Source: Hydrogenophaga sp. BPS33 (lineage in GTDB: Bacteria; Pseudomonadota; Gammaproteobacteria; Burkholderiales; Burkholderiaceae_C). Taken from it: a DNA stretch of 64,000 nt. The notes beneath the pieces were generated by a model, which saw only the letters and a list, made by a program, of their open reading frames with translations, did not search any database and was not told the origin of the DNA. The stretch is taken from contig NZ_CP044549.1 of the NCBI RefSeq assembly GCF_009859475.1, positions 4,464,001 to 4,528,000 on the forward strand, given 5' to 3'. The translations under genes and the position numbers were made by a program. Each line of letters starts with the position of its first letter. Within the stretch, counting starts at the first letter, position 1. Below are positions 1 through 64,000 of this stretch, one piece after another.

Positions 1-843
1 GCCAAGAAGCCGGCAAAAGCGCTCTTGGTAGGCGGAGAACTCCTCGCGAATGAAGGCATCGGGAAAGGCCGCTTTGAGAGGACGGACCTCCAGGTTGGCG
101 GCTAAAAACGTGTCTTTGAGCTCAAGGAGGTCGAACTCGCGCTCGAGGACCATGTACTGATGACGCACGTCGCGCTGATTGCTCGAGCTCCCCCGTATCC
201 AAAGCACCATGGCCAGCGTGACCACTTGGCCCTGCATGTTGCGGTAAGTGGCTGCGAGCGCAGTGAGCGTGGTCTCCGATCGCAAGAACTTCTGAACGGA
301 TTCCCGTTCGGAGTTACTTTGTCGCGCCCAGGCACCTCGGATATAGGTCACCAGATTTCGGTCTGTTCCCCGGCGCTCTGTCCCCATTGCGGCAGCGTTG
401 AAGTGCCGATAGCTGCCAGGGGTTGTCAAGGCTGCGAGCGCGTCAAGCACGGTGCTCTTACCAGAGCCAGAACTACCCACAAAGAGATGGCCCTTTGCTG
501 CGATTGGGAAGTCGGCTAGGCCGTGAAAGGTGCCCCAGTTGTAGACCTGCATGCGGCGAAGGCGAAACTGAGCGCGAACATCTGGGTCACTCGGCTCTTC
601 GAGCGCGTCGTCCATCGGAGTCGCGACCAACTTTGGAAATCCCGTTGTGGTTTGGCTAGTTGCATCTGCGGCGATGACCTGAACGCCCACGTCCGCACGG
701 CCAGTTGGAGCTACAACTTCAACGTCCGAAGGTTCTTTCAAGGGCTGACGCAACAGGAAGGCGGGAACCGTCGAGGCGAAGAGGTCCACGTCGGCCGCCG
801 AGGCCTCAGACATCCCCAAGGCAGGGTTTTCTTGATCGCTCAC
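1..843 (-). CDS. jetC: JetC, Wadjet SMC-like ATPase (N-terminal part, runs off window)
   Basis: This is the first ~281 residues of a MukB/SbcC-like ATPase, the motor of the Wadjet (JetABCD) complex that extrudes and cleaves circular plasmid DNA. It starts at a GTG whose TGA overlap with jetB (GTGA) signals translational coupling. After a ~90-residue acidic leader comes the head-domain start (R-M-Q-V-Y-N-W-G-T-F-H-G) and a clear Walker A, GSSGSGKST, at residues 123-131. A glycine-rich AMGTERRGTDRN stretch follows, as in SMC-like heads. The coiled coil, Walker B and signature motif lie outside the window. Identification rests on the Walker A and on the two upstream genes, which are the diagnostic Wadjet partners. 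jetD would be expected just beyond the left edge. Confidence 0.9.
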   Translation of the reverse strand, partial: MSDQENPALGMSEASAADVDLFASTVPAFLLRQPLKEPSDVEVVAPTGRADVGVQVIAADATSQTTTGFPKLVATPMDDALEEPSDPDVRAQFRLRRMQVYNWGTFHGLADFPIAAKGHLFVGSSGSGKSTVLDALAALTTPGSYRHFNAAAMGTERRGTDRNLVTYIRGAWARQSNSERESVQKFLRSETTLTALAATYRNMQGQVVTLAMVLWIRGSSSNQRDVRHQYMVLEREFDLLELKDTFLAANLEVRPLKAAFPDAFIREEFSAYQERFCRLLG

Positions 844-1553
844 GCGTCGTCCTCCAATTCCTCATCACCCGAACCGCCTTCCAGGGCGACGCCTTCCTGC
901 TTGCTCGCAGCCTCATAAGCCGCTGTCAAACGCTCTATCTCCTCCGCAGGGAAGAGCAGTTTGAGAGCGGACGAGACCTCCATGCGCTCATTGGAGCCAG
1001 CCAGCTTGCGCAGCAGCCCCAACTTCTTGGCCTTTTCCACGGCGGCTTCGCACTGGCGGCCAAACCTTGCCTGGTCGACGTTGTCGGATCGTTCGTAGAC
1101 CTTCAGATGCTCGAGCATCTCCTGGGGACTGAGCACCGCACGCTCGCCTTGGCTGTCTGCTTCCGTGAGCCGCAGCCGAAGAAAGAGAAGTAGAGCGGTC
1201 TCGATGAAGGTCAGCGTGTTGCGGCGCAGCAAGATAGGCACATCCACTTCGTCACTGACGACTTGCCGCAAGAATGCGACCTGGTGATCGCGGTCAAGCA
1301 CCAGGTCCAGAAACAGGTCATGCAGGCGGCTTCTCAGGACCGCCTCATCTCGAAGCACAACTTCCCAGGACTTGGTATGTCGCTGCCCATCCACAACGGG
1401 TCCGGCGAGCAACTGCACCAGAACACGCCGAGTCTCCAAGGTCAACTGGCCTGTATCGCCCTCGAAGCGCGTTTGCTGACTTTCTTGTAGGGCTTGGATG
1501 GACTGTACGACGGCGTCGCCGCCCTCATCCAAAGGCTCAGAGCTCGAGTTCAT
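840..1553 (-). CDS. jetB: JetB, Wadjet kleisin-associated subunit (DUF4194)
   Basis: This 237-residue DUF4194 protein is the MukE-like KITE subunit of the Wadjet complex, which bridges the SMC heads and the kleisin JetA. The reading frame is open further upstream, but that extension lies inside jetA and has jetA-shadow composition. The ATG giving MNSSSEPLDEGG is preferred: it overlaps the jetA stop by only 17 nt and the family-like sequence begins there. Visible family features are a helical N-half (VLVQLLAGPVVDGQRH), the V-P-I-L-L-R-R-N-T-L-T-F-I-E-T-A core and a winged-helix-like C-half that ends in a very acidic tail. It is coupled to jetC by a GTGA overlap. Confidence 0.88.
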   Translation of the reverse strand: MNSSSEPLDEGGDAVVQSIQALQESQQTRFEGDTGQLTLETRRVLVQLLAGPVVDGQRHTKSWEVVLRDEAVLRSRLHDLFLDLVLDRDHQVAFLRQVVSDEVDVPILLRRNTLTFIETALLLFLRLRLTEADSQGERAVLSPQEMLEHLKVYERSDNVDQARFGRQCEAAVEKAKKLGLLRKLAGSNERMEVSSALKLLFPAEEIERLTAAYEAASKQEGVALEGGSGDEELEDDA

Positions 1554-3012
1554 GAATGTCCTTGCGGAGAAAGAAGATACTTGGTGCCTGAGCGCGACGA
1601 CGCTCTCCATCGCTGCCGGTCCACTCGATTTGGCAAGGGGTCGCATCCACGACCTGTCCGTGCTGCTGCGCCAGTGAGATGTACCCCACCACACTGCCAA
1701 GCCCCTGCTCCGCGTCGTAGCGCTCAAGCAAGTCGTTCAGGCTCACCACGTCCCTCTCGCCGAGCAAGCTGACGATGTTGTGCTTGAGCCCTCGGATGTC
1801 GATTTCCGACTGCCGCACCATGCTCGCGAAGTCCTCCAGCGAGAGATCGCTCTCCGGGATGAGGTCCATGTCTGTCGACGCGATACGCGAAGCAGGGTCC
1901 AATGCGCCCCATTGCGCGATCGAAGAGACTTTTGCACCCGTGAAGGTGAGCGTGTACCCGATGCCCCCGTTTGCGCGAAGCTTCTCCTTCGCATCCAAGG
2001 CTCCCCTCATCCCGTTGCGAATCAGCCCATGCAAGCGCCGGTTTTCTCGGAACTCACGGCTCTTGACGAAGCTCTTCAGGCTACGCGCGAAGGTCTGTTG
2101 CGTCTCATGTACCTCTGAACCCTCATCGAGCAAAGAAGATGTGAGGTTGCGAAGCTGTCGCCGCTCGGTGGTGTTGAGAGACCGTGAAAACGCGCGAGAA
2201 CTCACAGCGTCGATAGCTTCGTGGAGTACTGCGGACTGTTCGGGGTCGTTGAGCAGGCGCCAGAATGCGTTAAAGGTCTTTCCTGCCTCGCTCTCTCCGA
2301 TGAGATCCACCCCTGCAAACACTTTTTCCAGGAGAGCACCACGGCTGCCTTCAAAGTCCATGAGTTGCTCACGAAGACCTCGATTGAGGTCGTAGAATTC
2401 TTCCCGAACTACCCGAAAATCCGACACCAACTCCTCGGCCAAGTGCAGGATTTCGCGGGCACGCTCCAGCGCTCGATCCTCTGGGAGCACCTGGATGTCG
2501 CCGCTGTTGACCCTCGCAATTTCTTCGTCAAGACGAGCGCGCTGCTCCAGCAATGAGGCGAGCCGACTTTGGCGGTCGCCGTCAGTCTCGTCGGCCAGGC
2601 TCCGTAGCTGAGAGATGACGATAGCCAAGTGACTCTCTGTGGCACTGCGTCTAGGTTGGGAGCTGCTCATCAGGAATCGCACGGCGGAGGCCGCATCACT
2701 GGTGAGCGTGTATTCCTCCTCCGATGCACCAGCAGGCAGTCGGCGGGAAAGCCAGCCTGAGTTGAGCCACTCGTTCAGATAACCAGTGGCCTCGTGTGGC
2801 AAGTCGTTCCCGGCGGCACGAAGCGCTTGCAAATCCCGAGTAAGCCTTTCCTCCATCACCGAAGCGGAAAGAGCCTTGTCTGCACCCAGAAGCAAATTGT
2901 TCAGCAGGGCAGCAATCAAAGGCGCGCGATCTGCCTGCAACAGCTTCCACGTCGGTAGCTCTCGTTGATTTCTCAGCGTTGCGGCGACGCGAACAAGCGC
3001 GGCGCCGCTCAC
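1537..3012 (-). CDS. jetA: JetA, Wadjet kleisin-like subunit (DUF3375)
   Basis: This 491-residue DUF3375 protein is the MukF/kleisin-like subunit of the Wadjet anti-plasmid system. An N-terminal winged-helix region (TWKLLQADRAPLIAALL...) leads into a long helical coiled-coil segment (residues ~130-220, with EEIARVNSGDIQVLPEDRAL) and a C-terminal domain that ends IFFLRKDIHELEL. Length and domain order fit the family. The start is GTG with an AAGGA about 7 nt upstream. A stronger GGAGGGGAG lies further up, in front of a 9-codon ORF (MTRNTKDAQ) whose TGA overlaps this GTG, so initiation may be coupled to a leader peptide. It is the first gene of the operon visible here. Confidence 0.92.
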   Translation of the reverse strand: MSGAALVRVAATLRNQRELPTWKLLQADRAPLIAALLNNLLLGADKALSASVMEERLTRDLQALRAAGNDLPHEATGYLNEWLNSGWLSRRLPAGASEEEYTLTSDAASAVRFLMSSSQPRRSATESHLAIVISQLRSLADETDGDRQSRLASLLEQRARLDEEIARVNSGDIQVLPEDRALERAREILHLAEELVSDFRVVREEFYDLNRGLREQLMDFEGSRGALLEKVFAGVDLIGESEAGKTFNAFWRLLNDPEQSAVLHEAIDAVSSRAFSRSLNTTERRQLRNLTSSLLDEGSEVHETQQTFARSLKSFVKSREFRENRRLHGLIRNGMRGALDAKEKLRANGGIGYTLTFTGAKVSSIAQWGALDPASRIASTDMDLIPESDLSLEDFASMVRQSEIDIRGLKHNIVSLLGERDVVSLNDLLERYDAEQGLGSVVGYISLAQQHGQVVDATPCQIEWTGSDGERRRAQAPSIFFLRKDIHELEL

Positions 3013-3739
3013 TGAGCGTCCTTAGTGTTGCGGGTCATCTCCCCTCCTGGGCCGGGTCCAACATACGGGTGGAAAAACACCCTAAATGTAACGGGGAGCT
3101 GCTGAGGTGGGACGAGCGCCTTGAGCGTGAAAAAACCCATACCACTTCCGACTTCGTCGGCCTTGTGCGGCGAATTCTTTGCGCTGCAGAAGCTCGAGCG
3201 AGCGAATGGTGTCCCGCACGCTCCAAGTGGAGACGCTCCAGACGCAGAGCGAAGCACAGGCGCCCATCTCAAGGAATTCGGCTATCACGCACCGACTGCT
3301 CGCAGAGGTCAAGTGCCGGATCCACAGGCTCTCTGTTGACATATGCAACACAATCAATCATGTAGATGGCGATGACTACGAATTGACTCTCCCACACGTA
3401 GCGCATTTAACTTTCAGCCTCAACGGCGTCGTCGTGCGGCAGCCGTGCGTTCCCCTCAGTCATTCGGAGACGGTCGATTCAAGCCATGTCGCGAATTCCA
3501 GCTGATACAAAACACAGAAAGCCCCTGAGTTCGCCGAGAAGCCACGAGGACGCAGGTACTTGGCCACGTCATGCGCCGTTGCCCGAGGCGGTGAATGGCG
3601 CTGGAAGACGTCGACGACGGATGTCCTGCAGAACGCTCACAGATCATCACCACCGACGAGCGCCTGGGCATCAGTGCTTCTGGCACCGCAGGTCTAGTGC
3701 GAGCGGTGCCGGAGAGCATGCACGACGGTGCTTGAGACT
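3013..3739. other. Intergenic stretch, no supported gene
   Basis: About 730 bases between jetA and the next minus-strand gene. Several frames are open for 60-125 codons, but none has a good start or recognisable sequence. The best candidate is a plus-strand 46-codon frame at 3595-3735 (MALEDVDDG...ISASGTAGL...), preceded by a purine-rich GAGGCGGTGA. Its composition is protein-like, but I do not recognise it. The jetA promoter should lie in the right half of this stretch, but I cannot pick one. Confidence 0.4.
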
Positions 3740-4123
3740 TCATGAGGGCGACCTCACTTGCCCGGTGAGCAACTGGTACTGCTCACCACTGTCTCCTCGT
3801 ATCTGCGCATCTAGGCGCGCAGCGAGTGCGGCGGCTGCTCTCCAAACGGGATGGCCTGTCTGAGTGGATTCGAAGCGCAACGCGAAGCGGGCGCTGTTCT
3901 CCGCCCAGCGAAACACGGGCTGCCAGGAGCCGTCCGGAAACAGCACCTCCACATCCCCTACGCCGACGCCGAAGCGCATGACGTCGGCGACGTTTGGATT
4001 CGTGAGCGCGTGTGAGGTCCTGTCTGCCAAGCGAATGCCACGCTCGCTGGCCACTGCTGCCTGCCATTCTGTGAAAGCGATCAGACGCCCGCTCGGTCTT
4101 TCAATGTGTAGCTCGTATGCCAT
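3740..4123 (-). CDS. Conserved hypothetical protein, 127 aa
   Basis: A soluble alpha/beta-looking protein with no signal peptide or membrane segment. It opens MAYELHIERPSGRLIAFTEWQAA, a pattern in which a bacterial ORF gives a short beta strand, then a helix containing EW. Later come VEVLFPDGSWQPVFRW and a helical VWRAAAALAARLDAQIRGDSGE. I recall similar small proteins in proteobacterial genomes, sometimes beside toxin or defence genes, but I cannot name a function. The coding composition is good and the ATG start is clear. It sits alone between Wadjet and the IS607-type element. Confidence 0.6.
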   Translation of the reverse strand: MAYELHIERPSGRLIAFTEWQAAVASERGIRLADRTSHALTNPNVADVMRFGVGVGDVEVLFPDGSWQPVFRWAENSARFALRFESTQTGHPVWRAAAALAARLDAQIRGDSGEQYQLLTGQVRSPS

Positions 4124-4157
4124 GGCGGTACTTTAATACTGCACAAGTGTGCACCGT

Positions 4158-5756
4158 TCAAATTCCGTGGACATTTGTTCCACGCACGCCAGCCAAACGG
4201 TGAAGCTGACGATTCGGAGGACGGGCTCTCACCGCGCCAGCATCGGATTGACCTCTCGAAGCGACACGAGCGGCGTTGACCACCTGTACAGCTTCAAGGG
4301 CTGCGATTCTTCGCAACCGATGCCACCCTGCAAGGGTTCCTTGAACCTTGGAGCGCACCTTCGCCCAGTGCGACCACTCATGCATCGAACGATTCCTCGC
4401 GGGTAGCTCGATGATGAGATGGTCGCCCCTGCCGTCCGGAATGACCGGTCGACGGGGCGCGGCTTCTCCAAAGCCCATGCCACGACGCGCGATTGCCATC
4501 GCCGCGGCCTGATGTACTGAGACGCCGAGGGGCTTGGCGTACTTCACCCGTCCGATGACGGACGTGTATGCGGGGTTGACCTCCAGGCTTGCCACGCGCA
4601 TCAAGAGCGCGTTGCTCTGCAGCGACTGGATGAAGCCCGAATAGGCAAAGCTGGACAGTGCACGTGAAAGCTGGGCGTTTCGCCTGTCGCCGGCGAGTTC
4701 CTGCTTGCGACGGCTGAAGTCCAGTTTCTCGTGTACAAGCGGCTTGCCCACCTTCGCCGCGTAGCCGACCACAGCCTTCGCGGCAGATCGAACAACTTCC
4801 TGGCGCTGCCGGGCAGTCTTGCCGTGGGTGACACAAGGTACCGAGAACCGATGCACCAGGTTGCCGAAGCGGTCGACCTCGGAGACAGCCAGGTGCTCGG
4901 CGTTGATGTCCACGCCCACCGTGCCGAGCTGCAGGTCGGGCTTGCTGCGGTAGTCTGCTCTCGCGGTGCTGGCGAAGACACGCCAGCCCTTGTCATCGCG
5001 CAGGAAGCGGTAGCTGATGGCCTGCTTCTCATCCAGCGCCGCCAACAGCTCCCACTGGCCGTGTTCGAACCAGACGTTGTGAAGCATGAGGTACTTCTCG
5101 CCCGGGTGCTCAATGAGTGCATCCGGCAGACGCAGGCGCAGGGAGAAGGTCCCGTTCTCGGCCACCGCTGCGGTGCAGCTCTGGTTGCCGGATGCTTCGT
5201 CCTTGGAACCCACCAGGCAGAACTGGCTGGATCGGGCGTCGCGCCAGGCAGATAGCCACTCGGCGTGGTCCCTGAAGCCGCTGGCGGCCAGGTCGAACTG
5301 AGCTCGGAAGAGCTTGCGGCTGCCGAAGCACAATGCCACCCGCCCAGTCGACAGTTCGAGCTCCTTGGCCTCCAGGCGGGCTAGTCGACGCTTCTTGGCC
5401 GCCCAGGACCGGCGCTGGGTCGCGTCCAGCGGCCCGGCGCACTTAAGCAGCTTGGCCAGCGACCGACGCACGGCCTTCAGGTCTTCGCGGACTTGGGCGA
5501 GAGCGGATTTGTTGACCTCCTGGCGTGAGGATATCTTGCCCTTGAGGAATACGGAGACGGCGTTGAACTGGCGGGCTGTGATGCGGTGCTTGGCGCAGAT
5601 GGTGCTCTTGAGCTTGTCCATCGCACGCACCTCGCCCGTGCGGCTATAGGCCGCGAAGAGCTCGTGCTCCACAAGCGCGTACAGACCCGCAAAGCGATTG
5701 AGCACCGCCATGTCGTGTCCGCCCAGCTGCACCCGGGTTTGAAAGGTCGCTTGCAT
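4158..5756 (-). CDS. tnpB: TnpB-related protein of the IS607 element, no zinc finger, altered RuvC-III
   Basis: This 532-residue relative of TnpB is from an RNA-guided nuclease family whose members make cuts next to a transposon end using an omega RNA. RuvC-I is visible as GVDINAEHLAV (Asp283) and RuvC-II as PLVHEKLDF (Glu343). The usual CxxC...CxxC ribbon is absent: the sequence passes directly from LEVNPAYTS to VSVHQAAAMAIARRG, where canonical members have D-x-N-A-A. His415 therefore sits where the third catalytic Asp is expected. A ~100-residue Arg-rich C-terminal extension follows. The N-half is long and helical. It may be a nuclease with a rearranged site or an inactive derivative. The ATG start lies 9 nt after tnpA. 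Confidence 0.8.
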   Translation of the reverse strand: MQATFQTRVQLGGHDMAVLNRFAGLYALVEHELFAAYSRTGEVRAMDKLKSTICAKHRITARQFNAVSVFLKGKISSRQEVNKSALAQVREDLKAVRRSLAKLLKCAGPLDATQRRSWAAKKRRLARLEAKELELSTGRVALCFGSRKLFRAQFDLAASGFRDHAEWLSAWRDARSSQFCLVGSKDEASGNQSCTAAVAENGTFSLRLRLPDALIEHPGEKYLMLHNVWFEHGQWELLAALDEKQAISYRFLRDDKGWRVFASTARADYRSKPDLQLGTVGVDINAEHLAVSEVDRFGNLVHRFSVPCVTHGKTARQRQEVVRSAAKAVVGYAAKVGKPLVHEKLDFSRRKQELAGDRRNAQLSRALSSFAYSGFIQSLQSNALLMRVASLEVNPAYTSVIGRVKYAKPLGVSVHQAAAMAIARRGMGFGEAAPRRPVIPDGRGDHLIIELPARNRSMHEWSHWAKVRSKVQGTLAGWHRLRRIAALEAVQVVNAARVASRGQSDAGAVRARPPNRQLHRLAGVRGTNVHGI

Positions 5757-5765
5757 GGCCAGGTC

Positions 5766-6329
5766 TCAGGCCTCGTGGGCCCGAGCAACCGTGGCCGCGG
5801 CCTTGCGCTTTGCGCTGCGGCGCCCGTAGAGCCTGGCGCAGAACGAGGTGAGCACCTCGCACATGTCGCGCACCAGGTCGTCTTCGAACTCCTTCTGCTC
5901 AACAGCCTGAACGCGTCGCCCAGAGACCGTCAGCGCCGCCTCGAGATAGTCGAATCCAAAGCGGCTCAGTCGCTCACGATGCTCAACAACCAGGACATCA
6001 AAGTCTCCGCGGCGCAGCAACGAAAGGAGTTTCGGGCGACTGCCGTTCATCCCAGATCCGACTTCGGCCACCACCGTGGCCACGCGCATACCCTGCCCGA
6101 CCGCGTGCTGGGTCAGGCGGGCAACCTGGCGGTCCAGGTCCGCTCGCTGGTCGGAGGACGATACCCGCGCATAGATGGCGGCGCCTCGCTCGGTGCGATG
6201 AGCGGCTTCCACCAGGATGCTGCCCGATGCGACCTGGTGCGCTGGCACGGGCAATGTCCCCTGGTGGAACCACCGCCATGCCGTCCTGTACGAAATTCCG
6301 TTGAGCTTGGCCCAGTCTTTGAGCTTCAT
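5766..6329 (-). CDS. tnpA: IS607-type serine recombinase/transposase
   Basis: This 187-residue protein has an N-terminal MerR-like helix-turn-helix (residues 1-45: MKLKDWAKLNGISYRTAWRW, then a wing). A resolvase catalytic domain follows, opening AAIYARVSSSDQRADLDRQ with the nucleophile Ser in the 57-59 run. Downstream resolvase signatures are EVGSGMNGSRPKL and VLVVEHRERLSRFGFDYLE. This HTH-first order is the hallmark of IS607 TnpA, which moves DNA through a synaptic serine recombinase mechanism. The length is slightly short of typical ~200 residues but nothing essential appears lost. It is transcribed with the TnpB relative. Confidence 0.9.
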   Translation of the reverse strand: MKLKDWAKLNGISYRTAWRWFHQGTLPVPAHQVASGSILVEAAHRTERGAAIYARVSSSDQRADLDRQVARLTQHAVGQGMRVATVVAEVGSGMNGSRPKLLSLLRRGDFDVLVVEHRERLSRFGFDYLEAALTVSGRRVQAVEQKEFEDDLVRDMCEVLTSFCARLYGRRSAKRKAAATVARAHEA

Positions 6330-6343
6330 TGACGCCTACCACA

Positions 6344-6361
6344 TTGAACATGTTTGTTCAA
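6344..6361. repeat. Perfect palindrome upstream of IS607 tnpA
   Basis: TTGAACA and TGTTCAA flank a TGTT spacer, forming a perfect 7+7 inverted repeat that ends about 15 nt before the tnpA ATG. It could be an operator bound by the recombinase's HTH domain or part of the recombinase end sequence. The position favours either; nothing in the sequence decides. Confidence 0.5.
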
Positions 6362-6365
6362 CGTA

Positions 6366-6788
6366 TAGGCACCTGTTTATTACCCTATCCGCATCTCAAA
6401 GGAGTTACGACCTAGGGCTACCCACCACACCTAGCACCTTTTTCACGTACTCTCTGGCCCCGGGACCCGCGGCCACCGTTCCCGAACGGTCGGCCAATGA
6501 ATCTTCCACCCGGAATGAAGCTCGCTGGTGATGGGCCTGTCGTGATTCGAGATGGCCGTCACAGCGCCGCGATCTACCGCCGACAGCGCGGGCTCGCTGA
6601 GCTCCAGATGCCGGCCATACCCAAACCCATCCAAGGTAGACGCAATTCGAACTCTTATGAGCCGCAAGCGACCAGCAACTACCTACTGTGCAAGCGAAAC
6701 CTTACTGCTTTGATATGAGTTCGGGCTTTCGAGAAACTCGCGGTGCAAACCACCACCGTGCAGGCATCGAAGCACCTTAACGATCTTG
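6366..6788. other. Intergenic stretch, nothing recognised
   Basis: About 420 bases between the IS607 element and the aspartoacylase gene. A 73-codon plus-strand frame starting at 6497 begins plausibly (MNLPPGMKLAGDGPVVIRD), but it has no ribosome site and turns into low-quality sequence. A CCGTTCCCGAACGG palindrome is present near 6475-6490. I see no supported gene. Confidence 0.4.
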
Positions 6789-7760
6789 TCAAGATAGCGC
6801 TAGTCGGCGCGCCAGCCGCACCACAGTCACGCCTTTGCGAGCCTGCCGCGTCGAAGGCATCACGAGCACGCAGTTGTCATATGGCGTCTTCACAGGTTCG
6901 CCGTCGTTGTCCCCGATCGCCGTGCCTGCATGGGGAATGACCTCCAAACCCTGGAAGGCCTCCGTGAAAGCGAAGTTCTGGCTTCTTGCCACCACGGCGT
7001 CGGTCACATGCAGGGCCCACTGGATAGGAGCGTCCGGCATCTTCCAGCCCGGCAACGAGCGCTGCGCAGATGATGCCGTGAGCGTGCCCGCGGCTACCAG
7101 AAAGCGCGCGCACTGGTCCCGCGCCACGCCGGCGCTCGCAGGGTCACGGTGGTACCCGCACTCGATCAGCAGCGAGCGCGTGTCGGGCTGTTCTGTATCA
7201 GGTTCGTCAAAACGGCCGTAGTCGCGCATACGCACGCCGTCCCGGTGGCCGGCATCCACCACCACGTGGACCGGGGCGCGCAATTCGCGGGCCAGCGCCA
7301 AGTTGCGCGCATGGGTGCCTACCAGCGAGAGTGGCAGGCCGGGCTCGTGCATGGAATGAAGATCCAGCAGCCAGTCGGCGCGCTGAACGAACGGTGCCAG
7401 CGCGGCGGCACGCCGGCGTTCGCACGTGTTGCCCATGGCCAGACGCCCCTGCACCCATTGCCGGTTCATGTCTTCATCGACGAAGCGCGATGCGTCGCCG
7501 TGGTTCGGGTCGAACCGGTCAAACGCGTCAAGGTTGCAGAACGCCAGGGTGAGCGAGCCGCAAGCCGGCCGCACACCGGCCTCCAGCAACTCCTTCAGGG
7601 CCCATGCTCCGCAGAGTTCGTTGCCGTGCACCAGTGCGCTCAACATCACGCGGCGCCCCGGTACATCGCTTTGAAAATGCCACACGCCTTCAACGCCGGT
7701 ATTTCCGGCGCGCCACGGGCCGAGATCGGGAGGGGTCAGCGAAAACACGATGCCTCTCAC
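6789..7760 (-). CDS. Succinylglutamate desuccinylase/aspartoacylase-family zinc hydrolase
   Basis: This 323-residue M14-like zinc carboxypeptidase-fold enzyme is of the AstE/AspA family, which hydrolyses N-acyl amino acids such as N-acetylaspartate or N-succinylglutamate. Zinc ligands are visible as VHGNE (His45, Glu48) and LLDLHSM (His135). The likely catalytic Glu is in LLIECGYH (Glu200), and N-A-F-C-N-L-D with E-D-M-N-R supplies the usual substrate-site residues. The start is GTG, overlapping the stop of the upstream solute receptor (GTGA). The two are therefore one operon, and the receptor probably delivers the acylated or carboxylic substrate. The exact substrate is not readable. Confidence 0.85.
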   Translation of the reverse strand: MRGIVFSLTPPDLGPWRAGNTGVEGVWHFQSDVPGRRVMLSALVHGNELCGAWALKELLEAGVRPACGSLTLAFCNLDAFDRFDPNHGDASRFVDEDMNRQWVQGRLAMGNTCERRRAAALAPFVQRADWLLDLHSMHEPGLPLSLVGTHARNLALARELRAPVHVVVDAGHRDGVRMRDYGRFDEPDTEQPDTRSLLIECGYHRDPASAGVARDQCARFLVAAGTLTASSAQRSLPGWKMPDAPIQWALHVTDAVVARSQNFAFTEAFQGLEVIPHAGTAIGDNDGEPVKTPYDNCVLVMPSTRQARKGVTVVRLARRLALS

Positions 7761-8737
7761 TCCTTGATGTTCGCGAACTCGACGATCTTCTGGTACTTCG
7801 CCGTTTCATCCATCAGGAACTTGCCCATCTCCACGTTGAGCGGCGCCACGGTGGAACCGCTGTCCTCCATCTTCTTGCGAAACTCCGGCGTCTGCAGCGA
7901 CTCGGCCAGCGCCCTGCGCAGGCGGGCCGTGACGGCCTCCGGCAGGTTGGGCGGCGCCATCAGCGCGAACCACACGCTGATGTCCATGTTGCTGAGCGCC
8001 GGGTGATCGGCCAGCGGTGCGATGTCTGGCGCCACGGCGGAGCGCTTCTTCTCGGTGATGCCGAGTGCGACCACCTTGCCACTGCGGATGTGTGACAGCC
8101 CGCTGGACAGCACATACACGCCGAAATCCACCGTGCCGCCATACAGGTCCGTCGTCAGCGGGCCAACGCCCCGATACGGAATATGCGACATGAACAGGCC
8201 GGCCTGCTGCTTCGCCATTTCAGCAGACAGGTGCAGCGCGGTGCCCACGCCCGAGCTGCCATAGATGTATTTGCCCGGTTTTGCCTTCACCGTGCTGACG
8301 AACTGGTCCGCCGTCTTGATGCCGCTCTGCGTGGAAGCGACCAGCACCATGGGTGTGGAGGCGACCAGCCCGATCGGTGTGAAGTCCTTGTAGCTGTACT
8401 TCACCGAAGTCGATATGAGGCGGTTGATCGCGATCTCGTTGTTGGCCCCGAGCAGCAGCGTGTAGCCATCTGGCGTCGCACGCGACACCTTGTGTGCGCC
8501 AATGGCCCCACCGGCACCACCCACGTTTTCCACGATCACCGGCACGCCCAGCTTCTTGGACAGCTGGTCGGCCACGGCCCGGCCGGTGAGGTCGGTACTG
8601 CCGCCGGGCGGATAGCCGACCACCACCGTGACCGGGCGATCGGGGTAGGCCTCAGTCTGGGCATGGGCCAAGGAAACCAGGCCCGTGGCCAAGGCCATGG
8701 ACAGGAAGGATTGAATGTGGACGGGGGTGAATCGCAT
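7757..8737 (-). CDS. Bug-family tripartite tricarboxylate transporter substrate-binding protein
   Basis: This is a periplasmic receptor of the TctC/Bug family (about 326 residues), a group greatly expanded in Burkholderiales that binds carboxylates and amides. A signal peptide (MRFTPVHIQSFLSMALATG...LAHAQ) is followed by the diagnostic YPDRPVTVVVGYPPGGSTD. Further in come NVGGAGGAIG, GYTLLLGANN and the C-terminal YQKIVEFANIKE. A longer open frame exists upstream, but the ATG chosen has GGAG about 6 nt before it and is the only one that yields a signal peptide. No TctA/TctB membrane genes are nearby, which is usual for Bug proteins. It is coupled to the downstream acylase gene. Confidence 0.92.
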   Translation of the reverse strand: MRFTPVHIQSFLSMALATGLVSLAHAQTEAYPDRPVTVVVGYPPGGSTDLTGRAVADQLSKKLGVPVIVENVGGAGGAIGAHKVSRATPDGYTLLLGANNEIAINRLISTSVKYSYKDFTPIGLVASTPMVLVASTQSGIKTADQFVSTVKAKPGKYIYGSSGVGTALHLSAEMAKQQAGLFMSHIPYRGVGPLTTDLYGGTVDFGVYVLSSGLSHIRSGKVVALGITEKKRSAVAPDIAPLADHPALSNMDISVWFALMAPPNLPEAVTARLRRALAESLQTPEFRKKMEDSGSTVAPLNVEMGKFLMDETAKYQKIVEFANIKE

Positions 8738-8831
8738 GTATGTCTCCTGCTTTGAATAGCTGCGATTCTTGGGGCAACGCTTTTCGGCGAATGTGCCAAA
8801 ACGGCACCGATGCGTGCTTTTTGCGAAATGG

Positions 8832-9725
8832 TCAGTGCAACGTGGACATGTCCCACAGAGTCTCAGCCAATGGGGACAGGCGCCGCTTGGTTCGAACCAT
8901 GCGCACCTCGAAAGCAACTTCAAGCGCCTTCCCGGCGAGCGGCGCGAGCTTGCCCTCCTTGTGAGCGCCAACGGCCAGCGACCACGGCAACCAGGCCACA
9001 CCCATCCCCTTGAGCACGTATTCCAGCAGCGCGTCGGCGGAGTCGCATTGCAAGATCGGCTTCAGGCGAGGCGCTTGAGCGTGGTTCGAGAGATGGTCGG
9101 ACACCAGTTGTCCCAGCGCCAGGGTGTTGGCATAGGCCAGGTACGGCACTGGCTTGTTGGGGGAAAAGCGAAAGAGCGTCTTTCCGCCTGCGCTGGCGCG
9201 CGACACCGGCACCAGCCGGTCATGCGCCATGGTGTGCTGCAGGTACAGAGACGGTTGCAGGCGAGTGGTCACCGCCGGGTGGTAGTAGGTGAGCATGAAA
9301 TCGGCCTCGCCGCGCTCAAAGCGCTGCAGTGTCTCGGCCATAGAGCCGGTGCGCACCTGCACCCGCGCAGCGGCGGTGTGCGCTCTCATGCGCCACAGCC
9401 AGTCTGCGGCCAAGGTTCTGGCCAGTGTGCGGCCGGTGGCCAGCGTAAGAACGCTTTGACCCGGCAAAGCTTGGTCTTGGATTTCACTCCGCGCGGAGGC
9501 GAGCGCCTCCACCGCCTGACGGGCGTGCTGAAGCAGACTCTCTCCCGACTCGGTGAGCTTCACCGGTCCACTGCCTCTGTCCACCAGAGTTGCGCCGGCC
9601 CATTCTTCAAGGCTCCTAATTCGGCGGCCGAAGGCGGGATGGGTGACATGTCGTTGTGCCGCAGCCCGCACGAAGCTCTTTGTCTCGGCCAGAGCAATCA
9701 GGTCTTCCAGCCATTTAATCTGCAT
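8832..9725 (-). CDS. LysR-family transcriptional regulator
   Basis: This regulator of about 297 residues has an N-terminal winged HTH (MQIKWLEDLIALAETKSFVRAA, with AFGRRIRSLEEWAGATLVDRG) and a periplasmic-binding-fold effector domain. Its C-terminal part includes LEYVLKGMGVAWLPW. The frame is open 14 codons further upstream, but the ATG at MQIKW has an AAGGA site and gives the canonical family start. It lies upstream of, and in the same direction as, the Bug receptor and acylase genes, 94 nt away, so it probably controls them. The inducer is likely the Bug ligand or the acylase product. Confidence 0.9.
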   Translation of the reverse strand: MQIKWLEDLIALAETKSFVRAAAQRHVTHPAFGRRIRSLEEWAGATLVDRGSGPVKLTESGESLLQHARQAVEALASARSEIQDQALPGQSVLTLATGRTLARTLAADWLWRMRAHTAAARVQVRTGSMAETLQRFERGEADFMLTYYHPAVTTRLQPSLYLQHTMAHDRLVPVSRASAGGKTLFRFSPNKPVPYLAYANTLALGQLVSDHLSNHAQAPRLKPILQCDSADALLEYVLKGMGVAWLPWSLAVGAHKEGKLAPLAGKALEVAFEVRMVRTKRRLSPLAETLWDMSTLH

Positions 9726-9913
9726 CGTTCGTCCTTCGTTGAACCAGGCCTCAGCGTGGCGATGCACAGCATACGCATCCTCGGTTCTCTCAAAGAGAAA
9801 GCTGAAAGGCTACCTTAAGCACTTCCAACAATCACGCGCCCTCTTGCTTTGACTTCAGATCCGATCAGAGGTCAGCTTCAATCTAGCGGCAGCCTCGCTA
9901 GACAACATGAGCA

Positions 9914-10246
9914 TCAGTCGAGCGGCGACACACCGTCTACGGCGCGAGCGGCGTCCCCGAGAGTTACGAGGCTGTCAAGCACACATCTTGAATGTGCTTG
10001 GTCATCATCACTCTTCGACTCCATCAACACCCAGTAGGAGAGCCGCCACAGTGCAAGGGTCACAGCTTCCATAAGAGCGGGTGCTGCAGCGAAAACTTCC
10101 GCTGACTTCATGTCGGCAATCTCGGAGGCGACGACCTTGCCACCCTCCGTGGTCACTTCGTACATCCCAGGGTCACGCGATGACTCGCGGACGTAGAGGC
10201 CATACGACAGGTGGCGATGTTCAGCTTTGAGATGGTTTGGCGTCAT
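9914..10246 (-). CDS. Hypothetical protein, 110 aa
   Basis: A small soluble protein that begins MTPNHLKAEHRHLSYGLYVRE. It contains EVTTEGGKVVASEIADMKSAEVFAAAPALMEAVTLAL, a pattern seen in short phage- or plasmid-type hypothetical proteins in which A-A-A-P-x-L-x-E-A recurs. No membrane segment or signal is seen. It is divergent from the GIY-YIG-like gene. Function is unknown; the coding call rests on composition and a plausible family-like motif. Confidence 0.5.
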   Translation of the reverse strand: MTPNHLKAEHRHLSYGLYVRESSRDPGMYEVTTEGGKVVASEIADMKSAEVFAAAPALMEAVTLALWRLSYWVLMESKSDDDQAHSRCVLDSLVTLGDAARAVDGVSPLD

Positions 10247-10386
10247 GGCGATACTCGAGAGGGTTCACACGTACATCTCAAATAGGAATGCGATTTAAAC
10301 GGGTGAGGTGGCTTCAAGACCGGGCCGCCGCATCGTCTTCGACCCACAAGACATCCTCGAGAATTTCACAACCACCTGGCTTCACT

Positions 10387-10917
10387 ATGGAACGCATCAC
10401 CAAGCTGGATCAAGAGCTCACAAACCTCTTCCATGACTTCTCCGCGCTGGCCAAGACCATCGAAATTCCATACATTTGCGACCTGGCGGATGAAGCCAAG
10501 ATTGCATCACTGAGCTATCCGGGAATCTATCGAATTGACGTGTGTTCCACAGGGACAACTCCAGACTTCAAACCATGGGTTGACGAATTTCGCGCTGAGT
10601 GGGAGCACGAGGACTTTCTGAAGAAGTTCACGGCAAACTTCAAGGTCAAGCGCATCGCTCAACACAAGGCGCTTCAGGAGTGGATGCCGCTGTACCTGGG
10701 AAAGTCAAAAAACGTCGGCAAGCGAGTGCTCGAGCACCTGAATCTTCCATTGAATAAGTCCACCTTTGCGCTCAAGATCAAGGCAAGGCCTGAAAGCTCA
10801 AAGCGGAAGTTCCGCCTGCATGCGCTTCACATGCCAGTGGTCAACTACAACGTGCTTGCGATGATGTTGGAGTCTTCCCTCCGGGAGCGATTTCATCCAT
10901 TGGTTGGGAAGCAGTGA
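10387..10917 (+). CDS. GIY-YIG-like domain protein, 176 aa
   Basis: The frame is open further upstream, but the ATG giving MERITKLDQELTNLF starts the protein-like part. A long helical N-half leads into GIYRIDVCSTG, then PLYLGKSKNVGKRVLEHL and STFALKIKAR. That order, and the G-K-S-K-N-V-x-x-R-V-x-x-H-L string, matches the core of GIY-YIG nucleases (GIY strand, YIG-like YLG, Arg and His on the following helix). A C-terminal LESSLRERFHPLVGKQ would carry the metal-binding Glu. A role in DNA cleavage or repair is inference. It stands alone upstream of the iron operon. Confidence 0.6.
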   Translation: MERITKLDQELTNLFHDFSALAKTIEIPYICDLADEAKIASLSYPGIYRIDVCSTGTTPDFKPWVDEFRAEWEHEDFLKKFTANFKVKRIAQHKALQEWMPLYLGKSKNVGKRVLEHLNLPLNKSTFALKIKARPESSKRKFRLHALHMPVVNYNVLAMMLESSLRERFHPLVGKQ

Positions 10918-11015
10918 GGCACTCGCTCGGCATAGGCAGCGCGATGAAACGGGACAGACATCCGAGCACAGAAGGGAAGCTCCATTGATGAAAAATCACT
11001 TGAGTCAACCTGTAG

Positions 11016-11034
11016 AATGAGAATTATTCTCATT
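11016..11034. promoter_or_regulatory. Fur box upstream of fecI
   Basis: A perfect 19-bp inverted repeat, AATGAGAAT-T-ATTCTCATT, matches the core of the Fur consensus very closely. It lies about 50 nt before the sigma-factor gene and so would shut the whole operon off when iron is plentiful. Confidence 0.85.
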
Positions 11035-11083
11035 TTTAAGGGATCAGGCGCCGATCCCTGGACGCCCGGTTCAGGAGTTCGTC

Positions 11084-11605
11084 TTGTCCACCGCCAACTG
11101 CCCTCATTCGCTCCATCAACAAATCGAGGTTTTGTACAGCCATCACCATGGTTGGTTACGGCGTTGGCTAAGCAGAAAGCTCGGCGACTCGCAACAAGCC
11201 TCCGACTTGGCGCATGACACGTTCATCCGCCTGTTGACAAGAGAGGAAGCCATTGCAATTCAGGAGCCACGCGCGTTCCTAACCACCGTAGCGCAACGCG
11301 TACTGGCCAATCACTGGCGACGCCAGCAATTGGAGCGCGCATACCTGGAGGCGCTGACCGCCGTGCCAGACGCGCTCGCGCCCTCCGAGGAGGAGCGCGC
11401 CATGCTGCTGCAGGTACTGGTTGAAATCGACCGCTTACTCGACGGCCTACCTGCGCCGGTCAAGCGTGCGTTCCTGCTGACGCAGCTTGATGACATGACG
11501 CACGCCGAGGTGGCGCAGCTGATGCAGATCTCTGTCACCACCGTCAAACGGTACCTCGTCAAAGCGACAGGGCACTGCTATTTCGCCGATGTCCTTCCAG
11601 CGTGA
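11084..11605 (+). CDS. fecI: FecI-type ECF sigma factor
   Basis: This 173-residue iron-starvation extracytoplasmic sigma factor has region 2 visible as VLYSHHHGWLRRWLSRKL...DLAHDTFIRLL and region 4 as LLDGLPAPVKRAFLLTQLDDMTHAEVAQLM, followed by the HTH recognition helix. It directs RNA polymerase to the promoter of the TonB receptor gene when signalled through the FecR-like partner. The apparent start is TTG. The stop overlaps the next gene (GTGA), so sigma and anti-sigma are co-translated. Transcription is placed under Fur by the upstream box. Confidence 0.9.
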   Translation: MSTANCPHSLHQQIEVLYSHHHGWLRRWLSRKLGDSQQASDLAHDTFIRLLTREEAIAIQEPRAFLTTVAQRVLANHWRRQQLERAYLEALTAVPDALAPSEEERAMLLQVLVEIDRLLDGLPAPVKRAFLLTQLDDMTHAEVAQLMQISVTTVKRYLVKATGHCYFADVLPA

Positions 11606-12633
11606 CGATGACCGCCAACTCGCACGACAGTCCCCCAGCCTCGATTCCAGCGGAGGTGGCACAACGCGCCGTGGAATGGCTGGTGGAACTCCAGTCCGAT
11701 CACGTGTCTCCGGCCGTTCAAGCCAACTGGCAGGCCTGGCGCCTGGCCCATCCAGATCACGAGCTTGCATGGCGACACATCGAAGCCATGGAAGGCCAGA
11801 TCTTCGGCAAGCTGCGGCATCTGGCTTCTCCAGTGAAATCCGCTATGGCGCAGGCCAGCTTGACGCCACCACGATCTCTCGCGCGCCGACGCGCCATCAC
11901 GACGCTTGCCGTGATGCTGTTCGCTGGCGGGGCGGCCTGGTCGGTCCGGCAAGACGGCCGCTGGAGCACTTTCGTGGCCGACTACGGAACCGCTACGGGC
12001 GAGCGCCGAACCGTGGTGCTGGACGATGGAAGCACGCTGGAGCTCAACACCGCCAGCGCTGTGAACGTGGCGTTCAGCGAAACCGAGCGGCGCGTGCGCC
12101 TCGTCGCAGGCGAGGTGCTGATAACGACCGCCAGCGACAAGGCAGCGCGACCGTTCCTGATCGAAACCGCGCAAGGCGAAGCCGAAGCACTGGGCACGCA
12201 GTACATCGTTCGGCTGCACGAAGCGACTTCCGATGTGGCCGTGTTTGAGGGCGCGGTGCGCCTCACTCCCCGCGAAGCATCGGCGCGGCCGCACCTCTTG
12301 CAGGCGGGCCGAAGGGCACGCTTCAACACGCACGCGGTGACAGCGGAGCAAATGGCGGACCGCGACAGCGCGGCTTGGACCGATGGGATCATCGTCGCCA
12401 AGGGTATGCGTCTGGCCGACTTCCTCACTGAGCTCGCTCGGTACAGCCAACGCCCTCTCTGGTGTGACCCAGCTGTGGCCGATCTTCGCATCTCTGGCTC
12501 GTACCCCTTGGCCGACATCGACAAAGTGCTCGACACCCTGTCGGCCATGCTTTCCTTACAGGTCGAGACCGTCACCCGCTTCTGGGGCCTGCAGACGGTG
12601 CGCGTCCAACTCGGGCCGCGACGACCTGCCTGA
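11602..12633 (+). CDS. fecR: FecR-type anti-sigma/transmembrane sensor
   Basis: This 343-residue protein has an N-terminal cytoplasmic anti-sigma domain (AVEWLVELQSDHVSP...WRLAHPDHELAWRHIEAME, a typical DUF4880 pattern). A single transmembrane helix follows at about 100-118 (AITTLAVMLFAGGAAW), then the periplasmic FecR domain (GERRTVVLDDGSTLELNTASAV...LVAGEVLI). A C-terminal STN-like segment that contacts the receptor closes it. It relays siderophore binding from the outer-membrane receptor to FecI. The start is GTG overlapping fecI; an ATG two codons later is also possible. Confidence 0.9.
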   Translation: MTMTANSHDSPPASIPAEVAQRAVEWLVELQSDHVSPAVQANWQAWRLAHPDHELAWRHIEAMEGQIFGKLRHLASPVKSAMAQASLTPPRSLARRRAITTLAVMLFAGGAAWSVRQDGRWSTFVADYGTATGERRTVVLDDGSTLELNTASAVNVAFSETERRVRLVAGEVLITTASDKAARPFLIETAQGEAEALGTQYIVRLHEATSDVAVFEGAVRLTPREASARPHLLQAGRRARFNTHAVTAEQMADRDSAAWTDGIIVAKGMRLADFLTELARYSQRPLWCDPAVADLRISGSYPLADIDKVLDTLSAMLSLQVETVTRFWGLQTVRVQLGPRRPA

Positions 12634-12726
12634 GAGAAAAATTTCGAGCCAGGGTGGTCCGTTTTGGATTCTCGCGTGACAAGGAAGGTGAGAGCGCTCA
12701 TCTTCTTCATCCGCGAAGGTCAAATC

Positions 12727-15255
12727 ATGCACCACCGTCCCTACAGACTGCCACAGCAACCCACTGCCCGAATCGCGCGGGTATTCCACTGCGGAGCGCT
12801 GGCCTACGCCGCCGGGCCCGCCCTAGCGGTCAAAGGCGTGGCCATCGCAGCGGCCCTGATGGCGGCGACCGCGCCCACTTTGGTGTTGGCCCAAGCGGCG
12901 GACACGCAGACCCGCGACTACAGCATCCCAGCAGGCCCACTGGAGAACGCGCTGAACCGCTTCGGCCGCGAGACAGGCATTCTGCTGTCGTTTACTCCCG
13001 AGACCGCCGAGGACCTGCATAGCGGCGGCCTGCAAGGCCGCCATTCCGTGCAAAGTGGCTTGAATGCGCTCTTGGCCGGAACCGGCGTTCAGGCCATCCG
13101 TCAGCCCAATGGCAGCTACCTGCTGGTCAAGTCAGCCGCGCCGCCTTCGCCGGCGCCAGCCGCCTCCGGACCTGCAGCCACACTGCAGACCGTGACCGTC
13201 ACGGCCGAACGCTTCGAAGAACAGGCCACCGGTCCCGTGGGTGGCCTAGTCGCCCGACGCAGTACCCTCGCGACCAAAACCGACACGCCTCTACTGGAAA
13301 CGCCGCAGACGATCAGCGTTGTTTCACGAGAGCAGGTGGAGCTGCAGGACGCGCAGAGCGTTACCCGCGCACTGGAGTACACACCCGGCGCCGTGGCCGC
13401 TTTTGGTGGCACAAACAGCCTGTTCGACGTCGTGCAGACCCGCGGCTTCTTTGCTCGCGACCACCTCGATGGCCTGCGCCTGCCCTTCAGCGCCTACAGC
13501 GTGGCGGTGCCGCAATTCGACCCTTACATGCTCGAACGCATCGAATTACTCCAAGGCCCAGCCTCGGTGCTGTTTGGCCAGTCTTCGCCTGGCGGTGTGC
13601 TCAATATGGTCAGCCGCCGCCCTCAGACTGAGACCGCGCATGAAGTATTGCTGCAGACCGGCAGCCACAACCGTACCCAGTTGGCGTTCGACAGCACTGG
13701 CGCCATTGGTGAGGATGGGAAGCTGTTCCATCGCTTGACCGGACTTGCTCGCCAGAACGACGGACAAGTCGACTTCTCGAACGAGAAGCGTGAGCTGATC
13801 GCTCCGTCGTTCACTTGGAGGCCGTCGGCCGACACATCGTTGACGCTGCTCACGCACTACCAGCGCGACGAGCAGTTGCCCCAGTACCAAGCGGTTCCTG
13901 CCGCAGGCTCACTGCGACCCAACCCGAACGGCCCGATCCCGCGCACCCTCATGACGGGCGATCCGGGATGGGACCACATCGCGCGGGACCAGTACGGGGT
14001 CGGCTACGCCCTCGAACACAGCATCAACGAAGGCTGGACACTGCGCCAGAACATGCGCCATACCGAGGTGAAAGTCGACAGTCGCGCCCTGCCGGGTTAC
14101 ATGCTGGCGGCAGACAATCGCACCTTGATGCGTGTGGCGTCGGCCAGCCAGGCTGAGGGCAGCATCTTCGCGATCGACAACCAGGCGCAAATGCGCTTCT
14201 CCAGCGGTACCTGGGCGCACACGCTTCTGATGGGCCTTGACTACATGCGGCAACATGACGACTACCGGTTCGCGTCGCAGCTTGCCCCCTCCATCGACCT
14301 CTATGCACCGGTGTACGGCGTCACCATTCCCGCGCTCATCCCGCGCCTTTCCACGCGGCACACCATGGAGCAGACCGGGCTGTACGTACAGGATCAGATG
14401 CGCAGCGGTCGGTGGGTGTTGACCATGGGTGGTAGATACGACGAAGCGGATTCCAATACCGCCAACCGACAAGCCGGGACCTCGGTGCGCAAGTCCGATG
14501 GTGCGTTCACTTGGCGCATGGGCGTGAACCACGTATACGACAACGGCCTGGCGCCCTATGCCAGCTACTCCACTTCGTTCGAACCCCTTGGCGGCACCGA
14601 CTTCACAGGTGCACCCTTCCTACCCACGGAAGGCCGGCAACTGGAAGCCGGGATCAAGTACCAACCGGCTGGCGGCAGTACGCAACTCTCACTCTCAGCG
14701 TACCGTCTGACCCAGGAAAACGTGTTGACACCTGACACCACGCCCGGCCGTGCCAGCTTCAGCATCCAGACCGGCGAAGTTCAGTCGCAGGGCATCAGCG
14801 CCGAGGCCCGGATGCGGCCCCTACGCAACGTGGACCTAGTGGCGACCTACGCGTACACCGACTCCCAAGTCACGCGCGCAAATCCCAGCGCGCCGGGCGT
14901 GTCGCTGCTCGGCAAACCGCTCTCGCGCACACCCCGGCACCTTGCTTCTCTGTGGCTTGGCTACCGTTTCACGCAGAGCTCGTTCAAAGGGTTCACCGCC
15001 GGCTTGGGAGTGCGCCACATCGGCGAGAACTACGCGGATACGGCCATCACCATGAAGCTGCCCGCCGTCACCCTCTTCGACATCGCGCTGCACTACGACT
15101 TCGGTGCCTCGCGTCGGCAGATGGACGTTTGGCGCCTCTCGCTGGGCGTATCAAACCTCGCGGGGAAAGACTTCATCAGCTACTGCCTCAACACCACGCA
15201 ATGCTTCTACGGTCAGCCGCGCACCACCCAGGTGACGCTGCGCAAACGCTGGTGA
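12727..15255 (+). CDS. TonB-dependent siderophore receptor with STN signalling domain
   Basis: An outer-membrane ferri-siderophore transporter of about 842 residues. A long signal sequence (to about residue 56, ending VLAQA) precedes an STN/secretin domain (DYSIPAGPLENALNRFGRET..., residues ~63-115) that contacts the FecR-like protein. The plug then starts TLLETPQTISVVSREQ and holds RIELLQGPASVLFGQSSPGG. A 22-strand barrel ends in the terminal-aromatic motif TQVTLRKRW. The ATG chosen gives the signal peptide; an upstream TTG is in frame but less likely. Architecture is that of FpvA/FoxA-like receptors; the ligand is not readable. It is regulated by FecI/FecR and, indirectly, Fur. Confidence 0.92.
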   Translation: MHHRPYRLPQQPTARIARVFHCGALAYAAGPALAVKGVAIAAALMAATAPTLVLAQAADTQTRDYSIPAGPLENALNRFGRETGILLSFTPETAEDLHSGGLQGRHSVQSGLNALLAGTGVQAIRQPNGSYLLVKSAAPPSPAPAASGPAATLQTVTVTAERFEEQATGPVGGLVARRSTLATKTDTPLLETPQTISVVSREQVELQDAQSVTRALEYTPGAVAAFGGTNSLFDVVQTRGFFARDHLDGLRLPFSAYSVAVPQFDPYMLERIELLQGPASVLFGQSSPGGVLNMVSRRPQTETAHEVLLQTGSHNRTQLAFDSTGAIGEDGKLFHRLTGLARQNDGQVDFSNEKRELIAPSFTWRPSADTSLTLLTHYQRDEQLPQYQAVPAAGSLRPNPNGPIPRTLMTGDPGWDHIARDQYGVGYALEHSINEGWTLRQNMRHTEVKVDSRALPGYMLAADNRTLMRVASASQAEGSIFAIDNQAQMRFSSGTWAHTLLMGLDYMRQHDDYRFASQLAPSIDLYAPVYGVTIPALIPRLSTRHTMEQTGLYVQDQMRSGRWVLTMGGRYDEADSNTANRQAGTSVRKSDGAFTWRMGVNHVYDNGLAPYASYSTSFEPLGGTDFTGAPFLPTEGRQLEAGIKYQPAGGSTQLSLSAYRLTQENVLTPDTTPGRASFSIQTGEVQSQGISAEARMRPLRNVDLVATYAYTDSQVTRANPSAPGVSLLGKPLSRTPRHLASLWLGYRFTQSSFKGFTAGLGVRHIGENYADTAITMKLPAVTLFDIALHYDFGASRRQMDVWRLSLGVSNLAGKDFISYCLNTTQCFYGQPRTTQVTLRKRW

Positions 15256-15277
15256 CCAGTAGGAAGGCCACAGCGCC

Positions 15278-16441
15278 ATGAAGGCCGCCACGCTGCGCGC
15301 ATGGTCGTGGGTTCATAAATGGAGCAGTCTGGTCTCGACCGTGTTCCTGCTGCTTCTGTGCATCACCGGCCTGCCGCTCATCTTCCATGAGGAGATAGAG
15401 CACGCTTTCGAACCTGCACCTCAAGCCACCGGTGAGTTCGTCGCCGGGACGCAAGCGGGCGAGGCACCGTCGCTGGACAGCGTTGTGGCACATGCGCTCC
15501 AGCAGGCGCGCGGCGGGCACGTGAACTTCGTGTTGATCCAAAGGGAAGAGTCGCTGGTCCAGGTGGGCACGTCCCCATCACGGCAGCCCTCACCGGACGA
15601 AAGCCGCACCCACTTGTATGACCTGCATACCGGTGCAGTGCTGCAGGCACCGTCGGCCGGCGACGATGGATTCATGGACGTCATGCTGCGCCTCCACACC
15701 GACCTGTACATGGGCCTGGGAGGCACGCTGTTCCTCGGGTTCATGGGCTTACTCGTGGCTGTGGCAGTAGTGTCGGGCGTGTTGCTCTACGCGCCCTTCA
15801 TGAGCAAGCTCCCCTTCGGCACCGTGCGCCACGACCATGCTCGCCGCACCCGCTGGCTGGACATGCACAACCTGCTGGGCATCGGAACAGTCGTCTGGCT
15901 GACCGTGGTAAGTCTCACCGGCACCATCAACACCCTGGAGGTGCCCCTGGGCCATCTGTGGCGCAACAACGACCTGGCGGCCATGAGGCAACGCCATGCA
16001 GGTGCCCCACCTGCGCAGGCCTTTGCATCCTTGCACCAAGTGCTGGCGGCGGCGCGCGAGACGGCGCCGAAGTCCCAGGTGGACAGCATCATCTTTCCTG
16101 GCATGAAGATCAGCGGGCCCCGCCATCACCTCGTCATTCTTCGAGGGGACAAACCAGCCACGCGGCAATTGGTGCAGGTGATGCTGGTTGATGCTGAATC
16201 CGGTCGTGTCAGCGATCATGCGTCCATGCCCTGGTACGTCCAAGCCCTGTCGATGTCGCAGCCACTGCACTTCGGGGACTACGGTGGCATCCCTCTGAAG
16301 GTTCTCTGGGCTGTATTGACACTTACCAGCATCGCGGTGTTAGGCAGTGGGCTCTATCTGTGGTTAACCAAGCCCTCGAAGGCGCGCATCAAGAGCAGAG
16401 CGCCGATAGACGATATAAGGAGTGGAGACCTGCGGCCATGA
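15278..16441 (+). CDS. PepSY-associated transmembrane protein of the siderophore operon
   Basis: A 387-residue inner-membrane protein with four predicted helices (about 15-36, 143-167, 195-215 and 335-355). PepSY-type periplasmic loops lie between them. Its HKWSSLVSTVFLLLLCITGLPLIF opening and conserved histidines (VHKW, LRLHTDLYMG, DMHNLLG) are the marks of the FoxB/FiuB-like group, proposed to reduce or process ferric siderophores in the periplasm. It starts 22 nt after the receptor gene. Its TGA overlaps the ATG of the small gene that follows, so all are one operon. Confidence 0.88.
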   Translation: MKAATLRAWSWVHKWSSLVSTVFLLLLCITGLPLIFHEEIEHAFEPAPQATGEFVAGTQAGEAPSLDSVVAHALQQARGGHVNFVLIQREESLVQVGTSPSRQPSPDESRTHLYDLHTGAVLQAPSAGDDGFMDVMLRLHTDLYMGLGGTLFLGFMGLLVAVAVVSGVLLYAPFMSKLPFGTVRHDHARRTRWLDMHNLLGIGTVVWLTVVSLTGTINTLEVPLGHLWRNNDLAAMRQRHAGAPPAQAFASLHQVLAAARETAPKSQVDSIIFPGMKISGPRHHLVILRGDKPATRQLVQVMLVDAESGRVSDHASMPWYVQALSMSQPLHFGDYGGIPLKVLWAVLTLTSIAVLGSGLYLWLTKPSKARIKSRAPIDDIRSGDLRP

Positions 16442-16607
16442 AGCGCTCCAAGGTTTCGAACAACGGCCAAACCCTACACCTCTGGCAGGTCTTTCGCCTA
16501 CCGGGGTTGCTGGCGATGTCGAGCATCGTTGGGTTAGTGTCAGCCCTCTTGGGCGACGGCAACTGGGATGGTAATCCCCCCGAATTCCACGGCTCCGAGA
16601 AGTAGAG

Positions 16608-17441
16608 CTATGCGGCCATGGCCAGCCGCTGTTTCGGGGTGATGCCGCCCAAGGCCATGTTTGGGCGCTCATGGTTGTAGCGCCACATCCACTGCGTGGC
16701 GTACTCGCGAACCTCGTCGAGGTCGCTCCAATGGTACTGGGACAGCCACTCGTAGCGCACCGTTCTGTTGAAGCGCTCGACGTAGGCATTCTGTTGGGGC
16801 TTGCCCGGCTGGATGTGCTCGATATGAATGCCTCTGGCACTGGCCCAGTTCAGCAACGTGGCACTGATGTACTCCGGCCCGTTGTCACAGCGAATCACGT
16901 TGGGCCTGCCGCGCCAAGCCATGATCTGCGCCAGGGTGCGGATCACACGCTGCGAGGGCAGCGAGAAGTCCACCTCCATGCCCAGGGCCTCGCGATTGAA
17001 GTCGTCGATCACGTTGAGCAGCCGGATGCTGCGACCGTCCTCCAGTTGGTCGTGCATGAAGTCCATCGACCAGACCTCGTTGCTGTGCTTGGGCACCGTC
17101 AGAGGCTCGGGCTTCTCGCGCACCAGGCGCTTGCGCGGCTTGATGCGAAGGTTGAGCTCCAGCTCCCGGTAAACCCGATACACGCGCTTGTGGTTCCAGG
17201 GCAAGCCGCGCACGTTGCGCAGGTGCAGGAAGCACAGGCCAAAGCCCCAGTTGCGGTTGTTGTCGGTCAAGCGCAGCAGCCATTGGGCGATCTCGTCGTC
17301 CTCAAGGCCGCGACGGGCCTCGTAGCGGTAGCAGGCCTGGCTGATCTGGAATGCCTGACAAGCAGCCCTGATCGACAGCCCGCGCTGGCGCACAGCTTGT
17401 TGTGCCATCTCGCGTCGGCGAGATGGCTTCACCACTTTTTT
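16608..17441 (-). CDS. IS3-family transposase OrfB (DDE integrase domain)
   Basis: This is the catalytic half of the OrfAB transposase, made by -1 frameshifting from orfA. It opens [17 protein letters not shown] with a HTH_21-like segment ([20 protein letters not shown]). The retroviral-integrase core follows with the triad in [10 protein letters not shown] (Asp), [10 protein letters not shown] (Asp) and [11 protein letters not shown] (Glu), then the conserved tail [19 protein letters not shown]. The frame is open further upstream inside orfA but translation is expected to enter at the slippage site. All three acidic residues are intact. Confidence 0.9.
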
Positions 17442-17695
17442 GCGAGTGCCTCCGCCACGACCTCGGCTTTGAGCTTCTCCTCGACATACATCTTGCGCAG
17501 CCGCGCGTTCTCCGCCTCCAGCTCCTTCATGCGCGCCATCAGTGAGGCATCCATGCCGCCGAACTTGGCCCGCCACTTGTAGAACGTCGCCGAGCTGATC
17601 CCCAGCTCTCGGCAAAGCTCAGGCACCGTTAGCCCCGCCTCCGCCCGCTTGAGTGCGTCGATGATCTGGCTGTCGGTAAATCGCGATTTCTTCAT
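17429..17695 (-). CDS. IS3-family transposase OrfA (HTH)
   Basis: This 88-residue DNA-binding half has a helix-turn-helix ([43 protein letters not shown]) followed by a leucine-zipper-like segment ([18 protein letters not shown]), the classic IS3 OrfA layout. It binds the element's terminal repeats. It ends ALAKKW with TGA just after the slippery run. Confidence 0.92.
17435..17441 (-). other. Programmed -1 frameshift site (A_AAA_AAG)
   Basis: On the minus strand the heptamer A-AAA-AAG sits seven codon-positions before the orfA stop and in the right phase to move ribosomes into the orfB frame. This is the standard IS3-family device that limits production of the OrfAB fusion transposase. Confidence 0.8.
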
Positions 17696-18135
17696 GGTAG
17701 AGATTCTCCTGTCAGAGTCTCTACTTCTCAGCTCAATGGTTTTGCGGGGGGATTACCGGATCTTCTGTCTTGGATCGCGCTAGGAGTTCCCTGCGCGCTC
17801 TTGGGGTGGCATATTCGGCCAAGGTACTCACCTGACCAAAGGCCTGCCAAAAAGTAGTTCAAGGAGTTGGGCGGAACTGAGCAAGAAGCTTGTCAGGCGC
17901 GGCGCTTGTGTGAAGTTCGCAGAGCAACGGCGTGGCCGAGAGCTTCGTCAACACACCGACTCCAGCTTATAGGCCAGCCGGATCTCCACGAGCTTGCGGA
18001 GGACGCGCGCTCTAAAGCAAGTCTCAAATGGCATCTGCCGTGCCATGAGCGCAGAGCCCAAGACGCGCGGCGGTGGCGCTTAACTGTGAACGCCTACACA
18101 TTCAACGATTTGAATGCGTCACCAATGACGACCCC

Positions 18136-18723
18136 TCAAGATTGGCGAAGCGCAACCAACGCGGCGACAAAGCCGTTGAACCACCTCATGTCAACTGGCT
18201 TCTGAACAGTGACGGTTTGAGCGGGAAGACCGCCCTGCTCCGTGACTTCTGCTGGCGACAGACCGGTCATTGCCACCAGGACCATGGAAGAGAAACTGGC
18301 GTTCGCACGCAGCGTGCGCAACAACTCGAACCCGTCTACGCCCGGCATGTTCAGATCCGTGATAAGCACGTCCGGCTTGAGCGTGTTGATGTCAATCAAA
18401 GCCTCCATGGCGGAGGACATCAGCGAGACGTCGATAGGCAACGTCCAGCTGTCGATCGTCGACTTGAACATCTCCAAAGTGGCAGGGTCATCCTCCACCA
18501 CCAGGACTTTAAGAAACTTAGCCTTTTCGGCAGTTTCCGCCAATCCATGTTTTCGCTGGTACTTGCGGATGGACTCCATCGAAATTCGACGGTGGCCACC
18601 CTTCGTCTTCCAAGCGGTCAGCTCATTTTTCTCGACCAGTGCTTGGATAGTCCCGACTGAGAGCCCAAGCAGCTTGGCTGCAAAAAAAGTCCCGCAGTAG
18701 TCTTCAGGAGTAGTCGCATTCAT
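18136..18723 (-). CDS. Response regulator with N-terminal excisionase-type HTH
   Basis: The 195 residues have the reverse of the usual order. Residues ~10-60 form a MerR/excisionase-type HTH (GTFFAAKLLGLSVGTIQALVEKNELTAWKTKGGHRRI). Residues ~71-195 form a receiver domain with acidic pocket VVEDD, phospho-acceptor Asp123 (VLITDLNMPG), a Thr at ~156 and Lys in TVQKPVD. I therefore expect a phosphorylation-controlled DNA-binding protein. No cognate kinase is adjacent; the hybrid kinase about 5 kb away is the nearest intact candidate. It is divergent from an AT-rich promoter region with the unknown 132-residue gene on the other side. Confidence 0.85.
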   Translation of the reverse strand: MNATTPEDYCGTFFAAKLLGLSVGTIQALVEKNELTAWKTKGGHRRISMESIRKYQRKHGLAETAEKAKFLKVLVVEDDPATLEMFKSTIDSWTLPIDVSLMSSAMEALIDINTLKPDVLITDLNMPGVDGFELLRTLRANASFSSMVLVAMTGLSPAEVTEQGGLPAQTVTVQKPVDMRWFNGFVAALVALRQS

Positions 18724-18993
18724 GTACTTTGCACTCTCATTTTTCTTAGTTTAACTGGAAATTTCATAAAAATTTGTTAAGACAACACTCCGACACATCT
18801 ATAGGAAGATAAGTCTAGAGCAATATAGACTTGACATTTTTATCATTTATGGCATATTTATCATATTTACAATAAGACCGATAACTCTCTCGCTTACATC
18901 CAGCAGTATTAGGACGAAAGAAAGCCAGCAGATCACAACTCCACGTGTGCGGTGTAGGGGCGACGTGTTGCCGCGAACCAAGAAAGCACCTAC
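18724..18993. promoter_or_regulatory. AT-rich divergent promoter region with tandem TGRCAT-type repeats
   Basis: This region lies between the divergent HTH-REC regulator and the 132-residue gene. At 18831-18870 two similar units follow each other 18 nt apart: TGACATTTTTATCATTTA and TGGCATATTTATCATATTTA. The first includes a consensus -35 box, TTGACA, facing right, with a TATTTA 18 nt downstream. A related TTGTCATTTTTAT / TGACATTTTACATTTTTA arrangement lies before the pilin gene at 59.1 kb. A shared regulator is inference. Confidence 0.45.
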
Positions 18994-19392
18994 ATGAGAC
19001 TTCCAGCCATCAAAACCACTGCCGACTCGATAAAGGAATTCTTCGGTACCCGCGGCAATTTGGATGCGCCCGGTGTGACCTCTCCCGCGCTTGTAATGCT
19101 TGAGTTTTATAATATCGAGCCAACGGGACAACTGTTGATGGTTTGCGAGACCTCGCCGCTGGCCGCCGGAGATTGGATAAGAATCGACGATCTGGAGTTT
19201 TCGGTGGACGAGCAGTTGTCGCAAGATGAAGTAGCCCAGTGCATTTTTGTCGTCTCGGGCGGAGCCCTCGACGAGGTTGCTGCAGTCGGCGAAACCGCCA
19301 ACTATCAGGTGTATTACAGCGAAGAACTGAAGGGCAAGCTAGGGCTCGTACCTAAACGGATGACCTTAAACAATGATATTTATCATGCCTAG
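18994..19392 (+). CDS. Unknown protein, 132 aa
   Basis: A soluble, mildly acidic protein with no signal or membrane segment. It begins MRLPAIKTTADSIKEFFGTRG and has a beta-rich middle (PALVMLEFYNIEPTGQLLMVCETSPLAAGDWIRIDDLEFSV). It ends KRMTLNNDIYHA. I do not recognise the family. An AT-rich region with a TTGACA box lies upstream. It overlaps the start of the following small membrane-protein gene by 8 nt, so the two are one operon. Confidence 0.6.
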   Translation: MRLPAIKTTADSIKEFFGTRGNLDAPGVTSPALVMLEFYNIEPTGQLLMVCETSPLAAGDWIRIDDLEFSVDEQLSQDEVAQCIFVVSGGALDEVAAVGETANYQVYYSEELKGKLGLVPKRMTLNNDIYHA

Positions 19393-19618
19393 TGCCAACA
19401 ACATCAATTTGGCGCCTAGCAAACACCGTCGGACCAGCTTGCCAACTGTTGGGGAAATCCACCAACAAGGTGGCGATCACGCCTCCGATGACAGCGCGGT
19501 GACAGATGCTGCGCCGCTCGACTCAGTACCGAGCTCGACTGGACTATTCAGCGCCAGCATGGGCTCCGTTGGGCTGTTTTGTGTCACCCTTGCCGCGCTC
19601 TACTTCGTCATTCTGTAG
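19385..19618 (+). CDS. Small C-terminally anchored membrane protein, 77 aa
   Basis: The preferred ATG (MPSANNINLAPSKHRR) overlaps the upstream stop by 8 nt; four codons earlier another ATG is in frame. The first ~55 residues are polar and disordered-looking. The last ~20 (MGSVGLFCVTLAALYFVIL) form one hydrophobic helix at the very C-terminus, the layout of a tail-anchored protein. Function is unknown. Its partner is likely the overlapping 132-residue protein, which it might tether to the membrane. Confidence 0.55.
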   Translation: MPSANNINLAPSKHRRTSLPTVGEIHQQGGDHASDDSAVTDAAPLDSVPSSTGLFSASMGSVGLFCVTLAALYFVIL

Positions 19619-19916
19619 GTCTTTTCGAAGTCGTTACAGCCTCCAACGCTTGAAAGCCTGCGTATTCCGGCCTTGCTGAGCAGTTGGTCCGACGCCCTGA
19701 TCAGGCGGTCCAGCGTTCATGATTAAAAGAATCTGAACTCGACGCGGGCGTTGGCGGCGAGGGAGTCGGGGGCTAGACTTCCGGTATCGGCCGAGGCTGT
19801 GTGAAAACGCTTCCCGGCACGTCGGTTGGAAATAATCGCCTAATGCGCTGGTGAACCTGCATCTGCAATTTTCAGGACGTGGGTGCAACAGTCAGCGCTA
19901 GTTGAAAAAGGTAGCT

Positions 19917-20240
19917 ATGGGTGACTTCGAGCGAACATTTGGGGCGGGTGCCAACGCCGACTCAATCATTGATCACTACAGTAAAGCCTATTCGCGTAAG
20001 ACACGACGAGATGCGGGCCTTCAGTCGCGAGCCAAAAATTTCTCGTCGTTTCAGGAGGCTGCAGCGTGGGCCAAGAGGAATCCTGGCAGATCCATAGTCC
20101 GAGTTCCTGGGACCGACGAGTTCATGATCAAGGAACCTAATCACGCGCCTGAAAAAAATTGGTTTGCCGAATCAATTGCAGCTTACGAGCAAGAGAACCG
20201 AGCTCTTATGGGGAGGAGACCGGAAGAAAGCAAGCGCTAA
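19917..20240 (+). CDS. Unknown basic protein, 107 aa
   Basis: The start is chosen at ATG-GGT-GAC (MGDFERTFGAGANADSI), with AAAAAGG about 6 nt upstream; a TTG five codons earlier is also in frame. It is polar and Lys/Arg-rich, with DHYSKAYSRKTRRDAGLQSR and FSSFQEAAAWAKRNPGRSIVR, and no membrane segment. The second string resembles the small helix-strand units of nucleotide-binding accessory proteins but I cannot name a family. Confidence 0.45.
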   Translation: MGDFERTFGAGANADSIIDHYSKAYSRKTRRDAGLQSRAKNFSSFQEAAAWAKRNPGRSIVRVPGTDEFMIKEPNHAPEKNWFAESIAAYEQENRALMGRRPEESKR

Positions 20241-20707
20241 TCTTCGGCTCGAGTCGACCCGCCGACGGCTCATTCTGGCCGGTAGCCGAAGTCTAGCCGC
20301 CGCGCACGCTGCGGCCAACATCTGGAGACGATGCGGGCTGTGGCTTAGCGGGGCTTGATCAAATTGATCGGTCTGCCTGTGCAGCTCGAACAAGACTGCT
20401 TGGTCAAATCGTACTGGACCGGCCGATCACGAAGGAGTGGAATACGCAAAGCCCACCAGAACTCCGATTCACGGCAAAAGGTGATAAGTGTAAAAGCCCA
20501 GTCCGGTCCTGACCGTAGGTAAGGCCATGCTTAGCCATCAAGCACCGACAAACCGAGACCTAGGTCGCGCAGAGCTGCATCACCTAGCGCTCAAGCTCGG
20601 GACAATCAGCGTTAAACCGCAGTGTTGTTCCGCAGGAAAGTGCAAGCAGCGAGAAGTGGGGGAATTAGTCCAACGGTCAGGGGCGCTTAAGTTTTGGGGA
20701 TGGTGGC
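20241..20707. other. Intergenic stretch, nothing recognised
   Basis: About 470 bases between the 107-residue gene and the convergent GT2-like gene. It has several short open frames on both strands, none with a credible start. A GATCAAATTGATC imperfect palindrome is near 20357. No RNA gene or terminator with a T-run is visible. Confidence 0.4.
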
Positions 20708-21520
20708 TCAGAGCCAGCGACCCACTTTTGAGAGGTTGTGCCAGGCCAGTGCTTTCCAGCCACCCACGCGAGCGCTCCGTAGCGATCTCAATTCCTCTAT
20801 GGGTATCCGCAGCGCGTTGGGCAGTTGCCGGACTTCAGGAAACACCAGCCTTTGCCGCACCACTGGCCGCTCCAAATACACCGCTTTGAAAAACTGATGT
20901 GAAAACAAGCGCAGCGAAGCGTCGTAATCTGCAGCCAGTTTAAGCTCAGGCGCAAAACCCCCAATACGTCTATACCAAGACCTTCGAACGAAGAGCGCGG
21001 TCGTCGGAGGAACCAGTCCAAGTGACAGCCGCTCGCGACTACATGCACCAACATTGTGATGTCTGACCACGTGCCTGGCATCTTGGGCATCTACGCAGAG
21101 GATGTCACCGTATACAGCAGACACCCACGGATTAGCAAACGCTTGAGCCACTCTTTCAAGCACATCTGGACTTGCCAACTCGTCAGCGGCATCGACAAAG
21201 CCCAGTACGTCCCCGGTTGCCTGCCCTATGCCCCTGTTCCATGCCTCGAAGCGTGTTTCACCAACACCACCATAAACAATACTGAGCCGGTCGCGCTGGG
21301 CGTAGATTAGTTCGGGAGAATCGTCCTTGCTATGGCGGTCAACCACCACATGCTCAACATTGCGAAATGTTTGCCCTGCTACCGACGACAGACAGCCTTC
21401 TATCGTTGATGCGTTGTCTCTGCACCCAGTAACGATGCTGATTTTCAAAGAAGGGGCGGTCTCCAAGACGCACGTTTCGTCCGGTATGTGGAGGGCAAGA
21501 TCGAGTTGTCCCAGAGTCAT
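20708..21520 (-). CDS. GT2-fold glycosyltransferase-like protein with altered catalytic motifs
   Basis: This 270-residue protein follows the WcaE-like GT2 pattern throughout: LKISIVTGCRDNASTIEGCLSS, QTFRNVEHVVVD (Asp61), NRGIGQATGDVLGF, VSAVYGDILCVD, then RRIGGFAPELKLAADYDASL. At the active site it departs from the family. The usual DGGSTDGT is DRHSKDDS. The usual PDxGIYDAMNKG is GETRFEAWNRG. The N-A-D-D metal motif is DAAD (110-113). Donor-sugar or metal binding is therefore doubtful. It may be a weak enzyme with a different donor or a pseudoenzyme. It overlaps the upstream epimerase-like gene by 4 nt (ATGA). Confidence 0.8.
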   Translation of the reverse strand: MTLGQLDLALHIPDETCVLETAPSLKISIVTGCRDNASTIEGCLSSVAGQTFRNVEHVVVDRHSKDDSPELIYAQRDRLSIVYGGVGETRFEAWNRGIGQATGDVLGFVDAADELASPDVLERVAQAFANPWVSAVYGDILCVDAQDARHVVRHHNVGACSRERLSLGLVPPTTALFVRRSWYRRIGGFAPELKLAADYDASLRLFSHQFFKAVYLERPVVRQRLVFPEVRQLPNALRIPIEELRSLRSARVGGWKALAWHNLSKVGRWL

Positions 21521-22509
21521 GATGCCGCCGCCAGTCTTTGCTCCTGCTGCCTATAGTCTCGGTACATGTGCGCAAGTCCCGTCTCGAGTTCTATCTGCGG
21601 TGCCCAGCCCGTACTACGCATGCGATGCGTGTCCAGGTAGAAGTCTGCGCCCTCATCAGCGACGTCACCATCGACATTCAAGCATCCCCTATATCCCACA
21701 ACCTTCGCCACGGCCTGAGCAAGTTCCAAGGTCGTGCTTGCCCGGCCACTGCCCAGATTGACGTGCGGTCGACGCTCATCCGTGAGGAGACGGTACGAGC
21801 GATCGGGAAGGTCGAGAAGCCCAATGCACGCCTCAGCCATATCGTCAACATAGAGCCAGTCGGCCCGTCTGAACCCATTGCATCGAAGGTTCACCGACGA
21901 GAGTTTGAACGTCTTCGCTTGGTGGATGTGGCGCATCAGTGTCAAGAGCTCCCCAGCCGTCGATGGCTGCAAGTCATCACCTGGTCCATAGAGGTTTCCC
22001 ACCACGACTGACCGATAGGTCAGGCCAAGGAGTTCACCAAACTCATGCGTGTAGGCCTCACAAAGCCGAATTCCAGCCATGTGCGCAATCGCCAGCGGTT
22101 CGCGTGCACGGTCAGGACGCGCAAAGGCCAGGTCTTCCTCCGCCATCGGCAGCACAGGACATCCCCCGTAGACTTGATGCGAGGCGATGAAAAGAAGCTT
22201 TCGCACACCGGCATACATGGCCTCGTGGATCAGCTGAACCGGCCCCAAAAGCGCGTCCCCCATGTAGGTACCTCGCCGTGAGCTGTTATCGCTTGGATTT
22301 CCCCAGGGCCCAACTGCAACGTAGATGTGGTCTGGCGTCGAATCACGCAGGTAGGAGCGCACGGCGGCTTGGTCATACAGGCTGTGATCAGACTCATCCC
22401 ACGTGTCAATCTGGTCGGCCACAAAGCCACTGGCCATCAGGCGTCTCACAATCGCCTGGCGTGCCGCACTGGCAGGACCGGCCACAAATACTTTGCGAAT
22501 GGCATTCAT
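21517..22509 (-). CDS. GDP-fucose-synthase-like SDR protein lacking the catalytic Tyr/Lys
   Basis: This 330-residue protein aligns along its whole length with GDP-L-fucose synthase (Fcl/WcaG): GVRKLLFIAS, LPMAEEDL, IRLCEAYTHEFG, YRSVVVGNLYGPGDD, DWLYVDDMAEACIGLL, HVNLGSG and LAQAVAKVVGYRG. The key residues are gone. The Y-x-x-x-K of EPYAIAKIAG is EPLAIAHMAG here (Leu139, His143). The glycine-rich NADP loop is VAGPASAARQAI. The catalytic S-S-C region reads ASHQVYG, and the His that follows the NLYGP motif is replaced by Gly. It is hard to see such a protein epimerising or reducing a sugar, so it is better read as a pseudoenzyme. It is the middle gene of a three-gene operon. Confidence 0.85.
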   Translation of the reverse strand: MNAIRKVFVAGPASAARQAIVRRLMASGFVADQIDTWDESDHSLYDQAAVRSYLRDSTPDHIYVAVGPWGNPSDNSSRRGTYMGDALLGPVQLIHEAMYAGVRKLLFIASHQVYGGCPVLPMAEEDLAFARPDRAREPLAIAHMAGIRLCEAYTHEFGELLGLTYRSVVVGNLYGPGDDLQPSTAGELLTLMRHIHQAKTFKLSSVNLRCNGFRRADWLYVDDMAEACIGLLDLPDRSYRLLTDERRPHVNLGSGRASTTLELAQAVAKVVGYRGCLNVDGDVADEGADFYLDTHRMRSTGWAPQIELETGLAHMYRDYRQQEQRLAAAS

Positions 22510-22526
22510 GATGTTCTACACAAGAG

Positions 22527-23306
22527 TCAATGGCGACGCTCTTGAAACGCGAGAGGGGGAGTCAACTGGATCCCGACGCTACGCTGCACCTCACCGTACC
22601 AGTCAAGTGCTGCATGCAGCGATTTGGCATCGAAGGCCGGCCAATGAAGGTCCGTGAAATACAAGGCCGTCTTTCTCGTTTCCCACAGCATGGTGCGATG
22701 CACGGGCATGTGTCCCCCAGTGCGAATCACGAAGTCCGGAGCGCTGTCCAGCATCACTCGGGCTGCATCTGCGACCTGCGAGTCGTCCGGCGTCCCATTT
22801 AGGCCTAGCGATGGCTTGGGGTCCACAAGACCGTTGATGGCCACAATCAACTGCATGCCCTTGTTCAAATTCGTACGCCGTGCGACGTGGTTCAACAAGC
22901 CTCGAGTGATGGCATCCAACCCGTCCAACGCGCCCTCAATTTGCAGCCGCACGTCGTTGCGGTGGAGGTTTTGGGCCCCAGCGGTGATGTAACGCATGAA
23001 CGAGCCAAATGCATCACCTTGACCTCCCTGGGGTAGAAGCAAGAGGTCATCAGTGAAGACGCACAAGGTGACCTTCTTTATTGACCACATGGCGCAAAAG
23101 TCGATCAGTTCGAGGATGCGCCCCGCTCCTGCGTTCACCGCATCTGAATAAGAGAGCGAATGGTCATGAGCCCATTGCCTATGTCCCTGAAGAACAATGG
23201 TGAGATGCTCTGGCTTGCGCTCATATTCCTCGCTTACGGCTGCGTTACTGTGCAATCGCATTGGTACCGTCGCAGGCAACGCAGGTACACGTTCTTCTCT
23301 CACCAT
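22527..23306 (-). CDS. UppS-like (cis-prenyltransferase fold) protein lacking all catalytic residues
   Basis: This 259-residue protein matches undecaprenyl diphosphate synthase from end to end: HLTIVLQGHRQWAHDH, LHRNDVRLQIEG, DFVIRTGG and ALYFTDLHWPAFD. The catalytic signature M-D-G-N-G-R-W is L-Q-G-H-R-Q-W, with Gln40 in place of the essential Asp. F-S-S-E-N-W-x-R-P is FTDDLLLLP. R-T-G-G-E-x-R-x-S is RTGGHMPVH, and the late Mg-binding Glu is Ala215. Diphosphate binding and catalysis look impossible. A ~33-residue N-terminal extension precedes the fold. The start ATG has GGAGG 6 nt upstream. It is first in the operon with the Fcl-like and GT2-like genes. Confidence 0.88.
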   Translation of the reverse strand: MVREERVPALPATVPMRLHSNAAVSEEYERKPEHLTIVLQGHRQWAHDHSLSYSDAVNAGAGRILELIDFCAMWSIKKVTLCVFTDDLLLLPQGGQGDAFGSFMRYITAGAQNLHRNDVRLQIEGALDGLDAITRGLLNHVARRTNLNKGMQLIVAINGLVDPKPSLGLNGTPDDSQVADAARVMLDSAPDFVIRTGGHMPVHRTMLWETRKTALYFTDLHWPAFDAKSLHAALDWYGEVQRSVGIQLTPPLAFQERRH

Positions 23307-23532
23307 GTCGAACCTCCAAACTGAACATTGACTGACCGAAGTGCGACAAACCTAGCAAAGCTCCGCCAGGATCCGCACTTTTAAGTCGAACGACCCGATT
23401 CAGGTCAGAAATTCAATAATAGATGGTTAAACTGATAAATGATATTAATTTTGACGATTTTCTCGAAATGTCGTGACTTTTTATCAGTTTTTGATGGCAC
23501 GTTTGATGAAGCCCTTCTTCAATCACCGCGGT

Positions 23533-25647
23533 TCACGTGCCGCCGACCGTGCCGCTGCCCAGTTGGCCGATCAGCGCGGCGATTTCTGCCTCGAGCAAGG
23601 GGAACGCTCTGGCAAACAGCCCCCACTCGCCTGCATGCCTCGCCATTTCGAGACCGCGGCAAATGCGCAAGACCCGCTCCGCTCTCAGCGCAGAGAGAGC
23701 CTCCACTAGAGCCTCGAGCTCCAGTTGCGCAGCAGTCGGATCGCGTCGAGCAAGTGCGCTCTGAAGACTCTTCGTTTTTCTTTCGAGTGTTTGTTGGATG
23801 TGTGCGTTGCGTTTTCGCGTTGAGGCCGGATAAATTGCGTGCCCCTCTGAAGGTTGCGTGTCGCGCACCTCACCCGAGGCGCGGGTTTCAAGGGCCTTCG
23901 ACATGGTTTGAAATAGCCTCGGAAAATCCACAGGTTTAGATACATATCCCGACATGCCAGCAGCTAGGTAAGCTTCTTGGTCGCCGGCCATGGCGTTTGC
24001 GGTGACCGCAAGGATCGGCACGGGCGGACGTTGCATGCGACGTTCAAGCTCCCGAATCCGTGCGGTCGCTTCGAGCCCACTCACCCCGGGCATCTGCACA
24101 TCCATCAGCACCAGGTCAGCGGTCCACTCGCGCCACTGCTTGATTGCCTCATCCCCGTTTCTTGCAACACGCACTTCGCAGCCAATCTGCCTGAGGGCAT
24201 CGCGCATCAGCCGCACATTGACAGTGTTGTCTTCAGCCACTATCACACGAATGTTTTCGAACCTTCTGTCTGTGAGAACGTCCGCCTTTGCCACAGTCTG
24301 TGGCGCCATTTTCTGGTCGCTCTTTGGGAGCGATATATCCTTGACTGGAAGTTCTACTTCGAACTTGCAACCTTGACCAAGAGAGCTTTCAAGCCGAATG
24401 CGCCCTCCCATCGCCTTGACGAGCGTGGCGCAAATGGCTAGGCCCAAGCCGCTCCCTCCGTGCTGGCGTGCAGTGGAACTGTCGGCCTGAGTAAACGCTT
24501 CAAACATGGCCTTATGTTGCTCGGGTGCGATGCCAATACCGCTGTCAGCAACCTTAAAGATCAGCCTCTTTACCAGGCCTGCTTCACGAGATGCATCGAC
24601 CGAGAGAGAAATCTGCCCACCTGCTGGGGTGAACTTCACTGCGTTGGACAGCAAGTTCGTCAGCACTTGGCGAATCCTCAAGGGGTCTCCCAACATAGAG
24701 GACGGAAGTTCGGGCGACATGTAGACTTTCATGTCCACCGACTTGAGCCGTGCCTGCTCCAAATATGTCTTAGAGGTACTTTCGAAGAGCGGCCTGAGGG
24801 GGAAGGCAATGTTTTCGAGGTGTAGCTTCCCGGCCTCAATGCGTGCGAAGTCCAAAACATCGTTGAGCAGGTTCAACAGCACGCGCGACGAGTCATCCAT
24901 CAATTGAAGCCATTGCCGATGCTCGTTGCTCTGCTGGGATCCCAGCAGCAACTGATTGAGCCCCATGATGGCATTGAGAGGAGTACGAATCTCGTGGCTT
25001 ATGTTGGCAAGAAACTCGCTCTTGGCTCGACTGGCCTGCTCTGCCATAAGCAGCGCTTGGGTAGCCTTCTCCTCGATTTGCTTACGCTTGGTGATGTTGG
25101 CCTGGGTACCCATCAGGCGAGTCACTCGACCCCGCAAGTCAACTTCGGCCACCATCGCATGCGCTTCAAGCCAGACCCATTCTTCTCCGGCTTTGAATCG
25201 GTACTCCACTGAAGTACGCTGAACCTCTCCATCGAGCACTCGACGAAGCTGTCTCCTCAGCCCATCCAACTCTTCTGGATGCAGTCGTTCGACCAAATCT
25301 GCCGCACGCCAATTGCCTTCCAATGCAATGTCTCCCAACAACTCTCCCCATCGAGCAGAAAGGTAGACATCGGTAAATGGATATCGGCAGTCCCATAACG
25401 CTAGGCCAGCGGCATCCAAGGCAAGTTGTAAGCGCTCCTGAGACTCTCCGAGCGCTACCTCCGCTTGCAGCCGGCTATCGGTCTCAAGGGTTGCAGAACT
25501 CTTCACACGCGAGAGTTCACTCTGTGTGCGGTTCAATTCTGCGAGCAATTCAACCGAGCGTTTTCTCTCAGCTAGGACTTCCAAGTTGGCCCGTTGTAGG
25601 TCACGTGCCAAGCGATGGGGAGAGTTGGCGTCACTGTCTCGGTTCAT
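23533..25647 (-). CDS. Hybrid sensor histidine kinase (coiled coil-PAS-HisKA-HATPase-REC-pseudo-Hpt)
   Basis: About 704 residues from the chosen ATG ([15 protein letters not shown]); open frame extends ~44 codons further, so the start is uncertain. A coiled coil ([17 protein letters not shown]) leads to a PAS domain ([15 protein letters not shown]...NITKRKQ). HisKA ([18 protein letters not shown]), an HATPase (N box [12 protein letters not shown] boxes [10 protein letters not shown] and GGSGLGLAI) and a receiver with Asp in [10 protein letters not shown] follow. The C-terminal ~80 residues look like an Hpt bundle, but the A-H-x-L-K-G site reads LEALVEAL, so no histidine is present. It is cytoplasmic, with no membrane helix. 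It lies upstream of the pseudoenzyme operon, same strand. Confidence 0.88.
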
Positions 25648-26302
25648 AGATCTAGCAAAGTCACAACCAAGGCTGTGCTCACAATCAGTCATAAACAGTA
25701 CATCACGCCCCCGACCCAAGAACCCCAAGCCAGGTTGTTTTGTGCAGTGACATGCCCGAACGCGACAAAGACTTGGCAATTGAAGGAAAACGACGCTCGT
25801 ACCACGTCGTCACATCTTGTTCGGCCCATTGAAGCCAAGTGCGGCTTCACTGAAACCGCCGCTACGCAGAAGTCAGAGTGTCAGAAGACTTGCAAACACC
25901 TAAGACATCAACTTATAGAGGCGGTACATCCACAGGGATGGTATTCCGCAAAACTGACATTGGCAAACACAAAGTGATACAAATGTGAGTTTATTCACAA
26001 GTATCACTTAAAATGACAATTCGGCAATTTCTGTGAGAATCGTGTCAATGGCAAGAGTGGCTTAGTCAGCCTGCACGAGTGCAAACAATCGCATGCAGCG
26101 TGAAAGCCAGATACCAACGGTCGTGCAGGGGCACCCTTAGCCTGTACTACGATTGAAGCGTGCCGCTCAGGCAACCGGCGAAGTCGTTGCCAAATTCTTG
26201 CCTTGAGGTATATCGACATGCGCGCACCGTTTTTAACATTTTGTTAACACTCTGTGGTGCGCGTAAGGAGCGAAAGTGACTTTCCCCCGTGAAATCATTG
26301 AC
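25648..26302. other. Intergenic region upstream of the hybrid kinase with two strong inverted repeats
   Basis: No gene is supported here. At 25972-26009, AAGTGATAC and GTATCACTT form a 9+9 inverted repeat whose loop holds a further GTGA...TCAC pair, as in a nested operator. At 26221-26262, CGCGCACC and GGTGCGCG enclose TTAACATTTTGTTAA. Both sit upstream of the hybrid kinase gene (about 325-575 bases from its chosen start) and left of the TnpB element. Either could be a regulatory site; neither has the T-run of a terminator. Confidence 0.5.
25972..26009. repeat. Nested inverted repeat (possible operator)
   Basis: The outer arms AAGTGATAC and GTATCACTT are exact complements separated by 20 nt. 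The inner arms GTGA and TCAC are nested symmetrically. The dyad lies upstream of the hybrid kinase, where a dimeric or tetrameric regulator could bind. Confidence 0.5.
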
Positions 26303-27616
26303 TTGACATCCTCCCCGTCCTAAAGGACGGGGATTCCCACAACTGGACGGTCATGCCCGACCGCGCACAGGCCTGAAAGCCCATGCTCATTCACGACGGG
26401 TTCCTCGGCTCTCGCCTCCCCCGCCGTGGAAAATTCGTTCTCCAGCCAAGCCAACCCTCGCGCTCGAATCACGAGCGCGCTGTTCACGTCTCGGTGGTGG
26501 TGCGCGCCACAGGCGCTGCACTCCCAGCTGCGTTCGCTTAGGCCTGCCAGGCCCTTCGGTCCGGTGCGCGCGCCACAGGCGCTGCACTCCTGGGTGGAGA
26601 ACTTCTCGTCAACCTCCTTGAACCACACGCCTGCGTCATCGCACTTGTACTGCAGCATGGTTCGAAACTCGCTCCACCCGGCGTCCAGGACGGACTTGGC
26701 CGGGTGAGCGCCTGGGCGTTGACGTTGCCCACGAAGACCGCTTGGTGCGTGCGCACCAGATCGGTCGAGAGTTTGTGCAGGTGGTCCTTCCTGCGGTTCG
26801 AAATTTTGACGTTGATAGCTCTCACGCGGCACTTGCGGCCGGCGCGTTGCGCTACCGCCAGCCGGGGCTCCAGGCCGCGATAGAAGCCTTGTGCCGGTAC
26901 GAACTCGCCTTCGCTGGTGGTCAGCAGGTCTTTCAGCCCCAGGTCGATGCCCACGGCGTCGACCTTCACCTCAGCTGCAGGGCGAAGGAGTGTCTCTTTC
27001 CTCACCTTGACGCAGACGTTGAGATACCAGCGACCGCGGCTGTCTTCGCAGAGGTTGCCCGCGCCGAGCTCGTAGTCGGCCAGGCCGTAGCTGTCCCACA
27101 GGGAGAGCTTCATCCCCTGGAAGGACACCTGGCCGGCCTTGTAGCTCAGCGAGCGGGCCTTGAATGGAATCCAGCCCAGGCTGCGCCTGGTGCCGCGCGA
27201 GACGCGCCAGCGCAGCTTTACGCGCTTGGCGGCCCGGCGCTTCTTGGCGAACTCCTCGGAGACTTCCTGGAACACGGCCGATCCAATGCTCAGGCCCTCC
27301 TTGGAGGCGCCTCGGGTGTACGGGCTGAAGTCGAAGCCGCTCATGAAGCGGCGTTCGCGTTCCCAGACCTTGAACGAAAGCTCGTTGCAGTAGTTCCAGA
27401 CGAAGTTCACGTCAGCCGCCATCGTCAAAAGCGTGGGGGCATGCCTGTCCTTGAGCCGCAGGTGCAGCACGCGCGTGGTGTGCGACGCTTCGGACGAAGG
27501 AAGACAGGAACGTTTGGGCATCCCTGTGTCTAGGCACAGCGTTTAGCCCTCTCCAGAGAAAAGAGTTCACGCCATTCCTCCCGGACCTGAAGGACCGGGT
27601 CTCCTGGCGTTTTGGG
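26303..27616 (-). mobile_element. IS605-type TnpB-only element, copy 1 (defective)
   Basis: Ends were set by comparison with the second copy in this window. On the minus strand both start CCCAAAACGCCAGGA, with a CCGGTCCTTCAGGTCCGG-type hairpin. Both end in a GC hairpin (CCCCGTCC...GGACGGGG here) followed by AGGATGTCAA. There is no TnpA Y1 gene, so it needs a transposase in trans (IS1341-like). The TnpB gene inside carries a 10-bp deletion. Confidence 0.88.
26320..27521 (-). pseudogene. tnpB: TnpB pseudogene, frameshifted by a 10-bp deletion
   Basis: The 5' two-thirds is intact through RuvC-I (GIDLGLKDLLT) and the VGNVNAQALT segment. The frame is then lost and resumes, in another frame, at AKSVLDAGWSEFRTML. 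Compared with the intact copy at 54.4 kb, CTCACCCAGACCAGGATGGC has become CTCACCCGGC around position 26701, a loss of 10 bases. The 3' part still has the two CSACG zinc-ribbon halves and HHRDVNSALVI. As in the other copy, the RuvC-II Glu position reads Gly (VGNVN). Its protein is probably non-functional, though its omega RNA end is intact. Confidence 0.9.
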
Positions 27617-27672
27617 ATGATGACAAACGGCAGTCTCTCAGGGTGATGTGCAAGAGCAGCGTATGGTGTCGC

Positions 27673-29457
27673 TTACATGCCATCTATGCGTTTAACGTAG
27701 CCGTCCCAGTCGTCAAGGTGCTCAACCTCTGCGACGCATCGTTGCAGCACACCTTGCCAGTCCAGAGGCAGCTCGGCGCCGCAAATCACGGCTCTCTCCA
27801 TCTTGTCCACAGGCAGACCATTGCGGATCAGATCTGTGGGAGTGCTCACGATTACAAGAGCCTCCAGTCCGCGATGACGCAGCGCGGCGCGAACGGCGGA
27901 CCACGCCTCCTTGTTTATGCCTTGCAATGACAACCCACCAATGCCGCCCTGTGCGCCACATACCCAGCCTATGGTCGGATCTGCCGAATGCTTTAGCAGG
28001 TCGTCCGTTGCTTTCGCCACCGTCGCCTCCGGCAAGACGACCAGCGTCACGGGAATACGGCCAGGCCGTTCACCCAGCACCGCCTCCGCAATAGTCTCCG
28101 GCGCCCAACCTGCGGCGATGACGGCATCCAAGCCAGGGATTGTGTTGGCCTCAATCAGGCGGCCCCCAGTCAGGCTCGGCGCTCCGCCGATGTCGGTGGT
28201 GATGTAGTCCAACCCGGCCGTGCCTAGACCGAACGCCTGCACCACCGCTTCGGCAAGCTGGCGGACCATCGGGTGCACCTGCGCCGTCACGTCCACGCAG
28301 ACACCGCCGCTGGACAAGTTCGCGTTGCTGCGCAAAGTCACGCGCTGCCCCGCCGCCAGCATCGTCTCAAGCGTCAGCCCCTGGCCAGCCAAGTGCTCTG
28401 CCAGCACCGTGTCGGACGCGATCGTGCGCAGATACCGGCTCTTGACCATATTGGATGACCGCTGCGAGTTAAGCGCCTGCACCAGTTCGCGCAGCGTGCG
28501 CTGGCCATCGCCCACTACGCTCGAAGGCTCCCGGCGGATTGCAGCCATCAGGCGCCCCTCCACGACCATCAGGCGATGGTCGTCCCCGGGGACAAAGGCC
28601 TCCACCATCACGGGGCCCTGGGTGTAGCGACGCGCGTGTGCAAACGCCTTGTGCAGTGAACCCGACGAGGCGATGCCCGCAGTCACCCCCCGACCGCCGC
28701 CTTGATCCATCGGCTTAACCACACAGGGCCATCCAACCACATCGGCCGCAGCCTCCAGTTCGCTGGGCTGACTCACAAGACGGTGCTTGGGCGTTGGCAC
28801 ACCAAGGCTGGTGAACACTGCGTGGCTCAGCACCTTGGACTTCTGCCACTGACTGCCCAGGAAGCCGTCTGTGTTCGACGCCGATTCCATGAACACTCTC
28901 GAGCGAGTGCCCCACCCGTACTGCCAGTAACGGCTACCGTTCACGAAGGGAAGCACTGGCACACCCCGAGCCCGCGCACCCTCCATCAGGATTCGGGCCT
29001 GGTAGTCAGGGTGGTACTTTCGACAGAGTGCCCAAAATCGTTGCAGTGGGACCTCCATCGCCTCGCGCGAAAAGCCCACACCGGGCCGCGCCGCTTCGGC
29101 CAACGCCCGCTGGGCCAGCTCCAGCGCCATCTTGGTCACACCAACGTGATGAAATCCCACCCATAGCCGCGCCCCGCCGGGCACGGCTTGGGCCCCAGCG
29201 TCATGGAGAAAGCCGCGCACTTCGTTGAGAGCACCCAACGCCCAAGCTGCCAGCAGTCTGGCTGCCTCAGTCTCCTCGTCCGTTGCAGGCCCATCCTGAT
29301 TCAGCCATTCGGGCCAAAGCGCACGCAGGCGGGCGCAGCTCGTAGCTAGCGCGCCGGGTGGTAAAGACCGGGAGAAGCGCACCCGCGCTGCAAGCACCGG
29401 TCCCAGCGCGCACACATTCGGCCCGTGAAACACAGCCTCATAGGCAAACTCAAACAC
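27673..29457 (-). CDS. CphA-like ATP-grasp ligase with degenerate Mur-ligase tail
   Basis: About 594 residues from a GTG that overlaps the upstream cphA-like stop by 8 nt; open frame continues upstream, but family similarity starts here (VFHGPNVCALGPVLAARV, compare CphA's GPN motif). An ATP-grasp domain follows: SLGVPTPKHRL, GWPCVVKPMDQGGGRGV, VEAFVPGDDHRLMVVEGRL, NANLSSGGVCVDVT and IEANTIPGLD. The last ~120 residues look like a shortened Mur-ligase domain whose P-loop is gone (LVVLPEATVAKATDDLL where GTNGKST is expected). It probably partners the adjacent full-length CphA-like ligase in making an amide-linked polymer or peptide tag. The product is not known. Confidence 0.8.
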   Translation of the reverse strand: MFEFAYEAVFHGPNVCALGPVLAARVRFSRSLPPGALATSCARLRALWPEWLNQDGPATDEETEAARLLAAWALGALNEVRGFLHDAGAQAVPGGARLWVGFHHVGVTKMALELAQRALAEAARPGVGFSREAMEVPLQRFWALCRKYHPDYQARILMEGARARGVPVLPFVNGSRYWQYGWGTRSRVFMESASNTDGFLGSQWQKSKVLSHAVFTSLGVPTPKHRLVSQPSELEAAADVVGWPCVVKPMDQGGGRGVTAGIASSGSLHKAFAHARRYTQGPVMVEAFVPGDDHRLMVVEGRLMAAIRREPSSVVGDGQRTLRELVQALNSQRSSNMVKSRYLRTIASDTVLAEHLAGQGLTLETMLAAGQRVTLRSNANLSSGGVCVDVTAQVHPMVRQLAEAVVQAFGLGTAGLDYITTDIGGAPSLTGGRLIEANTIPGLDAVIAAGWAPETIAEAVLGERPGRIPVTLVVLPEATVAKATDDLLKHSADPTIGWVCGAQGGIGGLSLQGINKEAWSAVRAALRHRGLEALVIVSTPTDLIRNGLPVDKMERAVICGAELPLDWQGVLQRCVAEVEHLDDWDGYVKRIDGM

Positions 29458-32080
29458 AGGACACGGCCACCGCGGCTTCTCGTTCGCGCAAGGCCTGCCG
29501 TATAACCGGCAAGGCTCCTTCACCCACTAGGAGCACGAGCAGGTCGCCTGCTTCTGCGGTTTGCAGACCTTGGCGAACGGCTTCCAGGACATCGGCAATG
29601 ATCGTCACGTTCGCCCCATCCATGCCCGCCTCGCACAGCGACTGCTCAAGCTGAGCCAAATGTTGCACCTCAGGGTGCTCTCCTGTCCAGTCACTCTTGT
29701 GGCGAACGAACCATGCATCCTGCGAAATGACTGCGTCATCGAATACCGCCGCCACATCGGGTGCCAGAAGCGCGACGTGGCTTCGATGTCTGTTGCCGAT
29801 GTGAGACGTGACAAGTCGCCGCCGACCAGCCACGGACCAGCGGCGCGCCACATTACAGATTTCTCGTATCCCGTCGGGGTTGTGACCAAAGTCAAGCAAC
29901 ACCGTGAATGGGAATCCCCCGATGACGTTGTAACGTCCGGGATTGTGCTCCAGCGTGTTGGCAAAGGTGCCCAGTGCGGCGCGCACCGTGTCCAACGGAA
30001 TACCTTGAGCCCAGGCCAAAGCCGCTGCACTCAGCGCATTGGCCTCGTTAAAGCGCAGCAGCCCGTTCATGGTCGCCGGGATTTCGTTCAACGGCATCAG
30101 TGGCGTGCGTGTCTCCCCCTGCGCCATCACGATCCACTCGGCGCCTGCGTGCCATGCCACGAGCACGGCGTCCTTACCTTCGGCCAAGTGGGCACCCACC
30201 GCCGGATTTGCATCACCTACTCGCGATACCAGCACTTGGCGCGTTGCGCCAGCTTGCCCTCGCACCGACAGGCATAAGGCGTCGTCGGCGTTGATAACCA
30301 CGGCTTGGCTCGCGCGCTCCAGCACCTGGGCCTTGAAGCGCGCCATCGCTTCCATGGAGTCGATGCCGTTGACGCCGATATGGTCATCCTGCACATTGAG
30401 CAGCGCAGCTACGTCGTAATGGTCACAGGGGTGGCCCAGAGTGATCAATCCTAGCCTCGGCAGTTCGAGCACCACCGCCTCCACGCCCGGATCGTCCAGC
30501 AGCATGCGCGCGCCCGTTACGCCCACTGGGGCCTTCTCTAGCATCCGGTCGGACCCGACCCACACGCCTGAACTAGAGCTCAATCCTGCGCAGCGACCTG
30601 TTGCCAACCAGATGTGGTGCAGCATTCGCGCTGTCGTGCTCTTTCCATTGGTTCCGGTGATTGCCGCTGTTGGCACGCGAGTACCTCCACGGCACAGCCA
30701 TTCGACAATCTCAGCATTCACGTCACGCGCGGGGTCGCCCAGCCAATGCGGGCGGAAACCCGGCTGCGCGTTGACCTCGCAGATCGCGCCACCCACCTTG
30801 CGCCAGGAACGCGCGATGTCCGGGCAGAGCAAGTCGATGCCTGCGATATCCAGCCCCACCACCCGCGCCGCACGCTCGGCCAGCCAACGGTTGTCTGGAT
30901 GCACTTGGTCCGTCACATCCAACGCCGTGCCCCCGGTGCTTATGTTTGCTGTGCGACGCATTGTCACGAAGCGGCCTAGCTCGACCACGCTGTCCGCGTT
31001 CAGACCTTGCTCGGCCAATCGGGTAGCAGCTTCTTCATCGAGCTCAATCGTCTTGAGCAGGCTGCGCTGGTCGGTGCCTCGGCGCGGGTCGGCGTTGAGC
31101 TTCGCGAGCAATTGCGCCACAGTGTGATGACCGTCACCCGTTACCCCACCGGGCAGACGCCGTGTGGCAACCAACAGCCGCCCGCCAACCACCAATAGAC
31201 GGTGATCCGCGCCTTCCACGTGCTTCTCCACTAACACCCGGCCCGAGCTGAGTGCCGCAGCCCGTTCGAAGGACCGGCGCAACAAATCTTCATCGTGGAT
31301 GTCGGGCACCACGCCCTGTCCTTGGTCCAAGTTGGCGGGCTTCACTACGACCGGCCAGCCCAGTTCCTGGGCGACCTTCAGCGCCTGGTCCCAATTGCTC
31401 ACCAACGCAGAGCGTGGCACCGGGAGACCGGCACGCGCCAGCAACGCGTTCGCGAGCGGCTTGTTCTTCGCGATGCGGGTCGCCAGTACACTCGTCTGCC
31501 CGGTGAAGCTGCTCTCCATGCGCTGTTGCCGGGAGCCCCAGCCCAGCTGGATGACGCCGTAGCCAATGGTCGATACCGGATGGCCGAGTTCGCGTGCTGC
31601 TAGCGCAAAGCGCAGGGTGTTGGGTGCAAGACTTCCACCCTGAACACCGCGCAACCATTGGCTCGTCGCCTCGGCCAGCTTTTTTTGAGCCGCTGGTGCG
31701 ATTGCCTGTTTTATCCAGAGCCGAAAATGATCCAACATCAGTGGCAGGCCCGAGTGCAGCACCTCACGCCGGTGGTAAGGCAGCGCCAGCACCCATGCCC
31801 CCTTGCTGGCTGACACCACGCGAGCCAGCCCCACGGCATCGCGCGCTGCTCGCTGAAATGCCACGCATAGCGCGGCCAGCATGGACGCGGCCGCCATTTC
31901 CACTCCGCCCCTCAGATGAGGACCGGAAAGAAGTGCTTCAGGCAAGCCCTCAGCGGGAATCCCATCAGCATGCGCAAAATTTGCACGCGCTCGAGACACC
32001 AGCCGCTGCACGGCGTCCCCATCAATGCGGCCCTCGATCTGCAAAGTCAACACCGCCGTCGGATCTGACAGACCGTGCAT
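29450..32080 (-). CDS. CphA-family ligase (ATP-grasp + Mur ligase), cyanophycin-synthetase-like
   Basis: This 876-residue protein has the two-catalytic-domain CphA layout. The N-domain is divergent. The ATP-grasp spans about 200-450 (GWPVVVKPANLDQGQGVV, VEKHVEGADHRLLVV, ANISTGGTALDVTDQVHP, ICEVNAQPG). The Mur ligase has an intact P-loop, GTNGKST (476-482), then NVQDDHIGVNGI and GHNPDGIRE. CphA1 uses these to add Asp and then Arg to cyanophycin. Here L-E-T-A-R-G-G reads LELPRLG and the N-domain is unusual, so the substrates may differ. Coding-like residues (AIKLQFHIGQ) continue upstream of the ATG without a normal start, so the true start may be non-canonical. It lies 29 nt after sapC. Confidence 0.82.
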   Translation of the reverse strand: MHGLSDPTAVLTLQIEGRIDGDAVQRLVSRARANFAHADGIPAEGLPEALLSGPHLRGGVEMAAASMLAALCVAFQRAARDAVGLARVVSASKGAWVLALPYHRREVLHSGLPLMLDHFRLWIKQAIAPAAQKKLAEATSQWLRGVQGGSLAPNTLRFALAARELGHPVSTIGYGVIQLGWGSRQQRMESSFTGQTSVLATRIAKNKPLANALLARAGLPVPRSALVSNWDQALKVAQELGWPVVVKPANLDQGQGVVPDIHDEDLLRRSFERAAALSSGRVLVEKHVEGADHRLLVVGGRLLVATRRLPGGVTGDGHHTVAQLLAKLNADPRRGTDQRSLLKTIELDEEAATRLAEQGLNADSVVELGRFVTMRRTANISTGGTALDVTDQVHPDNRWLAERAARVVGLDIAGIDLLCPDIARSWRKVGGAICEVNAQPGFRPHWLGDPARDVNAEIVEWLCRGGTRVPTAAITGTNGKSTTARMLHHIWLATGRCAGLSSSSGVWVGSDRMLEKAPVGVTGARMLLDDPGVEAVVLELPRLGLITLGHPCDHYDVAALLNVQDDHIGVNGIDSMEAMARFKAQVLERASQAVVINADDALCLSVRGQAGATRQVLVSRVGDANPAVGAHLAEGKDAVLVAWHAGAEWIVMAQGETRTPLMPLNEIPATMNGLLRFNEANALSAAALAWAQGIPLDTVRAALGTFANTLEHNPGRYNVIGGFPFTVLLDFGHNPDGIREICNVARRWSVAGRRRLVTSHIGNRHRSHVALLAPDVAAVFDDAVISQDAWFVRHKSDWTGEHPEVQHLAQLEQSLCEAGMDGANVTIIADVLEAVRQGLQTAEAGDLLVLLVGEGALPVIRQALREREAAVAVSCV

Positions 32081-32109
32081 CTGGCCAATATGGAATTGCA
32101 GCTTGATGG

Positions 32110-32811
32110 CTAGGCCCTCCCAATCGGACCTTGCCGGAAGTTCGCCCAGGACAACAGATGGGCGTAGACCAAAGGCAACGCCCCGCTCTTGCGCAAGGCG
32201 TTGAATGCTTCGTCGCTCAGCGCGTTGAACGCCTTTTCATCCACCGCCCTCAAACCCGAGACGCGGGCATCGGGATGTCCAGGGCGTTTTACACGCACCG
32301 TACGCTCCACAAAAAGCCCTGCTGCCGCAATCGCTTGCACCATAGCTCGCGTCGTAACCTGGCGGCGTGACATGGCACGCAGCAGGTCGACAGAGCGCTG
32401 AGCCACAGGTGTAAGCGACTCACCATCGAAGACAGGCTCGCCTTCTATTTTTGACCACAGCGGTGAGTCGGCATCCATCATCACCACGTGATCTTGGCCA
32501 TCACCCTTTCCCGGCAATCGGGTCAACATGAATGGGTAGTGGCGAATGTGGGCTGGCACATAGCTGGCCAGCCACTGACCGTTATCGCCGACATAAGCAT
32601 TTCGTCCGCGCTGGACTCCCAACAAAACTGCGGGTAGAGCTGCATCGCGTGGAAACACGATCGGATACTCTCGCGCGGCTTCGGCCAATTCATCAACGAC
32701 GATTGGAGCCAGCATCAGCTCACTGGCGAAGTCGTAGTTGCTCACCGGCAGCAAACGCAGTCCTGCGTGCTCTGTGTGACGCAGTGGAACCAGGTTCTTG
32801 TACATGCTCAT
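32110..32811 (-). CDS. SapC family protein
   Basis: This 233-residue protein has the SapC family hallmarks: YKNLVPLRHTEHAGLRLLPV near the N-terminus, EYPIVFPRDAALPAVLLGVQRGRNAYV, and later YPFMLTRLPG. In Campylobacter fetus SapC belongs to the S-layer type I secretion operon; in other bacteria SapC genes lie near TonB receptors and peptide-modifying genes. No signal peptide is seen. It starts 108 nt after the giant repeat gene and 29 nt before the CphA-like gene, all on one strand. I infer a role with the giant exported protein, but the molecular activity of SapC is not established. Confidence 0.85.
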   Translation of the reverse strand: MSMYKNLVPLRHTEHAGLRLLPVSNYDFASELMLAPIVVDELAEAAREYPIVFPRDAALPAVLLGVQRGRNAYVGDNGQWLASYVPAHIRHYPFMLTRLPGKGDGQDHVVMMDADSPLWSKIEGEPVFDGESLTPVAQRSVDLLRAMSRRQVTTRAMVQAIAAAGLFVERTVRVKRPGHPDARVSGLRAVDEKAFNALSDEAFNALRKSGALPLVYAHLLSWANFRQGPIGRA

Positions 32812-32919
32812 GATTCAAAAATCGTAGAAGGCAAGCGGCAACCAGGGGATGGCCGCAAGAAAGGGGAGAAAGGACATGCTCCCTCCTCCCCTTGCTGTCG
32901 AACCGCGACTACCTAAACA

Positions 32920-35900
32920 TCAAGCAAAGATGATGCTGTTGGTCACGTTCGTGATCACGTCGGTAGAGGTGCTGTACTGGTCGCCAACGCCCACCAAGAG
33001 AATCGAGGAGTCCTCCATCCCAGCAGTGTTGAAGGTGATCAGCACGTCCGAAAAGTAGCCCTGATCGTCGTTCACCACCGAAATGGTCAGGTCATTCGCA
33101 CCTCCCATCCCCGAGGCATCGCCGTTCAGGTCGAACTGGCTAAAGTCCAGCCTGTCGCCCCAGCGCAACGTTCCATCCACGTTGTCGGCACCCACCGGCT
33201 TGGCGAAGAATCCGCCAATCACTACGTCGCCAATCTCGTCACCGACGAACTGGAAGACCTCCTGCACCGCATTGCCAATGCCATCGGTGGCCACCTTCCC
33301 CGGAATGTTTTCCACTTCCATAGGCTGGTTCACCGTGTCGTTGTTGTCCACAACCATCGTTGCAGTCGTAACTGGCTTGAGCGCACTTCCGTCTGACGGG
33401 CCCGTCAAAATGAAGCGGTCTACGCCGTTCCACTCAAAGCTAGCCACGCCCAGCGACTCCTCGAATGCCTCCAGGCCTACATCGGTATCGCTCAACCCGA
33501 TGTGGAAGTCGTCCATCCGGTAGCTGAAGATGTCCTCTCCGTGGGTGTCCTCTCCCGAAATGTACTTCTCAATCGCCACGGAGTACGACGTGCCGTCCAC
33601 CGTGAACTTGTAAACGTCTTGGTTCTCTGTGCTGGACGGCGCTCCCCATGTCTCGATGTAGATCTCGTGCGGGGTTGGCGCGAGGTAGTTGTCGCCGCTC
33701 TCGCCCAGCGAGTACCAGCCCGAACTGCTGCCGTTCCAGTCACCGTGGAAGTTCCCGTTTGTGCCAGCGTCCTGCACGAGTGAGCCGGTAAACCCGCGGC
33801 CGATACCCTGCTCGTCGCGAACGCCGTACATCGCGTTGTACTGCAGGTCCCCGGTGCCAATCTTCACCACGATGTGATCCGACAGCTTGAGCTCATCAGA
33901 CCCATTGCTGAAGTCCGCACCCCAAGTCTCCACATAAGCGAAGTCCGTGACACCCGACAGATCCAGCGTAGCAAAGTCGTCCATCTCCCCTTCGAGGAAG
34001 ACGTTTGCATCGGCGCCGGAAATTACCAACGAATGAACGTCAGGCGTGTCGATGAGCGTGGCGTACACGGTGTTGTCAGCATCTGCGCCGTTAGAGCCAT
34101 CCAACACGATAGAAATGCCGTCTTCCAACGCATTCAGGAAGGCCTCCGTCGCCTCGACCTCTGCCTCGGCCGTTTCAAGCGCTTCCTGTGCCAGCGCAAG
34201 AGCAACGTCGTCACTGCCAGCGTCTTGCACAGCGATGTTCGCGGCCTCGACTGCCGCCAGGGCATTACCCAGATGGTCGGCCGCATCTTCGCCGACGGCA
34301 CTGTTGAGCGTGACATCGTTCATGTAGAAGAAGATGTTGCCGCTCACCGCGCCCTCTGCCGTTGCCGACGTGACGTGGATATTTCCGACTGCCAGCGAAC
34401 CATGGGAATCAGCGGACAGCAAGACGGCTGCATCGTTGCCAGCGCTCACTGCAATGTTCCCGAGAGCGACATCGGTTTCATAGTTGGCATCGGTCGCCGC
34501 AGGCGTGTACTGCAGTCCAACACTAAAGTAGTCCACTCCTTGGTTTGTACCCGTGAGGTAGCTATAGCCTTGGTTGCTGTAAGCGCCCACCGCGACACCT
34601 GCAAGGCCACGCGCTCCAGTCGTTTGCACCCTGATGTCACCTGCCGACACATCCACGTTGCTCTGGTCAACGATAGAGAAGCCCGCGAAGTCAAATCCCG
34701 TCTTCGCATCTGCGCTCAGACTCACGTCGCCGAACTCAAAGCTCGAGTCCGTGTTCTCGTCCAGATGGAAAACCGCCACCGCCTCAGAGTCCTCGCCACC
34801 GGTGGCGGCAGCGCTGACGTCCACATCTCCGACCTTGACATGCAGCTCTTCGTTCTCCATGAGCACGAAAGCCGCACGAGCTTCGCTGATAGTCATGGGC
34901 ACGGACATCGGAGTGAATTCATCCTCCCCAATAGGGTTGGTGTTGGCCGTGATTGTGACGTCACCCATCTCGATCCACGAGTCATCTTCTCCACCGATGT
35001 CCTCACCACCGATGTTGCCGAGAACAGCCACTCCAGCACCAGCATAGGCAGCGCCATAGGTCGAAGTTGCTGAGGCGCTGGAAGACACGTCTCCCAGCTT
35101 GATTCGGACGTTCTCGTTGGCAGACAGCTCGACGTATGCCAAGCCGGTAGCTTCATCAAAGACGGTCGTCGCATTGCTCTCCAGGGACACGTCGCCCATC
35201 ACTATTGCAACAGTCTCGTTTCCTTGAACGCCATTGCTGCCGCTCGCACCAAAGAAGCCGGTCTCGCCAATGTACAGGCCTGTCTCGGCGTAGGCATCTT
35301 CGCCGCTAGAAGTGGCATCCGCAGACATCTGCAGATCGCCAGCAACGATGATCGTCTGCTCGTTTCCGAGAATCGACATCCTGGCATCTGCATGGGCATC
35401 GACATCGTTTGTGTCTTTAGCAGTAAGAGCCGTGGACCCGAGTAGCACAACGTTGAAGTCATCTTGGAAGTCTTCTCCCGAGGTGAAGTTGTTCTCGATC
35501 TCGAAATCAATAGAGGTAGCGTCCACCTCGATGCCTGGCCCAGCGCTCGAAAGCGCTTGCTGAATGCCATCCATGTTCTCAAGGATCTGGCCGGCCAAGC
35601 CGCTGAAGACCCCCTCGACTCCTTCCGTCACTGCGCTTGCCGGCAAGCCAACTGCAATCAGCGAATTCTCATTGCCGTTGATCTTGACTTTTGCCTCGTC
35701 CTTGGCGTCAATGTCCACGGCACCAAGAACAGCCGCGAAACCGTTGAAGCTGTCTTGTGAATCCTCACCGCCGTTGTCCTTGATATAGAGACGAACGTCG
35801 CCGTCTGTCGACTCAAGTTTGATTGCGGGCGAGGCCTCGGAGTCTTCTCCTTCTGCGCTGCCAGGCATGAACACCAAAGTAGCCTTGTTGTCGCTCAGCT

Positions 35901-38900
35901 CGAAACGGACATCATCCGCAGCTTTCAGCGACACATCGCCCATAACTCCAAACTGAACCCCGCTGTTGCCCTTGAAGCTCAAAGTTGCATCGTCCTCTTG
36001 TGACGCAATGGTGATGTCGCCGTCGACGAGCATTTGGAGGCCTGGGCCTTCGTCTTCACCAGCTACGTTGGAACGAATCACAAGCGCAGCGTCATCAAGT
36101 GCAGACAAGGCGACGCTACCGAGGCTGAATTGCGTGTCCTGGTTGTCCTTGATGTAGAGGCGAACGTCATCCGTGTAGGAGGTCATCGCCACATCGCCAA
36201 GACTGATGTCCACCACGACGTTGTCTTTCATCCAAAGATTGACGTCATCGTTTGCGGTTGCCGAGAAGTCCCCGATTGATACGCTGGAGAGATACAGATC
36301 TTCCGAATCCGTCACGTTGCCGCTGACGGATGCACTGATGCGGTCCGCCGAATTCAGCGTGACTCCACCCATTGCCACATTCACATTGGTGTTGTCTTTG
36401 ACCTTGAACTCAATGTCATTGCGAGCCGAGATGTCAATGCCCTCGTCTTCCCCAGTGGCGAGCTCCACCTTTGCCCAGGTGTTTCCTTCGATTGCCAAAC
36501 TGGCCTCATCACCCGCATCCATAGCGATGGCGCCAGAGTTCAAAGTCGACCAGTCCACACTGGCGCTCATTCCCTCTTCGTAGTCCAGGCCGCTGTTGTT
36601 GGCCACGCGGAAGGAGGTGTCTTCTTCACAAGAGACCATGTCCACCGCCCCGAGGGTGATGGTATTGGCTACGTTGTTTTCAATCGTGACCAGCGCGTCT
36701 TCGCCTGCGTACATGCTCAGGTCACCCAGCGTGATCACCTGGTCGGCTTCGAGTTTGTCGTCTCCGTTGCCGCTGATAGAGACAGTTGCCTCGTATTCGC
36801 CGCGCAGCGTCACACCACCCAACGCGCCGACGCTGATGTCCGTGTTGGTGTTGTCGTAAATGGCCAGACGTGCATCGCTATCTGCCTCAGCCGACAAGGA
36901 ACCTACGGTCACCGAGCCGTCCGTATTGTCACGAATCGTGAACTTTGCATCGTCACCGCGACCTTCAAGAGATGCCTCACCAATTGTCACAGTCCGATTG
37001 ACACCGTCGCGCACATAAACAGAGGCTTCATCGTCCCTGGAGACCACCGACAAAGTGTTGAGCGCATCGTTGCCAAGCGCAAACGTAACGTCGCCCAATC
37101 CACGAACACTCAGGTCCGTCACGCCAACAGCGGTGAGTACGCCAGTGTCCTGCAGGTCAAGGTCACCCTCCGATGCCTCCAGAAGCAAGCTGGCGGCGGT
37201 CCCAGAGATGGTGAGGTCGATATCTTCTCCCGTCACGGTCACGGCCCAGAGGTCGATCTCTTCGACCGTATTGGGCACGGATGTCTCCATCATGCTCAAG
37301 GTCGCATCTTCGCCCAGCACCACGCCGTTGAGCATATTCAGGCGATGCAGTTGCGTGAGGCCTTCAATTTCGGAAACACGCGCCAGGTCGGCTCCGGCAA
37401 TCGTCCGAGGAACGGCGTCACCGCAGTCCTCCACCCAGCCCCAGCCCAGCGAAAGGGTGTTTTTCCCCGTCCCCAGGTCAACTGAGCTGCCTTCATTGAC
37501 CAGCGCCCACGCGTTGGTAATGAGGTGGTCGTCGCCGCTCCCCGTGCTGACGTTAACAACAGCATCCTCACCCACCAGAGCATTCTGCAGGTCGGTATCG
37601 TACTGTTCCACCGTGAGATTGGCCTCGGAGGTGGAATTCACATCCGCTGCCCGGATGTTGTCCAGGTAGATGGAGGCCCCGGCTGCGCCGCCAGTGAGCA
37701 CGATGCTCTCGCTGAAGTTCCCTTGGTGGCCGTTCGTGTTGATGTAGTGGCTGAATTCATCCACGACGTTCAGGTCGAGGTGTTCGTACTGGCCAACTCC
37801 GTCGCCCACGATCTCCAAGTCAAACGCGCCGTAGCCGTCTACCGTGAGGTCCATCGTGTCGTTGTCGGTGTTCTCCGCAAGAGTCGCCTTGGCGGTCACG
37901 TCGATGTCGCTGTCGTCTTCCGCATCGCTGGCTTGCACAAACTCCGCGAATGTCTTGTTGACGTAGCTGCTCTCCATGCGGGTGACCGACCACGATGCTT
38001 CCAATTCACCGCCCAAGGTCACCACGCCGAAGAATGCGCGCACGCCAGTGTTGCCGGCGCCATTGACTGCTGCAGCAACTTTCTCAGCGATTACATCGCC
38101 GATATGACGGTCGCAGCACGCATCCAAGTCTTCTTGAAGGACGGTGTAGGTGATGAGCTCTTCGCCAACTTGCAGACTGATGACGTCGCCCGTCTGGATC
38201 GAGTCCAAGCAATTGAAGTCGATCCGGTCCTCGAATGAGCCCTCGGACCCATACAGCGGACTCGGGCTAGCATTCGGCCGGGTATGACTGACAGATATCT
38301 CGGTCGAGAGGGAAGAGTCTGTTCCGATGAGCGTGATGTGCCTCCCATCTACCGCCACAGAGAAGGGCCAATCTTCGTTGTTGGCCTCCTGCAGGATACC
38401 GGCCAAGCGGGTAGCAATGGCATTTGCGTCAGCCACCGCACTTTCCCCGTCCAAGTCCTCAGGCGTGATCACCATAGAGTACGTCTGACCGCCAAGGGAA
38501 ACAGAAATCACGTCGCCAACATGGTGGTCGCCATCTTGGTCACCGATTTGAATTCCGTCGACCTGCTTGCTCCCCGTGGCAGTCACTTCGTGACCGCGAA
38601 CAGTGATCGCCTCGCCACCCTTTAGATTGAGCAGATTGAATTCCGTGGTTCCGTCAATGTCGCAATTGTCTGCGTACTCGTCGGTCCGCTCGTAGGCCCC
38701 ATTCACCAACTCTTGTTCACCGATAACGTCCACGACGGTGACCGCGTCAATCTTGACCTGGCTGTCAAGCACGATGTTCTGAACACCGGAGATGTAGGAG
38801 AAGTCGGCAGTGATCTCGCGTGCGGTGAGGCCCGTGTCCTCTCCCACGTTGTTGAGAATCTCGAGCTTGAGAGTCTCGAAACCACTGATGCTGGCATCAG

Positions 38901-41900
38901 CGAGTTGCTCAGTGGTGATAGCGCCATCCACTTCGGCCTCGTTGAGCCAAAGGCTGGCGCTGACATCGGCTGCGATGGCGCAACCGTTGCCCGTGAGAAC
39001 AATCTTTCCGTCCACGATGCTCGCAGAGAAGGTCGTGCTTTCGCAATCGACCAGCGCCTCCAGCGCAGAAGCGACCTCTTCAGCCGTCTGAACCGTGCGG
39101 TCTGCACCGTCGGCACCCGCGGCAGCCGAGTGACTCGACGAGGCATCGACGTTTTCGGCGTCAGCAGAAGTTCCCGTCAGCGACAGTGTGTAGGTACCCT
39201 CGACCTCACCTGCAACGACATTGATAGAACCAAAACCTTCGATGGAAGGATCTGCGCTGTCGATAGCAGCCTTAATGCCATCCGCAACCGCCTGCGCAGC
39301 CGCGCCTGGACCCCCTTGAGCACCGGGGAACAGGAACGAGTAGGTCTCGCCGCCAACGGTCACCGAGTAGGTCTGATTGGCACTGTAGGAATATGAGCCA
39401 CCGAACGTAAACTCGAGCACCTGCGCCGTTGTGTACTCGACGGTGTGAGTGAACTCTTCTTCTCCAACCTTCAGGGTCACTACATCGCCAACGTCGTAGC
39501 TTTCAGCCAATTCAACCGACAACTCTTGATGCTCGGTACGGCCCACAACGTTCACGTCGGAAGTTGCCTTGATGGTCAACGTGTCATTACCCTGCCCGCC
39601 CTCGAGCGCACCGCCCGAGCGAACCAGCGTATTGCCGTAATGCTTCGAACCGATGAGCGTCACTTGGTCATCGCCAGCGCCGACGTCAATACGGGCCGCT
39701 TGGCCGCCGTCGCCACCCACGCTGCCTTGCTTGTGCTCATTGCTGCCAACGGTGACAGTGTCCGCGCCGCCGCCCAAATTGATTTGGCTTCCATCGGATA
39801 CCTTGCCGCCCACGACAACGGTGTTGTCGCCACCCGTTGCGCTAATGAGTGCGCCGTCGTCGAGCTCACCACCGACATTCACCGAGTTGCCACCGTCGCC
39901 TAGAGCGACGGTCGAGTTGTCCAGGTCGTCACCAATGCTCACAACGCTGCCGCCGCCGGCAAGGGTGATTTCCGATTCCTCTTCGACATCACCGCCAATG
40001 GTGACCGTGTTGCCGCCCGCGGCAAAGCTCAATGAAGAGCCTTCAACGTCATCGCCCACGGAGAGAACGTTCCCGGCGCCAGCGAAGCTCACCGTGGACT
40101 CGACGATGTCGTCGCCCACAGAAAGCGTGTCTTCGCCCGCCTCGCCCGTCAGAGAAATCGCGGATTCGTTGACGTCTTCACCGACGTAAACGATGTTATT
40201 TCCACCACCGACCGTGATGCTGGATGCATCGACATCGCCCAAGACGAAGACCCCCGCGTCGTCAGGCGCATCTTCGCCAACTGCAGCCATTTGGCCGCTG
40301 TTGCCACCGCCGGCAATACTGATGCTGGAGCCCTCGACATCGCCGCCAACATAGATTCGGCTGCCGCCGCCGATCATGGAGATGCTGGAGCCGTCCTCCA
40401 GATCATCAGAGATTTCCACCCGGTTGGCGCCAGCCCCAAAGCTCAGTTGGGAAGCCGTGACGTCATCGCCGACTTCAACCGTACTCGCCGCACCAAAGAA
40501 GGCGACCTGCGAGTTTCGAATGTCGTTGCCGACATACAGACCGTTGCCCGCGCCACCCGTGCTGTCTTCGCCACCGAAGGTCACGCTGGACTGCTGCAGA
40601 TTTTTGTCGATCCCGACGTTGTTTGCACTGCCTTCACCAAACGAAATGTCTGCCAACTGAACGCTGCCGTTGCGAACCAGGAGAGTGTTATTGCCGCCAG
40701 CTCCAAAGTCGACGTTTACACGGACCTCTTCGATCACCATGTCTTCGCCGACGATGGTTGTGAGTTCATGTCCTTCGATGCCGTTCGAATCTTCTCCACC
40801 GAACGCGTTCACATCCATCGTGTTGCCGTCACCGGCGAACGAGAATTCGGACACGACGCCGTCACCACTGGTGACTTGCCCAGCAATGTTCGCGTCAGCA
40901 GAACCACCAGCGAAGCTCACTGACGTGTTATGGGCTCCACCGCTCACCAACAGCATGTTGTCTTCACCCGCACCAAATGCCACGGTCGAGTCGCTCAGAT
41001 CTTCGCCAACGTACATGACGTTGCCGCTGCCGGCGCCAAAACTGGTCGAGGAGTCTGCGACACCACCGTAGACGGTCAGCTCATTTTCGTTTCCGTTTTC
41101 GAACGTAATGGTCGACTCAAAAACGTCATTTCCCGTGGCCAGAACGTTTCCGTCACCGCTGCCAAAACTAACACTGGAGCCCTCAAGATCGCTCCTAATG
41201 AGGACAGCGTTTTGACCGTCACCAGAGCTCACCGACGAGTCCCGCACATCCTCCACCACCTGCAGGATGTTGTCTCCATCGCCGAAAGTGACACTCGAGT
41301 TGACGACCTGCGTCGCGACATCCATGCGATTGTCGCCATCGCCAAACACAATGTTGGCGTGGCCCACACCCGCTCCACCAACGGGCACATCCTCACCGTC
41401 GAACTCGGTGGCAACCAGGAAACTGTTGTTACCATCACCGAACGTAATGGACACACCCGTTTCGGAGTCTTCGCCTACTACCCCATTGACACCACCCGTG
41501 GTGTGGACGGAGTTGTTTCCATCACCCAGCGTGAGGCTTGCACCCTCACCGATACCGTGTGCACCGACGATGACTTCGTTGTCGCCGTCACCCAGGCTCA
41601 CCACTGCATTTCCCTCGATGCCGTCCACCGTAATGGAGTCGGCGCCCGCGCCGGACGTGATGGAGCCTTCAACGACACCTGCTGTGAGCGTGTTGCTGCC
41701 CGCACCCATGTCAATGGAGGCCCCTTCATTCACGGACCCCGAGATGGAGATGGTGTCGTTACCGGCACCGGCATTGACAGAGCCGCCGACCGTGCCGGAG
41801 ACATTCAAGCTGTTGTTGCCCTGGCCCAGGTCATACACGGCGTCCGATTGATAGATGCCGCTGGTCGACGTAACGACATCGTCACCCGCCCCGGTGGTCA

Positions 41901-42804
41901 ATGTCTTGAGATTGGAGCCGGCATTGAGCGTCAGGTTTCCGACAAACTCTGAACTGTCCAGCGATGCTGCGCTGCCGTCCTCACCAGTAAGCGTGAGTCC
42001 AAAGCCTTGTCCAGAACGGCCACCCACAATCGTGGTCGATGAAAGAGCATTGATGCTCATGTTGCTGGCATTCGGCGAACCGGCGTCATCGTCCACGGAA
42101 AGGCGCACACCCTCGACCTGGTCGTCAATAGTCAAACCGCCCTTAAACGCATTGACCGAGACATTGAGTTCGTCATCTTCACCCGCCGTAACATTCGGCT
42201 CATAGGCCAGCGCGACGTTTTTGCTGCTCTTGGTGATGCTCACATCGGCCAGGGTCTGCTGATCGCGCACTGCGACGTCTTGCTTGGCCTCGATGATGTT
42301 GAGCTTCGCAAGGCTGTCATCCCAGTCCGTCAGATACAGATTAACGGCACCAGAGTCGCCAGCCAAGGCCCGAACGTCGAGGGCCTCGATGTTGCTCACG
42401 ATGGCTCCATCGCCGTACGTGCCGCCGGTGAGCTGCAGCTGCAGCGTGTCAATACCTTCGCCGCCGTTGACCACGTCAGCCGGCTGGAACGTCGTGGAAC
42501 TGCCGATGATGCGATCTACACCACACCGCTTGACATTGTCCAGGCCGGTCGTGAGTTGATGGACAGTCTCAGTAGGTTCCGGTTCTGGTTGGGGAGCAGG
42601 GGCCGGAGGAGAAATAGGCGCTGGCGCAGGTGCAGCAGGAGGCGTAGAACCACCACTGCTACCACCCGCGCCCGCCACGGCTGCAACACCAGCGCCGACC
42701 GTGCAATAGTGCCCACGAATCCGCGGCGGCAGCCCCACCAGCTGCACCGGCGGCACCAAACCTGAAGCCCCGATAGTTACCGGCGCGACAGAAGGCGCTA
42801 TCAC
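32920..42804 (-). CDS. Giant acidic beta-repeat protein, probable type I secreted surface/S-layer-like protein
   Basis: About 3,290 residues in an uninterrupted frame. A Pro/Ala-rich start leads to an S-layer-like part (VVNGGEGIDTLQLQL, NIEALDVRALAGDSGAVNLYL). Next, about 240-1130 is a beta-helix-like run of ~18-30-residue units (VGDDVEGSSLSFAAGGNTV type). Then come repeated beta-sandwich modules (YSVTVGGETYSFLFP). A second long repeat tract (ITLGDLSMYAGEDALVTIENN type) follows, then the C-terminal region, which ends TDVITNVTNSIIFA, a plausible type I secretion signal. Scattered GxGxD motifs are RTX-like. It is strongly acidic, holds about 30 GED tripeptides and, unusually for a type I substrate, about ten cysteines. 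The only in-frame start, GTG, has no ribosome site; the true 5' end appears frameshifted. Confidence 0.85.
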   Translation of the reverse strand: MIAPSVAPVTIGASGLVPPVQLVGLPPRIRGHYCTVGAGVAAVAGAGGSSGGSTPPAAPAPAPISPPAPAPQPEPEPTETVHQLTTGLDNVKRCGVDRIIGSSTTFQPADVVNGGEGIDTLQLQLTGGTYGDGAIVSNIEALDVRALAGDSGAVNLYLTDWDDSLAKLNIIEAKQDVAVRDQQTLADVSITKSSKNVALAYEPNVTAGEDDELNVSVNAFKGGLTIDDQVEGVRLSVDDDAGSPNASNMSINALSSTTIVGGRSGQGFGLTLTGEDGSAASLDSSEFVGNLTLNAGSNLKTLTTGAGDDVVTSTSGIYQSDAVYDLGQGNNSLNVSGTVGGSVNAGAGNDTISISGSVNEGASIDMGAGSNTLTAGVVEGSITSGAGADSITVDGIEGNAVVSLGDGDNEVIVGAHGIGEGASLTLGDGNNSVHTTGGVNGVVGEDSETGVSITFGDGNNSFLVATEFDGEDVPVGGAGVGHANIVFGDGDNRMDVATQVVNSSVTFGDGDNILQVVEDVRDSSVSSGDGQNAVLIRSDLEGSSVSFGSGDGNVLATGNDVFESTITFENGNENELTVYGGVADSSTSFGAGSGNVMYVGEDLSDSTVAFGAGEDNMLLVSGGAHNTSVSFAGGSADANIAGQVTSGDGVVSEFSFAGDGNTMDVNAFGGEDSNGIEGHELTTIVGEDMVIEEVRVNVDFGAGGNNTLLVRNGSVQLADISFGEGSANNVGIDKNLQQSSVTFGGEDSTGGAGNGLYVGNDIRNSQVAFFGAASTVEVGDDVTASQLSFGAGANRVEISDDLEDGSSISMIGGGSRIYVGGDVEGSSISIAGGGNSGQMAAVGEDAPDDAGVFVLGDVDASSITVGGGNNIVYVGEDVNESAISLTGEAGEDTLSVGDDIVESTVSFAGAGNVLSVGDDVEGSSLSFAAGGNTVTIGGDVEEESEITLAGGGSVVSIGDDLDNSTVALGDGGNSVNVGGELDDGALISATGGDNTVVVGGKVSDGSQINLGGGADTVTVGSNEHKQGSVGGDGGQAARIDVGAGDDQVTLIGSKHYGNTLVRSGGALEGGQGNDTLTIKATSDVNVVGRTEHQELSVELAESYDVGDVVTLKVGEEEFTHTVEYTTAQVLEFTFGGSYSYSANQTYSVTVGGETYSFLFPGAQGGPGAAAQAVADGIKAAIDSADPSIEGFGSINVVAGEVEGTYTLSLTGTSADAENVDASSSHSAAAGADGADRTVQTAEEVASALEALVDCESTTFSASIVDGKIVLTGNGCAIAADVSASLWLNEAEVDGAITTEQLADASISGFETLKLEILNNVGEDTGLTAREITADFSYISGVQNIVLDSQVKIDAVTVVDVIGEQELVNGAYERTDEYADNCDIDGTTEFNLLNLKGGEAITVRGHEVTATGSKQVDGIQIGDQDGDHHVGDVISVSLGGQTYSMVITPEDLDGESAVADANAIATRLAGILQEANNEDWPFSVAVDGRHITLIGTDSSLSTEISVSHTRPNASPSPLYGSEGSFEDRIDFNCLDSIQTGDVISLQVGEELITYTVLQEDLDACCDRHIGDVIAEKVAAAVNGAGNTGVRAFFGVVTLGGELEASWSVTRMESSYVNKTFAEFVQASDAEDDSDIDVTAKATLAENTDNDTMDLTVDGYGAFDLEIVGDGVGQYEHLDLNVVDEFSHYINTNGHQGNFSESIVLTGGAAGASIYLDNIRAADVNSTSEANLTVEQYDTDLQNALVGEDAVVNVSTGSGDDHLITNAWALVNEGSSVDLGTGKNTLSLGWGWVEDCGDAVPRTIAGADLARVSEIEGLTQLHRLNMLNGVVLGEDATLSMMETSVPNTVEEIDLWAVTVTGEDIDLTISGTAASLLLEASEGDLDLQDTGVLTAVGVTDLSVRGLGDVTFALGNDALNTLSVVSRDDEASVYVRDGVNRTVTIGEASLEGRGDDAKFTIRDNTDGSVTVGSLSAEADSDARLAIYDNTNTDISVGALGGVTLRGEYEATVSISGNGDDKLEADQVITLGDLSMYAGEDALVTIENNVANTITLGAVDMVSCEEDTSFRVANNSGLDYEEGMSASVDWSTLNSGAIAMDAGDEASLAIEGNTWAKVELATGEDEGIDISARNDIEFKVKDNTNVNVAMGGVTLNSADRISASVSGNVTDSEDLYLSSVSIGDFSATANDDVNLWMKDNVVVDISLGDVAMTSYTDDVRLYIKDNQDTQFSLGSVALSALDDAALVIRSNVAGEDEGPGLQMLVDGDITIASQEDDATLSFKGNSGVQFGVMGDVSLKAADDVRFELSDNKATLVFMPGSAEGEDSEASPAIKLESTDGDVRLYIKDNGGEDSQDSFNGFAAVLGAVDIDAKDEAKVKINGNENSLIAVGLPASAVTEGVEGVFSGLAGQILENMDGIQQALSSAGPGIEVDATSIDFEIENNFTSGEDFQDDFNVVLLGSTALTAKDTNDVDAHADARMSILGNEQTIIVAGDLQMSADATSSGEDAYAETGLYIGETGFFGASGSNGVQGNETVAIVMGDVSLESNATTVFDEATGLAYVELSANENVRIKLGDVSSSASATSTYGAAYAGAGVAVLGNIGGEDIGGEDDSWIEMGDVTITANTNPIGEDEFTPMSVPMTISEARAAFVLMENEELHVKVGDVDVSAAATGGEDSEAVAVFHLDENTDSSFEFGDVSLSADAKTGFDFAGFSIVDQSNVDVSAGDIRVQTTGARGLAGVAVGAYSNQGYSYLTGTNQGVDYFSVGLQYTPAATDANYETDVALGNIAVSAGNDAAVLLSADSHGSLAVGNIHVTSATAEGAVSGNIFFYMNDVTLNSAVGEDAADHLGNALAAVEAANIAVQDAGSDDVALALAQEALETAEAEVEATEAFLNALEDGISIVLDGSNGADADNTVYATLIDTPDVHSLVISGADANVFLEGEMDDFATLDLSGVTDFAYVETWGADFSNGSDELKLSDHIVVKIGTGDLQYNAMYGVRDEQGIGRGFTGSLVQDAGTNGNFHGDWNGSSSGWYSLGESGDNYLAPTPHEIYIETWGAPSSTENQDVYKFTVDGTSYSVAIEKYISGEDTHGEDIFSYRMDDFHIGLSDTDVGLEAFEESLGVASFEWNGVDRFILTGPSDGSALKPVTTATMVVDNNDTVNQPMEVENIPGKVATDGIGNAVQEVFQFVGDEIGDVVIGGFFAKPVGADNVDGTLRWGDRLDFSQFDLNGDASGMGGANDLTISVVNDDQGYFSDVLITFNTAGMEDSSILLVGVGDQYSTSTDVITNVTNSIIFA

Positions 42805-42980
42805 CGCTGAAGCGCCGCCCGCGCCAGGCAGAACGGCGGGCCTGCTTGCGCGAGCAACACATCCGTTTCAGCGACCGGAAGGCGTCTGACTGCGCCACCA
42901 CCTCAGCTGAGTGGCCTCTTCTTGAAGGGCGCCTCTTCTCTTGAGGCTCAGGCCTTTTTCTTCCCGCCACGCATCGGGCG

Positions 42981-43115
42981 CTACCAACGCGGGTTGCACA
43001 CCCAGAGGCGAACGGCTTTCGCGGACAGCACAGAGCCACGGCTTCGCACCAGCGGCGACGGCTGCACGAGTGGTTGTTGCACGTCAACAGGGTTGGCAGA
43101 GGGGGTTTTAGCCAT
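42981..43115 (-). CDS. Likely original start of the giant repeat gene, cut off by frameshift
   Basis: An ATG with a strong AAAGGAAG site 8 nt upstream opens a 44-codon frame (MAKTPSANPVDVQQPLVQPS...) that stops at TAG. Between that stop and the giant frame, short coding-like stretches appear in other frames (VQPALVAPDAWREEKGLSLK; AVRRLPVAETDVLLAQAG; RPAVLPGAGGASAVIAPSVA), as if one N-terminus had been broken by several indels. In the giant frame itself a TGA lies at 42868-42870 with no usable start before 42804. Either the gene has decayed at its 5' end or the sequence has indel errors. Confidence 0.6.
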   Translation of the reverse strand: MAKTPSANPVDVQQPLVQPSPLVRSRGSVLSAKAVRLWVCNPRW

Positions 43116-44325
43116 GTTCAAGACTTCCTTTGGGTGTTAACTGGGTGTTTGCGCATCCGGGGCGGCCCGGGATGTGATCTCCGGTCCGGATACTATCATT
43201 TGATTGTGCATTTTCATTTTGAAATGATAGAAGTTATTTTTTATAGATTTTTCGATAAAAATGCCACAAACTGATGGCCTCGTTCTACCAAGCGGAGTCG
43301 CCGTGGACTTCGCCTCTCATGGTCAGACGCTTCAACTCGCACGTCTGTGGCAACTTGATTGATGGCGCCGGGGTTTGGAAATAGGTGTGGCGGCCTCTGC
43401 CGCTGGCATGAGCCTTGGAAAAAGAAACGCCGATCGTCCGCTCGTACCGGATGACTGGCGCGACCACCTCATCGCGGAGTTACGCGAGTGAAATCGCTAG
43501 ATACAAGCGCGCTCGCACTGTGTGAAGGTGTGCTCTCCTGCCTGAGGCCCCTTCCTGTCGAGTGACCAAGAAACGATGCTGGAGAGACACCTTGCCCCGC
43601 TCCGGCAAGGTGCTCATTTGCCAAAACATCAGCCCCAAGCGTCAAGCTTTTGCCGAGGTCCCACCGTAACCGCCTCATTGCAATCCGTTCAACACGCTGC
43701 AGATCTGACCGCGACCGTCCAGTCCGACCTGCTTGCCATTGCCGCAGCGGCTGGCATGGGGGGTCCATTCGGGTCTCCCAGACTTCCGCTGTGAATTCCA
43801 CCGACCTCAGATTTTGAGGGTTTGCCGTGCCGAAATACTCGCGCGCCTAGCCTCCAATGGCGCCGTCGGACCTGCGGGTGTGAGGCCAGTTCGGGAAACA
43901 AAAATTCAGTCAATACAGCCGAGCGCGATCAGCATCGTGGCCATCGAGTTGGGTGAGATGTTCTTCTTCGGTCGAGCCGGCAGCGCCTTCACGCTGGACG
44001 AACCGTCCGGGACTACGGTAAACACATCTTCAAAGTAGTAACCTCCGCCCACCTCCTGCTACTACGACACGAAGCTGTAGCCGGTTCTCGCGCGCGGGAG
44101 AATTCAGTTCCTGCACCATTTCCGTGTAGTGCTTCATGCCTTTGCCGCGGCGTAGGCGTGGACGAACGAGGACGTTGATTCTGCCGGCCATACCCCAACC
44201 CTTGGCAGCGTGCAGCGCTTTTGGGCGGAGAAAACTCCGCCTAGCTTTGGTGTGTGAGCTCAACCTTTTGCGGTGTAGCTTGGCCTGAAGGATTACTTTT
44301 CGCACCCTAGGTGTCCGCACAACTG
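43116..44325. other. Promoter of the giant gene and a decayed, gene-poor stretch
   Basis: The first ~150 bases right of the start are AT-rich (43190-43265) and likely hold the giant gene's promoter. Beyond it no intact gene is supported. A short coding-like plus-strand tail (GKRNADRPLVPDDWRDHLIA, ending near 43491) and another (AIELGEMFFFGRAGSAFTLD, ending near 44038) look like gene remnants. A perfect 9+9 hairpin, CACCTTGCC/GGCAAGGTG, is at 43588-43612. Confidence 0.45.
43588..43612. terminator. Perfect GC-rich hairpin, possible terminator
   Basis: CACCTTGCC and GGCAAGGTG pair perfectly around a 7-nt loop. No T-run follows on either strand, so factor-independent termination is unproven; it may be a remnant of a gene end. 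Confidence 0.3.
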
Positions 44326-45457
44326 CTAAGGCGCCTTCAGTTCTGCCCCTGAGAGTTCGAATCGGAAGACGCTTCCCAAACCGCGTCCTTCGCTCGCTCC
44401 CGAAATTACACCGCCGTGCATCTCAACGATCATGCGTGACAGTGCCAAACCGATACCCAGTCCAGGCTGATGGGTTTCACGCTGTGCTTGCCCTTGGGCA
44501 AAAAGAAGGAAAAGGTCATCGACCGTTGCCGGGTCCATGCCAAGTCCGTCGTCCTTCACCTCCACGTGCAGACGGCTGCCACAGACCTCCACGCGTACCT
44601 CGACATGCCCGCCTGGCAAGGTGAACTTCATCGCATTCGATAAAAGGTTCTGGACACCTGCGTGATTCGAAGCTCGTCTGCGTTCACCCATATCTCCCCC
44701 TCGGGTAGAAGACTTCCAAGTCCCGCTCGCGACGCTCAATGTCGGACGAAAAGGTCTCGACAGCTTGTTCGATGACCTTTTTGAATGGAATCTGGGTGGG
44801 CGAAATGCGGAGTTTTCCGCTTGTAACCCGACCTACATCCAACAGCTCGTCCAGCAGTCGGTCAGAGGGCCAACTGACGGTCGTGGATGCCCACGCAATG
44901 TTCTCCTCGTGTCAAGCTACCGTGCTCCTGAATGAAGGTTGACGCATAGCGAATCGGCCCCAGCGGGTTGCGCAATTCGTGGCCAAGCATGCAATGAACT
45001 CGTCCATTCGTTTGAGCGAGCGCTCAAGCTCTCGAAGCCGCCTCCGTTCGGTTACGTCCCGCGTGATCTTGGCTAGCGAGGAGGGTGCCATCATCGTCAA
45101 GGATTCGACTGATGATATGTTGGCCCAAAAAACAGAGCCGTCCTTGCGCACCCGCCAGCCTTCTTCCTCGGTTTTGCCGTGCAAGCGCGCTCGTGACAGT
45201 TGCCATTCCGGCACGCCCTCTGCCACGTCCTGAGAGCGAAAGAAAATGCTGTAAGACTTACCCAACACCTCAGTGGCTCGGTATCCCTTGAGCCGTTCTG
45301 CACCTGGGCTCCACGACTCTATGAGCCCATCCGGGCCCAGCATGTAGATCGCGTAGTCGTCGATTGCCTCCACGACAAGCTGGAAACGATCAGCACTTGA
45401 TAGAGCCGGACGTACTGGAGGAGGCACGTTGGCCCCGCCAGCCGATGATGTAGACAT
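44326..45457 (-). pseudogene. PAS sensor histidine kinase, broken by several frameshifts
   Basis: The pieces of one kinase can be read in changing frames. A PAS domain (DYAIYMLGPDGLIESWSPGA, GYRATEVLGKSYSIFF) is followed by an out-of-phase patch (ISRILDDDGTLLAS), KITRDVTERRRLRELERSLK and an H-box only in another frame (MLGHELRNPLGPIRYAS). Then DRLLDELLDVGRVTSGKLRI, another frame again, and an HATPase with NLLSNAMKFTLPGGHVEV and LGIGLALSRMIVEMHGG. At least four indels are needed to restore it. It lies between the type I exporter and its presumed substrate and probably once controlled them. Confidence 0.85.
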
Positions 45458-46238
45458 TTCGTTCCATGGTAGGTGCTCGCACCCCGCAGCTGCGATGGGC
45501 GAGCTAGCAATGTCGTTCGGATCAGAGCGTGCAATCTATCACGAAAGCCAATTCACACGCGGAAAAACGGTTGCACTTTGAAGGGCGGGCAAGGGGGATC
45601 TACTCACGCACTTTGTCTGAGAGGCACCCTCTAGCTATTGGTTCCACGATGTTTCGTCAGCGACGGCCGAAAAGGGCGGAAACGGTCGCTTAAAACGCAA
45701 AATGTTTGGATGCGTTTTCTACTAGAAACAGCTTCCACCTGCCTCCAACCGCCTGGAATGTCTGCACTGCTCGTCACACAAATCAGCGGACTCTAACGAC
45801 GTGGAACCGGGTCCCACGTCAATGCCCGCTGCGCGGGCATTGATGACGGTCATCCCCCGGCTTAGTACTGTTTTGACACATCATCCTCGGAATGCTGAGC
45901 ACGCCGGACGGGACTCAATCAGATCAACTGCCCAACAGAGTCGCACGAAGACTCCACCACAGTTGGTTCGCAGCTTCCCTAGCCCAGGTCTTTTTGCGGG
46001 TTCGAAGCCTTCAAAAGCTGTCGGCCCTGCCAGACGCAGGATGCAGTTTAGTCCGTAAAAGAAGCAGCACGGGGCGTGCGATGCCGTTGGGATGTCGCGT
46101 CACTGGTCACGCGAAGCATTCGCGTTGCAAGCGCTCCACGCCGTGGCCGCCCTACTACGAAGTGGTCGTCCGGCCTGAGGTCTAACTCCCCACCGCGTTT
46201 CTGTACCCCTACGCCTAACGTAGCGTCACCGGCATTCT
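45458..46238. other. Intergenic stretch with one strong hairpin
   Basis: About 780 bases between the broken kinase and hlyD. Open plus-strand frames of 80-97 codons at 45801-46185 have arginine-rich, shadow-like composition and no ribosome sites. The only clear structure is the hairpin at 45819-45843. No gene is supported. Confidence 0.4.
45819..45843. terminator. Perfect 11-bp hairpin downstream of the exporter operon
   Basis: TCAATGCCCGC and GCGGGCATTGA pair perfectly around a 3-nt loop. It lies about 400 bases beyond the hlyD stop in the direction of transcription. No T-run follows, so it may stop or stabilise the message 3' end, or be a repetitive palindromic unit. Confidence 0.45.
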
Positions 46239-47444
46239 TTATCGCTCGCCCAAAGAGTCACCAAGAGTTTTCACGATTGGCTTGGCAAGGTACTGCAATA
46301 CCGTTCGCTGACCAGTTTTGACCTCGATGGTGGCCGTCATGCCCGGTTGAATCTCCAGCACACTATGTGCCCGTTTGCTGAACTCACGTGAGGTGGTGCG
46401 CACCTGCACACGGTAGTACGGGTCCTCACCTTGACGAAGGTTTTCGCTCAAGGTGTCTGCACTGATAAAAATGAGTTTTCCAGGCAGGCCCCCGTAGACG
46501 GTGTAGTCGTAGGCATCTATCTTGACGGTCGCATCGAGGCCAAGGGTGAGAAAGGCAATATCCGCAGGTGAAACTTTTGCTTCGATGACCAGGTCATCTT
46601 CAAGCGGCACGATTTGCATCACCTCCTCCCCGGGTCGGATGACGCCCCCTTGAGTGGTGATACGCACGTTTTTCACCACACCGCGCAAAGGAGCTCGCAG
46701 CTCGGTCTGGTCAAGCTGATTTCGGCGCTGCGCAAGGATCTGCTGTACCCCAGCAAGCTCCTCTTGCGTCTTGTTGAACTCAGCTTGCGCATCTTGGAAG
46801 TACTTGTTGCGCTTGTTCGTCATCTGTGCCTGCATATCGGCCACTTGCCGCTGCAGACGCAAAACCTCAGTGCGACTCACGTCACCTGATTGCACCAACG
46901 GAAGGTTGAGCGAAAGTTCTTCTTCGACCAGGGATTTCATGCGCCGAATTGCAGTGAGGTCTTCATCAAGCGCAGCCCTCCTCTTGCGAAGCAGATCGTT
47001 CTGGCTGCGGCTGAAATCAGGGTAATTCTTTAGCTCTGCCGCATATCGTGGCTGCCCTCCAAAGACCTCTGCTTGCAACCTGGCGAGGGATGCGCTCAGT
47101 GCTGCGGCCTTCGCTCTGGTCTCGAGAAACGCAGACTCCGCGCGAGTGCGCTCAATGCGAGCCAGTAGTTGCCCCGCCTCGACTTTGTCACCTTCGCGCA
47201 CAAGCATTTCCTCAAGCGTCCCACCATCTTGTGACTGAATGAGCTGCGTACGTGAGCTTGCGATGACAGAGCCAGGTGCGCGCGTGACTTGGTCCAGCTC
47301 TGCATGCCAGGCCCAGGCGACAAACAATCCGATGCTGAGGAATGTGACCCACATCACCCAACGGGAGCCCCGCAACTGCTCAGACAGCGGCCCCTGGTCG
47401 CTTTTCGACCGCTTGTTTGGTTCGAGAAACCAAAGAATTTTCAT
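46239..47444 (-). CDS. HlyD-family type I secretion periplasmic adaptor
   Basis: This 401-residue membrane-fusion protein has a short cytoplasmic N-terminus, one helix (VMWVTFLSIGLFVAWAWHAEL), a first lipoyl half-motif (GTLEEMLVREGDKVEAGQLLARI) and a long coiled-coil hairpin (EAELQ/ELAGVQQILAQRRNQL). The second lipoyl half (ELRAPLRGVVKNVRITTQGG) and a beta-barrel domain (GVIRPGEEVMQIVPLEDDLVIEAKV) follow. It links the ABC transporter to the outer-membrane channel. It overlaps the transporter gene by 4 nt (ATGA) and is the last gene of the operon. Confidence 0.93.
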   Translation of the reverse strand: MKILWFLEPNKRSKSDQGPLSEQLRGSRWVMWVTFLSIGLFVAWAWHAELDQVTRAPGSVIASSRTQLIQSQDGGTLEEMLVREGDKVEAGQLLARIERTRAESAFLETRAKAAALSASLARLQAEVFGGQPRYAAELKNYPDFSRSQNDLLRKRRAALDEDLTAIRRMKSLVEEELSLNLPLVQSGDVSRTEVLRLQRQVADMQAQMTNKRNKYFQDAQAEFNKTQEELAGVQQILAQRRNQLDQTELRAPLRGVVKNVRITTQGGVIRPGEEVMQIVPLEDDLVIEAKVSPADIAFLTLGLDATVKIDAYDYTVYGGLPGKLIFISADTLSENLRQGEDPYYRVQVRTTSREFSKRAHSVLEIQPGMTATIEVKTGQRTVLQYLAKPIVKTLGDSLGER

Positions 47445-49651
47445 GACGAGATCTCTTTATGGGTATGCGGGGCAGCCGCAGCGCGTCCGGTAATGGCGTT
47501 AGGCGTCTGGCCGCTCAGGCGAGCGAGCACCTGGTCGCGCGGCCCATCCATGACGATTCGGCCTTTGTCAACAACGATGATTCGATGCACATGCGGCAGC
47601 ATGCCCACCTTGTGCGTTACGACGACCAGAACAGACTCGGGAGGAGCTTCCTGGAACAGGTGTTTCATCACTCGAGACTCAAGCTGCACATCCATGGAGG
47701 CCGTAGGTTCATCAAGCAACATCACGCTGGACCGAGCAAGCAATAGGCGAGTGAGGCCCACGAGCTGACGCTGCCCGCCAGAGAGCCCTCGGCCGCCTTC
47801 GGTGATCTCCAGCTCCAAACCCTTAGGGTGGCTCTGGATAGCTTGGTCCAGCCCCGTCAGGCGCGCCGCGTTGAAAATCACGCTGTCACTGGGTGTGGGA
47901 AGGCCAAGTGTGAGGTTCTCTCGCAGAGTGCCACTAAACAAGCGCACGTCCTGCGGCAAGTAGCCAATGTGCTCTCGCACAAATTCAGGAGCCAGCTGGT
48001 CCATGTCCACGCCATCGAGGTACGCGGCTCCGGTCTTTGGCTTGTAGAGACCGGAGAGCATCTTCACAAGCGTCGACTTACCAGACCCTACGGCGCCGAG
48101 CACGGCAATGCGCTCTCCCGGCTGTATACGCAAGTCAGCGATTTCCAGAATAGGCTTGTCTTCCCGATACCCAAACGTCGCGCTCTCCAGCCGCAACTGC
48201 CCTGCGCACCGCTCGGGTACCACCAAGCGCTGATGGCTGGAACGGTCACTGGGCATTGCCATGATGGCGTCAAGCGACTTCAAGGCAATCTTGGCGTGCT
48301 TCCACTGCACCACCAACTGAGGAATTTGAGCCAGCGGGGAGAGTGCGCGCCCACTGATGATGGAGCATGCAATGAGTCCCCCCATGGAGAGTTGGCCTGA
48401 ACTGATGGCGTAGGCGCCAGCGGCGATTAGACCCACGTAGTTCAGCTGCTGAATCGTCTGCGCGAGGTTTGTGGAGCGGGTGGAAAGGGCCTTGAGCTGA
48501 AGCTCACTTGCTGCAATGGTGGCTGTCAGGTCGCGGTAACGGTCCAGCATCTTCCACTCGCCGCCGGCGGCCTTGACTGATTCGATACCGTCCACCGCTT
48601 CAATGAGAAGACCGTTCTTACGATTGGACTCTTGCATGTTCTCAGCAGAGAGCCGCTCGATAGACCCCCGAAAGAACAATCCAGCGATCACGGCGACGGG
48701 GACCATGACGAGAGGCACGAGCGCCACGGGCCCAGCGATCATGGCCATGACCCCGATGAACATCAAGGCGAACGGGGCATCCGCCAGAATGAACAGGGTT
48801 GTCGATGTCATGAAATTCCGCACCGACTCGAAATGCCGAATCTGAGAAGCGAAAGTACCCACCGTGCTGGGCCTTGCATCCATGCGAATTGCCAATGCCT
48901 TGTCGAAGAACACACTGGAGAGCTCTTGGTCGATGACCTTGGACGCCCGGTCAACCATGTGCGCACGCACTTGTTTCATGGTGAATTCGAGCACGACCGC
49001 TAGCAGTACACCGATTGTCAGAACCCACAGGGTCGAGAACCCCTTCGTTGGCACCACACGGTCATACACCTGCATGGTGTAGAGCGACGCGGTGAGTCCG
49101 ATGGCACTGATCATGAAAGTCGCGAACACGCCGTCCAGGAAGACGCGCCTGTGCTTTCGAATGGCAAAGGCAAACCAATCCGTAGCAGTTTGCGGGCCGT
49201 CTTCTCTTGCGCCTTCAGTACTCTCATCTGCACGCAACGCAAGCAAATGCCCATCTCTGACGTTGGCCTCGTCAATCTCTTGCGAGATCCCGTCCATACC
49301 TTCAGTGGAAAAGGCGCCATGACTGAGCCGCCCACGCACAATGCGAACATCTACGCCACTCGAACTGATCCAAAGGAGGGGATAGTCGCCACGCTTTACA
49401 ACCGCCGGGGTGAGCTCACGAATCTGCGCTCCGCTAAATCGGGCCTTCCACATCTCGCGAGCACGCCGGTGTGGTGCAAGCGTTGCCATCTCAATACCGT
49501 CCTGGCTGCGCTCGAGCATGCTGAAGCGAAAAGCCGGCACTGCGTGGCCCAGCAGGGATGCAAGTCGTGATAGCAGGCCAGACAATGCCTGGTCTTGCGG
49601 CAATGGTGAGGCGGATGCGTCTAAGGCCTCCACCGAAGTGTTAGCGGACAT
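47441..49651 (-). CDS. Type I secretion ABC transporter/ATPase (LapB/RTX-exporter type)
   Basis: This 736-residue exporter has an N-terminal C39-like domain (about 1-140) without the peptidase Cys/His. That makes it a substrate-docking domain of the kind found in HlyB/LapB. Six membrane helices fill ~165-430 (VFLDGVFATFMISAIGLTAS...). The nucleotide-binding domain has Walker A GAVGSGKST, signature LSGGQRQ, Walker B VMLLDEPTASMD and the H-loop VTHKVG. The lack of a peptidase means the substrate keeps its C-terminal signal, matching the giant protein. It overlaps tolC by 11 nt and hlyD by 4 nt. Confidence 0.94.
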   Translation of the reverse strand: MSANTSVEALDASASPLPQDQALSGLLSRLASLLGHAVPAFRFSMLERSQDGIEMATLAPHRRAREMWKARFSGAQIRELTPAVVKRGDYPLLWISSSGVDVRIVRGRLSHGAFSTEGMDGISQEIDEANVRDGHLLALRADESTEGAREDGPQTATDWFAFAIRKHRRVFLDGVFATFMISAIGLTASLYTMQVYDRVVPTKGFSTLWVLTIGVLLAVVLEFTMKQVRAHMVDRASKVIDQELSSVFFDKALAIRMDARPSTVGTFASQIRHFESVRNFMTSTTLFILADAPFALMFIGVMAMIAGPVALVPLVMVPVAVIAGLFFRGSIERLSAENMQESNRKNGLLIEAVDGIESVKAAGGEWKMLDRYRDLTATIAASELQLKALSTRSTNLAQTIQQLNYVGLIAAGAYAISSGQLSMGGLIACSIISGRALSPLAQIPQLVVQWKHAKIALKSLDAIMAMPSDRSSHQRLVVPERCAGQLRLESATFGYREDKPILEIADLRIQPGERIAVLGAVGSGKSTLVKMLSGLYKPKTGAAYLDGVDMDQLAPEFVREHIGYLPQDVRLFSGTLRENLTLGLPTPSDSVIFNAARLTGLDQAIQSHPKGLELEITEGGRGLSGGQRQLVGLTRLLLARSSVMLLDEPTASMDVQLESRVMKHLFQEAPPESVLVVVTHKVGMLPHVHRIIVVDKGRIVMDGPRDQVLARLSGQTPNAITGRAAAAPHTHKEISS

Positions 49652-50894
49652 GATTGGGAATCGGGTTTTGTGCGTTCAGTTGGCCAGCGAGCAAGAGGAG
49701 CCGAACTTCCGCGTACAGAATGGGAGACTCAAGATCTGCCAGGGCGTAATAGGCCTGGGTCTTTTCACGTAGAGCATTAAGCACATCGAGCCAGTTCTTG
49801 CGTCCAACTTGAAACTGGCGAAGATAGGAGGCAACGATCTCATCCGCCCCGCTGAGCAAGGCTCGCACCGGTTCGACTTGTCGGCCCAAGGCTTGCCGCT
49901 CGGACCAGATCGAGCGAACTTGTTGAGTTAGGGTGCGTTCAAGGGCGTCAATGGCATCCAGCGCAGCCTGCTTGCGCGATATGGCCACCTGCACACCCGA
50001 CATGCTGGACAGGCCAGCGCCGGTCTGAAGCTGTAGCGCCACATAGAGTCGTCCTCGGTCTTCACCTGGCAGCAGGTTTCCAAGACGGGATTGGTAACCA
50101 GCCACGACCGTGGGCATCAGCTGAGAACGTGCAAGGTCGATTTGGGCATTGGCGACGGCCACCTGCGCTTCAAGCCGTCGACGCTCTGGCGAGAACGAAA
50201 GGGCCGCATCAAGCAAGCTGTCTTCGTTCCAATTGCCAAGTCCGATATGCGGGGGGGGTGCAAGCTCTGCGACCTTGCGACCAACCATCTGCTCCAGAGC
50301 GAGACGGGCCGCCTCGATCTGACGCTGCGTCTGGATTCTTTCTGTGATTGCCTGATTCAACCGTGCCGCCGCCTGCGTCTGGTCCGTCGCGGGACTGACC
50401 TGAGACTGCACACGTCTTTGGATGATGTCGAACAAGCGCTTATGTTCGGTTTCGCTGGCTCGCGCTGCATCCAAGCGTGACTCCAGGCGAAGAATCTCGA
50501 AGAAGGCACCAGCAGTCTGACCGAGCACGTTCTGCTCTATCTCCGCAACTGCCGCTTCGGCTTCACCCACCCCTGCGTCGGCCACTCCAATTCGACTGGT
50601 GATTCGTCCGCCGGTCCAAAGTGGCTGCTCCACCTTGATCACCGTCTGAGGACCTCCAGACTGGGTCTGGAGTTCGGTCGTGAGACTAGGATAGCGACCC
50701 CATCGGGCACCTTCGAGCTCGTAGCCTGCTGCTCTGGCATTGCTCTTTCGGCTCCGCACATCAGGATGCTGCGTCACGGCCTCGCTCATGAGCGTCCCGA
50801 GGTCTACAGGAACAGGCTGAGCGCTCGCGGCTAAGTGCGTGCAGAACATCCCGATCCCGCACGCTGCGACCGTCAGTGAGAACATTCGATTCAC
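49641..50894 (-). CDS. TolC-family outer-membrane channel of the type I exporter
   Basis: This 417-residue protein has a signal peptide (MNRMFSLTVAACGIGMFCTHLAASAQ). TolC repeats follow: DLGTLMSEAVTQHPDVRSRK, YELEGARWGRYPSLTTEL, VEQPLWTGGRI, then the second half EQMVGRKVAEL and RSQLMPTVVAGYQSRLG. The length is that of AggA/LapE-type secretins rather than multidrug channels. It forms the outer-membrane duct for the type I system. It begins 81 nt after the second bactofilin gene. Confidence 0.93.
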   Translation of the reverse strand: MNRMFSLTVAACGIGMFCTHLAASAQPVPVDLGTLMSEAVTQHPDVRSRKSNARAAGYELEGARWGRYPSLTTELQTQSGGPQTVIKVEQPLWTGGRITSRIGVADAGVGEAEAAVAEIEQNVLGQTAGAFFEILRLESRLDAARASETEHKRLFDIIQRRVQSQVSPATDQTQAAARLNQAITERIQTQRQIEAARLALEQMVGRKVAELAPPPHIGLGNWNEDSLLDAALSFSPERRRLEAQVAVANAQIDLARSQLMPTVVAGYQSRLGNLLPGEDRGRLYVALQLQTGAGLSSMSGVQVAISRKQAALDAIDALERTLTQQVRSIWSERQALGRQVEPVRALLSGADEIVASYLRQFQVGRKNWLDVLNALREKTQAYYALADLESPILYAEVRLLLLAGQLNAQNPIPNHVR

Positions 50895-50975
50895 ATGGAA
50901 CTCCGGAAAGCGCGACCGGTTGAATGAGGTCGCGGAACAAGGGGAAGGGTGCGGATGGCTTGGGAGATCGCGCCG

Positions 50976-51425
50976 TCAGACGCCTTCGGCTGCCCGCCAC
51001 TCGACCTCAGCCTCTACCTGCGCTCCTGAACTGATGGTGATGAAGCGGTAGCTCACCTGCCCCTTGACCTGCGCAGAGGCCGCGATGATCAGCTCGTCGC
51101 AAATCAGGACGCCATCAAATCGACCCTTGACGGTCAGGCTGCTGCAAACAAGATGCCCTTCGATGAATCCGCCTGCACCGACATTGGCACTGTCGACCTT
51201 CACATTTCCAATCACACCGCCTTCAACGTGGAGGACCCCGCTGGAGTCCAAGTCGCCACGCATCACAAGACCTTCACTAATGATGGAAGGCTTCTCGGCA
51301 ACCGGAATAGCTTTAACAGCCTTTGCGCCCCACCCACTCACTGGGGCGGCACTTTGAGCAGCAGGCAATGGCGCAACGCGCACATCAGACGCGTTGTCGG
51401 ACTTAGTTTTTGATCTGCTGAACAT
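50976..51425 (-). CDS. Bactofilin (DUF583) B
   Basis: This 149-residue protein has a ~45-residue disordered N-terminal tail (MFSRSKTKSDNASDVRVAPL...). The bactofilin beta-helix core follows: ISEGLVMRGDLDSSGVLHVE, GGVIGNVKVDSANVGAGGFI, GHLVCSSLTVKGRFDG, LIIAASAQVKGQVSY, ending ISSGAQVEAEVEW. Bactofilins self-assemble into nucleotide-free filaments that recruit cell-wall enzymes and envelope machines. It overlaps the M23 gene by 23 nt and lies directly before tolC, placing cytoskeleton and exporter in one transcript. Confidence 0.92.
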   Translation of the reverse strand: MFSRSKTKSDNASDVRVAPLPAAQSAAPVSGWGAKAVKAIPVAEKPSIISEGLVMRGDLDSSGVLHVEGGVIGNVKVDSANVGAGGFIEGHLVCSSLTVKGRFDGVLICDELIIAASAQVKGQVSYRFITISSGAQVEAEVEWRAAEGV

Positions 51426-52446
51426 AGTTGGCCGTGTGGATTACCCGCAAAGGATCCACCGGGAATCCTCCGACTGAAATTTCAAAATGCAGGTGTTTTC
51501 CCGTTGAGGCACCGGTGTTTCCTACCAGCCCAAGTACGGTAGTGATGTCGACTTCGTCACCCTCGGCGACGTTTATCCGGTCAAGGTGGCCATAGAGGCT
51601 TTCAATGCCGCGGTCATGACGGACCACAACGGTATTCCCGTAGCCACCATTCATTCGCGCCAAGACCACCTTTCCGGCCTTGGTCGGATAAACCCTGTCA
51701 TCGTTATGCGGCACTAGGTCGACACCAGCATGAAATCGCGGCTGCTTGATCAATGGATGGGCGCGCATTCCATACTTGGACGTGATGTCATGACCTCCGA
51801 CAGGAACGCGCGATGGCAAGGCCAACATGACTTCTTTGAGTTCACGATTCTTGGAAGCCTCGTCCGCGAACCGTCCGCTTAGCAACGACCGACTCGACTC
51901 GGTTGGCTCAGGCCCAAATCCACCGACCGCTCCGCTGGATTGAATGAGTGTGATAGTTCGCGCTGTCAGGCCCGATGCGTCCAGGCGCGATTTGAGCCCA
52001 TGATTCTCAGAGGCCAGTCCCTCAGTGGCAATATCCACCAGACTCCGGACCTCGAGATCGCGCTCTCGAATAACACGGGCCAGGTTGAACATGTCATCAT
52101 CATTCATCTCCTGCACTTCGGGAGTTGAAGCGTCAGCTGTTCCCATAAGCAATGCGCTGTAAATCTCGCGATGCGAGTGCTGCAATCGCAACTTTCCATC
52201 ATGTTGGACCCGGGCATACGCAAGCAGAAACAGCAACACAAACAACAGTACTGTGGCCAGGATCAAACCACCTCGAACAGCGTAGCGCTGCCACCGTCCC
52301 GCAATCGCGTAGTAGCGCAGCTCGCCTTCTTGCTCCAGGATGATGCGAACATCAATGAACTCGCGGCGCCACAACGCAAGTGGAATCGCAGGCACACGCA
52401 GAACCCAAGCGGCAGTTGATGCGGTCTTCCGGATCGTATTTAGCAT
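51403..52446 (-). CDS. M23 (LytM) peptidase, membrane-anchored, bactofilin-associated
   Basis: This 347-residue protein has a ~55-residue cytoplasmic N-terminus (residues ~35-55: VRIILEQEGELRYYAIAGRW). One helix at ~58-80 (GGLILATVLLFVLLFLLAY) is followed by a periplasmic coiled coil (DDDMFNLARVIRERDLEVRS). The C-terminal LytM domain has the zinc ligands in RFHAGVDLVPHNDD and the HxH in GKHLHFEISVGG. All catalytic residues look intact, so it should cut peptidoglycan cross-links. M23 proteins beside bactofilins (LmdC-like) control cell shape; here the job is probably to open or pattern the wall for the export machine. Confidence 0.92.
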   Translation of the reverse strand: MLNTIRKTASTAAWVLRVPAIPLALWRREFIDVRIILEQEGELRYYAIAGRWQRYAVRGGLILATVLLFVLLFLLAYARVQHDGKLRLQHSHREIYSALLMGTADASTPEVQEMNDDDMFNLARVIRERDLEVRSLVDIATEGLASENHGLKSRLDASGLTARTITLIQSSGAVGGFGPEPTESSRSLLSGRFADEASKNRELKEVMLALPSRVPVGGHDITSKYGMRAHPLIKQPRFHAGVDLVPHNDDRVYPTKAGKVVLARMNGGYGNTVVVRHDRGIESLYGHLDRINVAEGDEVDITTVLGLVGNTGASTGKHLHFEISVGGFPVDPLRVIHTANYVQQIKN

Positions 52447-52461
52447 CTGGCTCTACCCGAC

Positions 52462-52887
52462 CTACTCAAGCGCCTTCTCACCCTCATTGAGTGAGACAAG
52501 CTTGTCGCCCAACAAGAGCAGTCGATCGTTCAACACAGGGACTTCTTTGGCTTCGGGTTTGCCCTGCCGCAACGCGCCTTGAATGTTTCCACCGCGCTCG
52601 ACTTCGACTTCGCCATACGCCACATGGCCTTGAATGCGACCACTGGCTCGAACAATCAAGTGCCCGGTGACGAGGAGCTCATCGCGAATCTCGCCCTGAA
52701 CGTCAGCCTTGCCAACATGAGTCTTCCCAGCAATCGTGCCGGCAAGGCCCAAGGTCAACTCTTCGGCGTATAGCTCGCCTTGAAAATCGCCATGGATGAC
52801 CGCCCTGCCGGGCACCTTGAGGACACCGCTTATGCTGACGCCCTCGCCGATGACGACGGTGCCCTTTTGATCGTTGCGCTCGCTCAT
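52462..52887 (-). CDS. Bactofilin (DUF583) A
   Basis: About 141 residues from MSERNDQKGTVVIGEGVSI; the frame is open upstream, but this ATG starts the family sequence and the extension is shadow-like. The beta-helix core reads SGVLKVPGRAVIHGDFQGEL, AEELTLGLAGTIAGKTHVG, VQGEIRDELLVTGHLIV and GRIQGHVAYGEVEVERGGNI. A charged helical tail (LNDRLLLLGDKLVSLNEGEK) follows that could contact a partner. It is the first gene of the bactofilin-M23-bactofilin-TolC-ABC-HlyD run, 15 nt before the M23 gene. Confidence 0.92.
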   Translation of the reverse strand: MSERNDQKGTVVIGEGVSISGVLKVPGRAVIHGDFQGELYAEELTLGLAGTIAGKTHVGKADVQGEIRDELLVTGHLIVRASGRIQGHVAYGEVEVERGGNIQGALRQGKPEAKEVPVLNDRLLLLGDKLVSLNEGEKALE

Positions 52888-53072
52888 ACAAACCCGTTGT
52901 TCTTGGAAAAAGGGAGATGGATGCGCTGAGAGCCGTCTTCGCAGAAGACGCCATCCAATGGCGCTATGCGCATCCTTGACAGTAGTACACAAAATGACAA
53001 ATACAGTATAAGCTCAGTTTTGTGATATTTCGCCATCCAATATGACACAACCAGCAAACCAAAGGAGGTTGG

Positions 53073-53228
53073 ATGACATTTATCACATTGCCCTGGGGAG
53101 CAAGACTTTATGCGCGGGGGTCGGCGAGGGGGCACTACGACCTCGGAACGGAGTTCAAGCGTCCACTGGCGCAGATCGAAAAGTGGCCGCCCGCCCCACG
53201 CGATGACAGCTCGCAAAACGAAGCATGA
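53073..53228 (+). CDS. Small ORF, 51 aa, with strong ribosome site
   Basis: The ATG is preceded by AAAGGAGG at optimal spacing (TTGG between). It encodes MTFITLPWGARLYARGSARG, then HYDLGTEFKRPLAQIEKW and an acidic end, 51 residues in all. It lies in the divergent region between bactofilin A and the REC-Hpt gene, 113 nt before the latter and on its strand. I do not recognise it; it may be a leader peptide or a small protein. The call rests on the ribosome site. Confidence 0.45.
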   Translation: MTFITLPWGARLYARGSARGHYDLGTEFKRPLAQIEKWPPAPRDDSSQNEA

Positions 53229-53341
53229 GGTGGCTTGGACAGATACTTGGTCGACTTCGTGCAACCGCAGATCGCAAGTCGGTCTAGAGACGCGACCGAC
53301 CTACCAAAGTGGGCCCAGCCGTTCCAAGCACCGGAGCACCT

Positions 53342-54178
53342 ATGAACATCGCGCGTCGATCGCGACTTCGCCTTTTGGTGGCCGACGACAGCCCCATCAA
53401 CATCAACTACATGGCCCTGCTCCTTGAGAAGATGGGACATGAGGCAACCTTTTGCTCGAACGGGCTCGAAGCGCTTGCGCTGCTTAAGCAAGAATCCTTT
53501 GACGCGGTGTTTTTGGATTACCACATGCCGGGGCTGGACGGCCTGTCCACGGCCAAGACCATTCGAGATGCTCCTGGCTTGCCATCGGAGGTCAAAGTCC
53601 TGCTCCTGACGGCAGATGTAGCTGGAGACATCCGAAAGCTCGCACTTGAGGCTGGGATTGACCGCTTTGTTAGCAAGCCGTTGACGATGCAGGACCTCAA
53701 TCATGCGTTGATTGAATGCGGCTTGCTCGATGAAGAAGTCCCCAACAAAGGCGACAGTCTGGCCGGAGATAGCACATCGTCGACCTTGGGGAGTGCAACC
53801 AAGCCATCGCCGCCAGCAATAGATGTTGCGATCTACTATCAGCTTCAGCCCTTCACATCTCGCGCAGCGCGCGCTCACATGGCGGCTATGGTTCTGGCCT
53901 CGGATACGGGTTCGCTTGATGCACTCATCAACGACATGGAGCGCGGCAACCAGTCCTCCATTGAGGCCGTTGCGCACAAACTCAAGGGCGCGGCCATGCT
54001 GTTGGGCTTGGCTAGTATTGCATGCACTGCAGCGGAGATTGAAAGCTTGGCGGGCCAGCGTCTGCTGACGGACCTCCCCAGTTGGACGGCTACGCTCAGG
54101 CGACTGGCTGAACAGAGCAAGGACGAGCTCATGACTCTAGAAGTAGTGATGGAGGACACTCCTGACTCAGTTGCCTGA
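53342..54178 (+). CDS. REC-Hpt phosphorelay protein
   Basis: About 278 residues from MNIARRSRLRLLVADDSPIN. The receiver domain (1-125) has VADDS, phospho-acceptor Asp59 in AVFLDYHMPG, a Thr in LLLTADV and Lys in FVSKPLT. A Ser/Thr/Pro linker leads to a histidine phosphotransfer domain (~163-265) with His212 in VAHKLKGAAMLLG. Having no output domain, it must pass phosphate between other proteins. It complements the hybrid kinase near 24 kb, which has lost the Hpt histidine. It stands divergent to the bactofilin/exporter operon. Confidence 0.9.
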   Translation: MNIARRSRLRLLVADDSPININYMALLLEKMGHEATFCSNGLEALALLKQESFDAVFLDYHMPGLDGLSTAKTIRDAPGLPSEVKVLLLTADVAGDIRKLALEAGIDRFVSKPLTMQDLNHALIECGLLDEEVPNKGDSLAGDSTSSTLGSATKPSPPAIDVAIYYQLQPFTSRAARAHMAAMVLASDTGSLDALINDMERGNQSSIEAVAHKLKGAAMLLGLASIACTAAEIESLAGQRLLTDLPSWTATLRRLAEQSKDELMTLEVVMEDTPDSVA

Positions 54179-54268
54179 GATACGCCCCCCACTCCGTGCA
54201 ACGACGCAGGCAGGATCTGAAGCATTTGAGCGGTGACAACGATGCCGGGCACCGAGGACACCCAATCA

Positions 54269-55591
54269 CCCAAAACGCCAGGAAACCCGGTCCTTCAGGT
54301 CCGGGAGCAATGGCGAGAACTGCTTCTCAATAGAGGGCTAAAAGCGGTGCCTAGACACAGGAATGCCCAAACGCTCCTGTCGCCCTTCGTCCGAAACATC
54401 ACACGCCACGCGGGTGCTGCACTTGCGGCTCAAGGACAGGCACACCGCCCAGCTTCTGAGGATGGCCAGCGACGTGAACTTCGTCTGGAACTACTGTAAC
54501 GAGCTCTCCTTCAAGGTCTGGGAACGCGAACGACGCTTCATGAGCGGCTTCGACTTCAGCCCCTACACCCGAGGCGCCTCCAAGGAGGGCCTGAGCATTG
54601 GCTCGGCTGTGTTCCAGGAGGTCTCCGAAGAGTTCGCCAAGAAGCGCCGTGCCGCCAAGCGCGTGAAACTGCGCTGGCGCGTCTCATCCGGTGCCAGGCG
54701 CAGCCTGGGCTGGATTCCATTCAAGGCGCGCTCGCTGACCTACAAAGCTGGACAGGTATCCTTCCAGGGGATGAAGCTCTCCTTGTGGGATAGCTACGGC
54801 CTGGCCGACTACGAGCTCGGCGCCGGCAACCTCTGCGAAGACAGCCGCGGCCGCTGGTATCTGAACGTCTGCGTCAAGGTGAAGAAGCAACCTCTCGTGC
54901 GTGAGCACGCGCAGATCAAGGTCGACGCCGTGGGCATCGACCTGGGTCTGAAGGACCTGCTGACCACCAGCGAAGGCGAGTTCGTACCGGCACAACGCTT
55001 CTACCGGGATCTGGAGCCCAGGCTGGCGGTGGCACAACGAGCCGGCCGCAAGCGCCGCGTGAGGGCTATCCACGCCAAGATTGCAAACCGCAGGAAGGAC
55101 CACCTGCACAAACTCTCGACCGATCTGGTGCGCACGCACCAGGCGGTCTTCGTGGGCAACGTCAACGTCCAGGCGCTCACCCAGACCAGGATGGCCAAGT
55201 CCGTCCTGGACGCCGGGTGGAGCGCATTTCGAACCATGCTGCAGTACAAGTGCGATGACGCAGGCGTGTGGTTCAAGGAGATTGATGAGAAGTTCTCCAC
55301 TCAGGAGTGCAGCGCTTGCGGCGCGCGCACCGGCCCCAAGGGGCTGGCCGGCCTGAACGAGCGAGCCTGGGACTGCAGCGCCTGCGGCGCTCACCACCAG
55401 CGCGACGTGAACAGCGCGCTCGTGATTCGAGGGCGCGGGCTGGCTTGGCTGGAGAAAGAGTTTTCCACGGCGGGGGAGGCGAGAGCCATTGAAGCCGTCG
55501 TGAATGAGCGCGGGCCTTCAGGCCTGTGCGCGGTCGGGCATGACCGTCCAGCAGTGGGAATCCCCGTCCTTTAGGGCGGGGAGGATGTCAA
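54269..55591 (+). mobile_element. IS605-type TnpB-only element, copy 2 (intact)
   Basis: It begins CCCAAAACGCCAGGA, with a CCCGGTCCTTCAGGTCCGGG hairpin. It ends with a GC hairpin (CCCCGTCC...GGGCGGGG) and AGGATGTCAA, the same ends as the defective copy at 26.3-27.6 kb. No TnpA gene is present, so movement needs a Y1 transposase in trans. IS605-type elements make no target duplication and none is seen. The right end would encode the 3' part of the omega RNA, with the guide read from 55592 onwards. Confidence 0.88.
54363..55574 (+). CDS. tnpB: TnpB, IS605-type RNA-guided nuclease with displaced RuvC-II Glu
   Basis: The 403 residues have RuvC-I at GIDLGLKDLLT (Asp193), a zinc ribbon with Cys316/319 (ECSACG) and Cys338/341 (DCSACG), and RuvC-III at RDVNSALVI (Asp348). 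Where canonical members have V-I-E-D-L-N, this one has VGNVN (Gly265), so the usual catalytic Glu is missing. Acidic residues in GVWFKEIDEKFS, just before the ribbon, could take its place, as in TnpB groups known to have rearranged active sites. TnpB protects its transposon by cutting empty sites, guided by an omega RNA from the right end. It is about 90% like the defective copy. Confidence 0.9.
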   Translation: MPKRSCRPSSETSHATRVLHLRLKDRHTAQLLRMASDVNFVWNYCNELSFKVWERERRFMSGFDFSPYTRGASKEGLSIGSAVFQEVSEEFAKKRRAAKRVKLRWRVSSGARRSLGWIPFKARSLTYKAGQVSFQGMKLSLWDSYGLADYELGAGNLCEDSRGRWYLNVCVKVKKQPLVREHAQIKVDAVGIDLGLKDLLTTSEGEFVPAQRFYRDLEPRLAVAQRAGRKRRVRAIHAKIANRRKDHLHKLSTDLVRTHQAVFVGNVNVQALTQTRMAKSVLDAGWSAFRTMLQYKCDDAGVWFKEIDEKFSTQECSACGARTGPKGLAGLNERAWDCSACGAHHQRDVNSALVIRGRGLAWLEKEFSTAGEARAIEAVVNERGPSGLCAVGHDRPAVGIPVL

Positions 55592-55718
55592 CATGGATGA
55601 CTCGCCTACTCCGACGGCCTGAGCCCTGCTGCACCTTCGCTCCGCTGGCAAGGGAGTCAACTTAAAGTCGGCCGAACGACCGCGGCGACCGCGCACTGGG
55701 TGGTCACAGGACCACCGG

Positions 55719-56489
55719 TCACTCGAGCAGGACCACGGCGTCTGACTCCTGCACAAACTCAAATGGCTGAAGGCCGCGGAGAACTTGCTCAACGTTAAGT
55801 CGCTGACGGTGGCAGTATTCAACGATGTGCTCTTGACTCTCGGCTCGACCTCGAGCACTACGCCGAAGCTCGAATGCGTGAATTGCTTCGGCTTCACTCG
55901 GATTGGTCAACAGGTACGGTGTGTTTGGGTGGCTGCAAGAGCGAACGACGAGGAAGGCGTAGGTGAGGCCGCGCTCTGAGGTGTCACCCACCACGATCTG
56001 ACGAGGTCGTGCCCTGTCCCATGCCACCTGCCCATGGCGCAACTGCAATGGGGCAGGAATGACATGGAGTCTGTGTTGCACACTGGCCCTGAACGCATAG
56101 CCCACGGGCGTAGGTGTTTCAAGCACCACTGTAGCCAGAGGCCTCCACCGAGCCACTGATGCAAGGCAGCTCTCAACTGCAGCCATGTCAAAGCGGCCGT
56201 TCTCTGCACGAAAGACAGGTTGCTCCGCAACAATAACCAGATCAGCTCCGGCAAGGGCACGCGCATAGCTGTCAGCAAATTCAATGTTCCTCACAGTACG
56301 CCTCAAGAGCTGGTCCAGCTCTGGCTCGCCTGGATACATCGGCAGTCCCGTCAGTCGCCTGGTGGCACGATAAGCACCCGCCTCGCCCAAGAGCACACGG
56401 TGATGGCGAGACAAACAGATCGCGCTGGCCAAGGCTTTGGGGCCAGCACCCAGCACTGCGACATTGAGACGTGCCAGATTTGGAAGCAT
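55719..56489 (-). CDS. UDP-glucose-dehydrogenase-like protein, truncated, catalytic residues missing
   Basis: This 256-residue protein follows the first two-thirds of Ugd: NVAVLGAGPKALASAICLS, EPELDQLLRRTVRNIEF, GADLVIVAEQP, FDMAAVESCL, VVLETPTPVG, QIVVGDTSER and NPSEAEAIHAFE. The nucleotide loop G-x-G-Y-V-G-L is GAGPKAL. The substrate-site S-P-E-F-L-R-E-G-K reads APLQLRHGQ. The catalytic Lys of E-A-E-A-I-K is His204. The C-terminal part with the catalytic Cys (G-G-x-C-x-P-K-D) does not exist. It cannot be a normal dehydrogenase. It is either a pseudoenzyme or a decaying gene kept open. It lies beside the SCPU-like gene, same strand. Confidence 0.82.
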   Translation of the reverse strand: MLPNLARLNVAVLGAGPKALASAICLSRHHRVLLGEAGAYRATRRLTGLPMYPGEPELDQLLRRTVRNIEFADSYARALAGADLVIVAEQPVFRAENGRFDMAAVESCLASVARWRPLATVVLETPTPVGYAFRASVQHRLHVIPAPLQLRHGQVAWDRARPRQIVVGDTSERGLTYAFLVVRSCSHPNTPYLLTNPSEAEAIHAFELRRSARGRAESQEHIVEYCHRQRLNVEQVLRGLQPFEFVQESDAVVLLE

Positions 56490-56591
56490 GGGTCAGGCTG
56501 CGGTCTGTCCGCTCGCATGTATGGTCATCGCGTCGGATGGCAAACGACCGCGGCACACGAAGCGAGAGAGCAAGTTGAGGTCCATGCCAGC

Positions 56592-57092
56592 TCAACGAAG
56601 GGAGTTCAAGCGATAGACCAATCCGATATCGCGACTTATGTTGTAGTCGCCCGCGGCCATCAGACTGCGGAGGAATACTTGCGCGTGAAACGGAATGGAC
56701 ACTTTCGACTCACCAGCGGCAGCAATGACCGTGCTGGTTGAAAAGTCGATTACTTGATAGGCGTTTTTGGGCAACGCTTTGCGCAACGCCCGATCTGAGA
56801 ACAACTCGACTTGAATTGACGGAGTCGTAGCCTCACCGTTTCGCGCCGCATCACCACCAACCCCCAGCAGGGCAAGCTCCACCACCGAAGGTTTGCCTGA
56901 CGTGCTGATGCACAGTACGTCAACATGTCCTCGCACATATTCGGGCTCGCTTAGCGGCAAGCTCTTGGCCATCGCTCCGATTTTTACCGACGTGATAGTG
57001 CATGTCACTGGGGCGTTGGCAAGTGCCGCCGACGGTATCAGCAGTGGCAGCCAGACTGCCAATTTTGCAAGACGTTGAATGAAGCAGCTCAT
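56592..57092 (-). CDS. Secreted SCPU/spore-coat-U-like pilin-type protein
   Basis: About 166 residues from MSCFIQRLAKLAVWLPLLIPSA; seven codons of open frame lie upstream, but this ATG gives the signal peptide (cleavage near ALA-NA). The mature part begins with a Cys (VTCTITSVKIGAM). A second Cys follows in GHVDVLCIST, and the body is beta-rich, ending YNISRDIGLVYRL, as in SCPU pilin domains. It may be a subunit or ligand of the chaperone-usher system encoded 2 kb further on, though it is on the opposite strand. Confidence 0.65.
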   Translation of the reverse strand: MSCFIQRLAKLAVWLPLLIPSAALANAPVTCTITSVKIGAMAKSLPLSEPEYVRGHVDVLCISTSGKPSVVELALLGVGGDAARNGEATTPSIQVELFSDRALRKALPKNAYQVIDFSTSTVIAAAGESKVSIPFHAQVFLRSLMAAGDYNISRDIGLVYRLNSLR

Positions 57093-57466
57093 TGGACTTT
57101 GCAATACGCACAAGTAGTAAGGGCGCGCTCTCGGTCGCGAGCCCGCTAGGGCCGCAAGGCCCTCGACGCGACTGACGCTCCCGGTTCACATGGAATCGAG
57201 ATGGCAAATAAATGCGTCTCTGCTACCGTGTGCGTCGACCTTGAGTCAACTTCAGTTCTTTGCCAGGACACAGGAGCATCAGCAAGAATTGAGTAGGTTA
57301 CGGCAGTTTTAAATGATAAACAACATTTAAACTATCAAAATCGTCACTCCGTCAAAATAGTCACACTGTATGTTGCTTGTGTCCGTCCAGGCAGGACATT
57401 CAGAGTCGACGGTGAATAGAAATAATTGCCTAGTAGAGGTGTTTGGGATTCTTTGTGGTTACTTTC
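57093..57466. promoter_or_regulatory. Divergent intergenic region between the SCPU-like and HU-like genes
   Basis: It has a GC-rich left half. The AT-rich right half (57300-57375) holds AAATGATAAACAACATTT and two GTCA-type boxes (CGTCACTCCGTCAAAATAGTCAC). Promoters for both divergent genes are expected here. No small gene is supported. Confidence 0.35.
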
Positions 57467-57799
57467 ATGGACAGCCTTGAGGTTCCGTCACTCACCAAAG
57501 CCATGGTCGTAGAGGTTTTGGCTACTCGCATGGATGTCAATACGCGGGCGTCCGGTGAGCTTGTGGAAGCGTTTTTTGAACTGATCCAGGAACGACTTTG
57601 CAGCGGTGAAGATGTGAAGCTCGTTGGATTTGGACACTTCGACGTTAGGAAAAAGGCAGCCAGAGTTGGCCGCAATCCAAGGACAGGTGAGGCCGTCCTC
57701 ATCTCCCCTCGTCAGGTGGTGACGTTTTCCGCCAGTCCCACACTCAAGAAGCGATTGGCGTCGGGACGCACAACGGAACCGACATCCCACACGTCGTGA
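57467..57799 (+). CDS. HU/IHF-family DNA-binding protein
   Basis: About 110 residues from MDSLEVPSLTKAMV; an upstream in-frame start is less likely. The HU/IHF fold is plain: SLTKAMVVEVLATRMDVNTR, FFELIQERLCSGEDVKLVGFG, FDVRKKAARVGRNPRTGEAV (with the Arg-Asn-Pro DNA-intercalating tip) and PRQVVTFSASPTLKKRL. It bends DNA. The extra N- and C-terminal tails and its place far from pheT or rpsA say it is an accessory copy, not the chromosomal ihfA/ihfB. Confidence 0.88.
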   Translation: MDSLEVPSLTKAMVVEVLATRMDVNTRASGELVEAFFELIQERLCSGEDVKLVGFGHFDVRKKAARVGRNPRTGEAVLISPRQVVTFSASPTLKKRLASGRTTEPTSHTS

Positions 57800-57853
57800 C
57801 TTCAGTTGGGACGATCCTGCACGAGAGCCCGCTCATGCAACTGAAAGGGCCAA

Positions 57854-58852
57854 TCAGCGAGACTTGAAAAATCGAGCCAACCACCCTTTGGGCGTCTTGA
57901 GATTGAGGGAGTGCGTTTTCAAACCCGTGGTCAGCGAAACCTCGTATTGGGGGTAGTGCCCGATGACTTTGAAGGCCGCTGACGCCGGGGCCTGTTTGAC
58001 TGAAGGCGCCTCTTGAACCATGCCATGCCCGCTGTCCGGGACTCCTGCCATGTTCAGATCCGCAGCGCAGATCTCCGCTGGCGGCCGGGTCTCAACGAAT
58101 GACTCAGCTGAGTACAACTGCGGGTGCGACGGCATGAAACCCTTTATAAAGCGTGCCGCGTGATCGGCTCGCGCTCTATGCAAAAGCGGCCGTTCAACAG
58201 TCGGCGGAACAGTCCCCTCAGCACCAACATCTCTGAGCAAATGAGCCAACCAGTCCAACAGCGGCTGCCAATGAAGCAAACGGTCAGGGGACTCTCCATC
58301 TGCTCCATCAAAAACGCTGCTTCCAGTCTCCAAGCATGACCGATACACGGGGTCGTCCGGAATGACCGTCAAGAAAGGCAACGGTTTCGGCACCCCATTG
58401 GACTGCCACACTTGCGCAGTGTCACCAGGCCAGCGCATCCCAACGACTGCCACCTTGCAGCGACCACTTGCCACTCTAGGGTGCTGGCAGAGCTCCCGGA
58501 AAAATTCAACCGAGGTTTCGAGATCGAAGATGGACGGCCCCACCGGCATCACGATCGCGTCCACGCAAGCCAAGAGCTTGGCCAACTCCAAGCCGTGAAT
58601 GCCTCCTGGTGTGTCGACTACGTGCGTAAGGCCCTGAACGGGTCGAAACGTCTTACCGAAGTCGCTGGGCCAACTGGAAATGGTCGCGTCCGCAAGACTG
58701 CGGCGGCCTAACCACGCCTGCGTTGAACGCTGCTTGTCAGTGTTGCCCAGCATGACGCGTCCGCCAGTGCTGGCGCACCAAGCGGCGATATGTGTAGCGA
58801 GGGTGCTCTTCCCGCTACCACCCTTGCGGTTCATGACAGCGATGATCGACAT
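57854..58852 (-). CDS. Orphan ParA/MinD-family ATPase with C-terminal extension
   Basis: The 332 residues have a deviant Walker A KGGSGKST (10-17) and a switch region reading LGNTDKQRSTQAW, where the first D of the usual G-D-x-D is N. Walker B-like HVVDTPGG follows, and later IVMPVGPSIFDLETS and VVGMRWPGDTAQVW. No parB or parS is nearby. A ~110-residue C-terminal extension ends SLNLKTPKGWLARFFKSR, an amphipathic basic helix that may bind membrane. Such orphans position surface machines (BcsQ-like); here it could place the bactofilin/exporter or the pilus. That is inference. Confidence 0.85.
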   Translation of the reverse strand: MSIIAVMNRKGGSGKSTLATHIAAWCASTGGRVMLGNTDKQRSTQAWLGRRSLADATISSWPSDFGKTFRPVQGLTHVVDTPGGIHGLELAKLLACVDAIVMPVGPSIFDLETSVEFFRELCQHPRVASGRCKVAVVGMRWPGDTAQVWQSNGVPKPLPFLTVIPDDPVYRSCLETGSSVFDGADGESPDRLLHWQPLLDWLAHLLRDVGAEGTVPPTVERPLLHRARADHAARFIKGFMPSHPQLYSAESFVETRPPAEICAADLNMAGVPDSGHGMVQEAPSVKQAPASAAFKVIGHYPQYEVSLTTGLKTHSLNLKTPKGWLARFFKSR

Positions 58853-59218
58853 GGAACTGGGCGAGTAAGGAGGCTGACAGCTCGAAGAAGGACGTCAAAC
58901 GCCCAAACGCTGTGCCGCCAATGGAAATGCCAAAAATATCCATTAAATTGATAATAACACCAATTCACATAAAACCCTACGAACACCTGTAGATGTGCAT
59001 CCCTACTGCTAGGATGCGTCTTTTCCCTATGAAAGAGATAGATTTTCGCTAGACAATCGATCCAATTTTCATCTTGCATGGCTCCATAAATTGTCATTTT
59101 TATAGTGACATTTTACATTTTTACCATTTATGATGAGTCACAAGCAGTTACGGCCACTTGTGTGCTTGTCCCGATGGGAGCGATGTTGCTCCGAAGTTTC
59201 TTAAAAATGGAGTTCGAT
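58853..59218. promoter_or_regulatory. AT-rich promoter region of the chaperone-usher operon
   Basis: At 59091-59145, TTGTCATTTTTATAG and TGACATTTTACATTTTTACC follow each other, resembling the paired units at 18.83-18.87 kb. A TTGTCA -35 with an AT-rich -10 about 17 nt on could serve the pilin gene. The leader to the ATG is about 90 nt. A longer GTG-started frame runs through it, but it lacks a ribosome site. Confidence 0.45.
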
Positions 59219-59746
59219 ATGAAGACGAAGTTGATCCGGCTGGCTTTGGCCATGGGTACTGTGTTTTTCGCGGGCGCAGCGGCCGCGGCAGACGACACAT
59301 CGGAGATTGAAGTGAGCGCCTCGATCGCGGCCGCATGCTCGGTCGGTGACGGCACAACCATTGACCTTGGTGCGCTGCAGATGATCACGGCCGAGGGTGT
59401 GCAAAACACCGCAGACGACGTTGATTCCACAACGTTTTCCGCAATCTGCACAACAGGCACAACCATGCCGACTTTCAAGTACGTGTCGGCCAATACGACC
59501 GGGACCGACTTTGTATTGGAAGGCGCCACGGAGTCCATCGTCTACACCCTCCACCAAGACACTACCGGCACGCTAGCGGCGGTCACGCACAACACAGATG
59601 CTGCGCATCCGGACTTCGTGGTTGATGGCACTTCGAAAGACTTGCCCATCGCTGTCAAAGTCACGCAGGCACAAAAGGCCGGCAAGCCCACCGGCGCGTA
59701 TACCGATCTGATCACCGTTACCGTCACGTTCGACGACGGCGTCTGA
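59219..59746 (+). CDS. Spore-coat-U-domain major pilin (Csu-type)
   Basis: About 175 residues from MKTKLIRLALAMGTVFFAGA, with GGAG 8 nt upstream. The signal peptide ends at AAA-AD. The mature domain has paired Cys (ASIAAACSVGDGTTIDLG, FSAICTTGTTMPTFKYVSA) and ends with the beta strand YTDLITVTVTFDDGV, the C-terminal donor/acceptor strand pattern of SCPU pilins. It is the first gene of the chaperone-usher operon and the likely main shaft subunit. Confidence 0.88.
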   Translation: MKTKLIRLALAMGTVFFAGAAAAADDTSEIEVSASIAAACSVGDGTTIDLGALQMITAEGVQNTADDVDSTTFSAICTTGTTMPTFKYVSANTTGTDFVLEGATESIVYTLHQDTTGTLAAVTHNTDAAHPDFVVDGTSKDLPIAVKVTQAQKAGKPTGAYTDLITVTVTFDDGV

Positions 59747-59759
59747 TCGCACCCCAGCC

Positions 59760-60596
59760 GTGTATCGCTTTTCCCTTGCGCGTTGCACGGCATGCGTCCG
59801 TGAGTTGGCGCCTTTCTGTGTCACCGTCTGGGCCGCTGCACTCGTTCTTCCAGTAGGTGTTGCAGCTGCCCAGGTGTTGATTCAACCGGTCGTGGTGGAG
59901 CTGAGCGCGCGGCAGCGCGTTGCTTCCGTGGCCATCTCCTTGTCAAGCAAGGCAGCTTCGCCGCTGCGCTTGCAGGCAGACGTCCTGAGCTGGACCCAGG
60001 ATCTGAACGGCCGCCCGGTGACCGAGTACACGGACGACATCCTGGTCACGCCTCCTCTGGTGGAAATACGCCCGGGCGAACGCCAGGTGTTCCGCTTGGC
60101 CTTTCGGGGGCCAAGGACGTCGACCGATGAGCTGGCGTATCGGCTGAAGCTTGAAGACATCTCGGCCGAGAAAGATGCGGCCGAGGTGGTGCCGGGCATG
60201 CAGATTAGCTTTCGTTCGAACTACGACCTGCCGGTGCTGGCCGCGCCCGTGGGAACGGCGGCCCCTCTTTTGCGCTGGAAACCCTGCCCCGGTAGCGAAA
60301 CTGCGGACGTGGCGCTCCCCGGCCAGACCCATTTGAAAGCCCCCACGCCTCGCGCGACCGCCACGTGCATCCGTGTGCTGAACGATGGAACCCGCCGCGT
60401 GAAAGTCAACAAGTTGATGCTGTCTGGTGACGGTTGGCAGGAGATGCTCACCTTGAAAAATGGCGAGACAGTACTCGTGGGGACGGAACGTGAGTGGCGG
60501 GTGCCACGATCCCCGGGCAGCATCGGTACGCCCTCGGGTGTCCAGATCGAAACGGCGCAAGGGACTACCTTGAAGGCCGAGGCCGGGGGGTTTTGA
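59760..60596 (+). CDS. Periplasmic pilus chaperone (Csu/FimC type)
   Basis: The 278 residues start at GTG. The signal peptide ends at VAAAQ. An immunoglobulin-like domain follows with VLIQPVVVELSARQRVASVA, DILVTPPLVEIRPGERQVFRLAF and ELAYRLKLEDIS, the chaperone G1/F1 strands that donate to subunits. A second Ig-like domain contains GDGWQEMLTLKNGETVLVG. It folds and delivers the SCPU subunits to the usher. It sits 13 nt after the pilin gene, and the usher starts 1 nt after its stop. Confidence 0.9.
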   Translation: MYRFSLARCTACVRELAPFCVTVWAAALVLPVGVAAAQVLIQPVVVELSARQRVASVAISLSSKAASPLRLQADVLSWTQDLNGRPVTEYTDDILVTPPLVEIRPGERQVFRLAFRGPRTSTDELAYRLKLEDISAEKDAAEVVPGMQISFRSNYDLPVLAAPVGTAAPLLRWKPCPGSETADVALPGQTHLKAPTPRATATCIRVLNDGTRRVKVNKLMLSGDGWQEMLTLKNGETVLVGTEREWRVPRSPGSIGTPSGVQIETAQGTTLKAEAGGF

Positions 60597-60597
60597 G

Positions 60598-63123
60598 TTG
60601 CGGCTCGCATTGGCCGTGGTGGTGTTGGTAGCAACGCCACTGGCCAGGAGCGAACAACCGGCACCGGCTGCTGGCGTCCTCACGCGTTCTGACAATGAGA
60701 CACGCGTCTCTAGCGTGGAGCCCGCCAACCAGCAATCGCCTTCCGTGCGGCCGCGCCGAGTGGCCCTATCAAGCGGCAACGGCAGCGGCAGCGGCAGCGG
60801 CAGCGGCAGCGGCAGAAAGAATGGCAGCGACAACGTCAAGGTGTGGTTCGTCGATGTGTCTGTCAACGGACAACGCCTGAAAACCCTGGCTAGGGTCGAG
60901 CGCCATTCAGACGGCACCTTCCTGCTGCCTACAACCACTTGGGCCGAAGCACGGCTGGCGCCCCCGCAAAAGTCCCGTGTCCTGGGTGATGGCTCGCCAG
61001 CGTTTGCGCTCAACGACGTGACCCGCGCGAACTGGAATCTCAACGCCAAGACGCAAAGCCTTGAGATCAACGTGCCCGCCAAGGCATTCGTCCCGTCCAC
61101 GCTGGGCGATCGCGGCATGTTGGCAGAGCCGCCGCCAAGGCCTCCGCCGGGCATCCTGCTCAACTACGACGCCGCCGTATCCCAGGTGCAGAATGCGGCG
61201 CAGCCGACCGGCGGCGTGGCCTTGGAGGCGGTCTTGTTCAATGGCTTCGGCAGCTTCGTCACGTCCGGTCTCGTGCGATACGACGGACACGCCAACGAGG
61301 CCTACCGTCTCGACTCGTTCTGGCGCTACGACTTTCCCCATCGGATGGCCGCCGTGGTGGTCGGCGACACCGTGGGCGCCAGTGGGGGATGGAGCAGGCC
61401 GGCGCGGTATGCGGGTGTGCGCTTCGGGCGCGATTTCTCCATGCGCCCCGGCTTCGTGACTGCACCCCAATTGTCTCTCGCCGGCGAAGCCACGCTTCCC
61501 TCCACGGTGGATGTGCTCGTCGACAACGCCAGACGCTACAGCCAGCCGGTGCAACCCGGGCCGTTCGATCTGACCAATGTGCCCATGACCAGCGGCGCGG
61601 GAGAAGTCAACCTGGTCGTCCGCGACCTGTTGGGACGCGAAACCGTCGTCACGCAAAGCTACTACCAGTCCCCTCGCCTTCTGGCACCCGGCCTGTCCGA
61701 CTATTCGTTCGAGGCGGGATGGCTTCGCAGAGGCTACGGCGTCAGCGACAGCTACGACAAGGACCCTTTCGGCGCTATCACCTGGCGTCAGGGACTCAAC
61801 CCCAACTTGACAGGCGAAGTGCGTCTTGAGCTCCAGCCAGACCGCCAGGCCACCGGCATCGACTTGAATGGTTTGCTCGGTCACTGGGCGGCCGCGCGAC
61901 TAGCCGTGGCCACCTCCAGCCAGAAGATTCCCGGCGGCGGAACCGAGACGGGCCAGATGATGCAGTTCGGGCTAGAACGGTCAGCGGCAGGCAAGGGAAT
62001 TTCATTGCAATACGAGCGCGCCAGTCGGGATTTCTCGCCTTTCGGCGAAGCGCTCCTGACCTCGGCACACACGGCCGACGTTCTGGGGCAGCGGCCACGG
62101 GAGACGCTCTTTCTGGGGGTCGGCGGGACGCTGCAAGGAAAGCTCAGTGGCGGCTTGAACTACGTGCAGAGACTGCGCTGGAGTGGTGAGACCGTCGAAG
62201 CGGTCGGCGCTTCGTTGAGTTGGTCCGCCTGGCAACGAGCGAGATTTCACCTGTCCCTGAATAAGCGGCTGGACAACGATCGCGAATGGCGTGCGGCCTT
62301 CAGCGTTCACATCCCGTTGGGGAACGGCGTGAGTTCGTCGGCCAGGGTGGAGCGCAATTCCGAAGGCACGACGACGTCGACGGTCACCGCGCAACGCAAC
62401 CCTCCTGCTGGACCCGGACTTGGCTGGAACATTGAAGCCTCACAACATGACAGTTCGCAAGCCAGAGCCGGGTTGCAATACAACACCAGCAACGCTGAAT
62501 TGTCAGCGGATGCCAGTACGCGAAGAGGTGGTGATTGGGCACTTCGCCTCGGCGGGCGTGGCTCCGTTGGCTGGCTGGCTGGCGTGCCATTTGCCTCTCG
62601 ACCAGTGGGCCAAGGTAGCTTTGCAGTCGTCGAGGTGGGTGGTGTGCCGGGGGTACCCGTGAAACGCAGCAACCAGGTCGTCGCCTACACCAACGCAGAT
62701 GGCAAGGCGTTCATACCCAGGCTGGTGCCTTGGCTGAACAACCAAATCGAGATAGACCCCATCGACCTGCCGCTGAACGTGGAGGTCCATGAAACGACCA
62801 AACCGGTGACACCGTACCCCCGCAGTGGAGCGCTGGTGAAGTTCGACTTGCGGCGCACTCGCCAGGCGCTGCTGACGCTGGTGCAACCGGATGGTGAGGC
62901 AGTGCCCGCTGGTGCGCGCGTGCGCTTGCTTCCGGACGGCCCGGAGTTTTTGACAGGACGCAGAGGCAAGGTCTGGCTCACCGATCTGAGCAGTGCACGC
63001 CAACAGATTCAAGTGCGCTGGAACGGCTCGCATGGCTGCTTGTTGATTCTGGATGTCCCCGAGAGCAAAGATGGCTCCCCTGGTTTGCTCGGGCCTTTGA
63101 CGTGTACCAGCCCCAAGCCATGA
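60598..63123 (+). CDS. Outer-membrane usher (CsuD-like)
   Basis: The 841 residues start at TTG (MRLALAVVVLVATPLARSE, a short signal peptide). The N-terminal domain has VWFVDVSVNGQRLKTLARVE. The barrel contains AEATLPSTVDVLVDNARRY and VPMTSGAGEVNLVVRDLLGRE, the plug region. C-terminal domains end PGLLGPLTCTSPKP. A Gly-Ser run (NGSGSGSGSGSGR), coded by repeated GGCAGC, lies before the N-terminal domain. Ushers of this kind secrete and assemble spore-coat-U pili used for biofilm attachment. It overlaps the tip gene by 4 nt (ATGA). Confidence 0.92.
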   Translation: MRLALAVVVLVATPLARSEQPAPAAGVLTRSDNETRVSSVEPANQQSPSVRPRRVALSSGNGSGSGSGSGSGRKNGSDNVKVWFVDVSVNGQRLKTLARVERHSDGTFLLPTTTWAEARLAPPQKSRVLGDGSPAFALNDVTRANWNLNAKTQSLEINVPAKAFVPSTLGDRGMLAEPPPRPPPGILLNYDAAVSQVQNAAQPTGGVALEAVLFNGFGSFVTSGLVRYDGHANEAYRLDSFWRYDFPHRMAAVVVGDTVGASGGWSRPARYAGVRFGRDFSMRPGFVTAPQLSLAGEATLPSTVDVLVDNARRYSQPVQPGPFDLTNVPMTSGAGEVNLVVRDLLGRETVVTQSYYQSPRLLAPGLSDYSFEAGWLRRGYGVSDSYDKDPFGAITWRQGLNPNLTGEVRLELQPDRQATGIDLNGLLGHWAAARLAVATSSQKIPGGGTETGQMMQFGLERSAAGKGISLQYERASRDFSPFGEALLTSAHTADVLGQRPRETLFLGVGGTLQGKLSGGLNYVQRLRWSGETVEAVGASLSWSAWQRARFHLSLNKRLDNDREWRAAFSVHIPLGNGVSSSARVERNSEGTTTSTVTAQRNPPAGPGLGWNIEASQHDSSQARAGLQYNTSNAELSADASTRRGGDWALRLGGRGSVGWLAGVPFASRPVGQGSFAVVEVGGVPGVPVKRSNQVVAYTNADGKAFIPRLVPWLNNQIEIDPIDLPLNVEVHETTKPVTPYPRSGALVKFDLRRTRQALLTLVQPDGEAVPAGARVRLLPDGPEFLTGRRGKVWLTDLSSARQQIQVRWNGSHGCLLILDVPESKDGSPGLLGPLTCTSPKP

Positions 63124-63674
63124 CCCATCGTTGCCCAACCCGTGTCGACCAAAAGCTCCCTCGAGGCGCCCTGCGCATCGGTCTGAAAGATGCACTCCGC
63201 GCAGCGATCACAGCCGCAATTTGTGTGAGCACGCCGGCTTTATGGGCCGGATCCTGCGAAGTCACCGCAGGTGCCTTGGCCTTTGGGCCGTATCAGCCGC
63301 TGACGTTCCAAAGCAAGTTGATGTCGCTCGACAAGGACAGCACGGCCGATATCACGGTGGATTGCATCGCCATAGACCAAGGCGGCGCCTATTCCATCAG
63401 CCTTGGAGAAATCAACGGAAGCATCGCCAACCGCACCTTGCGGATTCAGAAGCCGGGCTCTCCAGCGATGAACTTCAATATATTCATCAATCCTGATCGC
63501 ACCGTGATCTGGGGTGATGGCACCACAGGTGCGGTGTTATCAGGTTCGATCCCTGCAAACAACAGCACCCAGAGCCACACTGTTTTCGGAAGAATCCCTC
63601 AGGGACAGCACTCGTTGCACGTTGGGGAGGATTACACCGGCCAGGGGACTGTCACGATTACCTATAACCCTTGA
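63120..63674 (+). CDS. Spore-coat-U-domain tip subunit/adhesin
   Basis: About 184 residues. The N-terminal ~45 residues (MTHRCPTRVDQKLPRGALRI, then ALRAAITAAICVSTPALWAG) hold a signal sequence with a long n-region. The SCPU domain follows: SCEVTAGALAFGPYQPLTFQ, ADITVDCIAIDQGG, RTLRIQKPG and the terminal strand DYTGQGTVTITYNP. It is the last gene of the operon and overlaps the usher stop, the position of the CsuE-like tip adhesin, though it is smaller than CsuE. Confidence 0.85.
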   Translation: MTHRCPTRVDQKLPRGALRIGLKDALRAAITAAICVSTPALWAGSCEVTAGALAFGPYQPLTFQSKLMSLDKDSTADITVDCIAIDQGGAYSISLGEINGSIANRTLRIQKPGSPAMNFNIFINPDRTVIWGDGTTGAVLSGSIPANNSTQSHTVFGRIPQGQHSLHVGEDYTGQGTVTITYNP

Positions 63675-63768
63675 TTGGTCGCTCGCGGACAGATCTACTC
63701 AGCCCTTGGACGGCTGGGGTGCTCCGGTTGGAGGACGGTAAAGCCGACTTGAGGAGTGGTGCCTATAC

Positions 63769-64000
63769 ATGGCTCCACTCATCAGATTTCGGGCTACTCC
63801 AATGTTCTCCTTGCTCATCACCATCCTCAGCGTGGCGCTCGTCGGCGCTCTTGCGATGGCTACGCTCTACTACGGTGCGTCCGCCTACACCAAGAGCATG
63901 GCCGAAGCTCAGGCCGCAAAACTCATCAACCAAGGCAACCAGCTCCTGGGCGCGGCAGACATGTACTTCGCGCAAAAAGGGATGTATCCCTCATCCTTGC
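63769..64000 (+). CDS. Type IV pilin-like protein (N-terminal part, runs off window)
   Basis: The visible ~77 residues are MAPLIRFRATPMFSLLITIL, then SVALVGALAMATLYYGASAY and AEAQAAKLINQGNQLLGAAD MYFAQKGMYPSSL. A single hydrophobic N-terminal helix is followed by an amphipathic helix and the QGxQLLGAxxxYFAQKGxYP pattern, as in PilS/shufflon-type or thin-pilus pilins. The typical G-F/Y-T-L-x-E processing site is not evident. GAGGAG lies about 12 nt upstream; an internal ATG (MFSLLITIL) is an alternative start. Confidence 0.6.
   Translation, partial: MAPLIRFRATPMFSLLITILSVALVGALAMATLYYGASAYTKSMAEAQAAKLINQGNQLLGAADMYFAQKGMYPSSL

Follow-up and report, generated by a model that had tools for sequence, protein, structure and literature searches.

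Single pseudoenzymes are a known kind. NgBR/Nus1 is the inactive subunit of the eukaryotic cis-prenyltransferase (PMC7573591, in the part available). NmrA is a transcriptional regulator of the SDR family in which the catalytic Tyr is replaced; the available part of the source suggests that it is not an enzyme and that it acts on a regulator (PMC2279256). WbmF of the Bordetella O-antigen is described there as lacking the Ser/Thr and is proposed to be an epimerase (PMC2279256). EcpK, a BY pseudokinase of Myxococcus EPS synthesis, has been proposed to be a scaffold, according to the available text (PMC12004946).

We analysed a stretch of DNA of 64,000 nucleotides from Hydrogenophaga sp. BPS33 (the window), which contains three adjacent genes for homologues of a cis-prenyltransferase (UppS′), GDP-L-fucose synthase (Fcl′) and a family-2 glycosyltransferase (GT′). 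Going by the available parts of these sources, NgBR/Nus1 and UppS′ are alike in having a UppS fold that is kept by selection without catalytic activity, the inactivity of UppS′ being predicted from its sequence and selection on it being probable, whereas the window UppS′ differs from NgBR in lacking the RxG tail, in being bacterial and in being accompanied by Fcl′ and GT′. NmrA and Fcl′ are, by description, alike in an SDR fold whose catalytic Tyr has given way to another residue, but NmrA is described as NAD-binding, and the window Fcl′ lacks two Rossmann glycines (PMC2279256). WbmF, which belongs to a polysaccharide locus, shares with Fcl′ membership of the SDRs and an incomplete catalytic triad; WbmF lacks the Ser/Thr, whereas Fcl′ lacks the Tyr and Lys. 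EcpK resembles the trio as a pseudoenzyme in an exopolysaccharide pathway (PMC12004946), but it is single and kinase-derived, whereas the trio set comprises several sugar-pathway folds, none of them a kinase. We found no description of a co-inherited set of pseudoenzymes from several glycan-pathway steps that is tied to a two-component system.

The three-gene locus

The trio occupies positions 20708 to 23306 of the window:

22527 to 23306, minus strand: UppS′, 259 aa, cis-prenyltransferase homologue without the catalytic Asp26
21517 to 22509, minus strand: Fcl′, 330 aa, GDP-L-fucose synthase homologue lacking both YxxxK and GxxGxxG
20708 to 21520, minus strand: GT′, 270 aa, family-2 glycosyltransferase homologue in which the DD pair of DxD is missing

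As an earlier note on this DNA had claimed, the genes are adjacent, co-directional and full-length, with a 17-nt gap between UppS′ and Fcl′, a 4-nt overlap between Fcl′ and GT′, and no internal stops in the three ORFs. A scan for promoters around the operon gave 4 hits versus 2.4 expected and is not taken as informative. Each protein matches its Pfam domain above the cut-off (UppS′, PF01255, 85.3 bits versus 27; Fcl′, PF01370, 95.5 bits; GT′, GT2 domain PF00535, 62.7 versus 23.3 bits), and all the NCBIfam families listed for the trio remain under their own cut-offs, including the uppS equivalog for UppS′ (78.6 versus 109.55 bits) and GDPFucSynFcl for Fcl′ (195.1 versus 500 bits).

The operon is thus present as that note described it, but it does not stand alone: four genomes of the genus together carry six Fcl′ genes, and these, one GalE′ and two Ugd′ genes are altered alike. 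The note had also placed a fourth eroded, Ugd-like enzyme in the window, and this was found:

55719 to 56489, minus strand: Ugd′, 256 aa, N-terminal half of UDP-glucose dehydrogenase only

Ugd′ scores 26.2 bits against PF03721, just under the cut-off of 27, and matches NF011631 with an E value of 5.7e-17; it stops short of the region corresponding in alignment to the second half of a full-length Ugd.

Loss of catalytic residues

In comparison to E. coli UppS (1jp3), UppS′ has Gln40 in place of Asp26, His42 in place of Asn28, Pro201 in place of Arg200, His203 in place of Ser202 and Ala214 in place of Glu213, and so it lacks the catalytic Asp26 as well as the IPP-site residues Arg200 and Ser202. 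The Gln at the Asp26 position was present in 20 of 20 close relatives of UppS′. Asp26 was kept in 47 of the 51 fetched UppS loci; of the remaining four, two belong to the window and the others to G068 and G080. UppS′ and the G080 copy form one clade (support 100/100) on a long stem. In an alignment of 22 UppS′ and 11 canonical rows, six sites are fixed (95% or more) on differing residues, four of which are Asp26, Asn28, Arg200 and Ser202. The predicted structure of UppS′ was of low confidence (pLDDT 64), and therefore the sites were not mapped onto it; the 50 Foldseek matches shown for this model were by title UppS or other cis-prenyltransferases, with TMq values of 0.47 to 0.56.

The fold of Fcl′ is kept in a predicted structure (pLDDT 86.6, TM 0.87/0.91 to the E. 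coli GDP-fucose synthase 1e6u). Relative to this enzyme, Ser107 of the Ser-Tyr-Lys triad is retained, and Tyr136 is replaced by Leu139, Lys140 by His143, Cys109 by Gln112 and His179 by Gly. The NADP motif GxxGxxG reads GxxSxxR in the window Fcl′ (the G080 copy keeps three of the Rossmann glycines and the G079 copy two), and the residues aligned with Trp202, Arg209 and Lys283 are also missing. Several of the sites lost in Fcl′ and UppS′ we take to have roles in ligand binding. Because the window Fcl′ lacks residues of both the substrate and the cofactor site, it probably does not detect its former ligands in the original manner. Neither the Tyr nor the Lys of YxxxK was kept in any of the 30 aligned Fcl′ relatives, which are 60 to 83% identical. 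Within the genus, both were lost in six of the six Fcl loci in or near the signalling module described below, whereas the S, C, Y, K and H residues were kept in 34 of the 35 other Fcl loci, the exception being a contig-edge fragment.

It could be argued that these proteins are neofunctionalised enzymes with a new chemistry in rebuilt clefts, in that the replacements are themselves fixed (Gln40, His42, Pro201 and His203 in UppS′, His143 in Fcl′) and that an SDR may be active despite a non-standard triad, as the available part of one source states (PMC2279256). However, Fcl′ is deprived of YxxxK, of two Rossmann glycines and of the Trp202, Arg209 and Lys283 equivalents together, and UppS′ of Asp26, Arg200, Ser202 and Glu213, and we regard this explanation as quite improbable.

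The earlier note had claimed that the residues responsible for the chemistry are replaced in all three proteins. This was confirmed for UppS′ and Fcl′ and applies in a softer form to GT′, the weakest case of the trio. In the window GT′, AAD stands where its relatives have ADD, and the DKGIYDA loop is missing, whereas VVVD, SxD and AADYD are kept; we assume that the metal-binding Asp of GT2 enzymes lies within DxD (here ADD), the motif for metal and sugar nucleotide, and that the Asp of AADYD is the putative base. The DD pair was absent from all 21 GT′ rows, which argues against GT′ being a working glycosyltransferase that is merely assisted by non-catalytic UppS′ and Fcl′. On the other hand, all 21 rows have the VVVD-type motif and SxD, 17/21 have the Asp of the ADY motif, and three (P0145, P0153 and P0154) have Glu for one Asp of the pair, which the five nearest outside relatives (P0163 to P0167) all keep. 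A working GT′ is in our estimation rather unlikely; because those outside relatives keep the pair and GT′ keeps its other motifs, we describe GT′ as eroded, possibly inactive and probably a conserved pseudoenzyme.

Ancestry, selection and co-inheritance

A first tree left open whether Fcl had been inactivated repeatedly and independently (65/93), but a tree in which the Gmd-linked Fcl class served as outgroup placed the 36 Fcl′ genes in one clade (95/92) on a long stem, and independent inactivation was rejected; the six Fcl′ loci are therefore not counted as six inactivation events. The inner order of this tree is unsure owing to long branches (G079 and both Fcl′2). Since every one of the families forms a single clade, its losses do not count as separate events.

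The Fcl′ genes of the window and G068 differ by a dN of 0.27 and a dS of 2.49, the latter being near saturation. Infinite dS values were left out, and the UppS′ and GT′ pairs were either saturated in dS or too distant; purifying selection is thus observed for Fcl′ among the trio. Intact orthologues nearby together with a dN/dS near 1, the combination that would speak for decay, were looked for in the case of Fcl′ and were not found. In the sequence alignments, the catalytic residues are lost clade-wide. The low GC3 of the trio (0.55 to 0.64, versus 0.94 for the canonical Fcl of the same genome) and the long stems in the UppS′ and Fcl′ trees might suggest ordinary pseudogenes in a low-GC island that are still unbroken, but neighbouring genes are also low in GC3 (for example kinase 0.60, ABC transporter 0.68, M23 peptidase 0.59), the 30 aligned Fcl′ relatives share the loss of the Tyr and Lys without stops, and Fcl′ dN is well below dS. 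We consider pseudogenes extremely improbable: neutral decay is rejected for Fcl′ and unlikely for UppS′ and GT′. Of the proposal in the earlier note that the trio is selected for a non-catalytic job, the selection is supported by purifying selection on Fcl′, by losses common to whole clades and by full-length genes, and the job itself (scaffold, sensor or decoy) is a possibility. Given the relatives and the control loci, the trio observation is beyond chance.

The genome also holds canonical copies of both UppS and Fcl, with which UppS′ and Fcl′ might pair as non-catalytic subunits that alter the output of the active paralogue, in the style of NgBR/DHDDS, for which NgBR, as an inactive cis-prenyltransferase subunit, provides the precedent (PMC7573591, in the part available). 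The position of the NgBR RxG tail, however, reads RSVG in the window UppS′ (by aligned position), and RxG was seen by eye in three of 21 UppS′ alignment rows (P0017, P0018 and P0020). Furthermore, in G080 (96% complete) and in G079 (79% complete) the searches gave, besides Fcl′, no match of Fcl strength and no Fcl with an intact catalytic site. Activation of the NgBR type is accordingly not favoured, and we judge such pairing unlikely.

The trio genes are not obligately associated: in G068, Fcl′ is about 18 kb from UppS′, and no GT′ match was obtained at E 1e-30. For 12 of 20 UppS′ relatives, the longest contig was equal in size to that of an Fcl′ or GT′ relative, which suggests that the trio genes travel together. 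A search of genome contigs, from which records very close to the window may be missing, gave 32 loci with Fcl relatives of 26 to 36% identity. Phage cargo was rejected, with viral contigs giving five loci of just 26 to 32% identical Fcl relatives, as was plasmid cargo, with 90 records for UppS′ and 378 for Fcl′, all below 60% identity (25 to 29% and 35 to 36%, respectively, among the 20 listed of each).

The linked signalling module and a possible role of the trio

The trio is linked to genes for signalling and envelope functions:

23533 to 25779, minus strand: hybrid histidine kinase with PAS, HisKA, HATPase and REC, 226 bp before UppS′ on the same strand
18136 to 18723, minus strand: HTH_17-REC response regulator (Pfam match)
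18994 to 19392, plus strand: small ORF without a Pfam match
46239 to 50894, minus strand: type I secretion genes (HlyD, ABC, TolC-like)
50976 to 51425, minus strand: bactofilin, with a homologue close to UppS′ in G080
51403 to 52446, minus strand: M23 peptidase
52462 to 52992, minus strand: bactofilin
57854 to 58852, minus strand: ParA/MipZ-like ATPase, homologues of which adjoin the HTH-REC gene in both G034 and G010

The kinase and HTH-REC genes share a contig in G000, G068, G080 and G079, and in G080, G010 and G079 homologues of the kinase lie in the vicinity of the HTH-REC gene. In G068, an HTH-REC homologue (79%) adjoins Fcl′; Fcl′2 of this genome adjoins UppS′, the nearest kinase match being about 10 kb away. 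The Fcl′2 of the window's own genome adjoins a hybrid kinase, with no HTH-REC match within the 17 kb read. The bactofilin-M23 genes are linked in G000 and G080, and there was no bactofilin-M23 match in G068 or G079. G080 has a polysaccharide locus with UppS, Fcl, GalE and Ugd copies, all with lost catalytic sites, and next to it are homologues of the bactofilin-M23-bactofilin genes of the window as well as of its hybrid kinase and its HTH-REC regulator; a partial homologue of the small ORF (52% over 62 aa) is near the G080 HTH-REC gene. Parts of the module also occur without the trio. G010 has kinase, secretion, HTH-REC and ParA genes, the secretion homologues sitting between the kinase and HTH-REC genes, and G034 has ParA, HTH-REC and bactofilin-M23 genes. 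The HTH-REC gene was found in 9/67 genomes and UppS′ in 3/67.

We lean, by a small degree, towards the interpretation that UppS′ and Fcl′, and probably GT′ as well, are conserved pseudoenzymes that act by binding, as sensors or scaffolds, and are tied to the nearby kinase and HTH-REC regulator, which would control an envelope module. Their ancestors would have belonged to a surface-polysaccharide locus such as G080 still has; catalysis would have been lost in a common ancestor, with new residues then fixed in the old active sites and the genes duplicated. The present proteins would bind rather than catalyse, most likely as soluble partners of a pathway protein or ligand that inform or assemble, and so may couple the status of the envelope glycan to the hybrid kinase and HTH-REC regulator. 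A more far-reaching possibility, which we put forward tentatively, is a shadow glycan pathway in which UppS, Fcl, GalE, Ugd and GT2 copies in one lineage became a co-inherited non-catalytic set that reads the state of the real pathway and feeds a hybrid-kinase/HTH-REC phosphorelay positioned with the bactofilin-M23 wall machinery.

The same losses in relatives from other bacteria make it probable that the trio is retained for a role in regulation or structure. Some of these relatives are labelled undecaprenyl diphosphate synthase, GDP-L-fucose synthase or glycosyltransferase in the sources, and pathway reconstructions based on genomes can therefore be wrong, for example for G080 and G079, in which these searches showed no intact Fcl. 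If true, a jointly inherited set of pseudoenzymes from several glycan-pathway steps, linked to a two-component system, would give a bacterium a new means of monitoring or organising envelope synthesis.

Active-Site Losses in Three Adjacent Glycan-Enzyme Genes

The earlier note had described three adjacent, co-directional genes in which the catalytic residues are replaced, and this was confirmed by the open reading frames (ORFs) and by alignments to E. coli UppS (1jp3) and a reference Fcl. The UppS-like, Fcl-like, and GT2-like genes (UppS', Fcl', and GT') are ordered head to tail at 20708-23306, with one 17-nt gap and one 4-nt overlap:

22527-23306, minus strand, UppS' ORF
21517-22509, minus strand, Fcl' ORF
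20708-21520, minus strand, GT' ORF

Each protein exceeded the Pfam cut-off of its own family, and none of the three reached the cut-off of any listed NCBIfam family. Relative to E. coli UppS, UppS' has Asp26 replaced by Gln, Asn28 by His, Arg200 by Pro, Ser202 by His, and Glu213 by Ala, and retains Arg194 and Trp31. The Asp26 numbering is supported by a D26A UppS crystal structure among the structure matches. We take the altered sites other than Asp26 (Asn28, Arg200, Ser202, and Glu213) to have ligand roles. In Fcl', Tyr136 is replaced by Leu, Lys140 by His, Cys109 by Gln, and His179 by Gly; GxxGxxG is replaced by GxxSxxR, and Ser107 is retained. The triad numbering is supported by the mutant structures S107A, Y136E, and K140R; Cys109 and His179 are presumably functional residues of Fcl. 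GT' has DAAD in place of the HADD or NADD of its relatives, and the DKGIYDA loop is gone.

The G+C content is about 53-56% across the 18-26 kb stretch holding the trio, and the trio GC3 is 0.55-0.64, compared to 0.94 for the canonical Fcl of the same genome. A hybrid kinase gene (PAS, HisKA, HATPase, REC) on the same strand ends 226 bp before UppS', and a gene for an HTH_17-REC protein lies beyond GT'; by eye, the kinase His and ATP-binding boxes appear intact, as does the Asp of each of the two receivers. Transposase-like ORFs, named and compared by eye, flank this island at 16608-17695, 26320-27521 (broken across two frames), and 54363-55574; one is IS3-like and two are mutually similar and IS200/IS605-like. 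Elsewhere in the window, a 3294-aa ORF (32920-42804), close to genes for SapC and type I secretion, had no Pfam match at E 1e-5 and is perhaps a secreted giant protein, and two neighboring ATP-grasp ligase ORFs (27673-32080), one with Mur-ligase domains, look like a cyanophycin-synthetase pair.

Losses Across Relatives and Evidence of Selection

Relatives of the trio were sought by a word-based search over 5.8 billion proteins. UppS' had 20 relatives at 45-76% identity, all 20 with Gln at Asp26. Fcl' had 31 relatives at 60-83%, followed by a drop to canonical Fcl at about 38% (best 120 of 2312 listed), and none of the 30 aligned relatives kept either Tyr or Lys; P0040 was excluded from this alignment and included in the first Fcl tree. 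No sharp border was found for GT', which grades into intact GT2s (41 rows aligned of 120 listed). Although the DD pair was lost in 21/21 GT' rows (three of which carry Glu for one Asp), GT' retains VVVD, SxD, and AADYD, and its description as a pseudoenzyme was softened. The pair was present in the 5 nearest outside GT2 rows and in 9/9 farther rows. Six further rows without it (P0168, P0169, P0170, P0173, P0174, and P0175) form a second degenerate GT2 set, with GPHD or GPYD replacing DxD and Leu or Tyr in place of the first Asp.

Co-occurrence was judged indirectly, from equal size of the longest contig, which was found with another trio gene for 12/20 UppS', 15/31 Fcl', and 14/20 GT' relatives; four sizes were common to the relatives of all three genes. 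The trios P0005/P0028/P0146 and P0019/P0052/P0156, from different sources, have the same longest-contig size of 12503, due to either tandem duplication or coincidence.

The 36 Fcl' sequences formed a single clade (support 95/92), as did UppS' with the copy from genome G080 of the genus (support 100/100), and therefore the losses are not independent events. The earlier claim of selection on the trio was partly supported, by these clade-wide losses and, for Fcl', by comparison of the window copy with that of genome G068, in which codon positions 1, 2, and 3 differ at 26, 22, and 56%, with dN 0.27 and dS 2.49, a ratio of about 0.11 that is only rough because dS is near saturation. The estimate rests on this pair, other pairs being saturated or too distant. 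Six UppS sites, four of them catalytic or IPP-site residues, are fixed on differing residues in UppS' (22 rows) and canonical UppS (11 rows), and Fcl has thirteen such sites (32 vs. 90 rows); Lys140, replaced by His, and Gly16, replaced by Arg, are two of these. Sites rebuilt and fixed in this way favor a new binding role over slack.

A Wider Module in the Genus

In 67 genomes of the genus, UppS' scored 405 bits in its own genome, 253 in G068, and 177 in G080, with a next best of 141; in 399 genomes drawn from the family, its own genome alone stood out (405 bits, next 141). The Asp was kept in 47 of 51 fetched UppS loci, the other four being two loci of the window and one each from G068 and G080. 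All 39 Fcl matches with E up to 1.5e-37 were examined, four of them module loci (window, G068, G080, and G079). Among the 35 others, 34 kept all five catalytic-site residues, the sole exception being a contig-edge fragment (L195, G011) with Tyr replaced by Ser. No HTH-REC gene was found on the contigs of these 35 except on the chromosome of the trio's own genome, 1.66 Mb from its canonical Fcl. When the weaker second Fcl' genes (Fcl'2; own genome L069, G068 L065) are counted, Tyr and Lys were lost in 6/6 module Fcl.

The genes of the G080 locus (L103) share a strand and encode UppS' with Asp replaced by Ser, a WecA-like transferase, a GT2, a truncated Ugd', a NusG-like protein, Fcl' (Tyr to His, Lys to Gln), GalE' (Leu at both positions), a fragment of Ugd, a Ugd that looks intact, and, by eye, two SDR epimerases with YxxxK and flippase-, methyltransferase-, and transferase-like genes. 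The altered GalE is as follows:

L103:9706-10749 (G080), GalE', an additional GalE in which LxxxL replaces YxxxK, next to the other altered enzymes

GalE' scored 244.6 bits to GalE (cut-off 262.3), and YxxxK was kept in 8/8 other compared GalE loci, including two further G080 copies. In another genome (L131, G085, ~9561-10693), a Ugd match is divided into two overlapping tblastn pieces, by a frameshift or an assembly error.

The G080 locus adjoins bactofilin-M23-bactofilin genes, beyond which are genes for a hybrid kinase and an HTH-REC protein; the window homologues of these three parts are at 50976-52992, 23533-25779, and 18136-18723, respectively. In G068, Fcl' adjoins HTH-REC and UppS' adjoins Fcl'2, and in G079 the contig of Fcl' also carries HTH-REC and two kinase matches. 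Signaling or bactofilin genes are present and the trio absent in G010 and G034. The HTH-REC gene was found in 9/67 genomes, and bactofilin-linked M23 genes matching those of the window in three (the window's genome, G080, and G034). The core of the earlier interpretation was supported, and the lone operon was enlarged to a wider module by the G080, G068, and G079 loci.

Possible Role of the Module

No description of such a co-inherited set was found among the literature matches listed (titles and abstract openings, with subscription papers mostly outside the search). NgBR (PMC7573591), EcpK (PMC12004946), and WbmF and NmrA (both PMC2279256) are analogues.

The G080 state, in which the cofactor motif survives without the catalytic pair, seems to represent an earlier stage; divergence has gone further in the window copies, and their ligands may therefore be different or lost. 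As to function, we infer that, in the most economical reading, these soluble, fold-keeping relatives of glycan enzymes would act as binding partners, either of the nearby phosphorelay or of glycan machinery placed with the bactofilin and M23 proteins.
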